In this document: positions 1 through 62,690 of the stretch, in pieces
How positions within the stretch are numbered: the first letter of the stretch is position 1
How the letters are laid out: the number at the start of each line of letters is the position of its first letter
IMG/VR virus record: IMGVR_UViG_3300032883_000564
Coordinates: 1 to 62,690 of that record
Strand: one strand, 5' to 3'
Length of the DNA stretch: 62,690 nucleotides
From: a virus
The notes under the pieces: model-generated
Told to the model about the DNA's origin: nothing
Seen by the model: the letters and a program-made list of their open reading frames with translations, nothing else
Database searches by the model: none
Translations under genes and position numbers: made by a program

Positions 1-1343
1 CCCGAGGGGGAAATCGCGATTCCGCCTGGAGCGGCGGTAGGCGAGCCGAGCGCTTCGGCGGTCGCTATGCCCGAGGGGGAAATCGCGATTCCGCCTGGAG
101 CGGCGGTAGGCGAGCCGAGCGCCTGCGCTGACGCGATGCCCGGCGCCAGGCTCGTCTGAACTGCACTCGGGGTGCCGAGTGCCTCACCGCTGCTGACGCC
201 GACAGGCTGCAGAGTGACGCCGCCTGGGACAGCCGTCGGCACGCCAAGCGCCGCAGCAGTAGGGACGCCGGCCGGGGACACCGTCTGCCAGACATACGCC
301 GCCGGCTGGCCAAGGCTTTCTGCGCTGGCGATCGACGGAGGGGAGATCGATATCGGGCCCGGGACGGCGGTAGGGTTACCTAGGGCTTGAGCCGAGGCGA
401 TGCCGCCGGGCAGGACAATATCGGCGGTCACCGGCTGGCCGAGCGCTTCCGCGGACGGGATGCCGCTGGGCTGGACCGTCACGCCGCCAGCTACGATGGC
501 CGGGGTGCCAAGCCCCTCAGCAGAAGCGACCCCACCAGGCAGGACCGTGAGCAGGATCAGAGCCGAACCAAGCGCTTCGGCAGATGCAATCCCGGAAGGC
601 TGAACAGAGATTCCGCCCAGGGCGATCGTCGGAGAGCCAAGGGCTTCGGCCGTCGCGATGCCCGACGGGGACGCCACCACACCGCCCGGAGCGGCGGCTG
701 GCACGCCGAGCGCTTCGCAGGACGCGATGCCGGGAGGCTGAGCCGTATTATCGCTGGGGACGACCGGCGTCCCGAGAGCCTCCTCCGATGCGATGCCCGC
801 TGGCTCTAAGCCCAGGCCGCCGAGGGCGACGGTCGGGACGCCAAGCTGGTCGGCACCAAAACCGTCGTCGAACCCGTCGTCGAAGCCCGATAGAACGATG
901 CCTCGCAGTTGCAGCGAGATGCCGCCCAGGGCAATCGTTGGCTGGCCCAGGGCCTCGGAGCTAGCGATGCCAGGCGGCTGGACAGAGACAGCGCCCGGCA
1001 CGGCGCTGGGTGTCCCCAGGACCTCGGCTGTCGCGATGCCGCCAGGTGAAAGCCCGACACCACCCGGGGCGGCCGTCGGCGAGCCGAGAGCTTCGGCTGT
1101 AGCGACGCCGCTGGGGGCAAGCGTCACGCCACCCATCACCGGGACGGGAACGCCAAGAGCCTCGGCCGAGGCGATGCCACCAGGCGAGAGGGTCACGCCG
1201 CCGAGCTGAAGCGTCGGGCTGCCGAGAGCATCGCCAGAGGCGATGCCTGTGGCTGTTACAGTCTGGGGTTCAGCAGAGCGAAGATAGTCACCTGCTTGGA
1301 GCGCTGAGCCGCCAGTGGGCTTGCGAAGAGCGAAGACAGCCAC
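1..1343 (-). CDS. Tail-fibre-like repeat protein (3' end cut by window edge)
   Basis: The open frame starts at a GTG (1343) ten bases after AAAGGAG and runs off the left edge. After an N-terminus beginning MAVFALRKPTGG the protein is almost entirely 22-23 residue repeats of the form G-I-A-S-A-E-A-L-G-x-P-T, about 19 copies. The last two visible copies are nearly identical in DNA (period 69 bp, first unit from base 1, second from base 70). I recall this repeat type from tail or surface proteins of many phages, and the place downstream of a spike gene at the end of the tail operon fits an adsorption role. The repeats probably form a regular beta structure; function is inferred. The missing C-terminus could hold a receptor-binding or chaperone domain. 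Confidence 0.75.
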   Translation of the reverse strand, partial: MAVFALRKPTGGSALQAGDYLRSAEPQTVTATGIASGDALGSPTLQLGGVTLSPGGIASAEALGVPVPVMGGVTLAPSGVATAEALGSPTAAPGGVGLSPGGIATAEVLGTPSAVPGAVSVQPPGIASSEALGQPTIALGGISLQLRGIVLSGFDDGFDDGFGADQLGVPTVALGGLGLEPAGIASEEALGTPVVPSDNTAQPPGIASCEALGVPAAAPGGVVASPSGIATAEALGSPTIALGGISVQPSGIASAEALGSALILLTVLPGGVASAEGLGTPAIVAGGVTVQPSGIPSAEALGQPVTADIVLPGGIASAQALGNPTAVPGPISISPPSIASAESLGQPAAYVWQTVSPAGVPTAAALGVPTAVPGGVTLQPVGVSSGEALGTPSAVQTSLAPGIASAQALGSPTAAPGGIAISPSGIATAEALGSPTAAPGGIAISPS

Positions 1344-1365
1344 AACGAGGCAGCTCCTTTACAGG

Positions 1366-1794
1366 CTAAGCCGGGAGCGGGCCCCCGAAGCGCTGCCGCA
1401 GCAGGCAGGCGTAGTACCTGATCATCGTCGGCTCGTCGACGTCGAAGTCGCTGAACGACGGTACAAAAGGCTCTGTCTCCGAAGACAGGATCGCCGCGAT
1501 GCCTTCCATGAACTCGGACTTGTCCGGCCAGTCTGTGACGATGGACTCAAGAAGTGCGAACAGCTTTCCCGGGTGTGCGCGCATGAACGTCTCTAGAGCC
1601 GCCGCTAGCCCGTCGAAGCACAGATTGACTCCGATGCCGGCGTCGAAGAGCGCCTTCGCTGCGCGGCGGAGGCAGGTGCTGCGATTGTACGGGTCAAACT
1701 TAGCACCGCTACGAGCCAGCGACTCGCGAACGGCATTCTCAGGACGCGTACCGTACTCGTTATCAAGATCGAGCAGCGACTTTACGTGCTTCAT
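1366..1794 (-). CDS. Hypothetical protein, 142 aa, tail-fibre operon
   Basis: The start codon overlaps the stop of the upstream spike gene as ATGA (1791-1794), which implies coupled translation. The sequence (MKHVKSLLDLDNEYGTRPEN...) is mostly helical with no recognised domain, signal peptide or membrane segment. Lying between a tail spike and the repeat protein, it could be a fibre assembly factor or adaptor, but nothing in the sequence proves this. Confidence 0.7.
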   Translation of the reverse strand: MKHVKSLLDLDNEYGTRPENAVRESLARSGAKFDPYNRSTCLRRAAKALFDAGIGVNLCFDGLAAALETFMRAHPGKLFALLESIVTDWPDKSEFMEGIAAILSSETEPFVPSFSDFDVDEPTMIRYYACLLRQRFGGPLPA

Positions 1795-3980
1795 TCGAGG
1801 TACTCCGCCCAGGTGACCTCCGCTCCAATGAAGTGGGCCGCAGCGGCACAGGTGTCGGTACCTTGTGTTCCGTCTCTGCGCACGTCGATCCTCAGCAGGT
1901 TCACTTGATCGAGAGAAGGAGCTACGGCAGACACAGCGGCCCAGATCTTCAAGAGACTGGCGGCGCTGCCCGAAGCTATTGTTGACTGTACTGTCGTTCC
2001 GGCAGCTATTACGTCGCCGCCGGCGACGATCAGCCTATAGTCGACGCTCCAGTACACGTTTCCGGCGGTCGCATCAGGCATAGCCCAGTGCACGTTGATG
2101 GCGATGTAGCCAACGCAGGTAGACGGAAGGACCAGAGTGCCGATACAGTGACCGTTATCCGCCTTAGCCATCACGCGAGTTGATAGCATGTCGTAGCCGC
2201 CGCCGAGCGAGCCGGAAGCTGCTCCGACGACCGCCTTGAACTTCTCGGCAGGAAGCCAAGCGGTCTTCACCAGACCGGTGTTTGCGGTCTTCGGGTTGTT
2301 GCCCAAACGCACCTTGCGACCGGTGCCGGTGTTGTAGTCCATGAACTTCTGGGCAGCAGCAACACCCGAGAAATCGCAGCCGACTACCGAATGCCGGGTG
2401 TTGTAGACGCCAGCCGTCACGGTAACTCCGTACGTGCCAGTACTAACCTCGACTTGACAACCGACCATTGACCACCGATCGCACTGCCCGTCGATCGTCA
2501 ACGCGTAGAGCCCGCCGCCGACGTCACAGTACCAGCTGCAGTTGGTGAAGCTTATGAGGCGCAGGTCGGTCAGCGCGGTGCTGGTTCCCGTGTGCTCGAT
2601 AAGCGAACGCCTGGAGAACTTGACGCCCTTAAACGCAAGCTCGTTCACTTGGGGTGCGTTGTCCCCAGTAGCGGTATTCACCTTGACGTGCAAGGCATCT
2701 CCGGGGTCGCCGTAGATCGTGGTATCAGTGAACCAGACCTTGCTGACAACATTTCCGTTGGATGCACTAGCGTCGATATCAACCGCGTAGTGGACGGCGA
2801 TTTCTATGGCACAGGACTGGATGCGAACGTGGGTAACATACTGGTACCCGGTCGCTGGAGGCCTGATCAACACGCAGGCTTGGTGGAAGTCGATGAACTC
2901 GATGGCCGTGAAGCGCGCACCATCTATCGCAGCGAGGTACAGACCCGCGTAGCCGCAGGTCGTGAACTCTGTCCCGTCGCTCCTCATTTGGGTCTGAACG
3001 GTGCCCTGGGAGAAGTAGTATCCCCAACCGCCGGCGTCCTGACTGATGTAAATGCCGGCAGCATCGGTGTTCGAGGAGATCGAGACCATATCGAAGGCGG
3101 TGCACGAGATCCACCGCGCCAAGCCGGTTATTGACAGGCATCGGAAGTGGCGGTGGGTCTCCTCGGTGTAGCCGTCCCACCAAACGTCTCGGAAGAAGCA
3201 CTTCTTGTTGCCTACTAGCTTGACTGTCGCGCCGGCTGTCTTGTCGACGCCGTCGACTTGGAAGCGCAGGTCCTGAACACCAATGCCGAAAGCGCCAGGA
3301 TCGAACACAAGGCCGTCTTGAGTCGCGTTCGTGAGCACGTAGACGGAGTTGCGGCCGGCACCCACGGAGACGGTGTTGGCATAGCAGGTGACGGAGGCAG
3401 TCGTCTTGTACCTGCCGATCGGATAGAGGACGATGCCGCCGCCGAAGGCGTTGGCCGCCGTGTAGGCTGCCTGGATCGCCGTCGTGTCGTCGGTTGTGCC
3501 ATCGCCGACGGCGCCGTAGTCCTTGACGTTGAACGTCGACGGGTTCCAGGGGCTGATGACCATGCGCTTATCGACGATCTGGTTGGCGTCGATGGCAGTG
3601 TCGCCCGCGGGGACGTAGACAGAAGCGAGGACAGCCGAGCTGGCAGGGATGGCCGGGAACACGGGGTTGGATGCCGCGGTGCCCTTCACCGCCGACTTGG
3701 TGCCGGCGGCGTTGACAACAATCAGGTCGAATCGCGCACTGGCCTCCGCGCTCAGGATCGTGACGTCACCAGCCGCGACCGCGACGGTGGTCCCGCCGAT
3801 CAGGACCGTGCCAACGGCCACCGCGACGAACATGGAGGCAGGGGCCTTAGCAGAAACAGCGCAACCGGAGAGGACTCCGGTGCGCTGAAAGGACAACGCC
3901 AGGATGTCGAAGTCTACCGCATCGGGCTCGGCCTGGCCAGGGAACGCCGCCGTCCCATAGTTCGGTATCGCGAAGGCCAT
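1791..3980 (-). CDS. Tail spike with pectate-lyase-like beta-helix
   Basis: 729 aa with a good RBS. Residues about 1-140 form a virion-anchoring part rich in Ala/Val strands. At about 150 the motif FNVKDYGAVGDGTTDDT begins, the hallmark of the pectate lyase 3 / right-handed beta-helix superfamily used by phage spikes to bind or depolymerise surface polysaccharide. The centre has the short-strand, Asn/Gly-turn pattern of a parallel beta-helix, and the C-terminus is beta rich (possible trimerisation domain). It is coupled to the next gene by ATGA. The role (receptor recognition or depolymerase at the tail tip) follows from the family; the glycan substrate cannot be read from sequence. Confidence 0.85.
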   Translation of the reverse strand: MAFAIPNYGTAAFPGQAEPDAVDFDILALSFQRTGVLSGCAVSAKAPASMFVAVAVGTVLIGGTTVAVAAGDVTILSAEASARFDLIVVNAAGTKSAVKGTAASNPVFPAIPASSAVLASVYVPAGDTAIDANQIVDKRMVISPWNPSTFNVKDYGAVGDGTTDDTTAIQAAYTAANAFGGGIVLYPIGRYKTTASVTCYANTVSVGAGRNSVYVLTNATQDGLVFDPGAFGIGVQDLRFQVDGVDKTAGATVKLVGNKKCFFRDVWWDGYTEETHRHFRCLSITGLARWISCTAFDMVSISSNTDAAGIYISQDAGGWGYYFSQGTVQTQMRSDGTEFTTCGYAGLYLAAIDGARFTAIEFIDFHQACVLIRPPATGYQYVTHVRIQSCAIEIAVHYAVDIDASASNGNVVSKVWFTDTTIYGDPGDALHVKVNTATGDNAPQVNELAFKGVKFSRRSLIEHTGTSTALTDLRLISFTNCSWYCDVGGGLYALTIDGQCDRWSMVGCQVEVSTGTYGVTVTAGVYNTRHSVVGCDFSGVAAAQKFMDYNTGTGRKVRLGNNPKTANTGLVKTAWLPAEKFKAVVGAASGSLGGGYDMLSTRVMAKADNGHCIGTLVLPSTCVGYIAINVHWAMPDATAGNVYWSVDYRLIVAGGDVIAAGTTVQSTIASGSAASLLKIWAAVSAVAPSLDQVNLLRIDVRRDGTQGTDTCAAAAHFIGAEVTWAEYLE

Positions 3981-4000
3981 CGGGCAATCACCCCCGTCGC

Positions 4001-4354
4001 CTAGATCTTGCCCAGGACCTCCTCCGACTCGATGCCCGGGGGCGCCACGATATCGCCGCCATCGCTGGGCTCGGCGGCCTCAGCCAGAATGAGCGACTCG
4101 TGCCGGGAGCTGGCCACACGCAGGGCGCCCTGTACGTCCTCCACCTCGGCGACCAGGGGAACCCGGGCTGCGGCTATCTCAGCGTCGGCCTCGGCCAGCG
4201 CCGCCGTAGCCCTTACCACCAGCTCCTGCGCCTCAGCCAGGGCCGTCGCAGCCTCGACCCGCTGCGCCTCAACCTCCGCGATCTGCTCTCGCAGGGCGTC
4301 GCGCTGCGTGATCAGGTCGTGAATCTCGGCCTCCACCTTTTCGATTTCAGACAT
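4001..4354 (-). CDS. Coiled-coil protein ending in a fibre-repeat motif
   Basis: 117 aa. I chose the ATG at 4354 (MSEIEKVEAEIHDLITQRD) because GGAGG lies 8 bases upstream; an ATG two codons earlier is too close to it. Residues 1-85 are one long heptad coiled coil rich in Ala, Glu and Arg. The last residues, PPGIESEEVLGKI, match the repeat unit of the protein encoded at 1-1343. Probably a tail-fibre accessory or trimerisation protein; function unknown. Confidence 0.7.
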   Translation of the reverse strand: MSEIEKVEAEIHDLITQRDALREQIAEVEAQRVEAATALAEAQELVVRATAALAEADAEIAAARVPLVAEVEDVQGALRVASSRHESLILAEAAEPSDGGDIVAPPGIESEEVLGKI

Positions 4355-4727
4355 GCCCATTACCTCCAGGAGGCGGGCCGGTCCGCACAACGGGCGTCCC
4401 AAGCACCTCCTCAGACTTCACTCCACCAGGCATCTTCCGGCGGAGATCCGAGTTCCAGGCGGCCTCTTTGGCCGCTTCAGCCTGAATGTCGGGGTTGTCC
4501 GTCAGGCCAAACGGCGCTCCCGAGCGGAGCAGGATGGCCTGGTCAAACGCGATGCCGGCCGCCTTCTGGAACTCCTCGGCCTTTGCAGCCATCGTCCGTA
4601 GCGCAGTGGCGAGGTCCTTAGCTGCCTCCCATGGCATCTCCGTCACGCGGCCATTTATCTCAAGCAGGACGTGATGGGCCTGCTGGCCGACGTTCACCGT
4701 CGTTCGCTCAGGCAGAATCACAGGCAT
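4347..4727 (-). CDS. Hypothetical tail-region protein with a fibre-repeat motif near its C-terminus
   Basis: 126 aa, starting MPVILPERTTVN at the ATG after GGGAG. No recognised domain. The tail reads PGGVKSEEVLGTPVV, again the repeat signature of the protein at 1-1343. It overlaps the following coiled-coil gene by 8 bp. Together the pair suggests small proteins that contact, cap or share ancestry with the fibre repeats; this is inference. Confidence 0.65.
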   Translation of the reverse strand: MPVILPERTTVNVGQQAHHVLLEINGRVTEMPWEAAKDLATALRTMAAKAEEFQKAAGIAFDQAILLRSGAPFGLTDNPDIQAEAAKEAAWNSDLRRKMPGGVKSEEVLGTPVVRTGPPPGGNGHV

Positions 4728-4754
4728 GGTCACTCCCGCTAATGGCGGATATGC

Positions 4755-5177
4755 CTACAACTTAAATATCTTCGTGGCTGGCGTGTTGTCCCACTGTATA
4801 GTGATGTTGCCTCCGTTCGGCGTCACCGGGTTGCCGGTGAACGTGTCCCACAGCGCGAGCAGGATCGACGTGTTCTCGGTACCGGTGTGATAGTACAGCA
4901 GGATGAGCTCGCACGGGTCGCCGGTGACAGCCGTGAGCAGCGCGTCGTCAGCGTCGGCCACGCCGAGGACGTTCGTCTTCGTGGTCAGCGTTGCCCAGTT
5001 GGCGAGCGCAGCCGGAACACGCCCCGCTGCCGCCACGTCCGAGATGTACTCGTGGGTGTCGATCACCGGGGTGTAGTCAGCGGCGTCAACCAGCCCTGCC
5101 TTGATCGTCTGGCTCGCCCAGAGGATATCGCCGGCCAGGATGTGCTGCCGGCCCTTTCCGTAAAGCGCGTTGGCCAT
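4755..5177 (-). CDS. Phage tail-associated protein, MANALYGKG family
   Basis: 140 aa. The start at 5177 (MANALYGKGRQHILAGD) follows GGGAGGAGG with 6-base spacing. The order of an initial MANALYxKGR, then KAGLVDAADYTP and a late beta-rich part resembles a family I recall from many siphovirus tail clusters, with no firm function. It probably belongs to the virion or tail tip. No membrane segment or catalytic motif is visible. Confidence 0.75.
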   Translation of the reverse strand: MANALYGKGRQHILAGDILWASQTIKAGLVDAADYTPVIDTHEYISDVAAAGRVPAALANWATLTTKTNVLGVADADDALLTAVTGDPCELILLYYHTGTENTSILLALWDTFTGNPVTPNGGNITIQWDNTPATKIFKL

Positions 5178-5314
5178 CGTCAACCTCCTCCCGCTCTCGC
5201 GGGCGTTTCTCGCGGGTTCAGCAGTCCGAATGTACACGGGCAGCGTGGGGAACGCTAAGGGCACCTTGGCACCGAGTGTGATCGGAAGGCGCCAGCAGGT
5301 TCATCCCACGCGCG

Positions 5315-5557
5315 TCACCCAGGATGCTCGGCTGGCGTCGCCTCCGAAGCGTGTTCTTGCTCGTGGCGCTGGGTCACGGCGTCCAAGGCGGCTTTCAGCA
5401 CCCTTATGGCCTGGTGCGGGTCGCAATCCAGCAAGGTGAGCAGCCAGCCGCCGCCATCGACAAGGCGGATGACGATAACGCCGGGCAGCGCAGTAGGCCC
5501 GGCACTGGGCGATTCGGTGGGCTGCCCTCCAGCCGACTCAACCCCGTTCCGGTTCAC
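5315..5557 (-). CDS. Small hypothetical protein, 80 aa
   Basis: Starts at a GTG (5557) after GAAAGGAG. It overlaps the end of the upstream gene by 20 bp. The first 25 residues look disordered (Ser, Gly, Pro), followed by one short alpha/beta unit. No function recognised. Confidence 0.55.
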   Translation of the reverse strand: MNRNGVESAGGQPTESPSAGPTALPGVIVIRLVDGGGWLLTLLDCDPHQAIRVLKAALDAVTQRHEQEHASEATPAEHPG

Positions 5558-5789
5558 GCAACTCTCCTTTCAGGCCCAGCAATCTATCGTGGGGGTGCGG
5601 TAGAGCCCGGGCCTCGCTCGCCTCGCTCTCAGCCTGGGCCTTAGCTTCGATGGCTGCCACGACATCCGCGTCAGAGGCATCAGCGGCCACAACCACCGCC
5701 AGGGGGCGATTCCCGCTGCCATCAAAGACCGTAACGCCTAGTAACGTCGTACCGTTTACATGGCGGACTTCGGAGATCTCCCAGTTCAT
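5538..5789 (-). CDS. Small hypothetical protein, 83 aa
   Basis: The start at 5789 (MNWEISEVRHVNG) follows GGGAGGC. The N-terminal half predicts a small beta-hairpin; the C-terminal half is an Ala/Glu-rich helix. It follows the tail-hub gene by 11 bp and overlaps the next small gene. No recognised family. Confidence 0.6.
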   Translation of the reverse strand: MNWEISEVRHVNGTTLLGVTVFDGSGNRPLAVVVAADASDADVVAAIEAKAQAESEASEARALPHPHDRLLGLKGELREPERG

Positions 5790-5800
5790 TCGCTGCCTCC

Positions 5801-8260
5801 CTACGTTGCTACAATCGCCTGGACCGCTACCGTCCAGTCCACCCACACCTCGACGCGGCCCTTCGTGACACTGGTGATTTCGATTGTATGAATACCAGGG
5901 ACGACTACGCCGTCCGCGTCCTGAAGGTACTGGGTGATGTCCAAGAGGGCAGGCGCGTTCCAGCCGCTGCCGCCGCCTAGCGCTGCCGTCCTATCGGTTC
6001 CATCAATCTTCAGGTGCAGGTAGGTGGCGGTGTCCCCCTCGTAGATGCCCCAGCTGAGCCCATGCGTATGATTCCACGTTGCCACCATCTCCGATGAGCA
6101 TGGCGGACCCGAATACGCATAGGCGGCCGAAGCGGCGTCGTAGCTTCCCACCCAAACCCTCGTGAAGATCCCTCCGGGGAGGTTCCAAAATGACAGGAGG
6201 CGTTGGGTGTGGCTCGGGTCCCACGTGCCATCGTCGGCGCCAACCTCGAATATTGTGTGCCGGTGGTTTATATCCCCGACAGCCACGGAGTTGTCGTCCA
6301 TCCAGCTATTGGCTGCCGCTGCCGTCGCCGAGCACCGCATCGCCTTCGGCTTTAGCCGCAGCCGGCAACGCAGGAGCTGGGTCACATTGTCATCAATCAG
6401 GAGGTCGAATCCCAGGGGGTGCGTGGAATCCAAGTCCTGGAGGACCGGCCCGCTTGTGTAGTTGCTGACGCTCGTCTGGACGTGCGTGCGGAAGCTGCGA
6501 GCCGTGTCCTCCACCTTGCCGATCAGCACCTCGTCGGTCGTCTGCAGGGCCCGGTCCAGGTCGCTGACCACCAGCTCCGACGTCTCCGTACCGTCCTTCG
6601 CCCAACGGCGCGTCCGTTCCAGCACGTACAGGTCGTCGTCGACGTCCAGGTACACGTGCCCGCCGCTCGCGTGCTCCGCGTAGCCTCGCCAACGCAGGCG
6701 CACCGCGTCGCCTGGTATCAGGGAAGCGGGCAGACCCTTGGCCGTCAGGCGGTAGGCGCGCTGCTTATCCTTCCAGTACCAGGCCAGCTGGGCCGCCGCC
6801 AGGTCGTACAGGGCATTGGCAGCTACCTCCAGCGCAGCCCGGTTATTCGACAGCGGCGCGACGTCCTTGGCGACGAAGGCCCGCTCTCGCTGACCATAGG
6901 CAGCGATCGACGGGGCGTCGGCGATGAAGTACACGTCCTTGCCGTCCGGGCCAACCATGCTTTGGACAGCGTAGGGCGTTCTCCGCGTGCTGTAGCGAAG
7001 CGTCAGCTGGTCAACGCCATCGCCGGCACCAAGCGGTAGCACCCAATTCCAGATCTCGCTCGACGTCTCCTCGACGGAGAGGCTGTCGACTGCTGCCAGC
7101 TTCTCGTCGTCGAGCAGCAGCTCGTCAGGATACCCGCCCATCAGCGTGATGCCCGACGGCACCATCCCGAAGATGCCAGCCTCCAACCCCCTCACCAGGA
7201 CCCCGCCGCTTTCGCTGACGCGCTCCCGGAGGTGCAGCGCTTGCTGCCCGAGCGCATCGAGGATCGCCTTCAGCTTCGACTCACCATCGAACCGGGCCGT
7301 GATCGCGGCGGCCCGCCAGTCGGCGGAGGACGCGCAGAGCTGCATGCTGGCAGGCGACTCATACCAGGCGCCGACCTGCTGCCTCCCACCCTGCGCCTGG
7401 ACGCCCACGTGGGCGTGGACGGAGATGAAGTCGGTGACCACCTCGCTCGGCTGCGTCGGGACAACGAGAGCAGCAGTGCCGGCCACACCGGTAGCCGAGG
7501 CGAGCGCGCCGTAGGAGGCGCCGGCCGTGTCGACTCCCAGCCAGCTGCTGGCGCCGGCGCTCATGATCGCGGAGCCGCCAGCGAGCGTAACGGTGACGTT
7601 ATGAAGGCCGGCAGTCGGGTTGACGCGCGCCCACACTTCGAGAAGCGTGACGCCAGCCAGCAGGACGCTACCCACGTGAGTCAGCGCCTGCGACCCCCAG
7701 TAGACAGTGCTCACCGTACGCGTCGCGTGAAGAACCGACACGGCCACCAGCAGCAGCTTCCCGCCGGCAGCGACGGTGTGCGGCCAGATCAGCGACGCGG
7801 CGTTCGTGTTAGCGGAGCTACTGCTGTCCCGACTGATGCTGGATCCGGCCGCAGGCTTCAGAGAGAGGGCGCCGAGGGCCCAGCCCTCCTGCCCTGTCAG
7901 CTCCCAGGCGAGATCAAGCGTGGTCAGGCCCGGAACGAGCCGCGTCCAGCCGCCGGTGTCCAGCAGCAGGTCGTCGACGAGCGCGCCGAGCGGGGACACG
8001 GAGTACTGCCGGTTCAGCAGCGTGTTCTTGTACAGCAGCTCCTGGAGCAGCGTGGGGCCCGAGATCTCGAGCGTGTCTTCAGGCTGCTGCTTGCGGGTCT
8101 CGATCTGGCCGGCGAACGCGAGGCCCTCGCCCTCGACGTAGTGCTTCCAGATACGGCCAGGCAGAGCCTCGGCCGTGCGGGGATCGCTAAGCGGGAGCTG
8201 GACAGTGAAGTTGCCCGCGGAGTCAAGCTTGTGGGTGACCGAGGCGCTCTGGATGCTCAT
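5801..8260 (-). CDS. Tail hub / minor tail protein (Gp37-like) with inserted beta-sandwich domain
   Basis: 819 aa. The N-terminus (SVTHKLDSAGNFTVQLPLSD) and the following 100 residues resemble the Gp37-like minor tail proteins that form the hub below the tape measure. Residues about 150-310 are a Ser/Gly/Val-rich beta-sandwich (motifs TVAAGGKLLLVAVSV, VYWGSQALTHVGS) of a type I recall from secreted and phage surface proteins. Hub sequence then resumes, and the C-terminal 200 residues form another beta-rich domain that could bind sugars. The gene follows the distal-tail genes as expected for a baseplate component. Family assignment is by recall. Confidence 0.75.
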   Translation of the reverse strand: MSIQSASVTHKLDSAGNFTVQLPLSDPRTAEALPGRIWKHYVEGEGLAFAGQIETRKQQPEDTLEISGPTLLQELLYKNTLLNRQYSVSPLGALVDDLLLDTGGWTRLVPGLTTLDLAWELTGQEGWALGALSLKPAAGSSISRDSSSSANTNAASLIWPHTVAAGGKLLLVAVSVLHATRTVSTVYWGSQALTHVGSVLLAGVTLLEVWARVNPTAGLHNVTVTLAGGSAIMSAGASSWLGVDTAGASYGALASATGVAGTAALVVPTQPSEVVTDFISVHAHVGVQAQGGRQQVGAWYESPASMQLCASSADWRAAAITARFDGESKLKAILDALGQQALHLRERVSESGGVLVRGLEAGIFGMVPSGITLMGGYPDELLLDDEKLAAVDSLSVEETSSEIWNWVLPLGAGDGVDQLTLRYSTRRTPYAVQSMVGPDGKDVYFIADAPSIAAYGQRERAFVAKDVAPLSNNRAALEVAANALYDLAAAQLAWYWKDKQRAYRLTAKGLPASLIPGDAVRLRWRGYAEHASGGHVYLDVDDDLYVLERTRRWAKDGTETSELVVSDLDRALQTTDEVLIGKVEDTARSFRTHVQTSVSNYTSGPVLQDLDSTHPLGFDLLIDDNVTQLLRCRLRLKPKAMRCSATAAAANSWMDDNSVAVGDINHRHTIFEVGADDGTWDPSHTQRLLSFWNLPGGIFTRVWVGSYDAASAAYAYSGPPCSSEMVATWNHTHGLSWGIYEGDTATYLHLKIDGTDRTAALGGGSGWNAPALLDITQYLQDADGVVVPGIHTIEITSVTKGRVEVWVDWTVAVQAIVAT

Positions 8261-8277
8261 GGCACTGCCCTTTGTGT

Positions 8278-8283
8278 TATAAT
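8278..8283 (+). promoter_or_regulatory. -10 box (TATAAT) for the plus-strand HNH gene
   Basis: A perfect TATAAT ends nine bases before the ATG at 8293. No good -35 hexamer lies 17 bases upstream (GCTCAT). Transcription would start within a few bases of the start codon, giving an almost leaderless mRNA, as seen at other promoters in this phage. Confidence 0.45.
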
Positions 8284-8292
8284 GCGATCACC

Positions 8293-8805
8293 ATGAGTGA
8301 GCGCTGGATGCCAATCGAGGGGTATGAGAGCCTCTACAAGATTTCGGACCGGGGCCAGATTTACAGCGTTCGCCGACAGCGGCTCCGTCGCCCTTTTCAA
8401 GCCGGTGGATATCTCGTTGTAAGGCTCCATAGTCAGGGTAGGCGGCAAGCCTTCCTGGTCAGCCGACTTGTTGCTGCGGCGTTTCTCGGGCCTCCCCTCG
8501 CTGGCCAGGAAGCCAATCACCTGAGCGGCGATAAGGCCGACAACCGAGTTGAGAATCTGGCGTGGGTTTCGCCGTCTGGAAATGTACTCCACGCTCTTGC
8601 AACGGGACTCTCTCAGCCAGCGTCTCCCCCACGCAATGATAATCGCGGGGCGAGGAACGGCAGAGCCAAACTGTCTGAGGCCGACGTGCTGGACATCAGA
8701 AGTCTGCGCGGCAAAGTCCGGCTGGACGATCTCGCACAGAGATATGGTGTGGCAAGAGTTACGGTCTCGCAGATTATGGGCCGAAAACGCTGGCGTCATC
8801 TCTAG
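8293..8805 (+). CDS. HNH homing endonuclease (NUMOD4-HNH)
   Basis: 170 aa, starting MSERWMPIEGYESLYKISD. The first 40 residues are a NUMOD4 DNA-binding module (W-x-P-I-x-G-Y-E-x-L-Y). An HNH_3 nuclease follows, with N-H-L-S-G-D-K-A-D-N-R-V-E-N-L and W-V-S-P-S-G-N. The C-terminus (LDDLAQRYGVARVTVSQIM) is a helix-turn-helix. It sits alone on the plus strand between two minus-strand tail genes, ending 4 bp from the convergent gene, as expected of a free-standing mobile endonuclease inserted in an operon. A second member of the same family is at 40574-41149. Confidence 0.9.
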   Translation: MSERWMPIEGYESLYKISDRGQIYSVRRQRLRRPFQAGGYLVVRLHSQGRRQAFLVSRLVAAAFLGPPLAGQEANHLSGDKADNRVENLAWVSPSGNVLHALATGLSQPASPPRNDNRGARNGRAKLSEADVLDIRSLRGKVRLDDLAQRYGVARVTVSQIMGRKRWRHL

Positions 8806-8809
8806 TCCC

Positions 8810-9394
8810 TTAAGGTATGATCTGCCCTTTCACGGCCCCAGCCGCGTCCACGATCGCGGCCCGGTGGCGCGCAACCCCACCAAGCTCGTAGTACACCGTC
8901 AGGTAAACGTGATTGACCAAGGCCGTATGCGCCCCACCGATGACGGGATCTGAAGTCGCGCTAATAGCGATCCCAAACCCCGAATCTATGTCCCCGGGTC
9001 CCCACTGTTCACCCCACAGCTCCTCCGGTCCACCGTAGGACTTGTAGGCGCCGAGGGCTGGCGACGTGCCCCACACCGTCACCAAGTCTGCCATCTCGGT
9101 TGCCCCAATGACGCCGCCCTTCACGATCCGGATGCGGTAGTCGCGAACAGGGTTGTTGAACTGGCGACGCTTGACGCGGGCCGAGATGCCGCGTACCACC
9201 GCATTACCAGGCACCACAAGACCGAAAGCCGTCAGCTTCAGGTAGTGGGTTATCACGCTAGCACCAAAGATCGGCGCCGCCGCGAAGTTGGCGTCCTCCA
9301 CCTTGGCGTAGTCCATCAAGATCCAGGCGACCGTCCCCACAGAGGCGTCGTCGGCAACTGTGCCCGGGCTCAGGGGACCTAGCGCACGGCTCAT
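8810..9394 (-). CDS. Tail-region structural protein, 194 aa
   Basis: Starts MSRALGPLSPGTVADDASVG and is beta rich throughout, with no catalytic motif or membrane segment. Similar-looking proteins near distal-tail genes are usually annotated as hypothetical virion proteins. It starts 3 bp after the stop of the distal-tail gene. The HNH gene at 8293-8805 separates it from the hub gene. Confidence 0.7.
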   Translation of the reverse strand: MSRALGPLSPGTVADDASVGTVAWILMDYAKVEDANFAAAPIFGASVITHYLKLTAFGLVVPGNAVVRGISARVKRRQFNNPVRDYRIRIVKGGVIGATEMADLVTVWGTSPALGAYKSYGGPEELWGEQWGPGDIDSGFGIAISATSDPVIGGAHTALVNHVYLTVYYELGGVARHRAAIVDAAGAVKGQIIP

Positions 9395-9397
9395 CGT

Positions 9398-10345
9398 CTA
9401 CGCCATGTGCGAGTGGAGCAACCAGACGTACAGCTTGAGGTTTGGCGTCCCAGCGTCCGTATAGCGCATGCTATTGGTGCCCGGCTGCAGCTCCATCAGG
9501 ACGGCCTGCGTGGCACCGAGCGCCAGGTTCGGCGTCTCGTCAGCCCACGAATACCCGCCGTCCGTGCTCAGGCGAGCTCGACCGAGGCCCGGGGCTGCGT
9601 TCACCGACAGGACGTGGTTCGCCGTGGCGCCGGTTCCGGTGACCTGGAACTGGGCACCTGTCGTCAGGTTCTCGATCTTCGGATTCGTGAAGCCGTTCAC
9701 GGCCTGGCTGGCAAAGCGGAAGACGACGCGTTGGCTCTCAAGGTCGCCGTCGTTGATCAGGTTGAAGGCGTAGCCATCAGGCGGGGCCGCGCTCGTGATC
9801 GTAAAGACGGCGAACGTGTAGTCGGGAGCGATCGGTTCGCCGACAACCGCTGCCGCCAGAGCCTCGGCCGTATAGCTGTGCGCCGTGAGCCACTCCGCCG
9901 TCAGCGGCGCGAAGAAGTGCGGGTCCGGAAGCCGGAAGTCGAGTGAGACGGGCAGGTGGATCGCGTTCTCCCTGTTCCTCTGAAGCGGCGGCCTCGCCGC
10001 GAGGCGGGCATAACTCCACCGCTGATCGCCGCCCGTGAACGGGTCATACCGCCAGAGCTTTCGCAGGCCGTCTACCCGAGCTGCACCGCAGGCAGCCAGG
10101 AGCATCGCGCGGTACAGAGCGTCGAAGTCGGCCACGGAGTCGGCGTACAGCGCGAAGCCGATCCTGGCCTCACCAACCGCCATCGGCGGCCGGCCAACAC
10201 CATGAAGGTCGAAGGCTCCATCCGCGCCAAGGGCTTCCTGAAGAGCCAGGCGGTACGGGACCCCGAGATCCTCTTCGCGCTCCAGCGTCGGGATCTCCCA
10301 CGGGTTCAGGTCGTCCAGATCCGTCAGCTTCCAGAAGCGCCTCAC
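9398..10345 (-). CDS. Distal tail protein-like (Dit-type)
   Basis: 315 aa. It overlaps the tape-measure stop by 4 bp (ATGA-type). Position between the tape measure and the hub is where Dit proteins lie in siphoviruses. The N-terminal half (WEIPTLEREEDLGVPYRL ... RLPDPHFFA) fits the Dit ring domain with the conserved P-D-P-x-F near its end. The C-terminal half is a beta-rich galectin-like region. The role would be the ring joining the tail tube to the tip. Confidence 0.7.
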   Translation of the reverse strand: MRRFWKLTDLDDLNPWEIPTLEREEDLGVPYRLALQEALGADGAFDLHGVGRPPMAVGEARIGFALYADSVADFDALYRAMLLAACGAARVDGLRKLWRYDPFTGGDQRWSYARLAARPPLQRNRENAIHLPVSLDFRLPDPHFFAPLTAEWLTAHSYTAEALAAAVVGEPIAPDYTFAVFTITSAAPPDGYAFNLINDGDLESQRVVFRFASQAVNGFTNPKIENLTTGAQFQVTGTGATANHVLSVNAAPGLGRARLSTDGGYSWADETPNLALGATQAVLMELQPGTNSMRYTDAGTPNLKLYVWLLHSHMA

Positions 10346-13300
10346 GGTATCACTCCTTTGGCACGCAGCGCCTGCACGAAGACCCGGCTGGCCACCTCAC
10401 CCACCTGGCGACCGACGTCCGCTGGCTGGCCGGTAGCCGCGACGACGTTCACGGTCAGGTCAACGTCGATCACGTTTGCCCGACCACCAGACGCTCCGCC
10501 GGCCAGAGACAGGAGCCGCTCCGTGTCGCCGTGCGAAAACACTCGCGTGTTCGGCGGAGCGTAGATCAGCTCAGTCCCTTGCTCACCGACCAGGCTGAAG
10601 CCGCTCGTGATTCCACCACTTTGAAATCCCTGCGGGATCTGGAGGCTGTTCAGAACCCAGGCCGCGTGGCCGGCTGCGTCGCCGAGATTCCAGGTCTTGG
10701 GGCCGGCATAGTTCATCGCGTCGCCCACGCCACGCGTCAAGCCCTGCGCGTAGTCAGCTGAGCCGGCCAGGGCGAGGTTCTTGTCGGTCACAGTGCCGGC
10801 CGAATCCCCGAGCTTCCGCGTAAAGAAGCCCAGGTAATCCGTGGCGCCACCAATCACGCCGCTCATGGTGTCGGTCTGCTTCACCGCGTTCGCAGTAGCC
10901 AGCGTGTGGATGCCTGTGGCCCAGGTAAGGTCGTTGACCTTCCCTGAGTAGATTCCGATGTTGGTCGTGATCGTCGCCACCATGTCTTTGAGCTCGCGCT
11001 CTGTCGGCAGCGTCTGGTCTGCCAGCGTCGCCCGATCCTGCATGACGCGATGCTCGGCGGTGTAGACAGCCTGCTGCGCCTGGAGCGCGGCGATCTGGTC
11101 CCGGATGCCCTGGGTCTGTTCCTGCGTCGCGCCAGCGGCCTCTTGAAGCGCCAACTGGTACTGAAGCGTGTCGATCGACAGCTGCAGGTTCGCGGTCTCC
11201 ACCGTCGGGCCGCTGAGGAGCTGACCAAGGGCGCTCTGAAGCGAGCTGACCAGCTCGGTGCCGACGCCGTATGCGAATTGGGCGGCCGCATCCCGGCCTT
11301 CACCGAAGCTCGTATTGACCTCCTGCATCGCCAGTTCGAAGTCGAGCGCCTTCCGCCCCAGGCCATCAACTCCAAGCTCGAGGCCGAGGTTGTACAGCTC
11401 ACGCACGCCGGCCTGCGCATAGCCCGGGATGTCCTGGAGCTGCACCGCGAACAGGCCGATATCGACCATCACGCCCCAGATGCTCTGCTTCAGGGCCTCG
11501 TGGGCCGCGATCTCGTCAGAGAACGCCTGGATGGCCGCGCCCTGTGCCGGCGCCAAGCCAAGCTTCAGGGTCTCAGCAAGGTTCAGCGTGCCCTCATTCG
11601 CCAGCTTCGCCGCCTCCCAGAAACGCCCAGCCTCCACCGTCCCGTAGGACTGCTTCAGCTTTTCCTGCTCGACTGCATAGCGATTTGCGGCCTCCGCGGC
11701 GTCCTTCTCCGCCTGGGTGCGGGCGTTCACCAGCTCCAGCTGGGCTTGCTGGGCGGGGTTCAGGTTCGCTCGGACCGCCTCAGCGAGCGATATCACGCCG
11801 TCGTCGAGGAACTTCCCCAGCTCGGTGTTCAGGGCCTCGGTGTCGCCCTTAGCAGCGGCCATCAGGACGGTGAAGCCCAAGAGGGCGGGGGTAACACCAG
11901 CATCGATGCAGGCGTAGAACAGTTTGAGAAGGTCAATCTGGTTCCGCCACGCCTTCTCGCCGGTAGTCAGCTCTGCAGTCGTAGCCGCCATCTCGAAGCG
12001 GGCTGCGGCCCAGGCGGGGATACCGTTGGCCGTGGCCTCGGCCAGGGTGATGGTGCCGTCGGCCAGGATGTCGACGACTTCCTTGGCCTTCTCGGACGCT
12101 CCGCCGGCGCCAGACACGGCGCCCTGGAAGTCGGAGACGCCCTTCGTGGCAGGCAGCGTGGCCGCGGCCAGCTGACCGAACTGGGTCAGCATCTTGTTGA
12201 TGTAGTCGCCAGCGATGCCCGGTACTTGGGTCACCATGGTCGGCATGTTGAACTTCGCTACGGCGAACGCGATGGGAATGGTGACGCCGGACGCCAGCAT
12301 GTCCATGAAGCGAACGATCTGGTTGGCCGCGAGGGCGTCGAGCAGCGGCAGGACCTGGATCATCATCTCCGTGGGCATCGCGAACAGCTGCTTAGTGATC
12401 GCCTCAATCTTGGCGGAGGCATCCGGGCCAAGTGCCTCGAACAGCCGCTGGCCCAAGATCTTCATCTCGTCCGACACGTCGGTCAGGTACTTGCCCATCG
12501 CGTCGAGCCTGGCGTTGACAGCGTCAAGCTCGCCTGCGGGCGCAGCCTTACCCAGCGCCTCCAGCTCGTTCTTGCGCCTTTCCAGCTGTAGCTGCTCGAG
12601 AGACAGGCCCAGCTTCGCGATGACGACGTCGGACAGGTTCGTGACGGCAGTCCCGACGCTCTTCACGTCGGTCAGGTAGGCCGCGAAGTCATCTGCGGCC
12701 CTTTGGCTGGCGCCGCCGGTGGCGTCGAGACCAGCCGCCAGCAGGATCAGCGCGCCGGGCAGCTGCGCAAGGTGCAGTATGGAACCGCCCAGCACTTCGT
12801 CGAACTTCTTCACCTCCGGGTGAAGCGCCAGGAAGTCGCTTGCCATCTTTTCAAGCTGCGGGTTCAGGTACTCGGCCAGCGCCGGAACCTGCGCGATGAT
12901 GTCCCGGAGCTCAGCCATCGTGGGGTTTGTCGCCATGACCTGGTCGGCGAGCAGCTTCATACGCTGCGTCAGGGCGTCGTAGATGTCGCTACGGAAAGCG
13001 CCCGGCAGCGAGGCGGCCAGGCGGTCAGCCTCGTCCTTCATCTGCCCAGCCAGGCCAATCCAGTACTGCATGACAGCCGCGTGCGCCTGCTCGGCCGTCA
13101 TGCCCTCCTTGGTAGCCTCGGTCAGCAGGTCGGTGGCGCTGCCGACGTCCTTTATCGCAGAGGCTGTGTTCTTCGCATCATTCTGCGTACCCCTGAACAA
13201 GGAGATGATCCCGGCACCAGTGAATTTCCTCGCGACCTGATCGAGGGCAACCAAGGCACCTACCACGAGCGCAATTGGTCCCAGCGTCGTGGCCATAGCA

Positions 13301-14361
13301 TCTCCGAAGGCTATGGAGGCGGCTCCAGCAACGCCCTCCGAAGCAGCAAGGCCCACCAGGGCAGTGGCATAAGCCACCGCCGGGGCGATGAAACCAGCTA
13401 TTGCCGTGAGTGCAAAAGCAGCCCCCGCAGTTAGAGCTGCTGCGGCTACCAGGCTCAGGGAAGAAGCTAAGGGGGTAAGAGCCTCAAGGAACGGCTTGAC
13501 GGCGTCTGCTGCGTTCTGAAACCCTTCGATGAGGCTGCTAGTGAACTCCCGTATCCGGGGCTGGACATCGGTAAAGCCTGTTGCCACGCTCGTTAATGCA
13601 GGCATAAGGGCCATGCCAATCTGCATCTTGACGCCAGCGATGGCCTCGTTCATGTCCCGCTGGGCGAAGGTGTAGGCTTTAATGGAAGCTACGTTGTCTC
13701 CAGTAAGGGTGACGCCCAGCTTATCCGCCTCGGCGGACAGTTCCTTTAGTCCCTCACTGCCAGCATTCAACAGAGGGATCATGTCCTTGCCTGAGCGACC
13801 GAAGAGCTGCATCGCTAGGCCGGTCTTCTCCAAGCCGTTGGGCATCGCCTTAAATTGGTCAGCCAAGGGGAGCAGGATATCCATCATGGGCTTGATGTTG
13901 CCACTAGCATCGGTCGCCTTGATGCCAATGTCCGCGAGGATCTCGCCCATGGACTTGCCGCCGGTCGTGACGCCCGTCTCCTCGTCGGAGACGCCCTTCA
14001 ACTTCTTGGCGAAGATGCCTATGGAGCGGCTTGCATCATCAGCGCCGAGACCGAAGTGCTTAAAGGCGAAGAGCAGTTGAGAGGAAGCTTCCGAGGATAA
14101 TCCAGTCTCACGACTGAGTTTGGCGACGGCAAGTCCTAGTTCCTGAGTAGCACTAATGGCGCCCGTGATCGTTCGGAAGCTCACGAATCCGGCGGCGGCG
14201 GCGGCGATGGCCGGCCCCGCGGCCAGGAGCGGCTGGGTCAGTCCAGAGGTGATAGCGTTGCCGGTCCTCGTCAGCTGCGAGGATGTCGTCTTCAGCCCAG
14301 AGTCCAGCTTGGAGGTATCCGTTGACAGCTCCAGGACGGCCTGGCCCAAGACCTCAGTCAC
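10342..14361 (-). CDS. Tail tape measure protein
   Basis: 1339 aa, the longest gene of the window. The N-terminus (LELSTDTSKLDSGLKTTSSQ) is typical of tape measures, followed by long Ala-rich helices and several hydrophobic stretches at about 285-375. The C-terminal part holds coiled coils and a GFSLVGEQGTELIY-type motif common near the end of these proteins. It lies downstream of the tail chaperones and upstream of the distal-tail protein. At roughly 0.15 nm per residue the tail would be near 200 nm; this is an estimate from the general rule. Confidence 0.95.
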   Translation of the reverse strand: MTEVLGQAVLELSTDTSKLDSGLKTTSSQLTRTGNAITSGLTQPLLAAGPAIAAAAAGFVSFRTITGAISATQELGLAVAKLSRETGLSSEASSQLLFAFKHFGLGADDASRSIGIFAKKLKGVSDEETGVTTGGKSMGEILADIGIKATDASGNIKPMMDILLPLADQFKAMPNGLEKTGLAMQLFGRSGKDMIPLLNAGSEGLKELSAEADKLGVTLTGDNVASIKAYTFAQRDMNEAIAGVKMQIGMALMPALTSVATGFTDVQPRIREFTSSLIEGFQNAADAVKPFLEALTPLASSLSLVAAAALTAGAAFALTAIAGFIAPAVAYATALVGLAASEGVAGAASIAFGDAMATTLGPIALVVGALVALDQVARKFTGAGIISLFRGTQNDAKNTASAIKDVGSATDLLTEATKEGMTAEQAHAAVMQYWIGLAGQMKDEADRLAASLPGAFRSDIYDALTQRMKLLADQVMATNPTMAELRDIIAQVPALAEYLNPQLEKMASDFLALHPEVKKFDEVLGGSILHLAQLPGALILLAAGLDATGGASQRAADDFAAYLTDVKSVGTAVTNLSDVVIAKLGLSLEQLQLERRKNELEALGKAAPAGELDAVNARLDAMGKYLTDVSDEMKILGQRLFEALGPDASAKIEAITKQLFAMPTEMMIQVLPLLDALAANQIVRFMDMLASGVTIPIAFAVAKFNMPTMVTQVPGIAGDYINKMLTQFGQLAAATLPATKGVSDFQGAVSGAGGASEKAKEVVDILADGTITLAEATANGIPAWAAARFEMAATTAELTTGEKAWRNQIDLLKLFYACIDAGVTPALLGFTVLMAAAKGDTEALNTELGKFLDDGVISLAEAVRANLNPAQQAQLELVNARTQAEKDAAEAANRYAVEQEKLKQSYGTVEAGRFWEAAKLANEGTLNLAETLKLGLAPAQGAAIQAFSDEIAAHEALKQSIWGVMVDIGLFAVQLQDIPGYAQAGVRELYNLGLELGVDGLGRKALDFELAMQEVNTSFGEGRDAAAQFAYGVGTELVSSLQSALGQLLSGPTVETANLQLSIDTLQYQLALQEAAGATQEQTQGIRDQIAALQAQQAVYTAEHRVMQDRATLADQTLPTERELKDMVATITTNIGIYSGKVNDLTWATGIHTLATANAVKQTDTMSGVIGGATDYLGFFTRKLGDSAGTVTDKNLALAGSADYAQGLTRGVGDAMNYAGPKTWNLGDAAGHAAWVLNSLQIPQGFQSGGITSGFSLVGEQGTELIYAPPNTRVFSHGDTERLLSLAGGASGGRANVIDVDLTVNVVAATGQPADVGRQVGEVASRVFVQALRAKGVIP

Positions 14362-14371
14362 GGCGCACCTC

Positions 14372-14401
14372 TTGACACCTCGTTGCTACCAGCGCTAGAC
14401 T
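14372..14401 (+). promoter_or_regulatory. Sigma-70-like promoter of the lipoprotein moron
   Basis: TTGACA (14372-14377), 18-base spacer, TAGACT (14396-14401). It points rightward into the plus-strand lipoprotein gene and lies in the gap in front of the tape-measure start, so the gene can be expressed independently of the tail operon. Confidence 0.6.
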
Positions 14402-14433
14402 GCGTTCGCCCCGCAGAAACAGGAGCGATTCTC

Positions 14434-14760
14434 ATGCGTTTCCTTCCTGTGGTCCTCTCTGCCGCCCTCATCGCGGTAGCCGTCTCCTGCTCGGGTAGCA
14501 GCGGGCCAGCTAGCACCAGACCCGAGCTCCACAGTCTCGCCGCCGAGATCTGTGGCGAGCTGAAGCCCTACTCGCTGGCGGATGGCCAGCATTTCCTCGC
14601 CGTCAACGGCTTGAACGCCGCCCAGACAGTCGTGGACAGGGCCGACCCTGGCCACATCGTCACGATTCAGGAGTACAGCGACGCACTCGACTCCGTGTGC
14701 CCCCAAACAGTAAGGCGCTTTCTCGGAGACCAGAGCTTCTACGACTGGCTGACTGACTGA
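14434..14760 (+). CDS. Small secreted lipoprotein (moron)
   Basis: 108 aa. ATG at 14434 follows AGGAG by 8 bases. The N-terminus MRFLPVVLSAALIAVAVSC is a classical lipoprotein signal peptide with the lipobox cysteine at residue 19, then a Ser/Gly linker. The mature part is helical and acidic with two further cysteines (EICGEL, DSVCPQ) that could pair. It is on the plus strand inside the minus-strand tail operon with its own promoter. Such lipoproteins are often expressed from prophages and can exclude superinfecting phages; here that is only inferred. Confidence 0.7.
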   Translation: MRFLPVVLSAALIAVAVSCSGSSGPASTRPELHSLAAEICGELKPYSLADGQHFLAVNGLNAAQTVVDRADPGHIVTIQEYSDALDSVCPQTVRRFLGDQSFYDWLTD

Positions 14761-14762
14761 GC

Positions 14763-15059
14763 TCACGCCTGCCCCTCCGCGTGCTCCCTACTGAAGGCGA
14801 TCCCCTTGCTCGCCAGGAACTCCGGTGAAGGCGGTTTGTGCGCTGCGCCCCCGATCGCCTCACGCCAGCCATCCTGAATGCGCCGCGCATCGCTCTTCTC
14901 CAGGGTGCCAGAGCCCATCGCCACCACCTCGCACATCAGCATCGATTCCTGAGCCTGAAGGCCCCGCATCGCCAGCGCGTACGCCCCCACCAGGGGCAGC
15001 GGCACCTCCAACCAGTCAAGCGGGCTGCCGCCGTAGAACCGCTGCAGGGCTGGGATCAC
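14763..15059 (-). CDS. Tail assembly chaperone, second component (candidate)
   Basis: 98 aa, starting at GTG 15059 in a GTGA overlap with the stop of the preceding gene. It lies directly upstream of the tape measure (apart from the plus-strand lipoprotein), the usual place of the T-type chaperone. Many phages make it by programmed frameshift; here the start overlap suggests re-initiation instead, and I see no clear slippery site. Confidence 0.6.
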   Translation of the reverse strand: MIPALQRFYGGSPLDWLEVPLPLVGAYALAMRGLQAQESMLMCEVVAMGSGTLEKSDARRIQDGWREAIGGAAHKPPSPEFLASKGIAFSREHAEGQA

Positions 15060-15568
15060 ATGACCCCAGCCCGCTTCATCAGCATCATCAGCGGACCCGC
15101 CTTCCCTTTCTGCACCAGGCAGGCTAAAAAAGATACCCAGATGTCGGACAATTGGCCCGGCAGCAGGCGATCTAGCACCTCACCGGGCAAGTCCGGCAGC
15201 GCCGTCTGTACCAATCCGCGGAGGCGCTGCACGTACTCCGCTTCCTCCTCCGGCGTCGGCTCTACGAGCTTCTCCAGCTCCTCGCAGCGGTCGGTGAGAT
15301 GCTTGACGGCCAGACGCTGCTTCAGTCCCCAGGTGTCGCGGTTCGCCAGATCGTAGGCGACGCCATCGATCAGAACGAACTCGCGCGTCAGCGGGTCAAG
15401 TTGGGCCAGTGTCAGTAGGGGCTCGCGCCGCGCCGGGTCGACCAACGACACGGGCGGCAGCTCAGAACTTCGGGGCACGATCGGGGCTATCGGCTCAGCG
15501 GCGGCCCCCGCCGTCTGCGCCCGGGGCTTGGACCGGGGCTTGGCCTTGTCCGTTGCGGACTTCGCCAT
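15056..15568 (-). CDS. Tail assembly chaperone, first component (candidate)
   Basis: 170 aa. AAGGAGG lies 6 bases before the ATG at 15568. A basic, disordered N-terminus is followed by a helical domain with acidic runs (EELEKLVEPTPEEEAEYVQ). Size, position after the tail tube and before the tape measure, and pairing with the short downstream gene fit a G-type tail chaperone. Identification is by gene order. Confidence 0.65.
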   Translation of the reverse strand: MAKSATDKAKPRSKPRAQTAGAAAEPIAPIVPRSSELPPVSLVDPARREPLLTLAQLDPLTREFVLIDGVAYDLANRDTWGLKQRLAVKHLTDRCEELEKLVEPTPEEEAEYVQRLRGLVQTALPDLPGEVLDRLLPGQLSDIWVSFLACLVQKGKAGPLMMLMKRAGVM

Positions 15569-15716
15569 CTGTGACCTCCTTAAAAGCTATGCCGTGAGCA
15601 CGGCAGAATCGCTCTAGCTCCTCCATGCGCCGTCGGGCCTCCCGACGGTGGAACTGCTGTGCCTGCTTATGCCGGCGCGCCTCGTCTAGGAGACGGGTCG
15701 CCTGGACAGGGATCAC
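15495..15716 (-). CDS. Small basic helical protein, 73 aa
   Basis: Starts at GTG 15716 in a GTGA overlap with the upstream tail-completion gene. It is rich in Arg and Lys (RRHKQAQQFHRREARRRMEE) and predicted to be one long helix. It overlaps the start of the tail chaperone gene by 74 bp in another frame, a long but plausible overlap in this dense operon. Function unknown. Confidence 0.5.
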   Translation of the reverse strand: MIPVQATRLLDEARRHKQAQQFHRREARRRMEELERFCRAHGIAFKEVTDGEVRNGQGQAPVQAPGADGGGRR

Positions 15717-16072
15717 CCGCCGACCGCCATGCGCTGGAAGTTCGTCACCACCCGCCGACCGAGCGTCGGATAGACCACATCCGCTGCGCCCCGCAGCGTC
15801 CCGTAGCGGCGTTCGAGGTGGATGAAGTACGGACAATCCCACGATCCCCAGCTCCCACCAGCCTTGCTGCCGAAACCGCTGGCACGGCGGAGAACCTTGA
15901 TGCTTCCCTCGGCCCGGCCAGTCCGGTTGCGCCAGCCGCGGTGGTTTGTCTTCGCCTCGCCAACGCAGGCCTCCATCGTCTCGTTGAGGCCTGCGATTGA
16001 GGCAGCCTGGGCCCGCTGCGTCAGACGCGGCCCGTTATAGCTCACGAGCCGCAGTCTGAGGATGCTGGCCAT
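15713..16072 (-). CDS. Tail completion / head-tail joining protein (HK97 gp10-like)
   Basis: 119 aa. The start at 16072 lies two bases after the stop of the tail-tube gene. The pattern of an N-terminal helix, NRTGRAEGSIKVL and a later Y-F-I-H-L-E-R-R-Y-G segment resembles HK97 gp10-family proteins. In most phages this gene precedes the tube gene; here it follows it. Confidence 0.55.
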   Translation of the reverse strand: MASILRLRLVSYNGPRLTQRAQAASIAGLNETMEACVGEAKTNHRGWRNRTGRAEGSIKVLRRASGFGSKAGGSWGSWDCPYFIHLERRYGTLRGAADVVYPTLGRRVVTNFQRMAVGG

Positions 16073-16074
16073 GG

Positions 16075-16692
16075 CTAGGCTGGCGGCAGCGGGTCGGCGT
16101 CCATGGCCACCAGGTGGCCGAAGCGCTCGGCTTGAGTGGCAGCGTTCGGGTCGCTGATGACCGTCCACTCCGTGTCCAGGACCGCCATGTCATCCGCCAG
16201 GAACTTCACCGCTGGATTGCCGCTCTGGGAGACGCGGGTCAGGCGGTAGTCGAGGCCCAAGCTTGGGCCGCCGACCGGTATCGGCACGTTCCTGTAGGGC
16301 GACGGTGCCCGGATCAGCATGGCAATCTGGGCCACGGACTGGCCCTGGTACATCGTGACGGTCCGGTAGCCGGCCGCACCGATGACGGGCGGCGTGTCGA
16401 CGACGGTCACGTTGTTCAGGACCTTGGCGAAGTTCTCCAGTGTGAGGTCGGCCAGCGCGAAGCTGACGACCATCGACTCCTCTGTCCTGGAGATCTTGGC
16501 CGGCGCCGTGTCCTGATCGGCGCGCAGCTCCTTCAGTGTCTGGTTGTGCTTGGCGTTGACGCCGCCCTTCGTCCGCCCCAGGCGCACCCAGTTCCCTGCT
16601 GGGACGGCGTTGATGAGGGGGAAGGTCTCGCCCACCGGGGCCACATAGACCTCAGCGGGGCCAGCGATTATCTCAAACGGGGACTCTGACAT
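16075..16692 (-). CDS. Major tail protein (tail tube)
   Basis: 205 aa. The N-terminus has the motif IIAGPAEVYVAPVGETFP, common at the start of phage tail-tube proteins, followed by a beta-sandwich and NVTVVDTPPVIGAAG. It lies between tail completion genes and the chaperones. The leader carries a strong hairpin terminator (16707-16744) just before the RBS, which suggests its level is set by a separate transcript or by read-through. Confidence 0.8.
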   Translation of the reverse strand: MSESPFEIIAGPAEVYVAPVGETFPLINAVPAGNWVRLGRTKGGVNAKHNQTLKELRADQDTAPAKISRTEESMVVSFALADLTLENFAKVLNNVTVVDTPPVIGAAGYRTVTMYQGQSVAQIAMLIRAPSPYRNVPIPVGGPSLGLDYRLTRVSQSGNPAVKFLADDMAVLDTEWTVISDPNAATQAERFGHLVAMDADPLPPA

Positions 16693-16706
16693 GTCTTCAC
16701 CTCACG

Positions 16707-16744
16707 AAAGAAAACAGCCGCGACTGCCCGGGCAGTCGCGGCTG
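16707..16744 (-). terminator. Rho-independent terminator before the tail-tube gene
   Basis: On the minus strand a perfect 30-bp palindrome (16715-16744, arms CAGCCGCGACTGCCC and its complement) is followed by TTTTCTTTC. It ends about 15 bases before the RBS of the tail-tube gene. About 20 bp of it recur in the terminator at 23145-23174. Confidence 0.8.
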
Positions 16745-16774
16745 CGCTAGTTGGACTCTAGAACGGCGGATTAG

Positions 16775-17131
16775 CTACGTCTCACCCTCGTCTGGCACGG
16801 GCTCAGCCGCCATGCTCTCCACAGCGCTCTCGACGGCGGTCCCTTCGCTCCCAGGCACCCCCGACGCGCCCGTCCCAGGTGCTGGTATCGTCTCCGACGC
16901 CTCGCTCCCCGGCACCGGCATCTGAACGTAGGGCCAGCCTCTCTCGGGCTCAGGCGCTGGCTCGGGCCGCGGCGCATCCGTATCCCACTCGGCGCTGGGG
17001 TCCAGGAGCAGGCGCTGCGCCACGTCCATGTCCACCTCGATCGTCTCGCCCCTGGCCCACCTGAAGCCGGAGGTCGGATCGTCGAGGATGCCGCACGGGC
17101 CCATGTAGGTCATCTGAGCTTTCTTCTTCAT
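16775..17131 (-). CDS. Small acidic protein, 118 aa
   Basis: Start after GGGGGAGG. Residues 1-45 (MKKKAQMTYMGPCGILDD) look folded; the rest is a Pro/Glu/Gly/Ser-rich disordered tail. It ends 30 bp before a strong terminator. It may be a head or tail accessory protein; no family recognised. Confidence 0.65.
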   Translation of the reverse strand: MKKKAQMTYMGPCGILDDPTSGFRWARGETIEVDMDVAQRLLLDPSAEWDTDAPRPEPAPEPERGWPYVQMPVPGSEASETIPAPGTGASGVPGSEGTAVESAVESMAAEPVPDEGET

Positions 17132-17174
17132 GTCGCCTCCCCCATGCGTCCAGCATCTGGTATACTAAGAATAC

Positions 17175-17633
17175 TCAACTGCCTGCTGCTACCACCTCCT
17201 GAGTGCCCACCAGGGCTTCGACCACGAGCTTGTTCTCCAGGACACCCGGTACGAGACCCTCCGTGTCCTCGGCCAGGCCCGTCGGCCCGCCGCGCACCTC
17301 GCTCCAGTGCACCAGGTACGACTTGCCAGTCGAGGGCTGCTCGACCACGCGCCGACCCTTCTGATGAAGGCAAGCGAACACGGCCCGTCCGATGGATGCG
17401 GCCGCGAAGTCGCTCGTCGCCAAGCAGCGACAGGCCATGCGGTGGCGGATCAGTGGCACGCCGGGGTCGGTTCGCTCTCCCAGGCCCTCCTCGTTGAGCG
17501 ACACGCAGCCAGCCTGCTGTTCCTCGAGGGAAGCGGGGCCGACCATGACGCCACCGGGGGCAGCCTCCTGAACGGCGGGATCGGCAAGGAGCAGAACCCT
17601 CACGATCTCGGGGACGCTAGGAATGTCACTCAT
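17175..17633 (-). CDS. Tail terminator / minor capsid protein (candidate)
   Basis: 152 aa, MSDIPSVPEIVRVLLLADPAVQ. Its stretch of small helices and strands and its position after the head-closure gene, just before the tail genes, fit a tail terminator. The start overlaps the upstream stop by 4 bp. Assignment rests on synteny. Confidence 0.6.
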   Translation of the reverse strand: MSDIPSVPEIVRVLLLADPAVQEAAPGGVMVGPASLEEQQAGCVSLNEEGLGERTDPGVPLIRHRMACRCLATSDFAAASIGRAVFACLHQKGRRVVEQPSTGKSYLVHWSEVRGGPTGLAEDTEGLVPGVLENKLVVEALVGTQEVVAAGS

Positions 17634-18013
17634 TGCAAACTTTCGGGCGCTCGGACCTCCCGGCAGTCCACCTCCAGGTGGTGGACGCTGCCGCTGCCGT
17701 TGTATACCTTCCGCACCAGGAGCACGTTCAGCCCCGTCGCCAGGACCTGCCCCGATGCCGTCTTTACGTCAATCGTGTCCGCCTCGCTAATGTCGGCGCC
17801 AGCACCGAAGTAGAGCCGGTGCGAGGCCAGGACCACATCCCGCGAGAGGCTCATCCTCAGCTTGCCCTGCGAGCGAAGGTTCACGGCCGTCAGGCGGCAG
17901 GGCTCCGCTGCAAGTTTTGGCGAGAGCGCCACCGTGGGCTGGCCGTAGCCGTCGCGCGCTTCACCCTTGGCGAACGTGTCGGCGCGGTGCCGCAGCAGCG
18001 ACCCAAAGGGCAC
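17630..18013 (-). CDS. Head closure / head-tail adaptor protein (candidate)
   Basis: 127 aa, beta rich, with a C-terminus that contains one copy of the dispersed palindrome (encoding EVRAPES). Located between the connector and tail terminator genes, where head-closure proteins lie. No catalytic motif. Confidence 0.6.
   Translation of the reverse strand: MPFGSLLRHRADTFAKGEARDGYGQPTVALSPKLAAEPCRLTAVNLRSQGKLRMSLSRDVVLASHRLYFGAGADISEADTIDVKTASGQVLATGLNVLLVRKVYNGSGSVHHLEVDCREVRAPESLQ
17639..17658. repeat. Dispersed palindrome, copy 1
   Basis: Core TTCGGGCGCTCGGA inside the last codons of the head-closure gene. One of six copies of a roughly 22-bp near-palindrome with core consensus TYCGRGCGCYCGGA and A/T-rich flanks. 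Confidence 0.6.
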
Positions 18014-18021
18014 GACCTACC

Positions 18022-18384
18022 TCACAGCCTATGGGCCTGGAACTTCACCTCGACCCCGCCGGCCACGACGTCGACATAGACATAGCCGAGGTCGGCGCCG
18101 CTCTGCTGATTGAACGTCTCCGGTGGGAACGGGCCCACCAGCCACACGTCGCCAGCAGCCATCGGGCCGACCGACAGCTCGGCAACGGCCAGGCCTTCCT
18201 CCACCCGTGGGGTCTGGACCGTCACGGTGTGAGGGCCGGCGCCGGTGTTCCGGATCAGCAGCGTCACCGCGCCGTCATTCGAGAACTTCGCACCGTCCGT
18301 CGTATGCGGAACGGTGTCAGCCGCCGTGAGGGCGGAAACCCCCGTGCGGGTCACCTGCACGACAGGGACGTTTGTGCGGGCCAT
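18022..18384 (-). CDS. Small beta-rich virion protein, 120 aa
   Basis: Starts MARTNVPVVQVTRTGVSA. It consists of beta strands with TNTGAGPHTVTV-like segments typical of small capsid-associated or decoration proteins. No confident family; position among head-completion genes suggests a virion component. Confidence 0.6.
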   Translation of the reverse strand: MARTNVPVVQVTRTGVSALTAADTVPHTTDGAKFSNDGAVTLLIRNTGAGPHTVTVQTPRVEEGLAVAELSVGPMAAGDVWLVGPFPPETFNQQSGADLGYVYVDVVAGGVEVKFQAHRL

Positions 18385-18443
18385 CCTATACCTCCTCGGG
18401 CCGATTCACTAGCCGACGCGGCCTGTGCCGGCCTCTGTCTCTT

Positions 18444-18704
18444 CTAGCTGCGCTTCGCCGGGGGCCGGCGCTTCGCTGACGTCGCTCTCCGGCTCGCTGC
18501 CTCCGGCACTTCTTCCGTCTCCTCGACCGGCGCCACGGGCAGAGGGGCGACTACCTTCGACGCGCACTTACCACACACACCCTGGCCGGCCAGCGCGGCC
18601 TCCTCGTCTGCGGCGTACACGTCGACCGCCTTCTCCCCGCAGTTCGAGCACTGCACAAGGACGCCGGGGCGCACGAAAGGCAGGCTCAGAATGCTCTCGT
18701 CCAT
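18444..18704 (-). CDS. Zinc-ribbon protein, 86 aa
   Basis: Two C-x-x-C knuckles (QCSNCGEK and GVCGKCASK) about 25 residues apart form a likely zinc ribbon, followed by a disordered basic C-terminus (KRRPPAKRS). Located just after the connector gene. Possibly nucleic-acid binding; unknown. Confidence 0.6.
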   Translation of the reverse strand: MDESILSLPFVRPGVLVQCSNCGEKAVDVYAADEEAALAGQGVCGKCASKVVAPLPVAPVEETEEVPEAASRRATSAKRRPPAKRS

Positions 18705-18716
18705 GATGACCTCCGT

Positions 18717-19400
18717 TCAGAAGATGAGCTGGCCCCGGCCCACCTTGCCGGAACCCATGTACGGCTCCAAGCGCTCCAGCGCCTCGGGGGGCAACACGCC
18801 TCCCTTGCCTCCCTTGCCGTCCTTCTTCGCGCGTGTGTACGAGTAGTCGCCCAACTTCTCGCTCTCGATGCCGCTCACGCTCTGACCCCGCTGCCGGTAC
18901 ATCGCTGCCGCCGTGAGCGCGACGGCCTCGCGGACGGGTGCCGGCACCTCGTTCGAAGCCGTGTACGTTACGACAACGCGGTCGTAGGTCACGGGCTTGA
19001 CGTCTACCGACAGGAGCGCCTCACCCAGCCCTCCACGCCGCCGAGGGAAGGCAGGAGCACGTTCCGCGAAGGCCTCCACGTCGCGCAGTAGGCGCAGGCG
19101 GCCCAGGGGATGCAGCGAGTACTCGGCAGTCTGCAATTGGCGACCGCTGTCCGTCGGCGTCAGATAGGCAAAGAGCGTGACGCCGGTTGGCACCTCATCC
19201 TTCAGGGTCAACAGGTCGCCTTGCTGCACGCTGGGAAACGTCTCGGTGATGGCTCCACTGGCGTCCCAGTCCCGACCCGTGACGCGTTTGACCTCCTCGG
19301 AGGCGGCGTCCAGGAAGGGCTGCAGGACCGTTCCGGGAGCACTCTGGGCGTCCTCGTCCAGCCAGCGGCGTACATCAGCGGTCGTTGCGAGGCTCACCAC
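18717..19400 (-). CDS. Head-tail connector (gp6-like)
   Basis: 227 aa. The N-terminus (TTADVRRWLDEDAQ ... FLDAASEEVKRVTGRDWD) has the pattern of gp6-type connector proteins that bind below the portal, and the helical core ends with a loop rich in Gly/Lys. Position after the capsid genes agrees. Confidence 0.7.
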   Translation of the reverse strand: MVSLATTADVRRWLDEDAQSAPGTVLQPFLDAASEEVKRVTGRDWDASGAITETFPSVQQGDLLTLKDEVPTGVTLFAYLTPTDSGRQLQTAEYSLHPLGRLRLLRDVEAFAERAPAFPRRRGGLGEALLSVDVKPVTYDRVVVTYTASNEVPAPVREAVALTAAAMYRQRGQSVSGIESEKLGDYSYTRAKKDGKGGKGGVLPPEALERLEPYMGSGKVGRGQLIF

Positions 19401-19816
19401 CAGGCTCCATGCGCGAGGGCTACACCAAGAATGACGCAGCCAATCGTAACCAGCACGCCTAGGATCGACCAGGCTGCTTTCCCCGTCAGTCCCATGCCGC
19501 TGGCGATGCCCTCAACCTTAGCCTTCCAGAGCTTGAGCGTGCTGACATCGCTGTTGATGCGCTTGACCTCACCAAGTATCTGCGTGTGGCTAGACTCGTT
19601 CCTCTTGCACGACTCAAGAAACTCAACGTCGCGGAAGCGGCGAAACTCGTCACGAAGTCCCGAGATGGCTTCCACCTTTAGAGCCTCGATGGCGCCGATC
19701 GTCTCGGACTTCAAGTCCGAGATCCCTTTGAGCGTCTCAGCGTGCACGAGTGCGGCTGCTGTTGCGGCAGCCGAAGCTGCGACGGCCGCTATCGTTTCAG
19801 TTCTTTCCTCTGCCAT
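19394..19816 (-). CDS. Coiled-coil protein with C-terminal membrane anchor
   Basis: 140 aa. Residues 1-105 are an Ala/Glu-rich coiled coil; residues about 115-136 (AAWSILGVLVTIGCVILGVALA) form one transmembrane helix near the C-terminus. This resembles haemolysin XhlA-like or holin-associated proteins, although the location between head and connector genes is odd for lysis. It overlaps the connector gene by 7 bp. Alternatives: a membrane-tethering or injection protein. Confidence 0.55.
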   Translation of the reverse strand: MAEERTETIAAVAASAAATAAALVHAETLKGISDLKSETIGAIEALKVEAISGLRDEFRRFRDVEFLESCKRNESSHTQILGEVKRINSDVSTLKLWKAKVEGIASGMGLTGKAAWSILGVLVTIGCVILGVALAHGAWW

Positions 19817-19822
19817 CGTCCG

Positions 19823-20134
19823 TCAGTCCGACGGGACGAACGTCACGTCACAGGCACCGCTGAACATGGCCCGGATGCCGGTCGTGAACGCGACGCCGAT
19901 CTCGATCACCGGCGGCGGCGTGGTCGAGATCAGCACGGTCATCTTGATCGGGTCGGTGTCCAGGAGACCATCGCGCAGAGTGATCGTCCGGTTCGCCCCA
20001 GGCGGGGTGCCGACGATGATGCGGTGCAGGACAGCCTCCTTGGCGCGCACCTGCACCGTGGTGCCGCCGGCGCCGCCGGCCACCGGATTGCTCGCAGCAA
20101 GCGAGCTGTACAACACGTCATTCAAGGTGGGCAT
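19823..20134 (-). CDS. Small beta-rich virion protein, 103 aa
   Basis: MPTLNDVLYSSLAASNPVAG is followed by a compact beta fold (TVQVRAKEAVLHRIIVGTPPG ... TITLRDG). Likely a capsid-associated or decoration protein by position next to the capsid genes; family not recognised. Confidence 0.6.
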   Translation of the reverse strand: MPTLNDVLYSSLAASNPVAGGAGGTTVQVRAKEAVLHRIIVGTPPGANRTITLRDGLLDTDPIKMTVLISTTPPPVIEIGVAFTTGIRAMFSGACDVTFVPSD

Positions 20135-20147
20135 CGCGGCCCTCCTT

Positions 20148-20747
20148 CTACGTCGTCGGCAGCGCGATCACCACCGTCGCGAACTTGCCAGCGGCCCCGC
20201 CGCCAGTCCCGTCGGCGATCGTGCAGATCAGCGGCGCTGTCGCGGGCAGGATGCCGGCACCAAGGAACACCTGGCCGATAGTCGCCGATGCGACCGGAAC
20301 CTGGTCGAGCAGCCCGTCGGGATCGGCAGCCCAGCCCCAGTCGAACGTAGGCTTCAACGTCACGGCGGCCAGCGTCTCGGTGCAGATCGCCACGACGATG
20401 CAGGCCCGGTCCTTCGTCGCGTGAGCGGCCATGAGCGCCACAGGGGATGCGTCGGCGTGGTCCACGTTCCCGCTCGTACCCAGGCCAGCGGCGATCGCGG
20501 CAGCCAGCGCAGCACCCTGCGCGAACTTGGCCGCCGTGAGCGTTCCGTCGGTCACCTTGACGGCTGTCACAGCGCCATCGGCCAGTTCGGCGGTGCTCAC
20601 CGAGCCCGGCGTCAGCTCGCCGGCCTGTATTGAGGCGACGATCAGATCAACCAGCTCTCCTATCCAGGGCATCACTGGCTGCCCACCGCCGCCGTAGCTG
20701 AACGTAGCTACGAGCTGCGCTCTCACTTGTTCAATCGCGGTAGTCAT
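20148..20747 (-). CDS. Putative virion protein, 199 aa
   Basis: I chose the ATG at 20747 (MTTAIEQVRAQLVATFS) because GGAGG lies 5 bases before it. The segment VSTAELADGAVTAVKVTDGTLTAAKF, around residues 50-75, is the short helical repeat often seen in phage fibre or head-fibre proteins. The C-terminal half is beta rich. Placed right after the major capsid gene, it could be a head fibre or decoration protein. Confidence 0.6.
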   Translation of the reverse strand: MTTAIEQVRAQLVATFSYGGGGQPVMPWIGELVDLIVASIQAGELTPGSVSTAELADGAVTAVKVTDGTLTAAKFAQGAALAAAIAAGLGTSGNVDHADASPVALMAAHATKDRACIVVAICTETLAAVTLKPTFDWGWAADPDGLLDQVPVASATIGQVFLGAGILPATAPLICTIADGTGGGAAGKFATVVIALPTT

Positions 20748-20766
20748 GGACACCTCCTTGGCGAGA

Positions 20767-20799
20767 GCGGGGCTGCACCGCCTAGCAGCGCAGCCCCGC
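20767..20799 (-). terminator. Hairpin after the major capsid gene
   Basis: Ten-base arms (GCGGGGCTGC and complement) with a 13-base loop follow the capsid stop codon by about 20 bases. There is no U-tract, so it may protect or pause the capsid mRNA rather than terminate it. Confidence 0.5.
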
Positions 20800-20818
20800 G
20801 TCTCAGCGACCTATCGCG

Positions 20819-22129
20819 TTAGGCGATCTTCACGCGCCGGGCCTGGGCGTGCAGCTTCTCCCACGGCACCTGGACAGCCATCAGGCTCTCCAGGAGGAAG
20901 TCGTAGGAGGCACGCGTCCGGCCCAGCTCGATGAACGTCACCAGGTTGTCCACGGGCTGCCCGATCGGGTCGACGAGGCTCACCACAGAGGCGCCCCGGT
21001 CATTGGGGTTCAGGTTGACGAAGAAGAGGCTCTCCTCTCCGGCCCCCAGGTACCTCTTGCTGGCAGCGCCGCCGGGCCGCGTAAGGGGAGTCGAGTCCGA
21101 CCAGGCGGCCACGTTCCCCGTGATCTTGCCGTCGCCATCGCGGGTCTTGCCCGGGATGGTTGTGTACAGGTAGGCCGTACCGGCCCCACCGTCCACGTCC
21201 GAGCGGTAGATCTTGTAGAGCAGCGCGAGCGGGTCCGCCACCCAGGTCAGGTTGGCGATGTGCTCCGTCGCCCCCGACGTGCAGTTGCACTCGGCCGCGG
21301 CCCGCTGCTCGCCGTTCTCGTAGACCGCTGCCACCTGGTAGCGGTACACGCCGTTCGGCAGGCCGGCGCCAGTGGCGATGGCCGCAGCCAGGGTCCCCGG
21401 TGCCTGGGCGGACGGCTTGACGTAGTCCGTCTCCAGGATCGGATAGCCCCGGTACAGCGTCATGCGGAAGCCGCCCTCGTACTCCACCGTCTGCACGTCA
21501 CGCCGTGCCAGGGTCTGGAGGCCGGAGATCTTCGACACCATGCCCTTGCTGGCGACGAAGATGGCCGGGTCCTTGTCCGCGCCCCGGAAGCCCGTGGCCC
21601 CGTCGATCATGTCGTCGAGCAGCTTCAGGGTGATGACGGCGTTGTGGTCGATGATGTTGGTCACGATCTGCCGATCCAGCCCGTCGGGGATGTAGGGGTC
21701 AGCCGTCGCCCCCCAGAGGATGGCGAACTCGGCCTGGTTCGACATGGCCTCCACGCCGGCCTGCTGCTCCGCGACCAGCGAGTCGATGAACCGCTGGGCG
21801 GCGGCCCGCTGGAAGCCCGTTACGGCGCCCCAGTAGTGCAGGGGCTTCAGCGTGACCGTGGGCCGGTCGTAGGTCGACTGGACGGCGCCGGCCCGGTTAT
21901 CGACGAGCTCGCCCTCAAAGGCGGCCGCGCCGTGGGCCGTGCGGCGGACGATCTCGTGCACCCGCCCCTTGGCCTGCTTGATGGGCATCAACTGGAGCAG
22001 CGGCTGTAGCCGCAACAGCTCCTCGACGAGGGCCGGCTCAAGATCCTCAGGCTGGAGCGCCGTTCCCGACGCGCCTGCCGCCGTGAGGGCCTTGGCCAGC
22101 TCACCCGTTGCCTTGACTAGCCTTTCCAT
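20819..22129 (-). CDS. Major capsid protein with Fn3-like insertion
   Basis: 436 aa. The start at 22129 (MERLVKATGEL) follows GGAGG. Residues 40-240 and 360-436 fit an HK97-fold phage capsid (scaffold-released N-arm, long helix around VEAMSNQAEFAILWGA, a P-loop, C-terminal E-loop-like strands). Residues about 243-352 are inserted sequence with fibronectin-III-like signs (NGVYRYQVAAVYENGE, then LTWVADPLALLYKIYRSD). Such Ig/Fn3 domains usually decorate the capsid surface. It lies after the scaffold gene and is followed by a hairpin. The capsid identity is by fold pattern and position. Confidence 0.8.
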   Translation of the reverse strand: MERLVKATGELAKALTAAGASGTALQPEDLEPALVEELLRLQPLLQLMPIKQAKGRVHEIVRRTAHGAAAFEGELVDNRAGAVQSTYDRPTVTLKPLHYWGAVTGFQRAAAQRFIDSLVAEQQAGVEAMSNQAEFAILWGATADPYIPDGLDRQIVTNIIDHNAVITLKLLDDMIDGATGFRGADKDPAIFVASKGMVSKISGLQTLARRDVQTVEYEGGFRMTLYRGYPILETDYVKPSAQAPGTLAAAIATGAGLPNGVYRYQVAAVYENGEQRAAAECNCTSGATEHIANLTWVADPLALLYKIYRSDVDGGAGTAYLYTTIPGKTRDGDGKITGNVAAWSDSTPLTRPGGAASKRYLGAGEESLFFVNLNPNDRGASVVSLVDPIGQPVDNLVTFIELGRTRASYDFLLESLMAVQVPWEKLHAQARRVKIA

Positions 22130-22133
22130 GGGT

Positions 22134-23138
22134 CTACCTCCGCTGCATCCCGGCAAGGCCGGGGGAATACGTGTCGCCGGGACGGTCGGAGCGGGACTTC
22201 CTCTTAGGCTTCTCCTCCCGCGTGTCCTCGGCGTCCACAGCGATGCTCTTGTAGATGGGCCGCTTCGCCTGGGCGATGCCCTCGCGGATCATCTTCATCA
22301 CCTGACCGGCGGTTACCGGAGCCTCCTCGGACTGGACGGCCTCTTCTTCGCCGTCCCTCTTCTCCGTAGGCTGCTCCTGCCCCTCCTTCAGGGCTGCCAG
22401 TTGCTCCGCGAGTTCTCCCATGCCCCTGAGCACTTCGGCCTGGAACTCGTCGGCGACCTCGACCTCGACATCGCCGAGCTTCACCTTCACGGGCTCCGTC
22501 GACTTCACGCCGGCGCCGCCCAAGACCTCGGTCACCTTGATGCCGAACGCCTGGACGGCCGCTAGGACCAGCGGGAGCTTGGGATCGACGTCGCTCTCGA
22601 GCACGTTGTCGATGACGTCCATGAGGACCCAGAGGCAGGTCCAGATGTCGTCTTCCGCAGCCTGGGCGGCGTAGGCCGTGTTGAAGTCGGTCTTCTCCTG
22701 GGCCTGCTTCTGCCGGTCCAGCATGGCCACGGCGACCTGCCCGGAGCGCGGAAGTTCCGACATGTGCTCCGCCAGGAAGCCGACGGCACCGGCGACCGTC
22801 AACGGCTCGACGGGTGCGGGCGGTTCAACTGCGGCGGGAGCAGCCTCAGGGGTAGCCTCGGGAGCTGCAGCCTCGGCTTCCGGCTCCTCGGCCTTGCTCA
22901 CTGTCTCCGTGGCCTCCGGTTCTGTGGCCTCCGGCTCCTCGGGATGCTCCTCAGCCGTGGCTTCCGGCTCCGGGACCTCGGGGTCATGCTTCTCTTTGGC
23001 CACTGTGTCCTCCTCCTGGCGCTTCATAAGCAGGAACTCGCGCCCAATGGCAGGCGAATCCACCATGCTGACGATGGTTACCGTCAGCTCTTCGAGGCGG
23101 TAAGCTGCGGGGTCTTCGGTGTTCGCTCTGCTCTTCAT
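22134..23138 (-). CDS. Scaffolding protein (XkdF-like N-terminus)
   Basis: 334 aa. The N-terminus VTIVSMVDSPAIGREFLLMKR matches the V-D-x-P-A segment seen at the end of XkdF-type proteins. Then come about 70 acidic Pro/Glu/Ala residues and a helical C-terminal half with basic end (KRKSRSDRPGDTYSPG), typical of a scaffold that is cleaved and removed from the prohead. It directly precedes the capsid gene (4-bp gap) and follows the protease gene. A terminator stands in its leader. Confidence 0.65.
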   Translation of the reverse strand: MKSRANTEDPAAYRLEELTVTIVSMVDSPAIGREFLLMKRQEEDTVAKEKHDPEVPEPEATAEEHPEEPEATEPEATETVSKAEEPEAEAAAPEATPEAAPAAVEPPAPVEPLTVAGAVGFLAEHMSELPRSGQVAVAMLDRQKQAQEKTDFNTAYAAQAAEDDIWTCLWVLMDVIDNVLESDVDPKLPLVLAAVQAFGIKVTEVLGGAGVKSTEPVKVKLGDVEVEVADEFQAEVLRGMGELAEQLAALKEGQEQPTEKRDGEEEAVQSEEAPVTAGQVMKMIREGIAQAKRPIYKSIAVDAEDTREEKPKRKSRSDRPGDTYSPGLAGMQRR

Positions 23139-23144
23139 GACATC

Positions 23145-23174
23145 AAAAAAGCGACTGCCTGTTTGGGCAGTCGC
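23145..23174 (-). terminator. Rho-independent terminator before the scaffold gene
   Basis: Minus-strand hairpin with 9-bp arms (GCGACTGCC and complement, 23151-23174), 6-base loop and a run of six T. It stands between the protease stop and the scaffold start. Twenty bases (GGGCAGTCGCGGCTGCGCTA, plus strand) are identical to the terminator before the tail-tube gene. Confidence 0.85.
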
Positions 23175-23216
23175 GGCTGCGCTAAAGCGACCCTAGACGC
23201 TAGGCGGCGTCACATC

Positions 23217-24269
23217 CTACGGCGGCGTGGCACTAGCGAGCGCCTCCACTCCTGCGGGCAATTCCTTGACAGGGATGCGCAGCCCGCGGCCCATGATCGA
23301 GAAGCCGCGCAACTCGCCGCTCTCCACCTGCCGCCACACCTCCTCGTCCATGACCTTGACGGACATGACCCAGTCGCCGGCGCCCACGGGCTGGTCACCC
23401 AGCTCGAAGTCCACCGGCGCCTGGTAGCACTCCACCACGCGCAAGAGAGGGTTGACGACCTCGTTGTGCATCACGTCGAGCTGTTGGAAGGCGATCATGT
23501 ACTTCTCCATCGCCTTCCAGATCTCGTCCGGCTCGACATAGTCGTCCTGGTAGTCGACGGTGTTGGCCGCCAGGACATGACCTGTGACGACGCGCCGCTC
23601 GCTGTTTATCTTCAGGATGGGGGCGAAGACCGACCAGCGTCCGTCATCCTCGACCTTCAGAACAGGACGCATCTCGGGAGCCACGCGCTTCCCCTGGGCC
23701 TGCCCGAGTTGATCGAGGACGGAGCGCACGTGGCCGATGGCCTGCTCAGCCGCGTCGATGGCGTTGCGGAGCGTCTCCTCGTTCTTCGCCGAGAGGACGC
23801 GTCCTTCCTTGGACAGCCCGTCGCCGTCTGCCTTCTGCTGCTTCCAGGGGGGAGTGCGCGAAAACTGCTCATAGTGTCGGGCCAAATGTGCCTTGACCCC
23901 GTCGAGGTCGCCGGAGGCGCCGACCACTTGATCCATACGCCCGGCGGCTGCGGAGAGCCCATCGAGCACCACCGCGCCTTGCCCGGACTTTGCAGCCTCA
24001 TGGTGCGGAAGCTTCAGGTCGCCGAAACTGTCAGCGATCCCATCGCCGTCGGCGTCGCCGAACCAGGCGAAGTGCTTCGTGATGCGCTTCTTCTCGGCGT
24101 CGCTCAGGTCCGCCCAGGTACTATCGGTGAAATCGCTTAGGTTCGGCTTCGACCAGGCCGTGTCCTCGGGCGCCTTAGCGGTCTCGTGGGTGGGCACGGC
24201 GCCCTTGGCGAGGTCCTCACGCTCTAGCAGGGCCAGCAGGTTCTTCAGGGCCTCGCGCAGTTCAGTCAT
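23217..24269 (-). CDS. Prohead serine protease, XkdF-like
   Basis: 350 aa. The C-terminal half (from about residue 185) shows the XkdF family pattern: VFAPILKINSERRVVTGHVL, then LDVMHNE with the likely catalytic His, APVDFELGD, and SGELRGFSIMGRG with the likely nucleophile Ser. The N-terminal 130 residues are a separate helical part (YEQFSRTPPWKQQ) perhaps for prohead targeting. It precedes scaffold and capsid genes, as maturation proteases do. Family recognition by recall is good; the catalytic pair is inferred. Confidence 0.75.
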   Translation of the reverse strand: MTELREALKNLLALLEREDLAKGAVPTHETAKAPEDTAWSKPNLSDFTDSTWADLSDAEKKRITKHFAWFGDADGDGIADSFGDLKLPHHEAAKSGQGAVVLDGLSAAAGRMDQVVGASGDLDGVKAHLARHYEQFSRTPPWKQQKADGDGLSKEGRVLSAKNEETLRNAIDAAEQAIGHVRSVLDQLGQAQGKRVAPEMRPVLKVEDDGRWSVFAPILKINSERRVVTGHVLAANTVDYQDDYVEPDEIWKAMEKYMIAFQQLDVMHNEVVNPLLRVVECYQAPVDFELGDQPVGAGDWVMSVKVMDEEVWRQVESGELRGFSIMGRGLRIPVKELPAGVEALASATPP

Positions 24270-24490
24270 TCCTCACCTGTCTCGCTCAACATCTCCCGCA
24301 ACTGGCGGCGCAGCGACGGCGACAGGCCCGAGCCTAGGGCGCCCTTCACGATCTCGGCGATGCCGATCCGGTTCTCGTGGTGCTCGCCGTGGTGTCTCGT
24401 GCCCACCAGTACGCTGTCTCCATCGACGATCAGCACCGGCGTCCGGCAGCGCGGCTGACTACACAGGAGCGTCGTGCGCTGGCCGGCCAT
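24266..24490 (-). CDS. Small Cys-containing protein, 74 aa
   Basis: ATG at 24490 (MAGQRTTLLCSQPRCRTPVL); a TTG nine bases earlier is an alternative. A C-x-x-x-x-C pair near the N-terminus and a His-rich segment (RHHGEHHENR) could bind zinc. Overlaps both neighbours. Function unknown. Confidence 0.5.
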   Translation of the reverse strand: MAGQRTTLLCSQPRCRTPVLIVDGDSVLVGTRHHGEHHENRIGIAEIVKGALGSGLSPSLRRQLREMLSETGEE

Positions 24491-24854
24491 CAGGACCAAA
24501 GGTCTGCTCCACCTGTTCCGGGAAGGCGCCGCGCGACGCCTCGCGGGCTTCCTCCTGGCTGATCTCCGGGTACAGGCTGCTCATGACGCCAGGGTCACGG
24601 CAGATAGCAGCGCGCAGCACCTTCAGGCGACTGCGCGTCATGCCCGGTATCGCCAGCAACTCCGCGTCCGTCCGCTCGTCCAGCATCTGGGCGCTCACGG
24701 TACGAAGCCCTCCGCCCAGCTCAATCTGATACCAGGGCCACCCCTTGCGGATGACCTCGCGGAGCGACTCGGGGATGTTCAGCTCTTCTAAGTACATGCT
24801 GCTGTCAGGGCCGGGCTTCTGGACCGTCCGATTGATGATGGCCGGAAACGGCAT
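24459..24854 (-). CDS. Hypothetical protein with helix-hairpin-helix-like segment
   Basis: 131 aa, good RBS (GGAGGTGTACGG before ATG). The segment ELLAIPGMTRSRLKVLRAAI at residues about 65-85 resembles a helix-hairpin-helix, a non-specific DNA-binding element. Between head-protein and protease genes; role unknown. Confidence 0.6.
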   Translation of the reverse strand: MPFPAIINRTVQKPGPDSSMYLEELNIPESLREVIRKGWPWYQIELGGGLRTVSAQMLDERTDAELLAIPGMTRSRLKVLRAAICRDPGVMSSLYPEISQEEAREASRGAFPEQVEQTFGPDGRPAHDAPV

Positions 24855-24920
24855 CCGTACACCTCCATGCCCAGCCTAGAAAGGCGGGCGCTCAGCACAA
24901 AGCTTGCCGTGGCAACGCCA

Positions 24921-25301
24921 TCACCCGGCGCCAGCCTTCTTTGTCTCGCAGAACCCACCAGCACTCGGCGACGCAGGCGGCACAGACCGACGAAAGAGGC
25001 CCCATACCCAGCGGCCGCCGAAGATTGTCCGCAGGAGGACGACCACGGCCCGGGCCTTGAAGGGCCGGCAGGAGAAGACGTCGGCATATCCCTGCGAGTC
25101 GTGAATAGCGATGGCTATATGCGATTCGGCGATGAGCACGAAGCCCTGCCCGTACTCCTCGGAGATGCAGGCTGGGGCTATCTTTGTTAGGCCGGTGAGA
25201 AGCCGGGCACGCAGAAGGAAGCGGGCGATGTCCCCCTGCTGGCAGGTTACGCCCTCGCCGTTGGCGATTAGATGATAGCCTCGAATCGTTGTCTTCCCCA
25301 C
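24921..25301 (-). CDS. SpeD-like pyruvoyl decarboxylase (AdoMet decarboxylase family)
   Basis: 126 aa, starting at GTG 25301 directly after the TGA of the minor-head gene. GYHLIANGEGV near the N-terminus matches the strand that opens bacterial SpeD, and GFVLIAESHIAIAIHDSQ with DVFSCRP matches its core. In SpeD the chain self-cleaves at Glu-Ser of the A-E-S-H motif to form the pyruvoyl cofactor, and the later His and Cys act in processing and catalysis; all three types are present here. The protein would thus make a decarboxylated amine for polyamine synthesis (AdoMet decarboxylase, or another substrate as in some diverged SpeD proteins). It has a C-terminal extension (FRRSVPPASPSAGG). Finding it in a capsid operon is unusual; the substrate is unknown. 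Confidence 0.7.
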   Translation of the reverse strand: MGKTTIRGYHLIANGEGVTCQQGDIARFLLRARLLTGLTKIAPACISEEYGQGFVLIAESHIAIAIHDSQGYADVFSCRPFKARAVVVLLRTIFGGRWVWGLFRRSVPPASPSAGGFCETKKAGAG

Positions 25302-26027
25302 TCACGCCGCCTCCTCCAGGTCGCCGCCGAGCCAGGGCGACTCAGGTCGGTCGGCCTCGTCATACTCGACTTCTAGCGAATGAGAGCAGTTCACATGCAG
25401 CGGAAGTGACCAAGTGTAGCCCTCCTCCAGCGACACCCAGTCCTCGGCGACCAGGTCCTCGCAGTCAGGGCAGACCGCATCCTGGGGATCGACCCTGGCC
25501 CGTCCCGTGAGCTCGTTGTGGTAGATGAAGTCTACCTGGGCGTAGTTGCGCGCCGTGCCGAGTTCGGTGGCACTGATGCCCGGCAGTTGCTTCTGCCAGC
25601 GTGCGGCGTCCCAGTCAGATAGCCTTTTCAGGTAGGTGGACCTATTGGCCGTGGCTACGTCTTCCCCGATGCGAGCGATCTGCCGGCGCATCTCGGCGTT
25701 GTACGTGTCGCTGATGCTGCTCGCCGCGAACTGGGCCCGGCCGCGCAGGTCGCCGAGCACCATCGGGTCCGTCAACTTGAGGGTGCCAGCGAGGTCATAG
25801 CCCGCCACCCGCGCCTCCTGGAGGATGGCCGCGCCGAAGTCGCTCGTTGCCTGCTCAAAGAGTTCCTCTGTGAGGAGGTCGGTGTAGCTCGGGCCGACGC
25901 TGAAGGCCTCGTAGACCATCTGTTGGACCGCCGTGAGCTGCTGCTTGGCCACCGGGGCGGGATAGGCGAGCGAGAGGATGGCGCTCTTCGCCTTGCAGTA
26001 CCCCTCAGGGCTTCCGAAAGGCAACAT
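25302..26027 (-). CDS. Minor head protein (SPP1 gp7-like)
   Basis: 241 aa. Start at 26027 (MLPFGSPEGYCKAKSAIL) in a TGATG overlap with the upstream zinc-ribbon gene. The long helical N-terminal part and the C-terminal motif CPDCEDLVAEDW ... TWSLPLHVNCSHSLEVE are typical of the phage Mu F / SPP1 gp7 head morphogenesis family, where Cys and His bind a metal. Position after the portal agrees. Confidence 0.8.
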   Translation of the reverse strand: MLPFGSPEGYCKAKSAILSLAYPAPVAKQQLTAVQQMVYEAFSVGPSYTDLLTEELFEQATSDFGAAILQEARVAGYDLAGTLKLTDPMVLGDLRGRAQFAASSISDTYNAEMRRQIARIGEDVATANRSTYLKRLSDWDAARWQKQLPGISATELGTARNYAQVDFIYHNELTGRARVDPQDAVCPDCEDLVAEDWVSLEEGYTWSLPLHVNCSHSLEVEYDEADRPESPWLGGDLEEAA

Positions 26028-26227
26028 CACAACTGCTTGCCGCAGTACCGGCAGCTCGGCGGCCCATTCTGGTACGTCATCTGCCAGCGCCCGCAGTGAC
26101 CGCACTTGACCGACCGAGCGTAGCTTCCGCCCAGCGGCGACGGTGCCTCCGGCCCACGAGGTGCCACCGGCGGGCTGGCTTGCCGCCCCGCCCGGGCCGC
26201 TCTTCCCTCAGCCCAGCGCTTGCCCAA
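26027..26227 (-). CDS. Zinc-ribbon protein, 66 aa
   Basis: TTG start at 26227 with AGGAGG six bases upstream. The C-terminus holds a C-x-x-C pair (KCGHCGRWQ) and a second (CRYCGKQL) about 15 residues later, a small zinc ribbon. Coupled to the minor-head gene by TGATG. Confidence 0.6.
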   Translation of the reverse strand: MGKRWAEGRAARAGRQASPPVAPRGPEAPSPLGGSYARSVKCGHCGRWQMTYQNGPPSCRYCGKQL

Positions 26228-26474
26228 CTTCGACCTCCTGCCTGGCTACCGCTCCTCCGCTTGTGGCAGCGCCCGAAGCTTGGGTCGACGACCCGGCTTG
26301 CCGGGCCCGTTCGGCCTCTGTGTCAGCAGCCGCTCTCCGTTGAGCACCTTCCGGCCCTTTGTGATTCCCTCCGGGCCGGCGCGGCTGCCGGTAGCCGCAC
26401 TGAAGGCAGAAGTCCTCGTTCTCGGAGATGTCCAGGGCCATCTGACCCCTCTGGCAGCGAAGACACCCTCTCAT
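26208..26474 (-). CDS. Zinc-ribbon protein, 88 aa
   Basis: Start in a TGATG overlap with the portal stop. Residues 1-30 hold two knuckles (MRGCLRCQRG and FCLQCGYRQP); the remainder is a disordered Ala/Gly/Glu tail. It forms a tandem with the next small zinc-ribbon gene. This resembles Com-type zinc proteins in size only. Confidence 0.6.
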   Translation of the reverse strand: MRGCLRCQRGQMALDISENEDFCLQCGYRQPRRPGGNHKGPEGAQRRAAADTEAERARQAGSSTQASGAATSGGAVARQEVEVGQALG

Positions 26475-28171
26475 CAGAGTCCCGGTATGTCCGCCTCCCT
26501 CAAGGCGCCAAGGCGCTCCTCGCGCATCTTCGAGGTCAGCTTCGTCAGCCGCTTCAGCCTGTCCTTGTAGCGCTCGCCAGCCCAGGCAGGGAGCTTCTCT
26601 GCGAAGTCAGCTTTCTCGACGTTCAGGAGGCCGTCGAAGAACGCGCGCACGGCCTCGGCGTCGGGGCCCAACTCTGCGAGTCTGGCACCTATCGTCTCCA
26701 GGACGTCGGGGGGCAGGACTGCGGAGCGGAACGGGCGGGGTGGCGCCTCTCCCTTAGCAACCCGCATCGCGAAGCGCTTCCAGCGCCGCAGCTCGTCGAG
26801 TTCGGCCTGCGAATCTCCGGGCGCCCGGAGATCTCCACGCTTCTTCGTCGCCTCGCCCACCACCTGAGAGTTCGACGGCATGTAGTAGCGCTCGCCACCG
26901 GAATAGCCGGGTTGGCCGTGCTTGGCCCGCTCCTCGTTCGGATTGCTCAAGCCGTACTGGACACGACGGACAGCATTCGTCGTCTCCGTCGTGTCATCGC
27001 CAAACGCAGGCCGGCGGAAGCGGAAGAGCCAGTTGTGGATGCCCAGTCCCTTGAACCACAGGTTCATCGTCTCTTCGACCGGCTCTTGAAGCGGGCGGGA
27101 CTCCTGGCGATATACGATTTCGATGAGCTGTCCGAGGGTACTCCTGTTTATGTCCTCCACGGCGCCAAGGACCCCGGCGGGCGTGCCGATGATGCCAAGC
27201 ATCTCATCGCGGTTGAACTTGCGACCCCTGAGGTACTCCTGGTCGCGGCCGAAGGCTTGGCCGAAGGACTTGTACTCGGTCAGGCCCTGGATCGCTGCGA
27301 ACGCCTTGTTAGCGTTCTCCACGCCGCCATAGAGGTTATCCAGGGTCTCGCGGTTCTCCCGCATGATGTCCTCGCTGAGATCGGGGCCAAAGACAAAGGC
27401 GCCGGGCGGAGTCCGGTTGTTCTTGAACGTATTACGATTCCAGACCTGGGAGTAGAGGTCAGTAGTTGCGGCCATTTCCAGGGACTCCAGGTCGGAGACA
27501 CCCAGGCGGCCATCCACGTCAGGGATCTCGAAGCGGATCACCTCGTCCTGCGCGAACGGCTGGCGCCCGCCAGGCATGATCTGAACGTAGGCCTCGTCGC
27601 GGTTCAGGAACTGGCCGAAGCGGTCCACCCTGGGAATCACGGCCCCGAACATCACCTGAAAGTCAATGATGTCATCGAAGCCGTTACGAACAACTTCCCA
27701 GTAGACCTCCGAGAGGAGCTTGAGGCGGGCAAAGGTGACGTAGAACTTCTGCTTGGGCAGGCTCCACTGCCTGATGTTGACGACGTCGCCGATCTCCGGC
27801 TCAAAGAACGCCGTGAGGAACGCCAGCTCCTCGTCGGCGCTGGCGTCCTGCTCTTGCTCGGAGGGCACGAACTCCCAGCCCTCCGAGACGGAGATGTGGG
27901 CGATGCGGCGGATGCCGGCCCGGACCCAGGACTCGCGGCGCCAGAGGCCGAGCAACTCCTGGCGGCTGACGTAGGGGCTGCCAATGCCGGCCCCGCCAAC
28001 CAGGCCAGCAAGACCGGTCGTGCCTGGCAACATGCCGGAGCGGATGCGCGGCTGGTCCTTCTCGCTCTTCTCGACGGAGGCTTGCTGGTGGTGAGAGTCG
28101 GGGACCCAGATGGAGACTTCAGCCACGGCTACACCCAGACCTTGCAGCGGGACAGACCGTAGAGCGGACAA
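26474..28171 (-). CDS. Portal protein
   Basis: 565 aa from a TTG at 28171; a GTG at 28126 is an alternative start. The central region fits the HK97-type phage portal family: RESWVRAGIRRIAHISVSEGW, then DEVIRFEIPDVDGRLGVSDLE and TPAGVLGAVEDINRSTLGQ. It forms the dodecameric DNA gate and lies between terminase and minor head genes. One dispersed palindrome (26812-26833) lies in its C-terminal part. Confidence 0.85.
   Translation of the reverse strand: MSALRSVPLQGLGVAVAEVSIWVPDSHHQQASVEKSEKDQPRIRSGMLPGTTGLAGLVGGAGIGSPYVSRQELLGLWRRESWVRAGIRRIAHISVSEGWEFVPSEQEQDASADEELAFLTAFFEPEIGDVVNIRQWSLPKQKFYVTFARLKLLSEVYWEVVRNGFDDIIDFQVMFGAVIPRVDRFGQFLNRDEAYVQIMPGGRQPFAQDEVIRFEIPDVDGRLGVSDLESLEMAATTDLYSQVWNRNTFKNNRTPPGAFVFGPDLSEDIMRENRETLDNLYGGVENANKAFAAIQGLTEYKSFGQAFGRDQEYLRGRKFNRDEMLGIIGTPAGVLGAVEDINRSTLGQLIEIVYRQESRPLQEPVEETMNLWFKGLGIHNWLFRFRRPAFGDDTTETTNAVRRVQYGLSNPNEERAKHGQPGYSGGERYYMPSNSQVVGEATKKRGDLRAPGDSQAELDELRRWKRFAMRVAKGEAPPRPFRSAVLPPDVLETIGARLAELGPDAEAVRAFFDGLLNVEKADFAEKLPAWAGERYKDRLKRLTKLTSKMREERLGALREADIPGL
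26812..26833. repeat. Dispersed palindrome, copy 2
   Basis: Core TCCGGGCGCCCGGA, perfectly symmetric and flanked by AATC and GATC, inside the portal gene. Confidence 0.7.
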
Positions 28172-28201
28172 CGGACACGGTCAGAACCTCTAGCCGACAG
28201 C

Positions 28202-28495
28202 CTAGCGCGTGGTTTCGCCTGCCCCTACTCTCTCCTGGCGCAAGCGTCTGATGATACTGCTCACGGTGTCGGCCTTGAGACCGAGGCGGCGGGCGATCTC
28301 CTGCCGGGAAAGACCGGACCCGTGGAGACGCATCACCTCGGCCCCACGCTCAGCCACACGCAGACCGTAGATGCCCTGGGGCAGGTCATAGCGGCACGTC
28401 GGCAAGGGACAGACCAAGCAGGAGTCGTGCTCTTCACAGCCACCGTCGCGGCGGTTCAACCTCTCAGGAGATGCTACATTGTGCCGCTTGCCCAT
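28202..28495 (-). CDS. Small HTH protein with Cys cluster
   Basis: 97 aa. Residues 20-38 hold C-E-E-H-D-S-C-L-V-C-P-L-P-T-C-R-Y-D, a Cys cluster seen before HTH domains in other phage proteins, and residues 60-88 form a sigma-region-4-like HTH (GLSRQEIARRLGLKADTVSS). It sits directly after TerL. Likely a DNA-binding regulator, perhaps for late genes. Confidence 0.65.
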   Translation of the reverse strand: MGKRHNVASPERLNRRDGGCEEHDSCLVCPLPTCRYDLPQGIYGLRVAERGAEVMRLHGSGLSRQEIARRLGLKADTVSSIIRRLRQERVGAGETTR

Positions 28496-30094
28496 CTACA
28501 CCGCCTTTATGCGCTGGCCGCGGCTCTCCAGCCGGGAGGCGGCAAGTACCCGGATGCAGTCGGCGCCGTCATCTGGGTTACTCCGGCCCGTGTTATCCGC
28601 TGGCTCCTCGGCATAGACCCCCGACGCGACCTGTTTGCGGTGGTACTGGCCCATGTCCCGCCGAAGCCAGCGGCAGCGCGGGTGCACCAGTAGGCCTCGA
28701 TGGCCCTGGGCGTCACGGATAAGGCGCCGGACCTCCTTGACTCCATCTATAACGCCGGTCTTCGTGGGCGCCCTGACGGGCACGCCGAGCTGGCGAATGT
28801 AGGACTGGAGTTGCTTGTCGGTGACGCCCGCGTAGCAGACTCCCGGCTTGCGGTAGGCTTTCGCCTGCCCTGTGAGTTCGGCCTTCCGCCCTTCATCCCA
28901 CACCGTCTCCTGCCAGTACCAGATGCCCGTCTCACGTTCGGCCGCGTCCAGCTCCCGCTTCCCGGAGAGCCAGCGCATGACCTCCTCATAGAGCGTCATG
29001 TTGGTGTAGAGCTCGTTGAACACGTGCACGTCGCCGTTGCCCATCTCCTGGACCGCCAGGACAACGAGAGGGTCGGGGGAGTACCCGTCATCAACCGCCC
29101 AGGCCACCGGCAACTCAGGGTTGTACTCCGCCTCCTCGGTCACGTTGGAGTCCGGGTCGCCGGGCGCGTCCAGCCAGTTCTCGTAGACCAGGCCCTTGCG
29201 GGAAGCCGTCCGGCAGAGGCTCTGGACATTCCACGTGTCATTGTCTGACTGCAGCCGCCGGTTGATCGCGTCCACCTTCTTGATGTGGCCCGTGGCCTGG
29301 CGCACGCGCCCCTGGCAGTCCTCCCACAGCAGGCAGTCGTAGGGCTTCGTCTCCACGCCCCGCTTCACGCGCTCGGCGTCCTCGCAGGTGGCGCAGGGTT
29401 CCATGACATCTAGAAGACAGGAGACGTACACTTTGATGCCCCGGCTGGGCGCCTCCGTCAGCAGCCGGTTCATGGGGCCGAAGGATGTGACCATAGCCGA
29501 GGCATACAGCGTCTGCGCCGGGTAGCGGTCGCTGGACATGGGCATCCCGACGAACTGCTGGTAGACATCCCAGGCCATGAGATCGAACTCGTCGGCGACG
29601 GCGAAGTTGGGGTGCGGCCCGGAGGTCGCCCCAATAGTGCCCGGTAGCACCTCCAGCCGGCTCCCGTTCTTCCAGCGCGTCTCAGACATCAACGGGTCCT
29701 GGGCCAGGGCCCGGCGGAAGTGCGGGTCGCGGAAGTATTCCTTCAGGTAACCGTAGTTGAGGTTCGCTTGGCGCATGATGGCGCCCACATGGGAGGTCTG
29801 GAAGCTATCACGGTAGTGGTGATGCAGCAGGTGCAGGATAGACAAGTCCCTGGTCTTTCCAGAGCCGCGGGCGCCGTGGACGGCAGCAGAGGACACGCGG
29901 ATGAAGTAGACGTCGGCCAGGAATTGGAACGGCGCCGTGTGCTCAGGGCAGACGGCCCGCCAGGCGATGTGGAAGCCCAGGACGTACCAGATCCAGTACC
30001 AGAGCTGCTCGTCGGTCTGGGGCCCAGCCTCCTTGAGCCGCCGGAGCGACGCGACCGCCCGTTCGCGCTGGTACTGCTCAAGGGCCGTGGTCAC
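28496..30094 (-). CDS. terL: Terminase large subunit
   Basis: 532 aa from a GTG. The N-terminal ATPase shows Walker A (HGARGSGKTRDL) and Walker B (FAVADEFDLM). The C-terminal RNase-H-type nuclease shows AVDDGYSPDP as the first acidic motif and DGADCIRV near the end. It packages DNA into proheads with the portal and small subunit. Confidence 0.95.
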   Translation of the reverse strand: MTTALEQYQRERAVASLRRLKEAGPQTDEQLWYWIWYVLGFHIAWRAVCPEHTAPFQFLADVYFIRVSSAAVHGARGSGKTRDLSILHLLHHHYRDSFQTSHVGAIMRQANLNYGYLKEYFRDPHFRRALAQDPLMSETRWKNGSRLEVLPGTIGATSGPHPNFAVADEFDLMAWDVYQQFVGMPMSSDRYPAQTLYASAMVTSFGPMNRLLTEAPSRGIKVYVSCLLDVMEPCATCEDAERVKRGVETKPYDCLLWEDCQGRVRQATGHIKKVDAINRRLQSDNDTWNVQSLCRTASRKGLVYENWLDAPGDPDSNVTEEAEYNPELPVAWAVDDGYSPDPLVVLAVQEMGNGDVHVFNELYTNMTLYEEVMRWLSGKRELDAAERETGIWYWQETVWDEGRKAELTGQAKAYRKPGVCYAGVTDKQLQSYIRQLGVPVRAPTKTGVIDGVKEVRRLIRDAQGHRGLLVHPRCRWLRRDMGQYHRKQVASGVYAEEPADNTGRSNPDDGADCIRVLAASRLESRGQRIKAV

Positions 30095-30368
30095 TGTTTG
30101 TCCTCGGCGCGCCGCGCCTGGGCATCGGCCGGCGCCTGGTGCCTCGACCTAAGGGCGCCTTCTGGATCGGCACCGTCCCCGCCATCGCCAGCGGCATCGC
30201 CGCCCAGCCGTTGTCGGAGAGCTGCAGGTGGCCGCCGCGCTCCATCAACCGGAGCAAGAGTGGCAATTCCGCCTTCTCCGTCCTGGCCGCAACCGCCAGC
30301 GCCTCTTGCTCGGTCTCCGCTTCCACCAGTTGTTCGATCACCACGCGATGGCGTACTTGCCACTTCAT
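30078..30368 (-). CDS. Small hypothetical protein, 96 aa
   Basis: Start at 30368 (MKWQVRHRVVIEQLVEA) follows GGAGG. An N-terminal beta-alpha unit resembles small phage proteins for which I know no function; the C-terminus is basic and disordered. It overlaps the TerL start by 17 bp. Confidence 0.6.
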   Translation of the reverse strand: MKWQVRHRVVIEQLVEAETEQEALAVAARTEKAELPLLLRLMERGGHLQLSDNGWAAMPLAMAGTVPIQKAPLGRGTRRRPMPRRGAPRTNSDHGP

Positions 30369-30537
30369 CCTGGCCTCCGTCACACCCACTCCCTCGCGCA
30401 CTCCACCAGCCACCGCCTCATCCGCCGTCTCCAGCGACGGTGCCGGAGATGTCTCCAGTAGCGGGCCATGCCCGGCCTCCTGTTGTGCGCGCTCCCCAGC
30501 CCAGAAGCTTCCACTGGCGGCGGTTCATGCAAGGACC

Positions 30538-30566
30538 TTGACCTCATCCGGCGTTCTTGTTACGCT
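30538..30566 (+). promoter_or_regulatory. Promoter of the plus-strand Cys-cluster gene
   Basis: TTGACC, 17-base spacer, TACGCT (-10 ends at 30566). The first ATG of the duplicated segment lies at 30574, so the mRNA would start at or one base before it. Confidence 0.45.
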
Positions 30567-30645
30567 CCGTCACATGAAGGCTATCTGCCCCCAGTATCCG
30601 GCGTTCTTGTTACGCTCCGTCACATGAAGGCTATCTGCCCCCAGT
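30546..30645 (+). repeat. Perfect 50-bp tandem duplication
   Basis: Two identical 50-bp units (30546-30595 and 30596-30645). Each contains the leader and first codons of the Cys-cluster gene, beginning with ATG (30574 and 30624). Because 50 is not a multiple of three, the first copy encodes a 17-residue peptide whose TGA overlaps the second ATG (ATGA). Confidence 0.95.
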
Positions 30646-31037
30646 GTGGCTGCGGTGGCGGCAAGCACAATCGACACTGCCCGGTGAGTTATGGGGGCCA
30701 GGCACCGGAGGCAACCGAGGCCCCGCCGTTGCGCCGCGTCACGCCGAAGCGGCGCAGCCCTGCCCCTACGGTGACGGAGCGTCACAAGGATTCTCGGCCT
30801 TTCGACTGGGGCGACATGCTGCCCTGTCCCTGCGGCTGCGGCGAGATGGTGAAAGTCCGACCAGTCTACGCCCGTCCTGCCTGCCGAATGCGGGCCATGA
30901 GGAACCGCAACAAGGCCAATCCTAGCCATCCACCACCTTCGCCTCGACATCGATCACGGGCCCGAGTTGCGGCGGCTCCCGCCCTGTCCGCTTCTGGAAG
31001 ACGGCGGCGACCACCGCGGTTATCTCATCGTCCGTAG
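30624..31037 (+). CDS. Cys-cluster protein (paralogue of the protein at 31703)
   Basis: 137 aa. N-terminal CPQCGCGGGKHNRHC and central PCPCGCGEMVKVRPVYARPAC likely bind zinc; the latter module, followed by R-M-R-A-M-R-N-R-N-K, is shared with the protein at 31703-32059. The last 40 residues overlap the small terminase candidate on the other strand and look low complexity. Located on the plus strand with its own promoter; perhaps a nucleic-acid-binding moron. Confidence 0.6.
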   Translation: MKAICPQCGCGGGKHNRHCPVSYGGQAPEATEAPPLRRVTPKRRSPAPTVTERHKDSRPFDWGDMLPCPCGCGEMVKVRPVYARPACRMRAMRNRNKANPSHPPPSPRHRSRARVAAAPALSASGRRRRPPRLSHRP

Positions 31038-31587
31038 GCTCGCCAGTGGGGGGCGTGCCCATCGGCAGGAAGACGCCGAATTGGGCTGAAGGGCCCGAGC
31101 GGGGGTTCACGCCTATGTCCTGGCCTATCCGCCACATCATCTCGCCGACCCGCAGCAAGGTCTCGACGGCCTTGTCGACGCCGGGCATAGGGGCGGGTAG
31201 CCCCCCCTCCGTCTCCGTGGCCCGCGCCAACCGTTCCTCAGCCAGCCGGTAGACCTGTTGCAGCGACTGGAACAGGTCGATCTTGACATCGAGGTCCTTG
31301 AGCTTTCGCTCCACAAGGCCCGGGGGCAGTATCTCGGCCGGCGGCATGTGCCTGTCCCGCCAGCGGGAGATCGTCCGTGCAGAGGGTAGGGGGGTCTGCT
31401 CCAGCAGTTGCCCGTACTGCCAACGCATCATGCTAACGATGGTCTCGGGGCTGAAGCGGTGCCGCAGAAGCTCGTGGATTTCCTCGAAGAGGGGATGCTG
31501 CTCGACGGACTCGCCGAACCTGTCCTCGGCACCAACCGGCAAGCCTATCTTTTCGGCGTCAGGGACCTTCTTGTTCCGGGCGGGCAA
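30922..31587 (-). CDS. Small terminase subunit (candidate)
   Basis: 221 aa from a TTG. An HTH-like N-terminal part (FSPETIVSMMRWQYGQ ... SARTISRWRDRHMPP) is followed by long helices suited to ring assembly (DLFQSLQQVYRLAEERL). Close upstream of TerL. The gene at 32013-32579 is a second candidate. Confidence 0.55.
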   Translation of the reverse strand: MPARNKKVPDAEKIGLPVGAEDRFGESVEQHPLFEEIHELLRHRFSPETIVSMMRWQYGQLLEQTPLPSARTISRWRDRHMPPAEILPPGLVERKLKDLDVKIDLFQSLQQVYRLAEERLARATETEGGLPAPMPGVDKAVETLLRVGEMMWRIGQDIGVNPRSGPSAQFGVFLPMGTPPTGEPTDDEITAVVAAVFQKRTGREPPQLGPVIDVEAKVVDG

Positions 31588-31667
31588 GCAGCACCTTCTG
31601 TGTCACTGGATGGACACGGCCCATCTTCGCCCGCCCCGTGGGGCAGCTCTAAGACGGCGGTGGCAAA

Positions 31668-31696
31668 TTGACACGTGAATATTCGCGTTCTATGCT
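31668..31696 (+). promoter_or_regulatory. Strong promoter giving a leaderless mRNA
   Basis: TTGACA (31668-31673), 17-base spacer, TATGCT (31691-31696), then six bases to the ATG at 31703. The spacer holds the palindrome GAATATTC, a possible operator. Confidence 0.75.
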
Positions 31697-31702
31697 TCAG
31701 GC

Positions 31703-32059
31703 ATGGGCAAGTTCTGTGCATGTGGACGAGAGACGTGTCCAATCTGCAAGGGCAAACCTGCTATTGATGGGGGAATCCTAGGGAGTACCCCTTCAAGAGG
31801 CCGGGCGGGGCCGAAACGGGGGCGAGGCCGCCTTTCCAAACCCCCGCCAAACGCGAACATTCACGTCGCGACGTCCTCTAGGTCTATCGTGGCCCGGCGC
31901 AATCCGGTGCGGGCAGAGGTTGAGGAGGACGGAGCGATAGCGGTGGACTGTTCATGCGGTTGTGGTCAGAAGGTCTACCTCAAACCCGCCTACTTCTCCT
32001 CGGCCTGCAGGGCTAGGGCGTGGCGGAGGAACAGGAAGAAGCCGGCCAGACAGCCCTAA
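31703..32059 (+). CDS. Cys-cluster protein (paralogue of the protein at 30624)
   Basis: 118 aa, no RBS but a near-consensus promoter whose start point is the ATG. N-terminal CACGRETCPICKGKP and C-terminal DCSCGCGQKVYLKPAYFSSAC with R-A-R-A-W-R-R-N-R form two metal-binding modules separated by a basic linker. It overlaps the convergent minus-strand gene by 47 bp. Function unknown; probably binds nucleic acid. Confidence 0.7.
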   Translation: MGKFCACGRETCPICKGKPAIDGGILGSTPSRGRAGPKRGRGRLSKPPPNANIHVATSSRSIVARRNPVRAEVEEDGAIAVDCSCGCGQKVYLKPAYFSSACRARAWRRNRKKPARQP

Positions 32060-32579
32060 GACTACTGTGGCAGGGGCCCACAAAGGCAATGAGGGAATTA
32101 ACGACTTGCGGCGCCAGGCCGAGGGCGAGAAGCTGCTGCTTCAGAACCATGTTCGGGTTCAGGTTGAAGGCCGGACGGTCTACCAGAACGCCACGGGCAT
32201 GGGCGATATCGTCAGCCGCCGCACTGGCCACGGCCAGGAAGCGGGCACGGTCGCCATCCTTGATGCTGGGGTTCTCGGCCAGGGCCATCGCCTGATTGAG
32301 GACCAGCCGCTTGGTCGCGATGTAGTCGACTATCGCGCTGGCACCGGAGACGGCGGAACCCGCCCCGCTGAGTTCTTCGATGGCCTCTCGCCGAACGATC
32401 TCTAGGTCCTCGCGGATGATGTCCTCAAGGGCTGTCTCGCCTTCGACCAGGGCGGGGGCCTGGGCCTTTAGCGTCGCGATGATCGTGGGGATTGATGATC
32501 CTATGAGGTCAAGGCGCCGGACGTGGTGGCGGCGCTCCGCTATCTTGTCGGCTGGGAGCGGGGCAGTCTGCTCACCCAC
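32013..32579 (-). CDS. HTH protein, possible small terminase subunit
   Basis: 188 aa from GTG 32579 with AGGAGG six bases upstream. The N-terminus (ERRHHVRRLDLIGSSIPTII) looks like a recognition helix-turn-helix; the rest is helical. Overlaps the methyltransferase stop by 8 bp. Confidence 0.55.
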   Translation of the reverse strand: MGEQTAPLPADKIAERRHHVRRLDLIGSSIPTIIATLKAQAPALVEGETALEDIIREDLEIVRREAIEELSGAGSAVSGASAIVDYIATKRLVLNQAMALAENPSIKDGDRARFLAVASAAADDIAHARGVLVDRPAFNLNPNMVLKQQLLALGLAPQVVNSLIAFVGPCHSSLRAVWPASSCSSATP

Positions 32580-33744
32580 GCTGCGCCTCCTGGCCTGTGA
32601 ACTGCTCCCAGCGCTTGACCGCCACGTCAACGTAGCGCGGCTCGATCTCCATCCCGTAGCACCGCCGGCCCAGGCGTTCGCAGGCGATCATGGTGGTGCC
32701 GGAGCCGAGGAAGGGGTCAACCACAAGACCGCCGTGCGGACTACTGTTGCCGACGGCTCGGTCACAGAGCGCAACCGGCTTCTGGGTGGGGTGAAGATCG
32801 TTCTTGCTTAGCCGAGGATATTCCCAGAGCGTGACCTCGTTCTTGCTGCCACCCCAATAAGCACGCGGTCGCGTCGCGTAGAAGATCGGTTCATGCTGCT
32901 GATGGTAGCGAGCGCCGAGGTTCCCGAACTGCGCCTGCTGCTTCGCCCAGATGATGATAGCCGATGGCGTAAAGCCAGCCGCGAGAAGGGCTGCCTCCGT
33001 ATGTCTGGCACGCAGACCGGCGTGCCAGACATACGCCGACGCGTTTTCCGTCCAGGGCACCACCTTCAGGAAAGACAGAACACCTGCGTCCGTATCACCT
33101 GCCAATGTCTCCCGCCGCTTGGTGCCTCCGTCGTAATCCACGCCGTAGGGTGGATCGGTAACGCACAGACCTGCCTTCTCCCCCGCCATCAGCCGCTCGA
33201 CATCCTCCGCCTTCGTGCTGTCGCCGCACAGCAGGCGGTGGTCGCCGCAGACCCAGAGGTCACCCGCCTTGCTGATAGGTTCGGATACCTCTGGCACAGC
33301 GTCGGGGTCGGTCAGCCCAGGCTTGGGCTGCATGTAGAGCCGCAGTTCCCCCTCCGTGAACCCCGTCAGGCTCAGGTCCGCTCCGGCCAGCCGCAGGCCG
33401 TCCGTCACCAGCGCCAGCTTGCTCTCGTCCCAGCGGCCCGCGATGCGGTTCAGGGCCACGTTCAAGAGCAGGGCATCTATCTCAGAGACATCGACCTCCA
33501 CCACGGGCACGGTCTCTATGCCGAGTTCAACCGCCGCCGCGATCCGCTGGTGCCCGCCGATCACCTCGCCATTCTCACGCCGCACGATGATGGGGTCGAC
33601 GAACCCCCACTTGGCGAGCGACCGCTTCAGCGCCGCCATCTCCTCGGGCGGCATGAGGCGCGGGTTCTGCTCGTTCAGGTTGAGGCTTGCGGGGTCGACG
33701 TAGCGGATCTGGAGCGGGCCGTTAGCCTTCGTCATCGCAGCCAT
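32572..33744 (-). CDS. ParB-domain / DNA methyltransferase fusion
   Basis: 390 aa; ATG 33744 (MAAMTKANGPLQIRYVD). Residues 10-110 are a ParB N-terminal-like domain (DPIIVRRENGEVIGGHQRIAAA). Residues 160-385 are an amino-methyltransferase of the beta class: DPPYGVDYDGG (catalytic motif IV) precedes DPFLGSGTTMIACERLG (AdoMet-binding motif I), with HPTQKPVAL between. It methylates adenine N6 or cytosine N4, probably to protect phage DNA from restriction. This fusion is common in phages. Confidence 0.9.
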   Translation of the reverse strand: MAAMTKANGPLQIRYVDPASLNLNEQNPRLMPPEEMAALKRSLAKWGFVDPIIVRRENGEVIGGHQRIAAAVELGIETVPVVEVDVSEIDALLLNVALNRIAGRWDESKLALVTDGLRLAGADLSLTGFTEGELRLYMQPKPGLTDPDAVPEVSEPISKAGDLWVCGDHRLLCGDSTKAEDVERLMAGEKAGLCVTDPPYGVDYDGGTKRRETLAGDTDAGVLSFLKVVPWTENASAYVWHAGLRARHTEAALLAAGFTPSAIIIWAKQQAQFGNLGARYHQQHEPIFYATRPRAYWGGSKNEVTLWEYPRLSKNDLHPTQKPVALCDRAVGNSSPHGGLVVDPFLGSGTTMIACERLGRRCYGMEIEPRYVDVAVKRWEQFTGQEAQRG

Positions 33745-33769
33745 CTTGCCCCGGGGGGGCCTGGGAATC

Positions 33770-34042
33770 CTAGAGTCTGCTGGCGCAGAACTCAGGCTCC
33801 GCCGCCGCCACCTCCTCGGGGAACACCATCGTGATCCGCCCATCACTCAGGCGCATCACGTCGATGCCGATACCGCAGGTCAGGCAGCCACAGTTGCAGA
33901 CCTCAACGATGTCGCCAGGCCTGAGCGGGTACGGCTCCGGGCCCCAATCCTCGAACACCTCGTCAGGGTTGTAGCCCAGAAAGCGGAGACGCTGGCCGGG
34001 GAGGTTCTTGAGGCTGCCGCACCCGCAGGCGCCGGTGCTCAA
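33770..34042 (-). CDS. Hypothetical protein with Cys motifs, 90 aa
   Basis: TTG start (34042) overlaps the upstream stop (TTGA). Contains ACGCGSLKN at the N-terminus and VCNCGCLTCG in the middle, possible zinc ligands, and a small beta fold (RPGDIVEVC). Function unknown. Confidence 0.6.
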   Translation of the reverse strand: MSTGACGCGSLKNLPGQRLRFLGYNPDEVFEDWGPEPYPLRPGDIVEVCNCGCLTCGIGIDVMRLSDGRITMVFPEEVAAAEPEFCASRL

Positions 34043-34743
34043 GCGGCCACCACGACGAGCCGGCCGGCCCTGACCGTCCGCTTGAGGCCATAGCGCTCAT
34101 AGTAGTCGCCGACGTCGGGCGGCACAGTCTTGTAGCTCCGCGTCTTGGGCGCCCGCAGCAACGCCTCGACAGCCGGACGCCTGAGCTCCGATGGGTCTAC
34201 CCGCCAGCAGTTGCGCCGCTTGTCGAACTGCCCCCTCAGAGTGCCGGCGGCAAGGAGCAGCCGCACCCGATGGTACGGGCAGCGGTACTCCTTAGCGATC
34301 TCAGCCGCCGACAGGTAGCCCTGCATCGTGCGGGCTTTCAGCCCCAGGCCCTTGCTACCCAGCTTCGACCGGACGGCGCTCACAGAACGATGCAGGTCAC
34401 GCCCTATCGCCTTCAGCGTCTTGTTGCCAGCGTGCTCTAAGAGGTAGGCAACCTCGGTCTCGGTCCAGTCGAGGTTCCGCAAGGTCACGCGGGACGGCTT
34501 GACGCCGGCCGCCAGCCAGGCACGGGCCATGCCATGGAAATACCCGAGGACCCGGCTCGCTGGTGGCCAGTCCATGTGGCCCTTCTTCAGGTGGGTGTAG
34601 GTCGCATCCCGACACGGCAGAGCGCCGGTTAGCTCGGCTGCCGCACGGCGAAGGCCTTCCAGGACGGCCTCACGAGTCCAGTAGCGCTTGTTCCCATAAG
34701 GCGATGCTTGCCAGCGCGGCGATCTCACGCCGGGCTCAGGCAC
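34039..34743 (-). CDS. HTH protein with SANT/Myb-like segment
   Basis: 234 aa. N-terminal YWTREAVLEGLRRAAAEL resembles a DNA-binding tri-helix; NLDWTETEVAYLLEHAGNKT is Myb/SANT-like; SAAEIAKEYRCPYHRVRLL is an HTH. Adjacent to another multi-HTH protein (34736-35464), overlapping by 8 bp. Probably regulates phage genes or recognises target DNA. Confidence 0.65.
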   Translation of the reverse strand: MPEPGVRSPRWQASPYGNKRYWTREAVLEGLRRAAAELTGALPCRDATYTHLKKGHMDWPPASRVLGYFHGMARAWLAAGVKPSRVTLRNLDWTETEVAYLLEHAGNKTLKAIGRDLHRSVSAVRSKLGSKGLGLKARTMQGYLSAAEIAKEYRCPYHRVRLLLAAGTLRGQFDKRRNCWRVDPSELRRPAVEALLRAPKTRSYKTVPPDVGDYYERYGLKRTVRAGRLVVVAA

Positions 34744-35464
34744 TCCTCGCCTCCAATCGCGCCAGCCGTCCAGCGCAAGAGCCGAGAGGTCGACGCAGGC
34801 AGGCCGCTATCACCGCCAGAGGTTTGCCCTCCCCCCTCAGCGAGACGAGCTGCACGTCTTCCTGCGGAGAGAAGCGCACGGGCCTCTTCCCCTTCTTGCT
34901 CCATTCACAGGGGAGGACAAAGCCCTGCAGGTCTGATTCCCTCACGAGCCAGTTGCCACGCCGAACAGCCGGCAGGAGTCCCGCTTGGACATACCTCAGG
35001 ACGGAGTAATGGCTAACACACAGGACACGTCCCGCCTCACGCGTCGTGAGGAAGCGGACGCCGTTTAGCATCTCGGCGACCCACGAGCCGAGGGACGGCT
35101 CAAGTACCCCGGGGCTCCACAGGTGCCAATAGCGGTCGTCCTCCAGAAAGCGCAGGAGCGCGTCCTCCGTCACATACCACATCCTGTGCGGTCCATCTCC
35201 CTGGCACCGCCTGGCCTTCAGGTATCCGGTCTTGATCCACTGCGCCACGGGCTTGCTGCAGGACAGGCCAAGCCTCCTAGCTACTGCACGAGCAGAGAGC
35301 AGGAACCGCCGACGGGGCGGTATCCGATTGCGCTTTCGGGCGACTGCAACCGCCACGGCACTGCGGCCCAAGGACTCGCCGATCTTCCGGTCCGTCCAGC
35401 CGCGGGCGAGCAGTTCCTCCAGCCGCAGCAGATCCTCGGAGCTCCACTTCCAACGGCTCCTCAT
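34736..35464 (-). CDS. Multi-HTH DNA-binding protein
   Basis: 242 aa with four DNA-binding-like modules: a SANT-like start (WKWSSEDLLRLEELLARG), an excisionase-type segment (LSARAVARRLGLSCSKPVAQW), a second (LTTREAGRVLCVSHYSVLRY) and a C-terminal SANT-like repeat (RFSPQEDVQLVSLRGEGK). It may bind several sites at once. Function unknown; regulator likely. Confidence 0.65.
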   Translation of the reverse strand: MRSRWKWSSEDLLRLEELLARGWTDRKIGESLGRSAVAVAVARKRNRIPPRRRFLLSARAVARRLGLSCSKPVAQWIKTGYLKARRCQGDGPHRMWYVTEDALLRFLEDDRYWHLWSPGVLEPSLGSWVAEMLNGVRFLTTREAGRVLCVSHYSVLRYVQAGLLPAVRRGNWLVRESDLQGFVLPCEWSKKGKRPVRFSPQEDVQLVSLRGEGKPLAVIAACLRRPLGSCAGRLARLEARSA

Positions 35465-35760
35465 GACGCCTTCTCCTGCCCATCCCCCACGAACCGCCTC
35501 AGCAGAAGCGCGGCGTTCATGGGACCTTCGGCACGCCTCTCCAACTCTCGAAGTCCGCGGCGCAGGAAGTCGTACAGCTCCTCATCAGTCAGGGTTCCGA
35601 GCGCCTTCTTCTGCCGGTACGGCCCGGGCCACTGTTCCCAGACGATCTCGAGCGAGCCACGCATGGCTGCAGGGATGGGGCGCAGCATCTCTTCTTCGAG
35701 GTCCCGCCACGAGGGCTCGGGGTCTATGACCGCACCTCCGCCAAAGCCTTCTCGACACAC
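35461..35760 (-). CDS. Small hypothetical protein, 99 aa
   Basis: GTG start at 35760; overlaps the upstream gene by 37 bp and the next by 4 bp. Helical; the core LTDEELYDFLRRGLRELERR has a charged amphipathic pattern. Unknown. Confidence 0.5.
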   Translation of the reverse strand: MCREGFGGGAVIDPEPSWRDLEEEMLRPIPAAMRGSLEIVWEQWPGPYRQKKALGTLTDEELYDFLRRGLRELERRAEGPMNAALLLRRFVGDGQEKAS

Positions 35761-35960
35761 CTGCAGTCCTTAGGCTCCCGGGCTCCTGTGCCGGCGTATT
35801 CGCTCTCCGTCATGACCAGCAGCGCCTCATAGCCGCCGCCATGCCAATGCCGGCCTTGTGAACGCTCCTGTTCCCTGAGGGCCCGGCGGAGCACGCCGCA
35901 GCCTTCGGCGTGGCGGGTCGCGCGGAAGGCCCCGTTCATCAGATAGCGGACGATCATCAT
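35724..35960 (-). CDS. Small hypothetical protein, 78 aa
   Basis: ATG in ATGA overlap with the MmcB-like gene. Two Cys (EGCGVL, DCRCVEK) and a helical region. Unknown. Confidence 0.5.
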   Translation of the reverse strand: MMIVRYLMNGAFRATRHAEGCGVLRRALREQERSQGRHWHGGGYEALLVMTESEYAGTGAREPKDCRCVEKALAEVRS

Positions 35961-36760
35961 GGCTCGTCAATCGCAGCCAGCTCTCGCAGTACGGACAGGC
36001 CGCTCTTCTGCAGCCCGTCGGATCCGTACCGACACTCAAGCCGCTGAAGGTAGTCCGACATGGCTCTGAGCACAGCCGCTTCGCGGTCGAATTCTCGTAG
36101 CACCTGGAACACGCCGCGCAGTCTATGGGCCAGCTCGCTCACCGACCAGTCCTCGGGTTCTTTGCCCAGGTACTCCTTGACGATGTCCAGTAGAGCCGCC
36201 AGCGGCTCCTCCAGCTCGTGCTTCGTTCCAGCCAGACGACGGGACACGTTGTAGCCCCAGGTCTTGCAGTCCTTGACCTCGCCATTCGGGCCGAACACCA
36301 TCCTGGTGCGCAGGTCACGGTACGCTCGGTAGTCCTCATACCCTCGGTAGAGCAGGGCCAGGACGGCATCGGCGGTCAGGGCTGGCGGGAGATGGCTCTT
36401 GGCAGACTTCACTACCGTCCAGCCCTTGCTGCCCCTGAGAATCAGGCCGGCATCGTCGGGAACATCCTCGACACGGATCACGCCTGTCGGAGCGGCGAAG
36501 AACACGCGGTGAAACACCTGCAGATAGCGGCGCCACTTCTGCGAGGCCACGTCCCTCTGGAAGTCAGACCGGACTCCCTTGACCTCATAGGCGCGAATGT
36601 CCTTCCGCGCATAGACGTGCGGCTTGACGGCGGCGACGTCGACGCGCCCGTCCATCCCACCATCACCGGTGCCGGGGACCTGGACCTCCGTGAACGTCAG
36701 CCATCCCGCCTGCCTCAGGTGCTCAGCCAAGTCGTGTTTCAGGCTCCGGTCAGCGTCCAT
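35957..36760 (-). CDS. MmcB-like PD-(D/E)XK nuclease family protein
   Basis: 267 aa. The first 100 residues read RVDVAAVKPHVY ... IRAYEVKGVRSDFQRD ... KWRRYLQVFHRVFFAAP, the pattern of the MmcB family: an Asp, then E-x-K of a restriction-endonuclease fold, then the K-W-x-x-Y-L-x-x-x-x-x-x-x-F-A-P end. The C-terminal half is a helical extension. A role in DNA repair or end processing is inferred. Confidence 0.7.
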   Translation of the reverse strand: MDADRSLKHDLAEHLRQAGWLTFTEVQVPGTGDGGMDGRVDVAAVKPHVYARKDIRAYEVKGVRSDFQRDVASQKWRRYLQVFHRVFFAAPTGVIRVEDVPDDAGLILRGSKGWTVVKSAKSHLPPALTADAVLALLYRGYEDYRAYRDLRTRMVFGPNGEVKDCKTWGYNVSRRLAGTKHELEEPLAALLDIVKEYLGKEPEDWSVSELAHRLRGVFQVLREFDREAAVLRAMSDYLQRLECRYGSDGLQKSGLSVLRELAAIDEP

Positions 36761-36763
36761 CGG

Positions 36764-36880
36764 TCAGCGTTCCTCTATCGCCATTGCCACCGCTATGGTG
36801 GCCGCCAGGGCCAGTGGGAAAGGGCAGCCTGCTGCGAGGAGGGCAAGACCCAGGATTCCGCAGAGCGCGAACCGTATCAC
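36764..36880 (-). CDS. Tiny hydrophobic membrane protein, 38 aa
   Basis: GTG start in GTGA overlap. Two hydrophobic stretches (FALCGILGLALLAAGC and LALAATIAVAMAI) separated by a Pro turn could form a membrane hairpin. Lies next to another small membrane protein near the lysis genes; holin component possible. Confidence 0.5.
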   Translation of the reverse strand: MIRFALCGILGLALLAAGCPFPLALAATIAVAMAIEER

Positions 36881-37062
36881 CTGCAACTCCCTAACGCCAT
36901 GTAGGCAGCGGTCAGCATCAACAGGTCGCCGACTATGACGCCCACGAGGAAAGCCACCAGACCCCAGATCACGAGCGCCCTGGTGCTGAACTCCCACGTC
37001 GTCTCACCATTATTGGTAGCGGCGGGTGGTGACCTATCACCACCCTTGTCTGTCCGACTCAT
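36877..37062 (-). CDS. Small membrane protein, holin candidate
   Basis: 61 aa from ATG 37062 (ATGA overlap). A soluble N-terminus of about 30 residues precedes one long membrane segment (ALVIWGLVAFLVGVIVGDLL continuing to MALG). Position close to the transglycosylase suggests lysis; not proven. Confidence 0.55.
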   Translation of the reverse strand: MSRTDKGGDRSPPAATNNGETTWEFSTRALVIWGLVAFLVGVIVGDLLMLTAAYMALGSCR

Positions 37063-37244
37063 GGCTGGCACCCCGGCCACGGCTGCCACGTCTCGCCCGC
37101 GCGCTGGTAGATGATGTCAGGAGTCACGGCGAACAAGTCTCCTCTTCGCTTGCCTTCGGGTCTCCGCATCCGCTCTGCATATCCGGCACTGGCGATGGCC
37201 CTCTGGCGAGCGATACGTGTTGAATAAATCAAGTCGGTGCCCAT
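37059..37244 (-). CDS. Small protein overlapping the HNH gene
   Basis: The frame ends in ATGA overlap with the membrane-protein gene. The start is uncertain: ATG 37244 (MGTDLIYSTRIARQ) has no RBS, and ATG 37169 is an alternative. It overlaps the HNH gene by about 128 bp in another frame, which may mean the HNH gene invaded this locus. Confidence 0.4.
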   Translation of the reverse strand: MGTDLIYSTRIARQRAIASAGYAERMRRPEGKRRGDLFAVTPDIIYQRAGETWQPWPGCQP

Positions 37245-37620
37245 GAACGCAGGCCGTCTTGTAGGCGTTCTCGGCCGCGCTACTGGTGCCCCTGAGCACA
37301 TTGACACGAAAGAGAACCGCCTCTAAGTGCCCTGGTCGAACGCAGGATGGGTTACGACAGAGATGGTCAAGCACAAGGTCTTCTGGAATGGGGCCGTAGG
37401 TGAGTTCATAAGCGAACCTGTGTGGCCAGACCCAACGGCCTTCAGAAAGGAAGAAGGAACCATAGCCTTGGCGATTGCGCGCCCCCGTCCAAAGCCAGCA
37501 CGGGCCGAGGTCTGGCCGGTTGCTAGGCAGAGGGCCATCTTTGTTGACCTTGGGCCAGAACCGTTCTTCTGCGGGTTTGCGGGTATAGAAGCGCTTGCGG
37601 GTGGTAGAATAGACGCGCAT
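37117..37620 (-). CDS. HNH endonuclease
   Basis: 167 aa from ATG 37620 (MRVYSTTRKRF) after AAAGGA. CWLWTGARNRQGYG, then HRFAYELTYGPIPEDLVLDHLC and R-N-P-S-C-V-R-P-G-H-L-E-A form an HNH nuclease of the type found alone in phage genomes, followed by TACVHGHRLD and CRICRAD zinc ligands. Probably a homing endonuclease. Confidence 0.85.
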   Translation of the reverse strand: MRVYSTTRKRFYTRKPAEERFWPKVNKDGPLPSNRPDLGPCWLWTGARNRQGYGSFFLSEGRWVWPHRFAYELTYGPIPEDLVLDHLCRNPSCVRPGHLEAVLFRVNVLRGTSSAAENAYKTACVHGHRLDLFNTYRSPEGHRQCRICRADAETRRQAKRRLVRRDS

Positions 37621-37712
37621 CGGCAGGTCCTTTCTGTCGGTGTCGGGCGGGCGGGTGCTTACCACACCGCGTCCGCCATCTGTTTGAGGCACCTTCATTC
37701 TACCATATCCGC

Positions 37713-38276
37713 TTATTGCTTGCACGCCCACGGTCCCCACCCCTGGTCGAGCCACAGGTCGTAGGCCACCCGAAGATTTGCTACTGGGTCAAGCATCTGG
37801 GCCCAGGAGTAACCCAAACGTTCCGCCCTGGCCCGATGGATTACATTCAGTTGGGTTAGGCCCCAATTCTGTCCATCGGGTGAGACCGCTTTGGGGTTTC
37901 CTCCTGACTCGCACTGAATCAGTGCCCAGAGGTTCGCCCACTCTTCAGGGGGCCAGTACCATTTGGCCGCCCAGTCACCTGGCGGTTCGCCAAGCGTGCC
38001 CTCTGCATTCCGTCCAGGCGCTCGGCCTGGCTCAAGGCCAGCAGCCCCTTGCGGATCGCCCGGAGATTCGGACCCCTCCGCCTGAGCGCTCGCATCTCCT
38101 GGTGGCTCAGCCGTGGCCGACGCCGTGGGCGTCCATTGCGGAGCCGGCTCAAGAGCCAGGACACCGCACACGAGAGGATCAACACACTCAAGCCGTACAG
38201 GATCGCCGTTCTTATCACCCCCTCTCAGTAGTACAGCGACGGTGGCGCATGCCAAAATCAAGGCGCTCACCGCCAA
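37713..38276 (-). CDS. Membrane-anchored lytic transglycosylase (endolysin candidate)
   Basis: 187 aa from TTG 38276 with TGAGG upstream. Residues 1-18 (MAVSALILACATVAVLL) form a signal anchor, residues 35-100 a Pro/Ser/Glu linker, and residues 110-187 an SLT domain (ALIQCESGGNPKAVSP with the catalytic Glu, NWGLTQLN). It would cleave peptidoglycan. The gene overlaps the upstream gene by 62 bp and contains a nested ORF (37919-38218). Confidence 0.7.
   Translation of the reverse strand: MAVSALILACATVAVLLRGGDKNGDPVRLECVDPLVCGVLALEPAPQWTPTASATAEPPGDASAQAEGSESPGDPQGAAGLEPGRAPGRNAEGTLGEPPGDWAAKWYWPPEEWANLWALIQCESGGNPKAVSPDGQNWGLTQLNVIHRARAERLGYSWAQMLDPVANLRVAYDLWLDQGWGPWACKQ
37919..38218 (-). CDS. 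Nested membrane protein, possible lysis accessory
   Basis: 99 aa in another frame inside the linker of the transglycosylase gene. GTG 38218 overlaps the upstream stop (GTGA), the same coupling used across this phage. The N-terminus MIRTAILYGLSVLILSCAVS is a membrane segment, then a strongly basic tail. By layout it recalls the nested Rz/Rz1 genes, but the sequence does not show a spanin; it may be a holin or a spurious frame. Confidence 0.45.
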   Translation of the reverse strand: MIRTAILYGLSVLILSCAVSWLLSRLRNGRPRRRPRLSHQEMRALRRRGPNLRAIRKGLLALSQAERLDGMQRARLANRQVTGRPNGTGPLKSGRTSGH

Positions 38277-38526
38277 CAGGTGCCTCAGCGGACTCCTGCT
38301 CCACTAGTCCCTCGCTTTTCCATCTTCGAGACCTCCTTGCCATTTTCGCGGCCCCAACGAGCCCTTCGGCCTTGAGGACAGCCTCAATGACCGCCCAGTG
38401 CCGCACACACAGCGAGGCAATCTTCCTCTGGCTGTACGCACGACGGTTCCGAATGTAGATGTCGACCACGACCTTGCCCTCGATGGGCGTGCCGCAGAGT
38501 ACGCACACGGAGACGGGACGGGGCAT
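38215..38526 (-). CDS. Hypothetical protein, 103 aa
   Basis: ATG 38526 (MPRPVSVCVLCGTPIEGK) after GAGG. A C-x-x-C pair, a basic helical middle (RRAYSQRKIASLCVRHW) and a further basic C-terminus. The Cys and His residues suggest a zinc site. Unknown. Confidence 0.6.
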   Translation of the reverse strand: MPRPVSVCVLCGTPIEGKVVVDIYIRNRRAYSQRKIASLCVRHWAVIEAVLKAEGLVGAAKMARRSRRWKSEGLVEQESAEAPVGGERLDFGMRHRRCTTERG

Positions 38527-38527
38527 G

Positions 38528-38731
38528 TCAGATCCTCGCTTCCTGCGGTACTTCTCTCGGCCAATCACCCGGCGGCCACTCGGACGGATCGCCGGCGCGG
38601 GTGCCCCGACCAAGGTTGACTCTAGCCCAGGAGGTACCGAACTGCTTCACGAACGCGGCACAGCGCGCCTCTCGACACTGGGCCACGGCAGCAGCAAGCC
38701 AGGCGGGGTCGCAAGGGCGGAATCGTGATGT
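38528..38731 (-). pseudogene. C-terminal remnant of a Gp37/Gp68-type (DUF5131) protein
   Basis: The open frame after a TGA at 38732-38734 reads RPCDPAWLAAAVAQCREA, then CAAFVKQFGTSWARVNLGRG and GDPSEWPPGDWPREVP. This matches the end of DUF5131 proteins (P-x-W-x-x-x-x-x-x-Q-C ... FVKQLG ... GDPSEWP). No start codon or N-terminal domain is present, so it looks truncated. Recognition by recall only. Confidence 0.55.
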
Positions 38732-38739
38732 TCAGCCTC

Positions 38740-39000
38740 TTAGTCGACTGCATCGGTGGCTTTGCCTACACCCTCTTCAGTTACCGGTGGCTGCCACTCC
38801 GGTGGGTCCCAGCGGTCCACGGTCTCAGGCCGGCCGAGCACGTACTTGATGCCCCGGCGGATATAGTTCTGCCCGCTTATCCGGCCCTTGTCCTCCTCCG
38901 TCGTCCCCTGCACGGCCAGAAGCCGGTAGCCATGCTCCAGGTACAGGTTGGCCTTGATCCGCCGGCATTCGGCCACTTCCACGACGTCCCCTAGTTCCAT
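38740..39000 (-). CDS. Hypothetical phage protein, 86 aa
   Basis: AAAGGAGG before the ATG. The pattern of MELGDVVEVAECRRIKANLYL, GYRLLAVQG and YVLGRPETVD matches small proteins I recall from other phages without a function. Confidence 0.65.
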   Translation of the reverse strand: MELGDVVEVAECRRIKANLYLEHGYRLLAVQGTTEEDKGRISGQNYIRRGIKYVLGRPETVDRWDPPEWQPPVTEEGVGKATDAVD

Positions 39001-39013
39001 GCCGTGCCTCCTT

Positions 39014-39268
39014 TCAGCTCAATCCTTCTGGCCACAGAATGTCCGCCGCCTTCACCATCCCTCGTCCCGGGTACTCGATGGCGCCCAGGGTTCTCAGGCG
39101 GCCCAGGTTGTTAAAGTAGCCGCCGCTCGTGGGCGACACGCCCAACTGGACGGCCAGATCGTCTTTCATCCGCGCCTCGGGATAGACCTCGATCAGGGTT
39201 CTGAGGATAGCGGCCTGCGCGCGTGGCAGGATTCGATACCAGGACTCGTGGAGCTCCCTGGATCGCCG
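39014..39268 (-). pseudogene. Winged-helix-like HTH protein, start lost or frameshifted
   Basis: The frame between a TAG (39269-39271) and the stop (39014) reads LPRAQAAILRTLIEVYPEAR, then KDDLAVQLGVSPTSGGYFN and NLGRLRTLGAIEYPG, a compact winged HTH. No usual start codon precedes the first helix; the first ATG (39169) lies inside the domain after GAGG. Either a frameshift near 39270, a non-standard start, or a 51-aa product. Confidence 0.45.
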
Positions 39269-39291
39269 CTATCCTGCGCTGGTGCCCCTTA

Positions 39292-39486
39292 TCAGGCTTC
39301 TTCATGGGCCAGCTCCAGCAGCTCGTTGCGCCTCGCCAGCGGGTCGTAGCGTTCCAGCCCCTCTTCCACGAGGCGCCGGATCGCCTCCGTGCGGTTCACC
39401 TCCCAATCGACGGCCAGGTAGTCGATCATCTTGACGAGCCTCGACGGGAGCCACACGTGGACGGCTTTGTCGCCTTTACGCGGCAC
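39292..39486 (-). CDS. Ribbon-helix-helix-like DNA-binding protein
   Basis: 64 aa. VHVWLPSRLVKMIDYLAVDW followed by N-R-T-E-A-I-R-R-L-V-E-E-G fits the Arc/CopG fold: a beta strand, then two helices. Likely a small transcription regulator. Confidence 0.6.
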   Translation of the reverse strand: MPRKGDKAVHVWLPSRLVKMIDYLAVDWEVNRTEAIRRLVEEGLERYDPLARRNELLELAHEEA

Positions 39487-40174
39487 TGGTCACCTCCATC
39501 TGCAGTAGGGAGTCGAAGGCCGAAAGGCGTTCTGTGAGCCGCTCGACCTCCTCCCTCTCACCAGCCAGGTCAAGCTCGAGCTTGCCTGCGCGCTCCCTGG
39601 AGTAGGTCAGGTTGGACTCCAGCCGCTCCCATTCATCCTTCAGGTAGCGGAGCTTGTGCCCAAGACCGTCATTGGCGCACAGGAAGCAGGCAGGAGCCTC
39701 CGGCTCACGGACCGTCTCGCCGGCGAACGTGCGGACGAGGCCAGCGGTTATCCACGGGTTGCCCAGGACGAACTGCGGGCCGCGGCCGTTGGCGCAGTGG
39801 TACTGCTCGCAGCACTTGTCCATTGCGGCCCGAAAGGCCTGGACGTTCGGATGGCTTTGCTCGATGTGTCCGTGGAAAGGAACATGGTTCCCTGCGCCCT
39901 CGGCGGGGTCGCGAACCTGGGTGTGCCACGCGTCCACGCGGGCATCCTCGTCGACCCCGATTGCGGCGCGGGTCGCCGCCAGGTCGCGCCAGCTCCACTC
40001 GACGCCCTCGTAAGACGGCAGAGACACCCCGAGTGCGATGGGCTGGTCCGCGTTGACGAAGGCGAGGTCGAACTCGCCATCATCGGGCAGCCACAAGCCG
40101 CCGGCATAGCGCAGCCAGGGGCCAGAGCCCTCCAGCGGGCGGAAGAGGTAGGTCTCCGCGTAGTGTCCTCTCAT
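39476..40174 (-). CDS. Hypothetical protein with C-terminal coiled coil, 232 aa
   Basis: ATGA overlap with the upstream gene. Contains AMDKCCEQYHCANGRG and CFLCANDGLGHK (possible zinc ligands) and a C-terminal coiled coil of about 60 residues. No family recognised. Confidence 0.6.
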   Translation of the reverse strand: MRGHYAETYLFRPLEGSGPWLRYAGGLWLPDDGEFDLAFVNADQPIALGVSLPSYEGVEWSWRDLAATRAAIGVDEDARVDAWHTQVRDPAEGAGNHVPFHGHIEQSHPNVQAFRAAMDKCCEQYHCANGRGPQFVLGNPWITAGLVRTFAGETVREPEAPACFLCANDGLGHKLRYLKDEWERLESNLTYSRERAGKLELDLAGEREEVERLTERLSAFDSLLQMEVTSAA

Positions 40175-40425
40175 GATGCTCTCTCTTTCAGTTGCGTGAC
40201 CTTCTTGGCCAGATCGGCGCGCAGCTTCTCCCAGGCGACCCGGCCGTTCGCGAGCAGGCCGTCCATCTCCTCCTGGGTCGTTTCCGCCGTCACGCCGGAC
40301 ATGGAGACGAAGGCGCCGGCGCTGTTGTAGTTGCCCAGGTTCACCTTCATCTCGACCGAAAGGGACAGCGACGGCCCCTGCTTCAACTCAAGTTGCTCTC
40401 CTGGTAGCTCGTCTGTCCGTGCCAT
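40171..40425 (-). CDS. Small hypothetical protein, 84 aa
   Basis: SLSLSVEMKVNLGNYNSAGA gives an N-terminal beta hairpin, followed by a helix (NGRVAWEKLRADLAKKVTQL). Similar short proteins occur in early regions of other phages; function unknown. Confidence 0.6.
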   Translation of the reverse strand: MARTDELPGEQLELKQGPSLSLSVEMKVNLGNYNSAGAFVSMSGVTAETTQEEMDGLLANGRVAWEKLRADLAKKVTQLKERAS

Positions 40426-40573
40426 AGCTCACCTCCAAGAATTCCGACGGTCCATCAGGCGCGGCGCGCCTCAACGTCTCCACAGCTATGCCGACGCCGC
40501 GCATCTGTGCTAAAATGACGCAGCCGCGACGGTGGGGGCCGCCCGGCTGCATGGCACCAGGAGGTAGATCCCG

Positions 40574-41149
40574 ATGCTTCCTCAGTGTACACAACCACCT
40601 TTGCCCTTGGAAGCCGAAGAGTGGCGTCCACTCTTGGGATACGAAGGACTCTATGAGGTCTCTAGCCTCGGGAGGGTTCGCGGGATGCCGCGTCCGCATG
40701 CATACCCGCGTCGAGCCGACCGCCTGCTCTATATTGGGCCCAATCGTCCTGGCCCTAGAGGCTATCTCCAAGTGAGACTTTGCAGGGACGGGTTGGAAGT
40801 CACCCGGAAAGTCCATCGCCTCGTCGCCGAAGCCTTTCTTGGGCCTCGCTCGGCTCCGTTTGAGGTCAACCACATCGATGGTGATAAGACGAACAATCGA
40901 GCGAGCAACCTTGAATGGGTATCCCCGGACGCGAACGTCCGACATGCCTATGCGTCCGGCCTTAAGGTGGCAGCCCGATTGACCGGGGAGAGAAATGCAA
41001 ATGCACGGCTCACCGCTTCCGCCGTTCGTTCGATTCGGCAGGCTGTGGCCAGCGGTGTCACCCAGGAGTGCTTGGCGCTGCGATATGGCGTTAATAGAAC
41101 CACCATCGAAGCTGTGGTAACAGGGCGGAGTTGGCGGCATATCCGTTAG
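40574..41149 (+). CDS. HNH homing endonuclease (NUMOD4-HNH), second copy of the family
   Basis: 191 aa; AGGAGG nine bases before ATG. W-R-P-L-L-G-Y-E-G-L-Y-E-V-S (NUMOD4), then FEVNHIDGDKTNNRASNLEW (HNH_3) and a C-terminal HTH (LALRYGVNRTTIEAVVTGR). It lies alone on the plus strand between two minus-strand genes, like the one at 8293. Confidence 0.9.
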   Translation: MLPQCTQPPLPLEAEEWRPLLGYEGLYEVSSLGRVRGMPRPHAYPRRADRLLYIGPNRPGPRGYLQVRLCRDGLEVTRKVHRLVAEAFLGPRSAPFEVNHIDGDKTNNRASNLEWVSPDANVRHAYASGLKVAARLTGERNANARLTASAVRSIRQAVASGVTQECLALRYGVNRTTIEAVVTGRSWRHIR

Positions 41150-41154
41150 GCCGT

Positions 41155-41574
41155 TCACTTCAGGATCGCTTCCACGGCTATTTGTACTCCGGCCTCGTAG
41201 CCGTAGCGCTTGTCGACTAGCAGGCTGGCCACCTGGGCATCGTCGTGATAGACCGTGCCCGACAAAGCGTCCTCAACCAGCCTGAGCAATTTGCTAGAAT
41301 CCGGCTTCGTCACCTTCCAAGCCGGGGGGTGGCGCTTCGGGGCCGACTTCGGGAGCGGGAAGACGAAGACGAGCCAGAGCCGAACCGGACCTTCGAGCGG
41401 CGGCCCCTGCCACTCGTTCTGCACGACCCACTGGATCGCGCGCTCCCAGGTCCGCATCTTCGGAGCGTTCTGGTCGAAGATAAGGACCCGGCTAGTCGCC
41501 TTGTGGACGACGCCGCGCTTAGAGCCCTTCGGCTGGGGCAAGCCCTTCACCCATACGCTAAACGGCAGCGTCAT
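41155..41574 (-). CDS. rusA: RusA-type Holliday junction resolvase
   Basis: 139 aa from ATG 41574 (GGAGGGG upstream). KPDSSKLLRLVEDALSGTVY, followed by H-D-D-A-Q-V, is the RusA core with the metal-binding Asp residues. It cuts four-way junctions made during phage recombination or before packaging. Confidence 0.9.
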   Translation of the reverse strand: MTLPFSVWVKGLPQPKGSKRGVVHKATSRVLIFDQNAPKMRTWERAIQWVVQNEWQGPPLEGPVRLWLVFVFPLPKSAPKRHPPAWKVTKPDSSKLLRLVEDALSGTVYHDDAQVASLLVDKRYGYEAGVQIAVEAILK

Positions 41575-41774
41575 CCGACCCCTCCACGTCGCCTTGGAGG
41601 ACGCAGCGCCAGCGGCGCCGACTGGATGGGGTGTCCCGTATGCCAGCGCCGACACTGCCTGCAAAGATAGGCCGTCAGCCAGCCACGCTGGCCCTCTCGC
41701 ATCAGCTGCCTCGCAGCACGTCTAGCCGCCTCCTGGCTCTCGTAGACCGTCCGCTGGCACCCGTTCCGCTTCAT
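41571..41774 (-). CDS. Small zinc-binding protein, 67 aa
   Basis: MKRNGCQRTVYESQEAARRA ... YLCRQCRRWHTGH: one Cys, then C-x-x-C and W-H-x-x-H. This zinc ribbon type is frequent in phages near recombination genes. ATGA overlap with the upstream 50-aa gene. Confidence 0.65.
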   Translation of the reverse strand: MKRNGCQRTVYESQEAARRAARQLMREGQRGWLTAYLCRQCRRWHTGHPIQSAPLALRPPRRRGGVG

Positions 41775-41923
41775 GCCGCCTCTCTCAGGGTGACCATGAG
41801 CCTCAGGCCTCGCCTCGTAGCGCGGCGCCTGCGCCGGTGGAGGAGGGCCTTCCAGAATGCGGCCCGGCCTGGCTTCCGGGACTCTATCACGAGACCGCGC
41901 TCCCTCGCGTCGTGTGCTTTCAC
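41771..41923 (-). CDS. Very basic 50-aa protein
   Basis: GTG 41923 to a TGA that overlaps the next ATG (ATGA). The middle reads KALLHRRRRRATRRGLRL. Short and Arg rich; possibly DNA or RNA binding. Confidence 0.45.
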   Translation of the reverse strand: MKAHDARERGLVIESRKPGRAAFWKALLHRRRRRATRRGLRLMVTLREAA

Positions 41924-41932
41924 GGCGCCGGC

Positions 41933-42442
41933 TCACGCCCGGTAACCCCGCGGCGGAAGGCTGTCGCAGAAGAGAACGGCAGCCAGCGCCAGCCCTCCGA
42001 GGACGACGCCCAGGGCGGCCTCGCCGATTAGCAAAGCGCCCACGGAGGCAAGCCCCAGCAGGCCGGCCGGCACCAGGTCGGACAGGCCGCCAGCTAGGGG
42101 TACCCTGCCGATTCCGTAGCAGGCCGGGCAGGGCTTCGTGCACTCCTCCGCAACGTCGGCCAGCCCGACCTCGAACAGGGTCTCATCACCAACCCGGAAG
42201 CAGATCGTGCTGCCGTCCAGGATCGCATCGGCCGCTTGTGCGGCCGTGATGGGCGCGAAGTCGGCAGGCTCTCCCAGCGCCGTGACGAGGCTGTCCAGGT
42301 TCAGATCATCATCGGCATCGAAGCCGTACTCTGCGAAGCAGGCCAGCAACGCGGCCCGACGGTCTTGTGCCTCGATGTCGTGCCAGGTATCGTGCCAACT
42401 GTCCTCACCGTGATGCTGCTTGTAGCCCACACTGAATTTCAT
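41933..42442 (-). CDS. Hypothetical protein with C-terminal membrane hairpin, 169 aa
   Basis: ATG 42442 in TGATG overlap. Soluble N-terminal half (MKFSVGYKQHHGEDSWHD), a C-x-x-C (PCPACYGIG), then two membrane segments (LVPAGLLGLASVGALLI, LGVVLGGLALAAVLF). Function unknown. Confidence 0.6.
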   Translation of the reverse strand: MKFSVGYKQHHGEDSWHDTWHDIEAQDRRAALLACFAEYGFDADDDLNLDSLVTALGEPADFAPITAAQAADAILDGSTICFRVGDETLFEVGLADVAEECTKPCPACYGIGRVPLAGGLSDLVPAGLLGLASVGALLIGEAALGVVLGGLALAAVLFCDSLPPRGYRA

Positions 42443-42540
42443 CAGAAGCCTCCCCTTCCCGCCCTGCGTATGAGTAGGGCGAAGACGACCAACTGCGCAG
42501 CGAACAGAGAGAGGATGACCGCCCACTCACCGGCAGACAT
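42442..42540 (-). CDS. 32-aa membrane peptide
   Basis: MSAGEWAVILSLFAAQLVVF plus ALLIRRAGRGGF: one transmembrane helix with a positive C-terminal end. Its TGA overlaps the next ATG. Short, but the coupling and sequence support it. Confidence 0.5.
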   Translation of the reverse strand: MSAGEWAVILSLFAAQLVVFALLIRRAGRGGF

Positions 42541-42775
42541 GGTCGGTTCCGTTCGACATAGCAACGCTGCGCCTCAAAGGGCCGACGTGCTCATCACAGC
42601 TCGCCCCCGTCAAGTACCCGATGTCGTAGGCCAGCCAGACGCTCGTCCGGTCGCACCAGTCACAGGGCAGGCTGCCGCAGCCATCCTCCACGCGCTGCAC
42701 CTTGATGAAGTTGCGCCTGCGGTTGCTCCTCTCGACGGAGGAGGCACCAACCGAGCCACCCGGGTACCCGCTCAC
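42527..42775 (-). CDS. Small Cys-containing protein, 82 aa
   Basis: GTG start after AGAGGAG (10-base spacing). CGSLPCDWCDRTSVW ... ASCDEHVG are possible zinc ligands. Function unknown. Confidence 0.55.
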   Translation of the reverse strand: MSGYPGGSVGASSVERSNRRRNFIKVQRVEDGCGSLPCDWCDRTSVWLAYDIGYLTGASCDEHVGPLRRSVAMSNGTDHVCR

Positions 42776-42791
42776 GAATACAGCGCTCCTC

Positions 42792-43002
42792 TCAACGGCC
42801 GAAGGCCCGACCTTGTAGGGAGGATGCAGTGATCGTCGCCTCGGGCTCCGGCGGGCGGTAGGTCTGCAGGTGCTTGCACGTCCTGGGGAATGTCCGGCAG
42901 TAGTGGAAGGCCGGGCAGGAGCAAGTTGCCCTGAGGCGTGCGGTCGATCTCATACGTCACGGTGGCCGTGGTCTGCGAAGGGATCGTCGCTAGGACCGGC
43001 AT
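42792..43002 (-). pseudogene. SWIM-type zinc-finger protein with a one-base frame break
   Basis: From ATG 43002 the frame reads MPVLATIPSQTTATVTYEID and RTPQGN. After that the conserved sequence continues in the next frame: CSCPAFHYCRTFPRTCKHLQ, a SWIM motif (C-x-C ... C-x-H), to a TGA at 42792-42794. Deleting one T of the TT at the junction would join the two. Either a real mutation, a sequencing error or recoding. The RBS of the next gene follows the second frame's stop. Confidence 0.6.
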
Positions 43003-43205
43003 GGCTTCTGCTCCAGCAGGCAGCTCGCACCCAGCACCATCGTCTCGCGGTAGCGCCCACCTCCAGCTCTCTTCCATAGGGCGATTCTGGCTACAGGCTC
43101 GCCGTAGAGTGCCAGCGTCTTCTCGTCCGCCCGAACTTCCTCCACCAACGCCCGGCTGCCCTTGAGCCTCGTGTAGACGATCTGCCCGACCCGCAGCCCC
43201 TCCAT
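42990..43205 (-). CDS. Small hypothetical protein, 71 aa
   Basis: First gene after the promoter at 43239-43267. RVGQIVYTRLKGSRALVEEV ... MVLGASCLLEQ predicts a small beta barrel. Unknown. Confidence 0.6.
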   Translation of the reverse strand: MEGLRVGQIVYTRLKGSRALVEEVRADEKTLALYGEPVARIALWKRAGGGRYRETMVLGASCLLEQKPCRS

Positions 43206-43229
43206 CTCCTGTCTCCTTCCTGTTTGGTT

Positions 43230-43272
43230 CCTATGTTTATGGTAGCACCCTAACGCATGTTTGTCAATAGAA
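43230..43272 (-). promoter_or_regulatory. Promoter module, copy 1
   Basis: TTGACA (43267-43262), 17 bases, TACCAT (43244-43239) on the minus strand, driving the cluster that starts at 43205. The 43-bp segment recurs at 51667-51709 with two mismatches, including spacer and flanks, so it probably also contains an operator. Confidence 0.75.
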
Positions 43273-43312
43273 AGAGGAGGAGTTTGTCAAAGATTTTTCG
43301 TCCGAGAACAGA

Positions 43313-43972
43313 CTAGGCGTCCGGCCAACAGCCCTCGGAGCCACCGCGCAGCCGCTGGACCCGGGTCACGCCGTTCTGCTTGGAGAAGCGGTAGGCTACA
43401 TCCCCCGCCTCGGCCAGCTCCTCGCGATGTGTCACGAGGACAAGCTGGAATTTTCCTTCTTCACTGATGTGCCGCAGGAGCGCGGCAGCTTGGGGAAGGA
43501 AGTCGGCGGACAGCTCAGACAGGGTCTCGTCCAGCACCAGCAGCCGGGCCAGGGCTGGGCGAGTGGCGAGCAAGACGAGTACGAGCAGGAGGAAGGAAGT
43601 CACGTTCACCAGGCCGCCCCCTTCGGCCTCCATGATCTCGGTCTCCAGGCCCGTGCTGTCCTTAATGCGGAAGCGCGCTACGGGCAGGTCCGCCTGCACG
43701 CCCATCTCGACCACGAGCTCCAGCGGCTCGCCGAAGACACCGGTCAGTCCCCGGCTCACATGCTCGCCAACGGCAGCCTCGAAACCCCCTCGCCATACCT
43801 CCTGCGCCGCAGTGAGCAGAGCCACCACGTGGTTCAGGACTTCAGCGCGCTTCCTGTGCGTCCTGGCGTCGTACTCAAGGACACCGGCCTGGCGCTGTAG
43901 CAAGGCACGGGCGCCGACCCGTTCCTTCAGCAGGTCACCCAGGCGTGCAAGGTCCCTATCCAGCTCGTCCAC
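43313..43972 (-). CDS. SbcC/Rad50-like ATPase, C-terminal half
   Basis: 219 aa from GTG 43972 (GAGGGAG upstream). Residues 1-70 are coiled coil; 117-124 (EGGGLVNV) is in the place of the ABC signature; 145-149 (LVLDE) is Walker B; VLVTHREEL follows as the H-loop. There is no Walker A, which is encoded in the separate gene at 46980-47924. The two halves would form one ATPase head with the SbcD-like nuclease for DNA end processing. Confidence 0.75.
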   Translation of the reverse strand: MDELDRDLARLGDLLKERVGARALLQRQAGVLEYDARTHRKRAEVLNHVVALLTAAQEVWRGGFEAAVGEHVSRGLTGVFGEPLELVVEMGVQADLPVARFRIKDSTGLETEIMEAEGGGLVNVTSFLLLVLVLLATRPALARLLVLDETLSELSADFLPQAAALLRHISEEGKFQLVLVTHREELAEAGDVAYRFSKQNGVTRVQRLRGGSEGCWPDA

Positions 43973-44165
43973 CGACGGTCTCCCTCGGGCCACGCAGCGC
44001 AGCCCGCGCCACGAAACCCACGCCCAGCTCGACGCAGTCCCGATACGTGGAGAACAGGCACCAGTCGACAAGAAGCAGGCCACGATCGTTCAGGACGTCA
44101 GCGTATTCCCGCCGCATCGCTATCAGGCGTCTCAGTCTGGTCAGGCGCTCAGCCGCCAACTCCAT
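43956..44165 (-). CDS. Small helical protein, 69 aa
   Basis: ATG 44165 in TGATG overlap. MELAAERLTRLRRLIAMRRE is helical; then LLLVDWCLFSTYRDCVELG. Lies between coiled-coil pieces of the split SbcC locus; may be a subunit. Confidence 0.5.
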   Translation of the reverse strand: MELAAERLTRLRRLIAMRREYADVLNDRGLLLVDWCLFSTYRDCVELGVGFVARAALRGPRETVGGRAG

Positions 44166-44416
44166 CACCGGGCCTCCGCCTGTAGGGACGCGAGGTCCCG
44201 CCGGATGGCCTCCTGCTCGGCCTGCACTTCGGCGGTGCGGGCCTGGAGCTGCTCTTCCAGGTCACCATCGGAAGAGAAGCCCAGCGTCTCGATCTCGGCA
44301 CGCAGCCGCCCCATCTCATCGTCCCCCGCCGCCATCAGGGCCTCCAGGCGTGTCACGTCGGCGGAGGCGCGCTCGACATCCGAGCGCAGCTTTAGGACTT
44401 CGTCGGCGGTTGGCAT
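44165..44416 (-). CDS. Coiled-coil protein, 83 aa
   Basis: GGAGG before the ATG. An uninterrupted coiled coil (RSDVERASADVTRLEALMAA ... EEQLQARTAEVQAEQEAIRR). Could represent part of the returning coiled-coil arm of the split SbcC protein. Confidence 0.6.
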   Translation of the reverse strand: MPTADEVLKLRSDVERASADVTRLEALMAAGDDEMGRLRAEIETLGFSSDGDLEEQLQARTAEVQAEQEAIRRDLASLQAEAR

Positions 44417-44738
44417 CTTCCACCACCTCCACGTTCACCACGAGTCGCAGCCGCGACAGCGAGGCTCACCGCCAGCCGCTCGCGGGCCCAGCGCTCGACC
44501 GTCGCCTTAGCCCGCTCCACCTTCTGCTCCCAGGTCGCGCCCCGCCAGCGCTCCCACCAGTTGGGCGGCCAGACGTAGACGACGGGGGAGTCGCCTCCTC
44601 CCGGGCTGTGAATCCCCTTGTTACCCACTGGCTCACCATCGGAGGCAGACCCGGCGGAGCGTCGGCAAACAGCACCGCCTCCACCTTCACGACACCAGCC
44701 AGCGGCGTCACGAGGACCTCATAGCGCTCGGCAGTCAT
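44392..44738 (-). pseudogene. Frame-broken small gene at a C-run
   Basis: The first frame (ATG 44738; MTAERYEVLVTPLAGVVKVE to VSQWVTRGFTAREEATPP) seems to continue in the next frame as VVYVWPPNWWERWRGATWEQ to the stop at 44392. The switch is at a CCCCC run; one more C would join them. If not joined, they are two overlapping ORFs (44466-44738, and 44392-44628 from a GTG). Confidence 0.5.
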
Positions 44739-44959
44739 ACGTGGCTCCCATTCTCAGGCAATTCCCGCAGCGCCCTCATCAGCAAGCCGCGGACCGCGTA
44801 CGTATCCATATTCTGCGGGGTGCACAGCACCAGGCTGCCAGCCCCTTCGCCCTGCTTCACGCCGAGGAGTAAGACCGGCGTCGCCACCTCGACGGCCAGC
44901 TTGTAGGACCACACTCGCAGGCGCTGCTGGCAGATGGCCAGCGCCTCCGGGCTCTCCAC
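44735..44959 (-). CDS. Small hypothetical protein, 74 aa
   Basis: GTG 44959, two bases after the upstream stop, AAAGGAC upstream. MESPEALAICQQRLRVWSYK, VEVATPVLLLGVKQGEG. Possibly an alpha/beta protein; unknown. Confidence 0.55.
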   Translation of the reverse strand: MESPEALAICQQRLRVWSYKLAVEVATPVLLLGVKQGEGAGSLVLCTPQNMDTYAVRGLLMRALRELPENGSHV

Positions 44960-44961
44960 GG

Positions 44962-45282
44962 CTACGGGTCCTTTATCTTCGGGTGGGGCAGCGTCGCCTG
45001 GCCCCGAGAGAGGATCGCTCGGATGTCCTCCGGGCCTAGCTCCTCCGAGATGTCGACCAGGTCGCCGCCCTCCAGCACGTAGGGCGTCATGCAGCGCGCG
45101 CAGATCTTGATGCCTGACGGCGCGGCGTAGTTCTTCCAGCGCTCGATCTCGCTGCCGTCCAGCCCGGTCATCCCGCCCGTGTGGAGCACCACCAGGCCCC
45201 AGTCGTAGAACACGGCCGAGCCGCACTCGCCGCTTTCTGTCCTCGCGGAGCACCTCTTGATCATCTTCAGTGGGCTGTCCAT
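44962..45282 (-). CDS. Cys-containing hypothetical protein, 106 aa
   Basis: AAAAGGAGG before ATG 45282. KMIKRCSARTESGECGSAVF and IKICARCMTPYVLE suggest a four-Cys zinc site. Function unknown. Confidence 0.6.
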   Translation of the reverse strand: MDSPLKMIKRCSARTESGECGSAVFYDWGLVVLHTGGMTGLDGSEIERWKNYAAPSGIKICARCMTPYVLEGGDLVDISEELGPEDIRAILSRGQATLPHPKIKDP

Positions 45283-45296
45283 GCCGCCTCCTTTTA

Positions 45297-45312
45297 GCAT
45301 TCTACTGCACAA
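45297..45312 (-). promoter_or_regulatory. Possible operator related to the one at 47925-47944
   Basis: Minus strand TTGTGCAGTAGAATGC, close to the motif before the SbcC-like gene. A TTGACA lies just upstream (45320-45315), but no well-placed -10 box was found. Confidence 0.3.
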
Positions 45313-45316
45313 TTTG

Positions 45317-46291
45317 TCAAACCGAAGGAACGCCTGAGGCCCGTGCCAGGTACTCGCGGGCCACCTTCACCACCTCGGGGTCCGCCCGCTCCTCCAGGCT
45401 CCGCAGGATCTCGTCCAGGGACAGGTGCTCCAGGGAGAGGCCAGTCTCCAGCGCGGTCACGTAGCCAGCGAAGAGTTCTGAATTTCCGAGCGCCCGGAGA
45501 TTCTCAGACCAGGCGAACACCTCCTTCCCTGGCCGGGCCGAACGCAGGGGCACCTCCTCAAAGGCCGGCTCCTTGCCCTTCTCCAGCGTCACGATGAGCA
45601 CCGCCGGCACGCGCTCCATCTCACCGATGGAGCGGCTCGTGCGGGCCACCGAGCCGGGCCCTGCGAACCAGCAGCCGTTCACCTTCTGCGGCTTAGTCCG
45701 CCAGTGGGTGTCGCCTTGTAGTAGCACATCTATGCCCGCCGTCAGGATCTGCTCCATGGCGATAGCCGGGAACGGATAGCCGCCCTCGCCGCGAAGGATC
45801 ATGGCGTGGGCAACCTTCACGGCGAAATCGGCCCGCGGGTCGCGGTCAAGGCCCAGCCACTCCGGATGCTCCTCTATGTTCGGGCGCCAGTTGGCAGGCG
45901 AAAGCTGCACGCAGAGGCCATCCCTCTGAACCAGGAGGTCTTCATTAAGCCACTCCAGCGGGCCTTCGCGCAGCGCCTCTAGGACCACGCCGATGGGCTG
46001 ACGGCCGATGCTATCCAGGCCGTCGGGACCGAGATCGTGCTGCCCCATGAGAGCCCATAGGTCGTGCGGCCAGTCCCGGTACAGCCTCATCACCCGGATC
46101 TTCAGCCGGTCACTGATCTCGGTCGCGCGTGGCCAGTGGAAGTGATCCCCTGCGTGCACAGTCAAGTCGCACGTGCGGGCCAGGTCGCGCACCTCCTCAA
46201 GCTTCGCAAAGATGTCGTCGCAGTACGACGGTGCCCGCGCCAGGGGCGGGCGCTCGGCGATGTGCGTGTCGCTGAACAGGAGGAGTCTCAT
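45317..46291 (-). CDS. SbcD/Mre11-like metallophosphoesterase
   Basis: 324 aa. Motifs in order: FSDTHIA (D-x-H), VHAGDHFHW (G-D), ALMGQHD (replacing G-N-H-D), and VLLQGDTHWR (replacing the G-H-x-H region). These bind two Mn ions in Mre11/SbcD nucleases. It lies between the two halves of an SbcC-like gene, so a nuclease-ATPase complex for recombination or end resection is likely. A dispersed palindrome lies in its 3' part. Confidence 0.8.
   Translation of the reverse strand: MRLLLFSDTHIAERPPLARAPSYCDDIFAKLEEVRDLARTCDLTVHAGDHFHWPRATEISDRLKIRVMRLYRDWPHDLWALMGQHDLGPDGLDSIGRQPIGVVLEALREGPLEWLNEDLLVQRDGLCVQLSPANWRPNIEEHPEWLGLDRDPRADFAVKVAHAMILRGEGGYPFPAIAMEQILTAGIDVLLQGDTHWRTKPQKVNGCWFAGPGSVARTSRSIGEMERVPAVLIVTLEKGKEPAFEEVPLRSARPGKEVFAWSENLRALGNSELFAGYVTALETGLSLEHLSLDEILRSLEERADPEVVKVAREYLARASGVPSV
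45481..45502. repeat. Dispersed palindrome, copy 3
   Basis: Core TCCGAGCGCCCGGA with AATT and GATT flanks, inside the SbcD-like gene. Confidence 0.65.
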
Positions 46292-46566
46292 TGTTCCTCT
46301 CTCACTCCTACTTCACCGGCGACCACCCACTTACCATCAGCGCGGCGCCAGTGCCTAGTCGGGACAACACGCGACAGCAGGCGCTCGACCCGTCGTACCT
46401 CACGCCTGTTCGGGCAGACTGCGTACGCTATCCCTGACGCGCTCACCAGCCCTTGCTCTATACCGAGCACCCGCCTCAGCGCGATGTTGCGGTCGCCACC
46501 CCAGTGCATGGCAAGCACACGCGCCAGCTTTTCCCTCTCGGACAGAGCCTTCTTAGGGGCTGGCAA
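46288..46566 (-). CDS. Hypothetical protein, 92 aa
   Basis: TTG 46566 (46572 possible) after GGAGGG. KKALSEREKLARVLAMHWGG ... RRVERLLSRVVPTRHWRRAD; basic, helical. ATGA overlap with the SbcD-like gene. Confidence 0.5.
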   Translation of the reverse strand: MPAPKKALSEREKLARVLAMHWGGDRNIALRRVLGIEQGLVSASGIAYAVCPNRREVRRVERLLSRVVPTRHWRRADGKWVVAGEVGVREEQ

Positions 46567-46786
46567 CGGCAACTCCCTCCGCCACTGGCTCCAGCCTGAG
46601 CTCCACCTCGCGGCCGCAGTCAGCACAAAGCTGAGGCATGGCGAGCAGGTTCTCGTCCACCACGCAGGGGACCATACCAAACAGCGAGTGCCACGGAGGT
46701 TTCGCCCGGCGCTTCCGCCCATGCACCGGACACCTCACCTCCACCAACACGATGGGCCTGCGCACATGCCTGCTCACTCTTCGCAT
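46553..46786 (-). CDS. Cys-containing hypothetical protein, 77 aa
   Basis: ATG 46786, MRRVSRHVRRPIVLVEVRCP; later MPQLCADCGREVELRLE. Probably a small zinc protein of the recombination operon. Confidence 0.55.
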   Translation of the reverse strand: MRRVSRHVRRPIVLVEVRCPVHGRKRRAKPPWHSLFGMVPCVVDENLLAMPQLCADCGREVELRLEPVAEGVAVASP

Positions 46787-46983
46787 CCGTGCACCTCGCG
46801 CAGATGGCGTTGGCGCGCCAACTCGCAGGCCTCCGCCTCGCTGTTGGCCTGCACCGACGTGATGCTGTGCCTCCGTCCGCAGGAGCAGACCGGGCAGGCC
46901 AGGTAGACCTTGTATTCGCCCAACCATCCATACAGACACGCCACGGCGACGATCACCTCAACGACCGCCTGGACGCCAGTCAT
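46774..46983 (-). CDS. Zinc-ribbon protein, 69 aa
   Basis: ATG 46983 overlaps the SbcC-like stop (ATGA). N-terminal hydrophobic segment (VVEVIVAVACLYGWLG), then CPVCSCGRRHSI and ARQRHLREVHGC. Function unknown. Confidence 0.55.
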   Translation of the reverse strand: MTGVQAVVEVIVAVACLYGWLGEYKVYLACPVCSCGRRHSITSVQANSEAEACELARQRHLREVHGCEE

Positions 46984-47924
46984 CTCATGCTTCTCTCGCA
47001 GATCGGGCACATCTCCAGGCTGTCCAGCACGGAGTGGAGCTGCTTCTCTGAGGCATCGAGGCGTTGACGCGCCTCGGCAAGCTGCCGGCACATGCCCTCC
47101 TGCCTCGCAGCTACCCCAACCCGCGCTGCAATGACGCCGGTGGCCCTCACCAGGGCATCAGCACGCCCCGTGAGCGCGGCCATCCGGTCTGGGAGGGTAG
47201 CGTCTTTCCAGCCCGCCCTGAGCGCCAGGAGCCGCCGCAGCCGCCCCGACGCGACCCGCGCGGCGTCCAAGCCCTCCTCGGCCTGTTTCGCCGCCCTGTG
47301 CCTCTCCTGGAGCCCCTCCCAGCGCGTCAGAAGGGCGGGGTAGTCGGGCATCGCCCCCAGCTCGGTGCGTACCGTCTCCGCCCGCGATTCTGCGTCGGTG
47401 GCCAGGCGCTCGGTACGGTCGCGGTCCCTCTTCGCCTCCACTTGTGCACGTACGACGTCGTCCATCTTAGACACGTGGGCGAGGAGCTTCGCCGCCTGCC
47501 CACCCGTGCTGGCCAGGAGAAACGGCTCGTCATGCTGGCAGTCGAAGTTGGGGCGGATGCGCACCCCGTCCACCTGGAGCTCGCGTATGCCCGTCAGCTC
47601 GGCGACGTTCGGCGGCAGCTCCCGCCCCAGGCGCGTCAGCAGTTGCTCACCTTCGGCCGTCCGCAGCCGGTAGCTGGCACCGCCCTTGGCGGGCTTCTCC
47701 CAGGTCACGCTCGCCTCTTCGAAATCCAGCGTGACCTCACCGGATGTTGCGCCGGCACGGACAAAGCGGGGGCCCGGCGTCCAGTTGAACAGGCACGCTC
47801 GAAGGGAGCGGACCAGGGCCGACTTCCCACTGCGCGAGGGGCCGACGATGACCGTAACCTGGCCCAGCTCCAGGTCAACATCGGCCAGGCTCTGAATGTC
47901 GCGCACCCTAATCCGTTTCAGCAT
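46980..47924 (-). CDS. SbcC/Rad50-like ATPase, N-terminal half ending at the zinc hook
   Basis: 314 aa. Walker A at 29-36 (GPSRSGKS) and an N-terminal ATPase lobe to about 165, then a coiled coil of about 130 residues. C-P-I-C at 306-309 is the zinc hook that in Rad50/SbcC lies at the coiled-coil apex and joins two molecules. Here the protein stops five residues later, and the returning coil and Walker B lobe are in separate genes (44416-43313). The mRNA appears leaderless. Confidence 0.75.
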   Translation of the reverse strand: MLKRIRVRDIQSLADVDLELGQVTVIVGPSRSGKSALVRSLRACLFNWTPGPRFVRAGATSGEVTLDFEEASVTWEKPAKGGASYRLRTAEGEQLLTRLGRELPPNVAELTGIRELQVDGVRIRPNFDCQHDEPFLLASTGGQAAKLLAHVSKMDDVVRAQVEAKRDRDRTERLATDAESRAETVRTELGAMPDYPALLTRWEGLQERHRAAKQAEEGLDAARVASGRLRRLLALRAGWKDATLPDRMAALTGRADALVRATGVIAARVGVAARQEGMCRQLAEARQRLDASEKQLHSVLDSLEMCPICERSMR

Positions 47925-47959
47925 GTGTGCAGTCTACCGCACAAATGGCAGGGCGTCAA
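47925..47959 (-). promoter_or_regulatory. Promoter and palindromic operator of the SbcC/SbcD operon
   Basis: TTGACG (47959-47954), 17 bases, TAGACT (47936-47931), then six bases to the ATG at 47924. The -10 box lies within the inverted repeat TGTGC-N8-GCACA (47943-47926), a likely repressor site. Confidence 0.65.
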
Positions 47960-47964
47960 CGGTC

Positions 47965-48201
47965 TCACTTCAGCGCCTCGATCTCGGCGCGCTTCTCAGT
48001 TACGTGTGGTCGAGGCATTATCTTGTGGTAGTCCCCCGCCTCTACCCCCACATCGAACGCCTCCAGCGCCAAGTCGCGGGCGGCGGCCAGCAGGAAGACC
48101 CACTCTTGTTCTGTGTCCCCGGTTCCGCCGCGCAGCCGGGCCTTGTTTACCAGGGCTGCGGCGGCGTCTTCCAGTGTGTACCACTTGTCCTGCACGCTCA
48201 T
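47965..48201 (-). CDS. Small hypothetical protein, 78 aa
   Basis: AAGGAG upstream. MSVQDKWYTLEDAAAALVNK; helical and acidic. Last gene before the promoter of the SbcC/SbcD operon. Confidence 0.6.
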   Translation of the reverse strand: MSVQDKWYTLEDAAAALVNKARLRGGTGDTEQEWVFLLAAARDLALEAFDVGVEAGDYHKIMPRPHVTEKRAEIEALK

Positions 48202-48204
48202 TGC

Positions 48205-48546
48205 TCACTCCTTCAGCAGATGCGCGAACGGGGCATAGGCAGCGACCAGAGGCGCAAGGTCACCCTCGCCCAAGTCCCCAGCATCCCACCGCCACTTCAC
48301 AACCTTTGCCGCCCGCACCAGCGCCCGCACCAACGCCACCAGCTCGTCGGGCTCGACGTCCAGCCGGTCACAAGCCGCGACTGCTGCCAGCACCCTTTTC
48401 ATGTCTACGGCAACGGGTTCCAGGTCATGCCGGGGCTCTAGCAGTCGAACAGGACACCGGCGCTGGTAATGATCTACCTCATGTTCACCACAGTTGCGGC
48501 AGCGATCACTCTCACGAGGGTCTGGCTCGAACTTGCTTTCACTCAC
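48205..48546 (-). CDS. Hypothetical protein with Cys/His motif, 113 aa
   Basis: GTG 48546 after GGAGG. DRCRNCGEHEVDHYQRRCPV is a likely zinc site; the C-terminal half is helical. Overlaps the ParB-like gene by 8 bp. Confidence 0.6.
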   Translation of the reverse strand: MSESKFEPDPRESDRCRNCGEHEVDHYQRRCPVRLLEPRHDLEPVAVDMKRVLAAVAACDRLDVEPDELVALVRALVRAAKVVKWRWDAGDLGEGDLAPLVAAYAPFAHLLKE

Positions 48547-50164
48547 GCTTCACCTCCGACTTCTCCTCCACCCTATCGCCCAAAAGCAGGGCCAGCGTCG
48601 CCTCCAGCCGGTTCGGAAGCCACCTCGTCTGGTAGTCCTCATAGGCGCGGTCCAGGCTCCTTACGAGCCGCACGGAATGCACCAGCAGCAACGTTTCCTC
48701 GCCCAGGGCCTCAAGGGCCCGCAGCACGGCGTCTGGCTGGCCACCAAAGGGAGGCAGGTTCACGCCCAGGAACTCCAGTACCTCCGCGATCTCGTACTCC
48801 AGGCGAGCATCCTGCTTGAGGCCGTCGCGCCGGATCAGGCCCGCGGCGAGCACCTTCGTCGGGTTCGCCGCCAGGAGACGCGCCGCCGCCAGAGCCCTCT
48901 CCTTCAGCCCGTCCTGCGCCGCCTCGACCCGCCGTTCCTTTTCCTGGTCGCGTACCTCCTTCGCCGACTTGCCTTCCTCCATCTTCTTCTTGCGGCAGGC
49001 CAGGTTCATACACAGGACCCGGACGCGATCGCGGGGCCCGCCGTACATGCTGCGCGACGGAGGGCAGACCAGGAGCGCACGGCCGGCACCTTTGCCTCCC
49101 CAGGCGGGGCAGGCGCGGCAGCCGTCCTTGTCAGCCACGTGGGGCAAGACGAACGCTAGGGGCGCCGCCTCAGCCCGCTTGGAGTAGATGCTGTCGCTAA
49201 AGCTAACAGGCAGGGCAGGCATCCCATCGACGTCCCCGGCGCTCATCCCGTAGACCCCGTCCCCGGCGCTCATCCCGTAGACCGGCACGAGAGGCGACAG
49301 GTCATAGTAGACCGGCAACCCCTCGGCGTCCTTCCCTTTACCCCCCAGAAACGCCTTGAGGTCGGACTCCATCTCCTCGCGGTGGACGGCGGCCACGGAC
49401 GCCACGTAGTTGGCGGGGTTTGTGCATACCGGCTTGCCGTCCGGCGCAGTGCCGAGACAGCCCTTGGCGGCGCACTCTTCCTTCCAGTCGAAGGGAGTCT
49501 CCCTGTCCAGCGAGATGGTCCGCGCCTGGAAGATGCCCCCGACTGTCTGCTCCACGCGCTCCTCGGTAGCATCCGGCTTCTTGCGGACGCCGTCGATTCC
49601 GTCCTCCAGGACACCGAGCTGCTCCAGCGGCGCAAGGGCCCGGGCCTGGGCTGGCGTAACTACCCGCTCCTGCATGGCCTCCTGAAGCTTCTCGGGGAGC
49701 GCCAGCAGCGACAGACGCTCCTGGACGTAGGAACGGGAGCGCCCAATGGCCTGGGCCAGTTGATTTAGCGTCCAGTCCAGCTCCTCCATGACGGCCTTGA
49801 ACTGCCGGCCCTCGTCAAGCGGATGCAGGGACGCGCGCTGCAGGTTCTCGCTCAGCCCTGCGCGCGCCGCCTCGGCGTCGTCGCACTCGACCACCTCGAC
49901 GGGGATCGTCACCCATCCCAGGCGACGCGCCGCCTCGACGCGACGGTGGCCGGCGATCAGCTCCAGGTGCCCGTCGACCCTTCGGGCCCGCGGCGGCAGC
50001 AACAGACCGTCGCGCTCTATCGACCCCACGAGCTGAACAAGGGCCTCCTCGTCCTGGACAGTCCGCGCCAAGCTCGGTGAGGCCGAGATCTCCTTAAGGT
50101 CGCACGGGATCACTGTCCCCAGAGGCAGCTTGGGCATCGATTCTTCAGCCTTCTTCTTCGGCAA
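48539..50164 (-). CDS. Large ParB-like protein
   Basis: 541 aa from TTG 50164 (AAGGAGG five bases upstream). Residues 15-115 are a ParB N-terminal domain (LLPPRARRVDGHLELIAGHR ... SENLQRASLHPLDEGRQF), then an HTH (LNQLAQAIGRSRSYVQERLS). The remaining 330 residues hold Cys clusters (CAAKGC ... VCTN, CRACPAWGG, CMNLACR) and a duplicated VYGMSAGD. No ParA is seen nearby. Roles could be partition, gene regulation or DNA condensation; CTP binding is possible from the fold. Confidence 0.8.
   Translation of the reverse strand: MPKKKAEESMPKLPLGTVIPCDLKEISASPSLARTVQDEEALVQLVGSIERDGLLLPPRARRVDGHLELIAGHRRVEAARRLGWVTIPVEVVECDDAEAARAGLSENLQRASLHPLDEGRQFKAVMEELDWTLNQLAQAIGRSRSYVQERLSLLALPEKLQEAMQERVVTPAQARALAPLEQLGVLEDGIDGVRKKPDATEERVEQTVGGIFQARTISLDRETPFDWKEECAAKGCLGTAPDGKPVCTNPANYVASVAAVHREEMESDLKAFLGGKGKDAEGLPVYYDLSPLVPVYGMSAGDGVYGMSAGDVDGMPALPVSFSDSIYSKRAEAAPLAFVLPHVADKDGCRACPAWGGKGAGRALLVCPPSRSMYGGPRDRVRVLCMNLACRKKKMEEGKSAKEVRDQEKERRVEAAQDGLKERALAAARLLAANPTKVLAAGLIRRDGLKQDARLEYEIAEVLEFLGVNLPPFGGQPDAVLRALEALGEETLLLVHSVRLVRSLDRAYEDYQTRWLPNRLEATLALLLGDRVEEKSEVKRE
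49228..49285 (-). repeat. 27-bp tandem duplication within the ParB-like gene
   Basis: Two near-identical units encode VYGMSAGDG and VYGMSAGDV in a region linking the DNA-binding part and the Cys-rich C-terminal part. Confidence 0.75.
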
Positions 50165-50441
50165 GGGAACCTCCTTTCGTCTCTTCATCGACTTCGTAGT
50201 CCTCCGAGTTGGCCGGATCGTCCACTTGGAATTCGTAGAGGCGGGCCGCGTCGTCCCAGAGGCCGTCAAATTCCCAGGCATCCTCTGTAGTTCCCCAGGC
50301 ATAAGTGGCCTCGCTATCATCGTCATCGGGCCGCCGCGGCTGCCAGGCGGCCATGGCCTTCTCCGGAGTCGAGTAGGCGCCCCGAATAAGCCTATCGCCA
50401 TGAAAGCTCGTCTCAAGCACCCATACCTTCTTCTTCGCCAA
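50145..50441 (-). CDS. Acidic hypothetical protein, 98 aa
   Basis: TTG 50441 (MAKKKVWVLETSFHGDRLIR). N-terminal beta hairpin with YSTPEKAMAAW, then an acidic tail. Its end encodes TKGGSLAEEEG, which is also the RBS and start of the ParB-like gene. Confidence 0.6.
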   Translation of the reverse strand: MAKKKVWVLETSFHGDRLIRGAYSTPEKAMAAWQPRRPDDDDSEATYAWGTTEDAWEFDGLWDDAARLYEFQVDDPANSEDYEVDEETKGGSLAEEEG

Positions 50442-50460
50442 GGGAACCTCCTTTCGTCTC
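50151..50460 (-). repeat. Duplicated 33-bp translation-start module (two copies at the ends of this span)
   Basis: About 33 bp (50151-50183 and 50428-50460) with one mismatch. Each contains AAAGGAGGTTCCC, then TTG and Lys codons. Each serves both as the C-terminal codons of one gene and the RBS/start of the next. Confidence 0.75.
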
Positions 50461-50823
50461 GAAACGCGCCAACGGGATCGTCGAGCCGGTCAGCCTGACG
50501 ACGACCTCAAGATCCATACGCCGGCAGCCGTCCAGCTCGGCGATTAAGCCCTCCAGCCTGAGCAGCCAAGCAGCCAGGTCCTGGCCGTTGCCCCGAACCA
50601 TAGCCCTGCCAGCGACCGTCAGTCTCATGGTCCGCGGCTTGCCGGGCTCCCATTCCAGCCAGCCCAAGCGCGCAGCCGCCCTCGCCTGATACCAAGCAAC
50701 AGAAGTCGAGGACAGGCCCAGGCCGCGCTGTAGCTCGCGGGTCGTGGGGCCAAAGCCGTGCTCCAGCCAGAAGCCGTCCAGAAAGCTCAGCAGGGCCGTC
50801 AGTACCTCCCGGGGCAGCGTCAT
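50413..50823 (-). CDS. LexA-type winged HTH regulator
   Basis: 136 aa. FLDGFWLEHGFGPTTRELQR followed by GLGLSSTSVAWYQARAAARL and W-E-P-G-K-P-R-T-M-R fits the LexA DNA-binding domain. There is no LexA protease domain; the C-terminal part is short. Likely a phage transcription regulator. Confidence 0.65.
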   Translation of the reverse strand: MTLPREVLTALLSFLDGFWLEHGFGPTTRELQRGLGLSSTSVAWYQARAAARLGWLEWEPGKPRTMRLTVAGRAMVRGNGQDLAAWLLRLEGLIAELDGCRRMDLEVVVRLTGSTIPLARFETKGGSLGEEEGMGA

Positions 50824-51029
50824 GGCAACAGCCCTGCGCGCACGGCCCGAACGCTGGCCTCCGTCCGGCAGGAGGCGCCCATCTTCCGGCGGATGTGCTG
50901 CACGTGCTTCCTGGCGGTCAAGGGACTGATGCCGAGGTCAAAGCCGATCTGCTTGTCCGCTCGCCCCTCGGCCACGAGGGCGAGGACCGCCAGCTCGCGC
51001 GGGGTCAGCTTGTGGGAGTTCTCTGTCAT
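50820..51029 (-). CDS. LuxR-type HTH regulator, 69 aa
   Basis: ATG 51029 chosen; ATG 51059 is possible. KLTPRELAVLALVAEGRADK, then Q-I-G-F-D-L-G-I-S-P-L-T-A-R-K-H-V is the GerE/LuxR DNA-binding domain alone. It overlaps the next gene by 4 bp. Confidence 0.75.
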   Translation of the reverse strand: MTENSHKLTPRELAVLALVAEGRADKQIGFDLGISPLTARKHVQHIRRKMGASCRTEASVRAVRAGLLP

Positions 51030-51150
51030 GGGCTCATGGTCTCCATGTGCTATCATCACCTTGGCGGTGCTGGATAAGGCCGCCGAGGGCGCTCGTCGCC
51101 TAGCCTTAATCGGTGCCGGCGGCGGGCGTCTTGTTCGGGCATATCAACCC

Positions 51151-51372
51151 TCATCCGTACACAACCTCAACGACGGCGCCGCAGCCACAACACTCCCACT
51201 CCCTCAGCAGACCGCCGCGGCGGCCGTCGGCGTCAGCTCCATACGACCGGTCCGTGCCGATGCAGCGCCAGCTCGGGCAGCCGCACTCGCACGGGTCCGG
51301 CATCTCCCTCTCCATCTCCTCGTACGCCGCGTCCCGGCGGGCGTCCTCCCGCAGTTCCTGGAGCGTGCTCAC
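51151..51372 (-). CDS. Cys-rich zinc protein, 73 aa
   Basis: GTG start. DPCECGCPSWRCIGTDRSYG ... WECCGCGAVVE holds two Cys clusters. Function unknown. Confidence 0.55.
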   Translation of the reverse strand: MSTLQELREDARRDAAYEEMEREMPDPCECGCPSWRCIGTDRSYGADADGRRGGLLREWECCGCGAVVEVVYG

Positions 51373-51413
51373 AACCGCCTTCTCCTACGCAGGTAGAACG
51401 TAGCTAGGATCAC
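51369..51413 (-). CDS. Possible 14-aa peptide
   Basis: GTG 51413 after GAGGGGAG; MILATFYLRRRRRL; its stop overlaps the next GTG (GTGA). May be a leader peptide for coupling. Weak evidence. Confidence 0.25.
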   Translation of the reverse strand: MILATFYLRRRRRL

Positions 51414-51445
51414 TGGCTTCTCCCCTCTTTGCAGCGGAGGCTGCA

Positions 51446-51637
51446 CTAGCTGTACTTGGCCCCCGTAGCAGTGTGGCCATCCGGATAAATGTAGACGTAG
51501 GAGTGCCGGCCGGTAGGACTGATGGGACAGTGCTCGGGGCCCATCGTCCTGTGGTAGTCTTCCACGGCCAACGTCTTGCCGCAGCGACACCGGTAACACC
51601 CCTTCTTCGGCTCGGCCACCGCACCCTTCGCCATCAT
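51446..51637 (-). CDS. Small zinc protein, 63 aa
   Basis: First gene after the promoter at 51676-51704. CYRCRCGKTLAVEDYHR and a later C/H pair suggest a zinc knuckle. Confidence 0.6.
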   Translation of the reverse strand: MMAKGAVAEPKKGCYRCRCGKTLAVEDYHRTMGPEHCPISPTGRHSYVYIYPDGHTATGAKYS

Positions 51638-51666
51638 CTTGCTGCCCTCCTGCCTGCTTCCCTGTA

Positions 51667-51709
51667 CCTATGTTTATGGTAGCACCCTAACGCGTGTGTG
51701 TCAATAGAA
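51667..51709 (-). promoter_or_regulatory. Promoter module, copy 2
   Basis: TTGACA (51704-51699), 17 bases, TACCAT (51681-51676), minus strand; it drives the regulator/ParB cluster. Matches the module at 43230-43272 in 41 of 43 bases. Confidence 0.75.
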
Positions 51710-51738
51710 CAGGAGGAGGAGAAGGAAGAATTTCTCAA

Positions 51739-51760
51739 GATTTCCGGGCGCCCGGAGATT
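51739..51760. repeat. Dispersed palindrome, copy 4 (noncoding)
   Basis: Core TCCGGGCGCCCGGA, perfectly symmetric, 35 bp upstream of the -35 box of promoter copy 2. This is the only copy outside genes. Confidence 0.75.
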
Positions 51761-51767
51761 GGCAGGG

Positions 51768-52178
51768 CTAGGGCTTGGGGCTCTGAGAGGGGCGGTGCCA
51801 GCCACGCGCCTTGCGGAGCTGCCAGGCTGCGCGCCAGTTAGCCCGCAGCTCGGTCTGACCGTCGGGGCCCCTTAGGCGCTTCTTTGCCCAGCGGTGGTAG
51901 CGCGTCCGCTGCTGGGCCCGCCTCACCTCCAACGTCTGTGTCGGCCGAGCCTTCGTGTGGCAGCGGTCTATGCCAAGCCGGTCGCAGAGCTGCGCGTACC
52001 ACCATCGGGATATCCCCAGGCCCGTCTCCTCCCGAAGCGCCTTCAGCACCTCGGGGAAGGGCATCTGGGCAAGCGGCGGGTGCTTCTTGCACTGCTTTAC
52101 AGCTCTCTGCCCACTGTGGCGCAGGAGGAAGTCGATGCGGATCTTGGCGAGGGCAGGATCGGAGCTCACGGCTCCCAT
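51768..52178 (-). CDS. Basic hypothetical protein, 136 aa
   Basis: ATG 52178. FLLRHSGQRAVKQCKKHPPL and ETGLGISRWWYAQLCDRLGI suggest an HTH-like fold; C-terminus basic. Last gene of the early cluster. Confidence 0.55.
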   Translation of the reverse strand: MGAVSSDPALAKIRIDFLLRHSGQRAVKQCKKHPPLAQMPFPEVLKALREETGLGISRWWYAQLCDRLGIDRCHTKARPTQTLEVRRAQQRTRYHRWAKKRLRGPDGQTELRANWRAAWQLRKARGWHRPSQSPKP

Positions 52179-52205
52179 TCTACACCGCCAACGCGTCGAT
52201 GCCAA

Positions 52206-52397
52206 TTATCGGGCCGCGCGCCGGCAGCTCAGGCAGCGCCCTTCATAGAGCCGCTTCTCCACGTGGTCCGGACCGGCCAGTATCCCGCAGTCCCGGCATC
52301 GCGGATGCCCGCGCGCTTGACGGCCGCAGACAGCGCACTCCATCGCCGAACTGCTTGGTGCCGGCCGCTCAACCACAAGTCCGGTGTCTGTTCTCAA
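52206..52397 (-). CDS. Zinc protein, 63 aa
   Basis: TTG start. MECAVCGRQARGHPRCRDCG then EGRCLSCRRAAR: three C-x-x-C pairs. Possibly nucleic-acid binding. Confidence 0.6.
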   Translation of the reverse strand: MRTDTGLVVERPAPSSSAMECAVCGRQARGHPRCRDCGILAGPDHVEKRLYEGRCLSCRRAAR

Positions 52398-52518
52398 ACG
52401 CCGCCAACCTCCTGCTCGCCCGATCCACGACCACCGCTAGCTCTCCACCCGCGAGAGCCACGTTCACTCTCACCTCGGCCAACTGCCCACAGCGGCAGCC
52501 CAGCCGTACCTTCACCAT
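52369..52518 (-). CDS. Small hypothetical protein, 49 aa
   Basis: ATG 52518 (MVKVRLGCRCGQLAEVRVNV) after GGAGG; a longer form from TTG 52587 is possible. Beta-rich with a C-x-C; unknown. Confidence 0.5.
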   Translation of the reverse strand: MVKVRLGCRCGQLAEVRVNVALAGGELAVVVDRASRRLAAFENRHRTCG

Positions 52519-52587
52519 TGGCCCCGCCTCCTCCAGGTCCGGCACGTCCAGCCACAACTGCGGATGGACTGGATGCGCCAGCCGCAA

Positions 52588-52887
52588 CTAGCCCTCCTCG
52601 GGAGCCTTGATGTTCACCTTCGTCCGCGGCTTGGTCTCGAAGCTCACACTCCGGGACTCCACGGGCTTGACCTCGATGACGAAGCGGCCGCAACGAAGGC
52701 TCGTCGGCTCCTCGTAGCCCATCTTCAGGATGTCGCCCTTCACACTCTCATCGAGGTCGCGGTAGGCCTTCGACACGGCTCCCTTCTCCGCCTTGGCGCT
52801 CTCACGCCTCTCCAGCCGCTGCTCCAGGTCGGCGTCCTCCAGGACCTTCTCGTCGAAGCTCCCCTGTGCCTTTGCCTTAACCGGCAT
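52588..52887 (-). CDS. Hypothetical protein, 99 aa
   Basis: MPVKAKAQGSFDEKVLEDAD; charged helical N-terminal half, then a beta part (RCGRFVIEVKPVESRSVSFE). Next to the helicase loader; unknown. Confidence 0.6.
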   Translation of the reverse strand: MPVKAKAQGSFDEKVLEDADLEQRLERRESAKAEKGAVSKAYRDLDESVKGDILKMGYEEPTSLRCGRFVIEVKPVESRSVSFETKPRTKVNIKAPEEG

Positions 52888-53686
52888 TCGTGCCCCCTTT
52901 CTTCAGTCTCACGTCCTTGCCTGTGCAGGCCACCACTCCTCGCCCGAACCGGCTGAGTATCCGGGGGTCCAGCCGGTCCGGATCCACGTTGCTCGTCACG
53001 ATAGTCGGAAGAGACGCGCCGTAGCGGGCGTCCAGCATCAGCCACAGCCGCTCACCCGCCCACTCCGTCGCCTTCTCGGTGCCGAGATCGTCAAGCACGA
53101 GCAGGCAGCGGCCCGTCATGAACGGGGCCATCAGATCCTCTATGGCGCCGACAACCCTTTCCTCCTCCGGGGTCCGCCTGTCCGCCTCATAGGCGTGCCG
53201 CCAGTAGTCCAGGAGATGGGGTACGGCACGGAACATGGCGCCGGGGTGCACCGTCTCTTTCATCGCCGCCACAGCCAGGTGCGTCTTTCCTGTGCCACAC
53301 TCCCCAATTAGGAGCGCCCCCCAGAGCCTGCCGGCCGCCACGGCCTTCGCCGCCCTGAGCGCGCGCTCCATACCCGGGTTCAGCGATAGGTCGAAGCTGG
53401 CGAAGGTGCAGACGTGAAAGCGTGGCGGGACCTGCTGGCGCCTGAGCCGCTGCTCTTCGGACTCGTCCAGGATGCACTGGCAGGGCAGGGCCTTACCGAA
53501 GTCAGGGTGGCCGAGGGGGACGCCAGCCCGGACGTAGCCGGCGTCGCCGCATAGCGGACAAGCCGGATCATCCTGAACCGGGGCACACCCGCTCCCCAAC
53601 GAGTCTTCGGGCGAACTCTCCCGGCCCTTCTCGATGATCTCGGCCAGCTTCCTCATCCCGCCTCGTGGCCCGCCTGCCAGCGTCAT
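52877..53686 (-). CDS. DnaC-like helicase loader ATPase
   Basis: 269 aa; ATG 53686 overlaps the methyltransferase stop (ATGA); ATG 53656 is an alternative. A Cys motif (CPLCGDAGYV ... LPCQC) precedes the AAA+ core: Walker A GECGTGKTH, Walker B LLVLDDLGTEK, sensor TIVTSNVD, arginine finger region ILSRFG. It would load the host DnaB on phage DNA. Confidence 0.9.
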   Translation of the reverse strand: MTLAGGPRGGMRKLAEIIEKGRESSPEDSLGSGCAPVQDDPACPLCGDAGYVRAGVPLGHPDFGKALPCQCILDESEEQRLRRQQVPPRFHVCTFASFDLSLNPGMERALRAAKAVAAGRLWGALLIGECGTGKTHLAVAAMKETVHPGAMFRAVPHLLDYWRHAYEADRRTPEEERVVGAIEDLMAPFMTGRCLLVLDDLGTEKATEWAGERLWLMLDARYGASLPTIVTSNVDPDRLDPRILSRFGRGVVACTGKDVRLKKGGTNAG

Positions 53687-55449
53687 GCCGCGCATTGCTT
53701 GATCCGTCTTCCGATCCACTCGATCACGTTCACCGTCACGGCGTCTCCGAGGGCGGCGTACCGCCTGCCATCGGGGCACCGTGAGCATGGGTCATTGAAG
53801 GGGGGATCGTTGTGGGTATGAACCCACTCATCAGGAAAAGCCTGAAGTCTGGAACACTCGACTGGGGTTAGTCTTCTAACAGAATAAGGGGCGTGTTCTG
53901 ATTGCGCTTGAAGGCCAGAGGATGACCCCACTTCTTGAAGCGCAGATAGTGCTTGTTGCAGTAACCGAGCCCCTTCTGGGGTTTTCCACAGATCACACAA
54001 GGGATGATGATAAGGTGTTCGTGAACGTGGCAACTGCGGCATATGCGCTCTAGGTTGCTCAGGGCTTGATTCGCATGATTCCCGTCCTTGTGGTGTACAT
54101 CCTTTGCGTTCAACGCGCCGCAGCGGCTGCATGGCCCCGGCGGTATCAGTTTTCGGGCGTGATAGTGAGGCGTTGATTGACCGTTCGCTCGGCTCACCCT
54201 CGCATCGAACGCCTGACTCATACACTGACGGTTGCAATACTTCCGCCGTCCGAAATGGAGCAAGGTCTCCAAGTCGCCGTCGCGCTCCCTCTTGCGAACC
54301 AGCAGCATCCCGCAGAAGGCGCAATACTTGATCGGGGTCGGCTTTCGTGGCATCGGCATATGCTTCTAGCATATGCCTCATACCTTCTACTGTCAAGGGT
54401 TCCCATCCTCCGTCGGGGTCAGGCGGCGCACAGATAAAGGTTTCGGATTCGGCATCGATTCTTCGGTTTGGGCCTGGGTGGGCATCGAGGGCAAGGGCGA
54501 TGAGGTTGTCGGCTCCGTCACCTCTCGGCCCTGAGTACCCGTGGTGCCCATCGCTGGCTTCAAGGGGAGCGGCGACTCCGTGTTGATGGCCCCGTTGGAG
54601 CGAGTACATTGGCCCCTCTCGGTATCCCCGTCCGACCTCTGGGCCACCGGATTGCTTGCCGCTGATGTCTTCGAGGGCGATGCAGGTTGTGCCGGTGTGT
54701 TCGTCAACGCCACGAGGGCTGCTTCTAAGTGCGTGGGCAACGCTCTCCCCCGCCTTTCCGCCCGCCGGAGTATCCCCGCCGCCGCCCTCGGTGAAAGCGA
54801 GTATTTCTGCGGCGCGGCCAGTTGGAGAATGTCCTTGAGAGAAGGGTGGGAACAGGGCGAGGACAAACACCCTACGTCTTCGCTGAGGAACCCAGTGCTG
54901 GGAGTCGATAATCCGCCATGCAAGGTCCACTGCCCCGCATTCGGCCAGCGAATTGAGAACCGTCCCGAAGTCTCGACCACTAGCTGCGCTGAGGAGACCG
55001 GGGACATTCTCGAATAGAGCGACGGTTGGAAACCGACCATTGGAAGCGACCCTCATCTCACGAATGATCCGAATGAACTCAAAGAACAGGCCAGAACGAG
55101 CACCGCCTATGCCTGCCCGCTTGCCGGCGACTGAGAGGTCTTGGCAGGGGAAGCCGCCGCAGATGAGATCAACAGACATTGCCTCTCGCCACCCCAGCGG
55201 CCCTCGCCCCTGAGCGGATAGGCCAAGCCCTCCTGCCATTCCAGGTTCGCCCCGTTCTCCCTCCCTCGCTGCATCAGGGCCAAAGGTTCGCACGTCTCCC
55301 CATCGGGGCACGTCGGGCCAGTGTCGGGCAAGGACTTGTCTTCGCCAGTCATCTATCTCCACCTGCCACTTGCACTCCCAGCCCGCCCGCTCCAGCCCCA
55401 GGTCGAAGCCGCCGATGCCTGAGAAGAGCGAGCCGAAGGTCACGCCCAC
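53683..55449 (-). CDS. Cytosine-C5 DNA methyltransferase containing a nested HNH gene
   Basis: 588 aa, against roughly 400 typical. GVTFGSLFSGIGGFDLGLER is motif I; FPCQDLSVAGKRAG (100-104) has the catalytic Cys; ENVPG (147-151) and QRRRRVF follow. The variable region holds phage-type repeats (HHGYSGPRGDGADN). About 165 residues (360-520) correspond to the DNA of an HNH gene read in another frame. SVRRLTPVECSRLQAFPDEW (523-542) and the C-terminal motif ALGDAVTVNV end the protein. Both frames are open. Methylation likely protects phage DNA. Confidence 0.85.
   Translation of the reverse strand: MGVTFGSLFSGIGGFDLGLERAGWECKWQVEIDDWRRQVLARHWPDVPRWGDVRTFGPDAAREGERGEPGMAGGLGLSAQGRGPLGWREAMSVDLICGGFPCQDLSVAGKRAGIGGARSGLFFEFIRIIREMRVASNGRFPTVALFENVPGLLSAASGRDFGTVLNSLAECGAVDLAWRIIDSQHWVPQRRRRVFVLALFPPFSQGHSPTGRAAEILAFTEGGGGDTPAGGKAGESVAHALRSSPRGVDEHTGTTCIALEDISGKQSGGPEVGRGYREGPMYSLQRGHQHGVAAPLEASDGHHGYSGPRGDGADNLIALALDAHPGPNRRIDAESETFICAPPDPDGGWEPLTVEGMRHMLEAYADATKADPDQVLRLLRDAAGSQEGARRRLGDLAPFRTAEVLQPSVYESGVRCEGEPSERSINASLSRPKTDTAGAMQPLRRVERKGCTPQGRESCESSPEQPRAHMPQLPRSRTPYHHPLCDLWKTPEGARLLQQALSALQEVGSSSGLQAQSEHAPYSVRRLTPVECSRLQAFPDEWVHTHNDPPFNDPCSRCPDGRRYAALGDAVTVNVIEWIGRRIKQCAA
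53868..54359 (-). CDS. HNH endonuclease nested in the methyltransferase gene
   Basis: 163 aa. YCAFCGMLL, then KYCNRQCMSQAF, RCGALNAKDVHHKDGNHANQ and LERICRSCHVHEH form a zinc-bound HNH nuclease; CVICGKPQKGLGYCNKHYLR is a C-terminal zinc module. Its stop lies in the codons for SVRRLTP of the host gene. It has its own promoter. Probably a homing endonuclease that entered the conserved methyltransferase motif. Confidence 0.85.
   Translation of the reverse strand: MPMPRKPTPIKYCAFCGMLLVRKRERDGDLETLLHFGRRKYCNRQCMSQAFDARVSRANGQSTPHYHARKLIPPGPCSRCGALNAKDVHHKDGNHANQALSNLERICRSCHVHEHLIIIPCVICGKPQKGLGYCNKHYLRFKKWGHPLAFKRNQNTPLILLED
54368..54396 (-). promoter_or_regulatory. Promoter of the nested HNH gene
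   Basis: TTGACA (54396-54391), 17 bases, TATGCT (54373-54368); eight bases to the ATG. The 8-bp palindrome GCATATGC occurs twice, separated by 5 bp, across the -10 box and start. Confidence 0.7.
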
Positions 55450-55452
55450 ATC

Positions 55453-56229
55453 TCAGCCCCACATCTCCTCGCGCCGCTCAACGAATCGCGTCACGGCCTC
55501 GCCGCTCGCCACGCGCTGGCCACCCTCCCGCCTTTGCTTGCTGCCTTGCAACACCTTCTCCATGTAGTCGGCGGGGCCGGCTGCCGCATGGCCCGCCGCG
55601 GCCATCAAGGCGTCGATCACGTTCTGGCCGTGGCCGTAGCGTTTGACGAGTCCTGCCGCCCGACCTCCATTCAGCGGCTCGGCGAACAGCAGATGACTGG
55701 CATCGACAAGGGCGGCGATCTGCTCGTTTCGTTTGTCTGAGGCGAGGAAGCGGTGGCGGCAGGACTGTAGGGTCAAGGCGGGTTGTGTCATCGGGTCCAC
55801 CTCCGGGGGCGGCAGATCGCCGTGAGGCGATCTGAAACTGTTGGTACTTCTATGGATCTTCCCCCCGACGTTTTGTTGGGACCCCCTGGGCGCTACGTGC
55901 CGCGACCCGCCAACAGAGCGTTGGCGGGTTTGTGGGGGTTGCCGGGCCAGATCGAGCAAAGTTGGCTGCGTAGCAGCACCCATGATGTACTCATTGCTGT
56001 GGCCCTCTCGTGGGCGGACGAGGATGTAGCCGCCGCGCTCTAGAAAGCGGATGAGCTTCCGGACAGTCTCATCGTGTAGGCCCGTTTCAGTCGCAAGTGT
56101 GGCCCGACTGGGCCATGCGGTTCGGTCGCCGTTGCAATGGCTGGCCAGCGTCAAGAGCACCAAGCGGGCGTTCGGCCGCAAGCCCTGCTGCTCCCTCGCC
56201 CAGCGAATGGGGTGGGTGCCGTGTGACAT
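55453..56229 (-). CDS. Replication-initiator-like HTH protein
   Basis: 258 aa. Residues 10-75 form a winged HTH (RLVLLTLASHCNGDRTAWPS, then LATETGLHDETVRKLIRFLE) of the kind in phage replisome organisers. A Gln/Arg/Ser linker and a helical C-terminal domain (LVKRYGHGQNVIDALMAAAG) follow. Two genes downstream is the DnaC-like loader, which supports a replication role. Confidence 0.7.
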   Translation of the reverse strand: MSHGTHPIRWAREQQGLRPNARLVLLTLASHCNGDRTAWPSRATLATETGLHDETVRKLIRFLERGGYILVRPREGHSNEYIMGAATQPTLLDLARQPPQTRQRSVGGSRHVAPRGSQQNVGGKIHRSTNSFRSPHGDLPPPEVDPMTQPALTLQSCRHRFLASDKRNEQIAALVDASHLLFAEPLNGGRAAGLVKRYGHGQNVIDALMAAAGHAAAGPADYMEKVLQGSKQRREGGQRVASGEAVTRFVERREEMWG

Positions 56230-56234
56230 CTGGC

Positions 56235-56615
56235 CTATCTCCCCTCACCAGTAGGCGCCGGGCCCGCAAAGGCTATGAACTTCTCCAGGTCGGTATCCTT
56301 CTCCGGCAAGTCCCAGCACTGTGCATAGTTCAAGTTCTCCCAGCCGATGAGCTGGTAGTAGGTCTTGCTGTCCTCACGGCGCAGGGCCAGGAGCCGGGCC
56401 AGCACGTTAACTGCGTACTTCATGAGGCCCCGCATCTCTGACTGGGTGATGCGGGAGTAGCCGGGGTCCTGGCTGCAAGTAGGGCAGGGCTGGCCAGCGT
56501 GGAGGTTCTCTAGCGGGCCGTTACGAAAGGCAACGGCGACGAGCGCCTTGGCCTCGACGGCATCTAGGGTGTTGAACACAGGATGGATTGAGGAGGACGG
56601 GGGCTCCTCGGCCAT
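56235..56615 (-). CDS. Hypothetical protein, 126 aa
   Basis: AAAGGA upstream. One C-x-x-C (QPCPTCSQDPG) and helical C-terminal part. Function unknown; early gene. Confidence 0.6.
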   Translation of the reverse strand: MAEEPPSSSIHPVFNTLDAVEAKALVAVAFRNGPLENLHAGQPCPTCSQDPGYSRITQSEMRGLMKYAVNVLARLLALRREDSKTYYQLIGWENLNYAQCWDLPEKDTDLEKFIAFAGPAPTGEGR

Positions 56616-56648
56616 GTGCTGAATCCTTTCCCTGCTGCCAGTGGCGGA

Positions 56649-57539
56649 CTACTCGCCTTCGGCGCCCTCCACAACGGCCTGGGCCTCGGCCAGCACACAC
56701 TCCTCCGGCGCCGGCAGCCGCTCCATCCAGCCCACGCGGCTGCAGTCCGGGCAGCGCGCCCAGACACGGTCTGCCGAAGGCTCCGGCTCCGAATTTTCGA
56801 GCGCCCGGAATTTGCGGCGCGGTCGCCCCCTCTTGAGCTCCTTGACGATATGCCGCGCCGGCTCGCGAGCATCCCGCATCTCGCCAGCCATCTCGAGCGC
56901 CTGCACGGGGTTCTCCGCCTTCCCCACCTCGGCCAGCACGTACCGGCCCAGGTTGCCCAGGACCTCCAGGCGCCAGCCTGACGCCTCCAGCGCCGTCGCC
57001 GTCGAGTCGCGGTCGTACACGGTAGCGGCTGCCATAGGACGGCCCGTGACCTCACGGATCAGATCTGCCGCCCGCACGTACCACTCATCGCCATAGCTGC
57101 TGTAACGCTCGTGGAAGCCCTTCGCCGCCAGCGCCTCGAAAACGACGCCCTGTTCCTCCCACCGGGCCCCGCAGTCCCACAGATGAGCAAGGCTCTCGTC
57201 GTCGAGCTTGGGCAGGAGGCCGGCCAGGATCTCGATGTCTACGTCTGCGGGCCCGTAGTCGCCCTCCAGGACACGGGGCGAGAGGGCACGGACCGACAGG
57301 ACCTCGCCGGTCTTCGGGTCAACGCAGTAGGCGATGGGGCCGTCAACACGGATGACGAAGCGCTTGGCGTGCACCAAGTCGTGACAGCGGCGGCATAGCG
57401 GAACGCGCTCGTGATCGTGGTCGAGGCTGGAGCCGCCCATGCCCACAGAGGAGCGGTCCGGCGGCTGGTGATGCTCGCCATGCGGAGCAGCCGGGCGACC
57501 GCACCGTATGCAAGGGAGGGTGAGATCGGAGTCGCTCAC
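56649..57539 (-). CDS. HNH-domain protein with C-terminal zinc site
   Basis: 296 aa from GTG 57539 (GTGA overlap). LPCIRCGRPA, then HHQPPDRSSVGMGGSSLDHD and HERVPLCRRCHDLVHAK fit an HNH fold. The middle is helical; the C-terminus has ARCPDCSRVGWMERLPAPEEC. It could be a nuclease or a DNA-binding early protein. A dispersed palindrome lies near the 3' end. Confidence 0.65.
   Translation of the reverse strand: MSDSDLTLPCIRCGRPAAPHGEHHQPPDRSSVGMGGSSLDHDHERVPLCRRCHDLVHAKRFVIRVDGPIAYCVDPKTGEVLSVRALSPRVLEGDYGPADVDIEILAGLLPKLDDESLAHLWDCGARWEEQGVVFEALAAKGFHERYSSYGDEWYVRAADLIREVTGRPMAAATVYDRDSTATALEASGWRLEVLGNLGRYVLAEVGKAENPVQALEMAGEMRDAREPARHIVKELKRGRPRRKFRALENSEPEPSADRVWARCPDCSRVGWMERLPAPEECVLAEAQAVVEGAEGE
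56792..56813. repeat. Dispersed palindrome, copy 5
   Basis: Core TTCGAGCGCCCGGA with AATT and ATTT flanks, in the HNH-domain gene. Confidence 0.65.
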
Positions 57540-57751
57540 GGCGCTGATCTCACCCCCCGAGCGACGATGTGGCATTCGGCAATGAGCCCCCTAGCATTGG
57601 CGTCAGCGGTAAGGGGGCCTCGCAAAGTAGAACGGTAGACGACTAGCTGTCCGCAGGAACGCAGAGTAGCTAGGAGTCGCCTATCAGCCGGAGTGAGTTC
57701 GTGCTGCAGCCGCGGCACGAGACCCGTTTCGTCTAACTTGGGATCAGCCAT
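57536..57751 (-). CDS. Small hypothetical protein, 71 aa
   Basis: ATG 57751 in TGATG overlap. ELTPADRRLLATLRSCGQLV gives a helical HTH-like part. Unknown. Confidence 0.55.
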   Translation of the reverse strand: MADPKLDETGLVPRLQHELTPADRRLLATLRSCGQLVVYRSTLRGPLTADANARGLIAECHIVARGVRSAP

Positions 57752-58380
57752 CACGGCCCTTCCTTCCCGACACACTGCGAGCAAAGATCGGGCTCGACCC
57801 ACGAGCAGCCGCCCGGGCAGGCCACGGTCGACGTGCAACCGCACACCCGGCAGCGCTGCCCTTCGTCAAGAACCACGGCCACCAGCGTCACGTCGCCGCC
57901 AGGGAGCCCCAAGACTGACAGCGACCACGGCCTTCCTAGGTCCTCAGCAGACAACGTCACGCTGCCGCCTGCCCGCGCCACGAGCGGCGCGATGATCTTC
58001 GTCATGTTGCCCTCAATCTCCGCCCTCAGATTGGCCACCTGATCGGCAATCAGCTTGTTGAGCCGCTCAGACAACTCACCGGCCTCTGCGATTTCCTCCA
58101 CGGCCTCACGCGGCTGGCTCGCCCAGTACTTTTCCGCCGTCAGATCGATGACCTTGCCGACCTCGATCTCGGTGATCCTGAACCGGTAGCACAGGAGCAC
58201 CTTGATCACCCGCTGCGATTGGTCGTCGGACAGAACAACATCCACGCGGGCGGTCGGCTCCTCGCGAAACGACTGGAGGTCCAACCACACACCCTTGGTG
58301 TTGAGATCTGGGGGGAGTCCGAGCGCCTTCAGCAACTCAAGGAGAAACTTCTGCTGTGGGTTCTCCGGAATCAAAGCCAC
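57751..58380 (-). CDS. Hypothetical protein with C-terminal zinc ribbon, 209 aa
   Basis: GTG after GGAGG. Helical centre (SERLNKLIADQVANLRAEIE) and a C-terminal Cys-rich motif CRVCGCTSTVACPGGCSWVE ... LCSQC that I know from many phage proteins. Early gene of unknown role. Confidence 0.65.
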   Translation of the reverse strand: MALIPENPQQKFLLELLKALGLPPDLNTKGVWLDLQSFREEPTARVDVVLSDDQSQRVIKVLLCYRFRITEIEVGKVIDLTAEKYWASQPREAVEEIAEAGELSERLNKLIADQVANLRAEIEGNMTKIIAPLVARAGGSVTLSAEDLGRPWSLSVLGLPGGDVTLVAVVLDEGQRCRVCGCTSTVACPGGCSWVEPDLCSQCVGKEGP

Positions 58381-58382
58381 CG

Positions 58383-59666
58383 CTAGCCTCCCGTCACCAC
58401 GGGCGGCTTGTTGCCCACGGCGTTCTGCCTCAGAAGCTCCCAGGCGCGAGCCAGATCGACCAGGGGCGCGGTCGGCTGCAGCTGCTGGCCCAGCACCTTC
58501 CAGACCTCGCCTGATAGGTAGCCGAACTCTCGGTTGGCGCGGGTCAATAGCTCGCCCAGCGTCTTCGGCGGCTTCTTGTCCGGCATCAGCATGGCCTGCC
58601 GGGGCTCCGGGTCGGCCGCCTCAGATCTTCGGGCGCTCGGAGATCCCGCCTCAACCGGCGGCTCAGCCGGCACCTCAACCGCCTCGCTCTCGATGGGCTC
58701 GTGCTTCTGGCAGTAGGCGTTGCCGTCCTGGTCGTACACCTCCACCGGGCCACCACAGACGATGCAGGCGTCGTCAGAAGCGGAGGCCGGCCCAGGCGAG
58801 ACGGACGAATCGACCGGGCCAGCCTCCACGCTTCCCTGCGGCTCTAGGCCGCCTCCCTGCCCGTCTTCGCTCTCTTCCTCGGCGTACACCTCCGCGAGTT
58901 CGTCTTCGTCGATCGCCGGCGGCGCCAGGAGCGCCTTCTCCGGGAGCGACTGAGCGGCGCGCAACAGGTCCTCGATGGTGAAGCCTGGCAGGCTCAACTC
59001 CAAGACATGTACCGTCTTCTTCTTGACGTTGGGCGGCGCCACCTCGCGGGGTACGAGGCGAAGTTGCAGCGGCAGGCCGCGGATGCGCCCGCCGGTCACG
59101 GAACGGATCAAGGCCACGCTGTCGAGAAGCGCTCGCACACCGTGGATCGACCGGGTGTCCAGTTGCCAGGCGCCTATGCCCCTCACCTTCGGAAGCAGGA
59201 AGAAGAAGTTGAGTGAGAGCCGGCACTGCGGTCTCTCGCCGCTCTGCATCGGGCAAAGCTCTGCGGCGCATGGGATCGTGCGCGGCACCCAGGCCTGAGT
59301 GTGTTTGTTTGCCCATGTGCCGGCGTCAAGGCCCTGCGGACGGGGCCCGTCCTGGTTCGGGTCCCATTTGGCTTCGGCCACTTCGCCGTCGCCTCGACAC
59401 ACCGCCTTCCAGGACTGGCTGAACATCCGATAGAACGGGTCACACCAGTCCTCGACGTCGTCCGTCGGCAGCATGATGTCCAGCTCGCGGGGTTCGGTCT
59501 TGTAGACCTCCAGGAACGCCTCGACCGCCGAGCGGGACGTGCTGCTGTCCTCGCGAACACAGAAGTGATCGAGGGCGTGCGGCACGCCCCTCTCGTCACG
59601 GTAGCCCAGGCGTACCTTGCCGATGCGCGGGAGCCTTCTTCGGTCTGTGAGCCCCTTGACTGCCAT
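58383..59666 (-). CDS. Gp3-like protein of the recombination-directionality-factor family
   Basis: 427 aa. The start MAVKGLTDRRRLPRIGKVRL, KTEPRELDIMLPTDD and the later FFFLLPKVRGIGAWQLDTRS fit the Gp3-like family, which includes the phiRv1/Bxb1-type factors that turn serine integrases towards excision; many members are annotated only as hydrolase or metal-binding. The second half has a zinc motif (CIVCGGPVE ... YCQKHEP) and an acidic linker. No serine integrase lies in the window. The exact role remains unproven. Confidence 0.7.
   Translation of the reverse strand: MAVKGLTDRRRLPRIGKVRLGYRDERGVPHALDHFCVREDSSTSRSAVEAFLEVYKTEPRELDIMLPTDDVEDWCDPFYRMFSQSWKAVCRGDGEVAEAKWDPNQDGPRPQGLDAGTWANKHTQAWVPRTIPCAAELCPMQSGERPQCRLSLNFFFLLPKVRGIGAWQLDTRSIHGVRALLDSVALIRSVTGGRIRGLPLQLRLVPREVAPPNVKKKTVHVLELSLPGFTIEDLLRAAQSLPEKALLAPPAIDEDELAEVYAEEESEDGQGGGLEPQGSVEAGPVDSSVSPGPASASDDACIVCGGPVEVYDQDGNAYCQKHEPIESEAVEVPAEPPVEAGSPSARRSEAADPEPRQAMLMPDKKPPKTLGELLTRANREFGYLSGEVWKVLGQQLQPTAPLVDLARAWELLRQNAVGNKPPVVTGG
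58623..58645. repeat. Dispersed palindrome, copy 6
   Basis: Core TTCGGGCGCTCGGA with AGATC on both sides, in the Gp3-like gene; read in a different codon frame from the other coding copies. Confidence 0.65.
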
Positions 59667-59684
59667 AGGTCGCTCCTCTGGCGG

Positions 59685-59915
59685 CTAGCCGGCGACGCCA
59701 GCCAGCTCCGCCGTGTAAACCAGCCGGTTCTCCCGGAGATCCGCCCTCATCTCTAGGGCGTCCGCCTCAGCATGTCTCACCGAGTCCAGGGCAAAGGCCA
59801 GGCAGCCCTCGCAGACAGCAAGGCGGGGCGCGACAGGGCCCAGAAGGGCGACCGGAACGTCCTCCTGGCCACAGACATCGCAGACGTGGTTCATGACCCT
59901 GATGGTAGGTTGCAT
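59685..59915 (-). CDS. Zinc-ribbon protein, first phage gene at the right end
   Basis: 76 aa, AAGGAG upstream. HVCDVCGQEDVPVALLG and AVCEGCLAFA give a zinc ribbon, then a helix. Rightmost recognised phage gene. Confidence 0.6.
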   Translation of the reverse strand: MQPTIRVMNHVCDVCGQEDVPVALLGPVAPRLAVCEGCLAFALDSVRHAEADALEMRADLRENRLVYTAELAGVAG

Positions 59916-60391
59916 AGCGTGCTCCTTAGGTGGTGGTTTCCGCCCAGAACCGAAGGGGCAACGAAGACCCGTCCGTGCCTACCGGGGCGCTGGTGGCAAG
60001 AGGAAGCCCCGGCAGACAGGACGGGCGTTCCAGGGCAGGAACTCCGGAGGATGGAGAAATCTCTGAAGCAAGAAGTGTGAGGGGCCGCCCCCGCGCAGCC
60101 CGAGCACCGCCCTCAAGTTACCGTCCCCTTTCTCAGCCTTCCGCTACGGTTTTCACCGCCCCCTGTCGAGAATTGTTACGTGAGGCGTACCCCGATCGGC
60201 CGATGTCGGCAGATCTTTTTTGCAGATATCGACAGATTCTCGGTTCGACGCACTTGACAACATGGTGTAAAATGTTTGCAATGTGCTCGTCGGGCGGGGT
60301 GCGAGCGCAGACCGGTTGGACGGTGAGACATGGGTCTCGCCTAGAGCAGGAGGTTTAGAGCATTAGAGGCACGCTCGGCCAGCGTCCCCCT
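59916..60391. other. 476-bp noncoding junction between phage and chromosomal genes
   Basis: I see no convincing gene here. It holds a 58-nt stem-loop (59968-60025, paired blocks CCCGTCC/GGACGGG and CCGGGGC/GCCCCGG), three CAGAT repeats around 60206-60236, and a weak promoter (TTGACA 60254-60259, 17 bases, TGCAAT) for the chromosomal peptidase gene. The right attachment site should be in this stretch if the phage is integrated. No tRNA gene was recognised. Confidence 0.5.
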
Positions 60392-61606
60392 GTGCGGTTG
60401 CAGAGGACGCTCTCGAAAGGGCTGGTGAACGCTTCTCCTCCGGCCCTACCCCATGTCCAGGGAAAGCGCAGACCGTTCATCCACGGCCTCGTTCTCTTAC
60501 TCGTCGTGGGTTCTGCGGTTTACACGGTGTTTTCCCCCGGCCATTTGTTCTCCTCTTCCCATTCTGGCGCCAATCCCGTGGCCCGCCTCTCACTGCCGGG
60601 CGTGGCTGCCGCCATCCCGAAGGGCTTCAACCCGGTGCAGACGCCGCAGGTGCTGACCAAGGACGTGGGGCTCTCCGCGGAGGTGAGCCGGTTGGAGCAG
60701 ATGTCCGTGAGCCCCCAGCCGGAGGAGCCGGTCAGCCGCGTCTTCGCCGCCGCCGTGACCCCCGAGCCGGGAGCGACTCCTCCAGCGGCAATCCTGGAGC
60801 CGCCGCCGATCTTCACCGTCTACGAGGTGCAAACTGGCGACACCGTGAGCAGCATTGCCGCTCGGTTTGGCCTCCAGCCGGAGTCCATTGCCTGGAACAA
60901 CGTCGAGATAAGTGACAAGGATTTTCTGGCCGTAGGCCAGCTCCTGCGCATCCCGGCCACGGACGGCGTCATCCACGAGGTGAGGCTGGATGAGACCCTA
61001 ATCGACATCGCGGACCGCTACGCGGTCGACCTCAGCGCCATCACCACGTTCACCTCCAACGGCATCCAGACGCCGAACGACATCCAGGAGAAGCAGCTAG
61101 TGTTCGTGCCGGGCGGGACGGTGCCGCCGCCACCGGAGCCCGAGCCGGCGGCAGCGGCGGTGGAGCCCGCGGAGCCCACCGGCGACGCTGCTGCGCCAGC
61201 GGCGTCGGAGGCGCCGTCAGTGCCCTTCACGCCCTCTGCGGGGCTAATCTGGCCCACGAGCGGGCCCATCTCCAGCTACATGGACGGCTCCCACCCCCTG
61301 GGCATCGACATTGATTTGTACAACAACCCTAACGCGCCCATACTGGCCGCCACCTCCGGCGTCGTCACCTTCGCCGGCGGCGACCCCTGCTGTTCCTACG
61401 GGCTCTACGTCGTCATCGTCAGCCCGGGCGGCATCGAGACCCTCTACGCGCACCTGAGCAGCATCAGCGTCGTCCAGGGTCAGCAGGCGGCGCAGGGCAC
61501 CGTTGTCGGCTACGCGGGCTGCACAGGGTACTGCACAGGCAACCACCTCCACTTCGAGGTCATCGACAACGGCGTCCGCGAGAACCCGCTGAGCTACTTA
61601 CCCTAG
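60392..61606 (+). CDS. LysM-M23 peptidoglycan peptidase (chromosomal)
   Basis: 404 aa from GTG 60392; GTG 60425 is an alternative. A membrane anchor (HGLVLLLVVGSAVYTVF), two LysM domains (from YEVQTGDTVSSIAARFGLQP and from HEVRLDETLIDIADRYAVDL), a Pro/Ala linker and a C-terminal M23 domain with HPLGIDID (H-x-x-x-D) and NHLHFEV (H-x-H) zinc ligands. It would cut peptidoglycan cross-links during growth or division. Confidence 0.9.
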   Translation: MRLQRTLSKGLVNASPPALPHVQGKRRPFIHGLVLLLVVGSAVYTVFSPGHLFSSSHSGANPVARLSLPGVAAAIPKGFNPVQTPQVLTKDVGLSAEVSRLEQMSVSPQPEEPVSRVFAAAVTPEPGATPPAAILEPPPIFTVYEVQTGDTVSSIAARFGLQPESIAWNNVEISDKDFLAVGQLLRIPATDGVIHEVRLDETLIDIADRYAVDLSAITTFTSNGIQTPNDIQEKQLVFVPGGTVPPPPEPEPAAAAVEPAEPTGDAAAPAASEAPSVPFTPSAGLIWPTSGPISSYMDGSHPLGIDIDLYNNPNAPILAATSGVVTFAGGDPCCSYGLYVVIVSPGGIETLYAHLSSISVVQGQQAAQGTVVGYAGCTGYCTGNHLHFEVIDNGVRENPLSYLP

Positions 61607-61634
61607 CCCTCGCAGAGGGCGCGGTTGGTCCGAA

Positions 61635-61660
61635 GGCCAGGCTTAAGCCTGGCCTCGTTG
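61635..61660 (+). terminator. Terminator-like hairpin after the peptidase gene
   Basis: Perfect 20-bp palindrome GGCCAGGCTTAAGCCTGGCC followed by a weak T-rich stretch. It may serve both convergent genes. Confidence 0.6.
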
Positions 61661-61708
61661 TGTTCGTGCAGCGCGGCGCCCGGCCGGCCTGCTGGCCTGG
61701 GGGCCGCG

Positions 61709-62350
61709 CTATCGCTTGTAGTCTAGAACGGCCACCTGGGTCTCGTGAGGAAGGCTGCTGTGGGTGACCGAGAGGCGCGGCTGAGAGGTTAGAGTGGGAG
61801 AGGCGCCCATCTCCTTCAGGAAGCGATCCAGAGGGTCCAGATTGCGCGTGGTCACCGGCGTGGCGTAGTGCATGGGGATGACCAGCTTGGGCTCCAGTAG
61901 GCTCACGGTTTCGGCGGCGGCGGCGGCGTCCAGAGTGTTGCCGCCGCCCACGGGCACCAGCAGGATGTCAATGCCGCCCATGGCCTCCACCTGCTCCGGC
62001 GTCGGCAGGTGGCCCAGGTCGCCGAGGTGGCAGAGGCGCAGGGTCTCCGCCTCGATGATGAAGGCGGTGTTCATGCCCCGCCGGGCACCCCGCTCACTGT
62101 CATGGTAGGTGCGGATGCCGGTGAGGAGAACGCCGGCCATCTCGTACTCGCCGGGGCCGCGCACGACCCGCGGGGAGCCAGCCACGCCCTCGACGGCGTT
62201 ATGACCCTCGTGGTCGTGGCTCACCGTGACAATATCAGCCGTGGGGCGCCCCATGTTGTAGCCGACGCTCTTGGGGCAGGGGTCCGTAAGAACGGCGGCT
62301 TCACGGGCGCGCAGCCGGAAACACGAATGGCCCAGCCAGACAATCTCCAT
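61709..62350 (-). CDS. Metallo-beta-lactamase-fold hydrolase (UPF0173-like, chromosomal)
   Basis: 213 aa. MEIVWLGHSCFRL, TVSHDHEGHN (H-x-H-x-x-x-H-like with D replacing one position), LCHLGDLGHL and VIPMHYATP follow the order of the family that includes UPF0173 proteins. Substrate unknown. Confidence 0.85.
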   Translation of the reverse strand: MEIVWLGHSCFRLRAREAAVLTDPCPKSVGYNMGRPTADIVTVSHDHEGHNAVEGVAGSPRVVRGPGEYEMAGVLLTGIRTYHDSERGARRGMNTAFIIEAETLRLCHLGDLGHLPTPEQVEAMGGIDILLVPVGGGNTLDAAAAAETVSLLEPKLVIPMHYATPVTTRNLDPLDRFLKEMGASPTLTSQPRLSVTHSSLPHETQVAVLDYKR

Positions 62351-62545
62351 CGTTCTCTCCGAACGTGCTCTAGCCTATCATATCCGGCCCGGGACCTACC
62401 GTCACGGGGCCTCTTCCTTGACCCCCTGAAGCGGCCGCTGATAGACTGTTAGTGCTAGCTTCGTTCGTGGTTCGCTTCGCGCCCGCCCACGCGGTCTTGC
62501 TCGCCCAGGGCGGTCCTATTCCCAGAGTGAGGTAAAACGCACGCC

Positions 62546-62690
62546 TTGAGCACCCCGCGTCCGAGAGCAGGCACGGCGACGCCCGCCGAGAGGTGCGTGG
62601 TCGACAAGGAGCGCATCGCGGCGGCGGTGCGCGAGATCCTCGAGGCCATCGGCGAGGACCCGGAGCGCGAGGGGCTGCGGCAGACGCCCC
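62546..62690 (+). CDS. folE: GTP cyclohydrolase I, N-terminal part (cut by window edge)
   Basis: TTG 62546 start is tentative. [20 protein letters not shown] followed by [10 protein letters not shown] is the conserved N-terminal helix region of FolE, the first enzyme of folate/pterin synthesis. Confirms chromosomal sequence at the right end. Confidence 0.85.

Follow-up and report, generated by a model that had tools for sequence, protein, structure and literature searches.

A viral record from IMG/VR, analysed here over its full length of 62.7 kb (hereafter, the window), carries a small SpeD-like gene in the midst of its head genes, which raises the question of whether this gene provides polyamines that neutralise packaged DNA, as originally predicted, or whether the SpeD fold has been put to another use. 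The predicted open reading frame proved to be real and lies on the minus strand, which the original prediction had not specified; its GTG start at 25301 directly follows the TGA that ends the upstream gene (25304-25302) (Table 1). A chance open reading frame was ruled out by the conservation of the frame in four phages and by the fold of the product. Pfam and PHROG matches to a portal protein, an XkdF-type protease, a major head protein, and a terminase in the surroundings of the gene corroborated its predicted position amid head genes. The adjacency to the upstream stop codon had also been described correctly; however, the product of that upstream gene (25302-26105) has no match in Pfam or PHROG, and it is labelled a minor head protein because of its location and a C-terminal Cys/His motif.

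Table 1. Positions of the SpeD-like gene, its conserved motifs, and its neighbours in the window.
Feature	Position	Strand	Basis or remark
SpeD-like CDS, 126 aa, GTG start	24921..25301	minus	ORF; PF02675 26.2 bits (gathering cut-off 25); AlphaFold pLDDT 88; VIA Z 14.0 to 1tlu
Shine-Dalgarno-like GGAGGAGG	25310..25317	minus	8 nt before GTG, within the end of the upstream gene; from sequence
Upstream neighbour, putative minor head protein	25302..26105	minus	Adjoins the SpeD-like gene also in L002, L003, and L009
Downstream neighbour, helix-hairpin-helix-like protein (by eye)	24459..24854	minus	79-89% conserved
Portal protein (context)	26474..28171	minus	PF04860, E 5e-22
Prohead protease, XkdF type (context)	23217..24269	minus	PF14550, E 3.5e-24
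AESH, residues 58-61	25119..25130	minus	Ser60 corresponds to T. maritima Ser63 (pyruvoyl precursor), Glu59 to Glu62
FSC, residues 76-78	25068..25076	minus	Cys78 corresponds to T. maritima Cys83
Ala65 in the catalytic His68 column	25107..25109	minus	Alignment of 37 viral homologues
His67, two residues beyond the His68 column (+7)	25101..25103	minus	Alignment; common to L053, not to L052, L002, or L003

The best profile for the window protein was Pfam PF02675 (AdoMet_dc; E 1.1e-5), and weaker matches were obtained to the PHROG 'S-adenosylmethionine decarboxylase' (E 1e-3) and to PDB 2iii (E 0.009). The SpeD fold, on which the original prediction had been made to depend, was present: Foldseek ranked Thermotoga maritima SpeD (1vr7, E 7e-6) first for the AlphaFold model, and a VIA comparison aligned the model with 1tlu, also T. 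maritima SpeD, over 105 residues at 1.9 A with a Z score of 14.0; the Z score for A. aeolicus 2iii was 13.2, and both enzymes are similar to the window protein in size. Supplying AlphaFold with an alignment of the phage clade only gave a pLDDT of 87 and left the strand order unchanged. We are therefore sure of the family and fold, and the window gene is a homologue of SpeD, the class 1b AdoMet decarboxylase. The AESH processing motif was found as predicted, and the GYHLIAN and VFSC motifs were present in part as described: the former occupies residues 8-14 rather than the very start, and the FSC of the latter is followed by 48 further residues rather than marking the end of the protein.

As a query on its own, the window protein recovered no close relative in IMG/VR or phage records, and its relatives were reached through the portal and through alignments. 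Five phages are related to the window by portal and terminase (L002, L003, L004, L009, and L015); in three of them (L002, L003, and L009), the corresponding slot holds an in-frame SpeD-like gene that shares 40-46% identity with that of the window, and the contigs of L004 and L015 stop short of that slot. Scanning IMG/VR for the SpeD family yielded 27 viral loci, among them the clade member L039 and L043, which is L009 once more. A final IMG/VR scan contributed L052 and L053, which are nearer to the window, as well as L055/L056, L057, and L058, which are farther from it. In a maximum-likelihood tree of 37 rows, the window protein, L002, L003, L009, L039, L052, L053, L056, L057, and L058 formed one clade (support 100/99), in which L053 and L052 are nearest to the window protein (68-74% identical over the aligned part); L002, L003, L052, and L053 score under the PF02675 cut-off. 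This phage clade is derived from prokaryotic class 1b SpeD. Two scans of a bacterial and archaeal genome collection with the portal and terminase alignments returned no relative.

Inspection of the active centre, numbered here after T. maritima in an alignment of 37 viral homologues, revealed both retention and loss. Ser63 and Cys83 are conserved in all 37 proteins, and every one of the ten clade members also has Glu62 and His64, so the Glu62-Ser63-His64 and Cys83 columns are common to the window protein and to the class 1b enzymes 1tlu and 2iii; Glu59, Ser60, His61, and Cys78 (window numbering) are among the 10 of 95 gap-free columns that are invariant across the clade. His68, in contrast, is present in 32 of the 37 homologues and replaced in five, all within the clade, by Ala (window, L052, and L053), Trp (L002), or Gly (L003). 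The five clade sisters of these His-less forms retain it, as do all viral homologues examined outside the clade, a set that does not include pelagiphage HTVC201P. Parsimony requires at least two changes for these losses, and a single loss stays compatible with the data (AU p 0.106). The HTWPE-like substrate segment that follows His68 is absent from all ten clade members, and the hairpin after Ser63 is two residues shorter in seven of them; in the window protein, which differs from class 1b SpeD in lacking its WPEYG-like loop, AIHDSQG takes the place of the HTWPE loop with two residues fewer. No Ser or Thr was found in the clade at the place of Ser55 (GV[ST]G motif), in a column that borders a gap. 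The column of the proline rule for bona fide AdoMet decarboxylases (PMC10407285) was read off the alignment. The missing AdoMet loop bears out the caution, voiced from the outset, that the protein need not act on AdoMet.

The loss of His68 and of the substrate loop and the apparent lack of a Ser55 equivalent suggest that the window protein most likely lacks the standard pyruvoyl cofactor and does not act as an AdoMet decarboxylase. Judged from these residues, it very likely does not decarboxylate AdoMet, and by analogy with mutant enzymes it likely does not form pyruvoyl. In human AdoMetDC, the H243A mutation, which corresponds to His68, slows activation and stalls it at an ester that hydroxylamine cleaves, the second step needing the His, and S229A blocks activation; in the T. 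maritima enzyme, self-processing persists in S55A, probably via Glu62, which is able to serve as a general base (PMC3975893). Since Glu62, Ser63, His64, and Cys83 are kept, the protein may still undergo the first self-processing step, in which Glu62 would act as the base for an N-to-O acyl shift that gives an ester, or it may remain an unprocessed proenzyme. For the window protein, the analogy would predict that an ester is possible and pyruvoyl unlikely.

The same conserved residues could instead belong to a working pyruvoyl-dependent amino-acid decarboxylase acting on arginine, ornithine, or a new substrate, with a rebuilt proton relay in which, for example, His67 or His61 replaces His68; we regard this as possible, although rather doubtful. 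The invariance of Glu59, Ser60, His61, and Cys78 and the purifying selection on the gene would fit such an enzyme, but the other 32 homologues all have His68, and no His occupies position +7 in L002, L003, or L052. The segment that probably carries the SpeDC diagnostic residues (Gln, Thr, Phe, and Tyr) also appears different in the window protein, and the QLIETSS.T.HF pattern of L033, L045, and L046 is absent from it. A precedent exists in the SpeDA and SpeDC phage homologues (pelagiphage HTVC201P, a Lake Baikal phage, and others), for which arginine or ornithine decarboxylase activity is established (PMC9992855, PMC10407285); like the window protein, they are small, phage-borne, and not expected to use AdoMet, but their activities have been demonstrated, whereas the window protein is known from sequence and a model. 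The idea that His67 is a shifted His68 was set aside: the sequences can be aligned here without a gap, and no His occurs at this place in L052, L002, or L003.

Neither a spermidine synthase (PF01564) nor an arginase/agmatinase (PF00491) was found in the record of the window or in eight related records (L002, L009, L039, L052, L053, L056, L057, and L058), which are possibly fragments, with the record of L003 outside the search; both families were detected in Microcystis phage MaAM05, which served as the control. Pfam scans of forty window ORFs disclosed no further polyamine gene. The absence of partner genes from the records searched thus counts against a rebuilt decarboxylase and, together with the replacement of the catalytic His by Ala, leaves unsupported the original proposal of a working enzyme whose polyamines neutralise packaged DNA. 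Despite the SpeD fold and the place within the head cluster, we consider that proposal very improbable, all the more since the clade is not bound to head modules.

Examination of the ten gene contexts revealed how loose the tie to head genes is. Four copies (window, L002, L003, and L009) are flanked by the putative minor head gene on one side and the helix-hairpin-helix-like gene on the other, and that of L056 lies between an HK97-gp10-like gene and a tail-completion/terminator gene. The other half of the clade (L039, L052, L053, L057, and L058) is situated within or adjoining lysis genes: the L039 copy directly before a glycoside-hydrolase-25 endolysin, the L052 copy after an Amidase_2 endolysin, and the L057 copy with a membrane protein before it and an Amidase_2 endolysin downstream of it. 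The copies of L053 and L058 adjoin proteins that resemble each other (6798-7775 and 8286-9251, respectively), with short membrane-spanning ORFs nearby; these two proteins have no Pfam or PHROG match and are called endolysins by resemblance and position only, the holin and endolysin labels at both loci having been assigned by eye. Taken together, these positions suggest that the clade genes are expressed late. Among published work linking AdoMet decarboxylase with holin and endolysin, the search returned a single phage paper, on Pseudomonas phage JG004. In Thermus phage phiYS40 (L050, 1303-3174), a known SpeD is separated from the portal by one gene, a precedent for SpeD near head genes.

A virion or assembly component reusing the SpeD fold would account for the slot between the putative minor head and helix-hairpin-helix-like genes, which is fixed in four related phages, and for the position of the L056 copy; nevertheless, we judge it improbable, given the five clade members in or beside lysis genes and the exchange of alleles. 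In the phages that share the slot with the window, the portal, putative minor head, terminase, and helix-hairpin-helix-like neighbours are 72-92% identical and the protease and scaffold-like genes 52-76% identical, against the 40-46% of the SpeD-like copies. The SpeD-like gene rejects the grouping of the core genes, in which the window, L002, and L009 stand apart from L003 (AU p 2e-13), which points to allele exchange. Furthermore, when the fetched loci of L052, L053, L039, L056, L057, and L058 were compared with 14 other structural proteins of the window, the sole match was the L056 protease, which indicates transfer of the SpeD-like gene among dissimilar phages.

Rapid divergence and the loss of an essential residue might also be expected if only the His68-bearing members were enzymes and the His-less ones were decaying relics of an accessory enzyme, since, within the window group, the SpeD-like gene has a higher rate of evolution than the adjoining head genes. 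The ratios of dN/dS (Nei-Gojobori), approximate in these pairs as dS is near saturation, were 0.23 for the window and L052, 0.20 for the window and L053, 0.18 for L052 and L053, and 0.28 for L002 and L003, and the reading frames are intact; the same Ala, moreover, occurs in three phages. The occurrence of the Ala form in two unrelated phages (L052 and L053), combined with a dN/dS of about 0.2, argues that these genes are not debris, and a pseudogene was discarded as the leading idea on the strength of dN/dS. The His-less forms look maintained, with a conserved active-centre motif, and we give decay little credence.

Several other features of these genomes were recorded. Unlike the window copy, the putative minor head protein of L002 (9929-11641, plus strand) is interrupted at HVN|C by an intein-like insert; inside it, an ORF of 245 aa on the opposite strand (10769-11506) looks like a homing-type endonuclease. 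The terminase large subunit of L009 (3632-6292, plus strand) is interrupted in frame by some 350 residues that run from CLPGYQRVITPDG to LLVGN and look like an intein, and two LAGLIDADG homing endonuclease-like ORFs (9829-10320 and 11828-12271, plus strand) flank its minor head and SpeD-like genes. In L003, the SpeD-like gene (8973-9503, plus strand) ends in an in-frame fusion with a short Cys-containing segment, MKPYILNKT...CRWCWP, which in L009 follows the SpeD-like gene as a separate ORF (about 11590-11760); none was seen after the window copy. Elsewhere in the window, a ParB N-terminal domain is fused to an N6/N4 DNA methylase (32572-33846, minus strand), a recombination directionality factor-like gene lies near the right end (58383-59666), and the LysM/peptidase M23 and metallo-beta-lactamase-fold genes at the right end (60392-62350) may represent the host flank of a prophage.

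The reading we favour, tentatively and at a little under an even chance as a whole, is that late modules carry a mobile accessory protein with the SpeD fold, which lacks a standard pyruvoyl cofactor, does not decarboxylate AdoMet, and works by binding, perhaps in a prozyme-like manner. It might, for instance, form a dimer with the SpeD or an amino-acid decarboxylase of the host and thereby alter it, as the trypanosome prozyme does. The prozyme of T. brucei is a catalytically dead SpeD-fold partner (PMC5201418) and, like the window protein, lacks key active-site residues; however, it is eukaryotic and unprocessed and acts through its dimer partner, whereas the phage protein keeps Ser and Cys, its partner is hypothetical, and nothing ties it to a host SpeD. 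The active-centre residues are, moreover, the most conserved part of the protein, which is also compatible with retained catalysis, and five sister proteins retain His68, both of which weigh against an arrested, binding form. The clade likewise differs from cyanophage speD, which is phage-borne and of the same family but often adjoins the sliding clamp rather than head or lysis modules, and from the SpeD of Microcystis phage MaAM05 (L017), which sits in a polyamine operon (speD-speD-speE-speB). In the annotated MaAM05 cluster (2483-5261), which comprises two SpeD homologues, speE, and speB, the second SpeD may, by pathway logic, be an arginine decarboxylase.

A more specific proposal, which we think unlikely as it stands, is that this phage SpeD lineage kept Glu-Ser-His and Cys, dropped the His that makes pyruvoyl, and now uses the arrested form, an ester or a proenzyme, for a new role late in infection, such as prozyme-like control of host polyamine enzymes. 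Phages with SpeD homologues are already known; what is new is a clade located in late modules in which some members lack the His, and no report of it was found in the part of the literature that was searched. The usual annotation of SpeD homologues in phages is that of a polyamine enzyme, yet in this clade a residue thought to be essential has been lost in some members while selection continues, and the genes travel via head, connector, and lysis modules. The occurrence of forms with His68 (L009) and without it (window, L002, and L003) in the same slot makes the role of a SpeD fold without pyruvoyl chemistry directly testable, and it cautions that the family name alone is insufficient for calling such genes auxiliary metabolic genes.

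Follow-up and report, generated by a model that had tools for sequence, protein, structure and literature searches.

A phage cytosine methyltransferase gene whose reading frame continues without a stop across a second gene in another frame raises the question of whether the inner gene has broken its host, is spliced out of it, or is simply read through. We addressed this question in a 62.7-kb viral contig (62,690 nucleotides, analyzed over its full length and called the window here), in which the methyltransferase has a replication-initiation-like protein and a DnaC-like loader as neighbors. An earlier note on this DNA had described an HNH gene nested in the open methyltransferase frame, the HNH stop overlapping a conserved SVRRLTP motif, and a second copy of that motif 551 bp upstream in the +1 frame; all of its coordinates proved right (Table 1). 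Comparison with relatives favors a dual-coding (overprinted) gene for a homing-type HNH endonuclease inside a phage m5C methyltransferase, a reading to which we give a probability of about 0.78.

Two genes in one stretch of DNA

The methyltransferase ORF had motifs I to VIII, IX, and X in order, with IX and X in frame past the HNH gene. Pfam family PF00145 matched residues 4 to 199 (E = 1.3e-48), and phrog_116 (PHROGs) covered residues 1 to 584 (E = 2.7e-74), that is, the entire ORF; the claim that the C-terminal motifs are still read in frame downstream of the HNH gene was thus borne out. In the AlphaFold model, blocks up to residue 220 mostly had a pLDDT of >80 (except residues 67 to 83) and residues 524 to 588 were largely confident; pLDDT was <50 across residues 220 to 523, which suggests that the insert behaves as a tolerated loop, as proposed for the ShiLan methylase discussed below.

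Table 1. Features of the nested locus (positions are those of the window)
Feature	Position	Strand	Remarks
m5C methyltransferase (alpha) frame	53683..55449	-	588 aa, no internal stop, motif I to X across the HNH gene
Catalytic part, motifs I to VIII	54853..55440	-	GGFPCQ, ENV, QRRRR; Pfam stretch, residues 4 to 199
+1-frame ORF (beta-like)	54393..55040	-	215 aa; conserved KYSLSPRAAAGILRRAERRGRALP element; ends in truncated motif IX (LSVRRLTPTEDGNP*)
Upstream SVRRLTPTE	54408..54434	-	first half of motif IX in the +1-frame ORF, severed by the insertion
Inserted cassette	53794..54408	-	leader, HNH, own motif IX; ~615 bp; GC 0.52-0.60 vs ~0.65 in flanks
Perfect 9-bp hairpin	54354..54376	-	GGCATATGC-TAGAA-GCATATGCC; contains the HNH ATG at 54359; z = -4.7
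HNH endonuclease gene	53868..54359	-	163 aa, +1 relative to the methylase frame; three Cys/His zinc-site clusters, DVHHKDGN...NLERICRSCHVHEH
Cassette-borne motif IX	53827..53883	-	SVRRLTPVECSRLQAFPDEW; methylase frame; codons unlike the upstream copy
HNH stop TAA	53868..53870	-	over Leu-Thr of motif IX (RRLT)
Motif X and C terminus	53683..53793	-	SRCPDGRRYAALGDAVTVNVIEWIGRRI; common to uninserted alleles

The product of the nested gene carried the HH...N...H motif and the zinc-binding Cys pairs of an HNH endonuclease, and these catalytic and zinc residues were invariant or near-invariant among 30 relatives. Pfam gave an HNH match in 30 of 30 members (HNH or HNH_3 in nearly all), the window's own match being weak and below the curated cutoff; in PHROGs, the window HNH matched phrog_1271 (E = 3e-11). 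Its AlphaFold model had a mean pLDDT of 88.6. Comparison of the HNH profile with PDB sequences gave weak matches only, and a Foldseek search with the model gave no match at E < 0.001. A start at 54353 was preferred to that at 54359, with better Shine-Dalgarno spacing and better agreement with relatives; an AGAAG within the loop and stem of the hairpin is found 9 nt upstream of this ATG. That the hairpin controls HNH expression is a guess; several other members also had hairpins, and the family-wide test of a hairpin hiding the ribosome-binding site was not significant (P = 0.11).

A further overlapping frame accompanies the two genes. The element KYxLSPKACxGILRRAEKRGKxLP was found soon after motif VIII in 50 loci, in the +1 frame in all of them. 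Most phage relatives had an overlapping +1 ORF after motif VIII, and the element was kept whether or not motif IX was in the +1 frame. Some copies of this ORF were DNA methyltransferases in PHROGs (phrog_16143), and it had no Pfam family; it has the look of an overprinted, widely distributed subunit or recognition part.

Uninserted alleles and the movement of the cassette

Relatives without the insert were sought and found. The closest HNH-free relatives were L207 and L001, and L199 was also HNH-free; in all three, the methylase frame was intact with motifs IV and X, and motif IX lay in the +1 frame (VRRLTPTECERLQSFPDGWT in L207). L003, L012, L013, and L023 had the same layout, with motif IX in an overlapping second ORF in +1. 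Motifs I to VIII and X of the uninserted relatives were thus in frame 0 and motif IX was in +1, and the 20-residue motif IX across these seven loci was 87% identical when read in +1 and 46% identical when read in frame 0.

The edges of the cassette were taken as the points at which similarity to uninserted alleles stops and resumes (blastn against L001, L207, and L201). At the upstream edge, the window aligned with L001 and L207 up to ...CTGACCCCGACGGA| (54409), and similarity resumed at 53793. The match to L001 ran through TCTGTGCGCCGCCTGACCCCGACGGA (25 of 26 bases) and then from GACCCATGCTCACGG to the end of the gene; over positions 53683 to 53793, nucleotide identity was 87% (L001), 89% (L207), and 92% (L201). 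Between the match points, L001 had 33 nt and the window 615 nt, a net gain of 582 nt (194 codons); the net insertion relative to L207 was 480 nt (160 codons).

The upstream SVRRLTPTE was identical to uninserted motif-IX DNA at 25 of 26 nt (L001) and 22 of 24 nt (L207). A chance match, which the earlier note had named as one way in which its reading could fail, was rejected, the copy being near-identical to the complete +1 motif IX of these two relatives; the other such case, extra methylase sequence without an HNH frame, was found in none of the relatives examined. Since the window matches L001 and L207 on either side, the cassette landed inside the +1 motif IX and broke it, bringing along a motif IX that is differently coded and can be read in the methylase frame. 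Entry of the cassette at the motif with its own, differently coded copy, as proposed earlier, therefore stands, but it is wrong to see the upstream copy as a frame-shifted remnant of the methylase chain, motif IX being in +1 already in the uninserted relatives. The earlier argument from the 551-bp offset also needs correction: 551 is indeed not divisible by three, but the net insertions relative to the uninserted alleles L001 and L207 both are.

The second motif, SVRRLTPVE at 53857 to 53883, is in frame 0 and is tied to the end of the HNH gene. In 36 of 74 relatives, the HNH stop (TAA or TGA) lay at one fixed offset within RRLT, and the VRR codons were also read as the HNH C terminus; the upstream SVRRLTPTE copy has no such interlock. 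The AT-rich codons of the downstream motif (AGA AGA CTA ACC) in a GC-rich gene are explained by this interlocking of the HNH stop and C terminus with motif IX. The DNA similarity of nested members to the window extended over the HNH gene through 4 to 12 nt beyond its stop.

Whether the HNH gene still moves was judged from the distribution of inserts. On the methylase tree, most inserted methylases clustered, a one-clade tree of inserted methylases was not rejected (AU P = 0.115), and HNH and methylase distances were correlated (rho, 0.53 to 0.56). Such clustering and correlation would suit an extra methylase region that serves as a functional domain, with the HNH a resident gene that no longer homes. 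We consider this unlikely: the window itself fell among uninserted methylases, the region is predicted to be unstructured, and residue-level constraint beyond openness was not seen. Identity in the methylase frame did exceed simulation, but the third-frame control showed a similar excess, and selection on methylase-frame residues beyond openness is therefore not claimed. The 80 methylases closest in sequence to that of the window all lacked a family HNH at the site, and the HNH genes of the window and L139 were 69% identical, while their methylases were only 47% identical.

HNH restriction enzymes exist, and HNH and methylase genes are locked together across the family, so that the HNH could be the restriction partner of the methylase, the two forming a compact restriction-modification pair in one DNA stretch. 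This is improbable, however, given that methylases only 30 to 50% alike, with unlike variable regions, harbor HNH genes of one and the same family, and that uninserted relatives keep the methylase alone. In L182, L185, and L189, moreover, the family HNH is nested between motifs IX and X and not before motif IX, a second site such as a mobile gene would use.

The open frame across the family

Three HNH sequences (from the window, L081, and Staphylococcus phage CUB-EPI_14) served as seeds for scans of viral contigs and genomes, which yielded 75 distinct loci, 74 of them with a match of >300 nt; these counts include related metagenome contigs, which are not independent events, and some frame breaks may be errors. 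The range comprised Staphylococcus and Komagataeibacter phages, a Peptococcaceae genome, and many metagenomic viruses. The HNH was at +1 in all 51 members that had the methylase N terminus in the same ORF. Among the other members, 11 had the N terminus in an upstream ORF that did not join, 9 were on contigs cut near the HNH, and 3 had no N terminus by profile; the nonjoining frames in a few members could reflect misassembly, gene splitting, or decay. By sequence, the nested HNH arrangement is a family of at least 70 members and not a one-off.

The methylase frame, one base before the HNH frame, was free of stops in 73 of the 74 long-match relatives, and the third frame over the HNH had 1 to 18 stops in the relatives. 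The exception was L115, which has methylase-frame stops; the short L190 was also broken. We then resampled synonymous HNH codons using each phage's own codon usage: among the 31 relatives tested, 369 methylase-frame stops were expected and 0 were observed, and an open frame by chance was rejected. For CUB-EPI_14, 23 stops were expected, and L115 served as an inner control, with 25 stops seen versus 23 expected. The open methylase frame across the HNH is selected.

The window is GC-rich and taken alone reached just P = 0.0055 for no stops (4.9 expected on average), values that leave room for a methylase broken by the insertion, with an open frame as a by-product of high GC. Across the family, this is highly improbable: no stops were seen in L084, L107, L108, L109, and L111, in which the HNH has 30 to 36% GC and 15 to 23 stops were expected, and motifs IX and X were in frame in most members. 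HNH genes are often carried in group I introns, which speaks for splicing of the insert as an intron or intein, but we give this hardly any credence, as no Rfam match was found even at E = 1 and no group I or II ribozyme core was recognized, the ~120 bp of non-HNH sequence is too small for a group I core, Pfam recognized no intein in the extra residues, the net insertion is divisible by three, and a frame open in 73 of 74 relatives would be needless under splicing.

Several loci showed variants of the arrangement. In L103 and L104, the methylase frame was open over the HNH and then stopped within motif IX (VRRLTPL*LECERLQ), and L105 broke at the same point; the same odd ending in these related contigs suggests that it is real. 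L104 had two family HNH genes (3222 to 3767 and 3998 to 4465) in one methylase region, the first nested in a +1 (beta-like) ORF (2771 to 3745) whose frame stays open across it. L086 (Komagataeibacter phage phiKX1, 1360 to 3009) had a methylase of a distant type, whose WPTP-rich +1 ORF ended a few nucleotides before the +1 HNH gene, the methylase frame being open throughout. In L194, a frame of 957 codons (1885 to 4758) for uracil-DNA glycosylase, 3'-5' exonuclease, and family-A DNA polymerase was open across an out-of-frame HNH of another subfamily (3812 to 4156), the same trick in a polymerase gene.

Under the overprinted-endonuclease reading, ribosomes would enter at the internal start and make the endonuclease, which would cleave the uninserted methylase genes of coinfecting phages or prophages at their conserved motif-IX DNA, and repair of the break would copy the cassette into the cut allele. 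The long methylase would stay functional with its motifs VIII and IX set apart by ~165 additional unstructured residues, overprinting thereby doing for the HNH what splicing does for introns and inteins. Going further, we tentatively propose, at somewhat less than even odds, a widespread lineage of overprinting homing endonucleases in methylase genes, with the stop interlocked with motif IX, which here moved motif IX from a second-frame subunit to the main chain and so turned a split methylase into a single-chain one. Mobile endonucleases had been believed to require introns, inteins, or intergenic sites if the host gene was to be spared; this family would represent a third way, in which the host frame is read straight through the parasite's gene, as seen statistically across many phages and GC contents, and a mobile gene could thus invade coding sequence without splicing. 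Because close uninserted alleles exist, the insertion event can be read nearly base by base, which makes cleavage and homing directly testable. Long phage methylases of the nested type would also hide endonuclease genes missed in annotation, as in CUB-EPI_14, where the methylase alone is annotated at the nested site.

Comparison with known systems

Aeh1 nrdA with mobE is a case of genes in pieces through homing endonuclease insertion, in which nrdA is split in two. The window resembles it in having a free-standing HNH homing gene, as we read it, within coding sequence, with the host function thought to be kept, but its host protein is read through in one piece and not split.

In M.EcoHK31I, the smaller polypeptide is nested in another frame. 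The larger subunit of this methylase has motifs I to VIII and X, whereas motif IX alone is carried by the smaller polypeptide (PMC3404938). By layout alone, L001, L012, L013, L023, L199, and L207 are M.EcoHK31I-like, with motifs I to VIII and X in one frame and IX in a +1 ORF. The split is thus present at the sequence level in uninserted relatives and absent from the window, in which, unlike in M.EcoHK31I, the methylase frame has a motif IX of its own and the one in +1 is truncated.

The closest parallel is the ShiLan domain in the methylase gp65 of mycobacteriophage ShiLan, an out-of-frame HNH over which the methylase frame is open (Arsenault, Gosselin, Gogarten; PMC11855218). This kind of nesting was first reported in 2025, in actinobacteriophages (PMC11855218), and the spread of the ShiLan domain is patchy (PMC9957025). 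ShiLan and the window have in common an out-of-frame HNH in a phage methylase and a stop-free methylase frame, with no splicing signature. The ShiLan insert, like that of the window, ends in TAAC, and an 11-residue stretch of it resembles the sequence after the insertion site, comparable to the motif copies of the window. Constella, a mycobacteriophage annotated with the same nesting, was used as a stand-in for the ShiLan type. Its HNH is an HTH plus HNH_3 protein with a 30-column core resemblance to the window family (E = 0.075), and it is at +2, just after motif VIII, whereas the HNH of the window family is at +1, at motif IX; with Constella as the stand-in, the window thus shared neither HNH homology beyond that core nor frame nor site with the ShiLan type. 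Judged from these sequences, the nested-HNH kind is already known, and the window family appears to differ from it in endonuclease, frame, site, and breadth. What is added here beyond the ShiLan work is uninserted alleles at the nucleotide level and a codon-based stop test.
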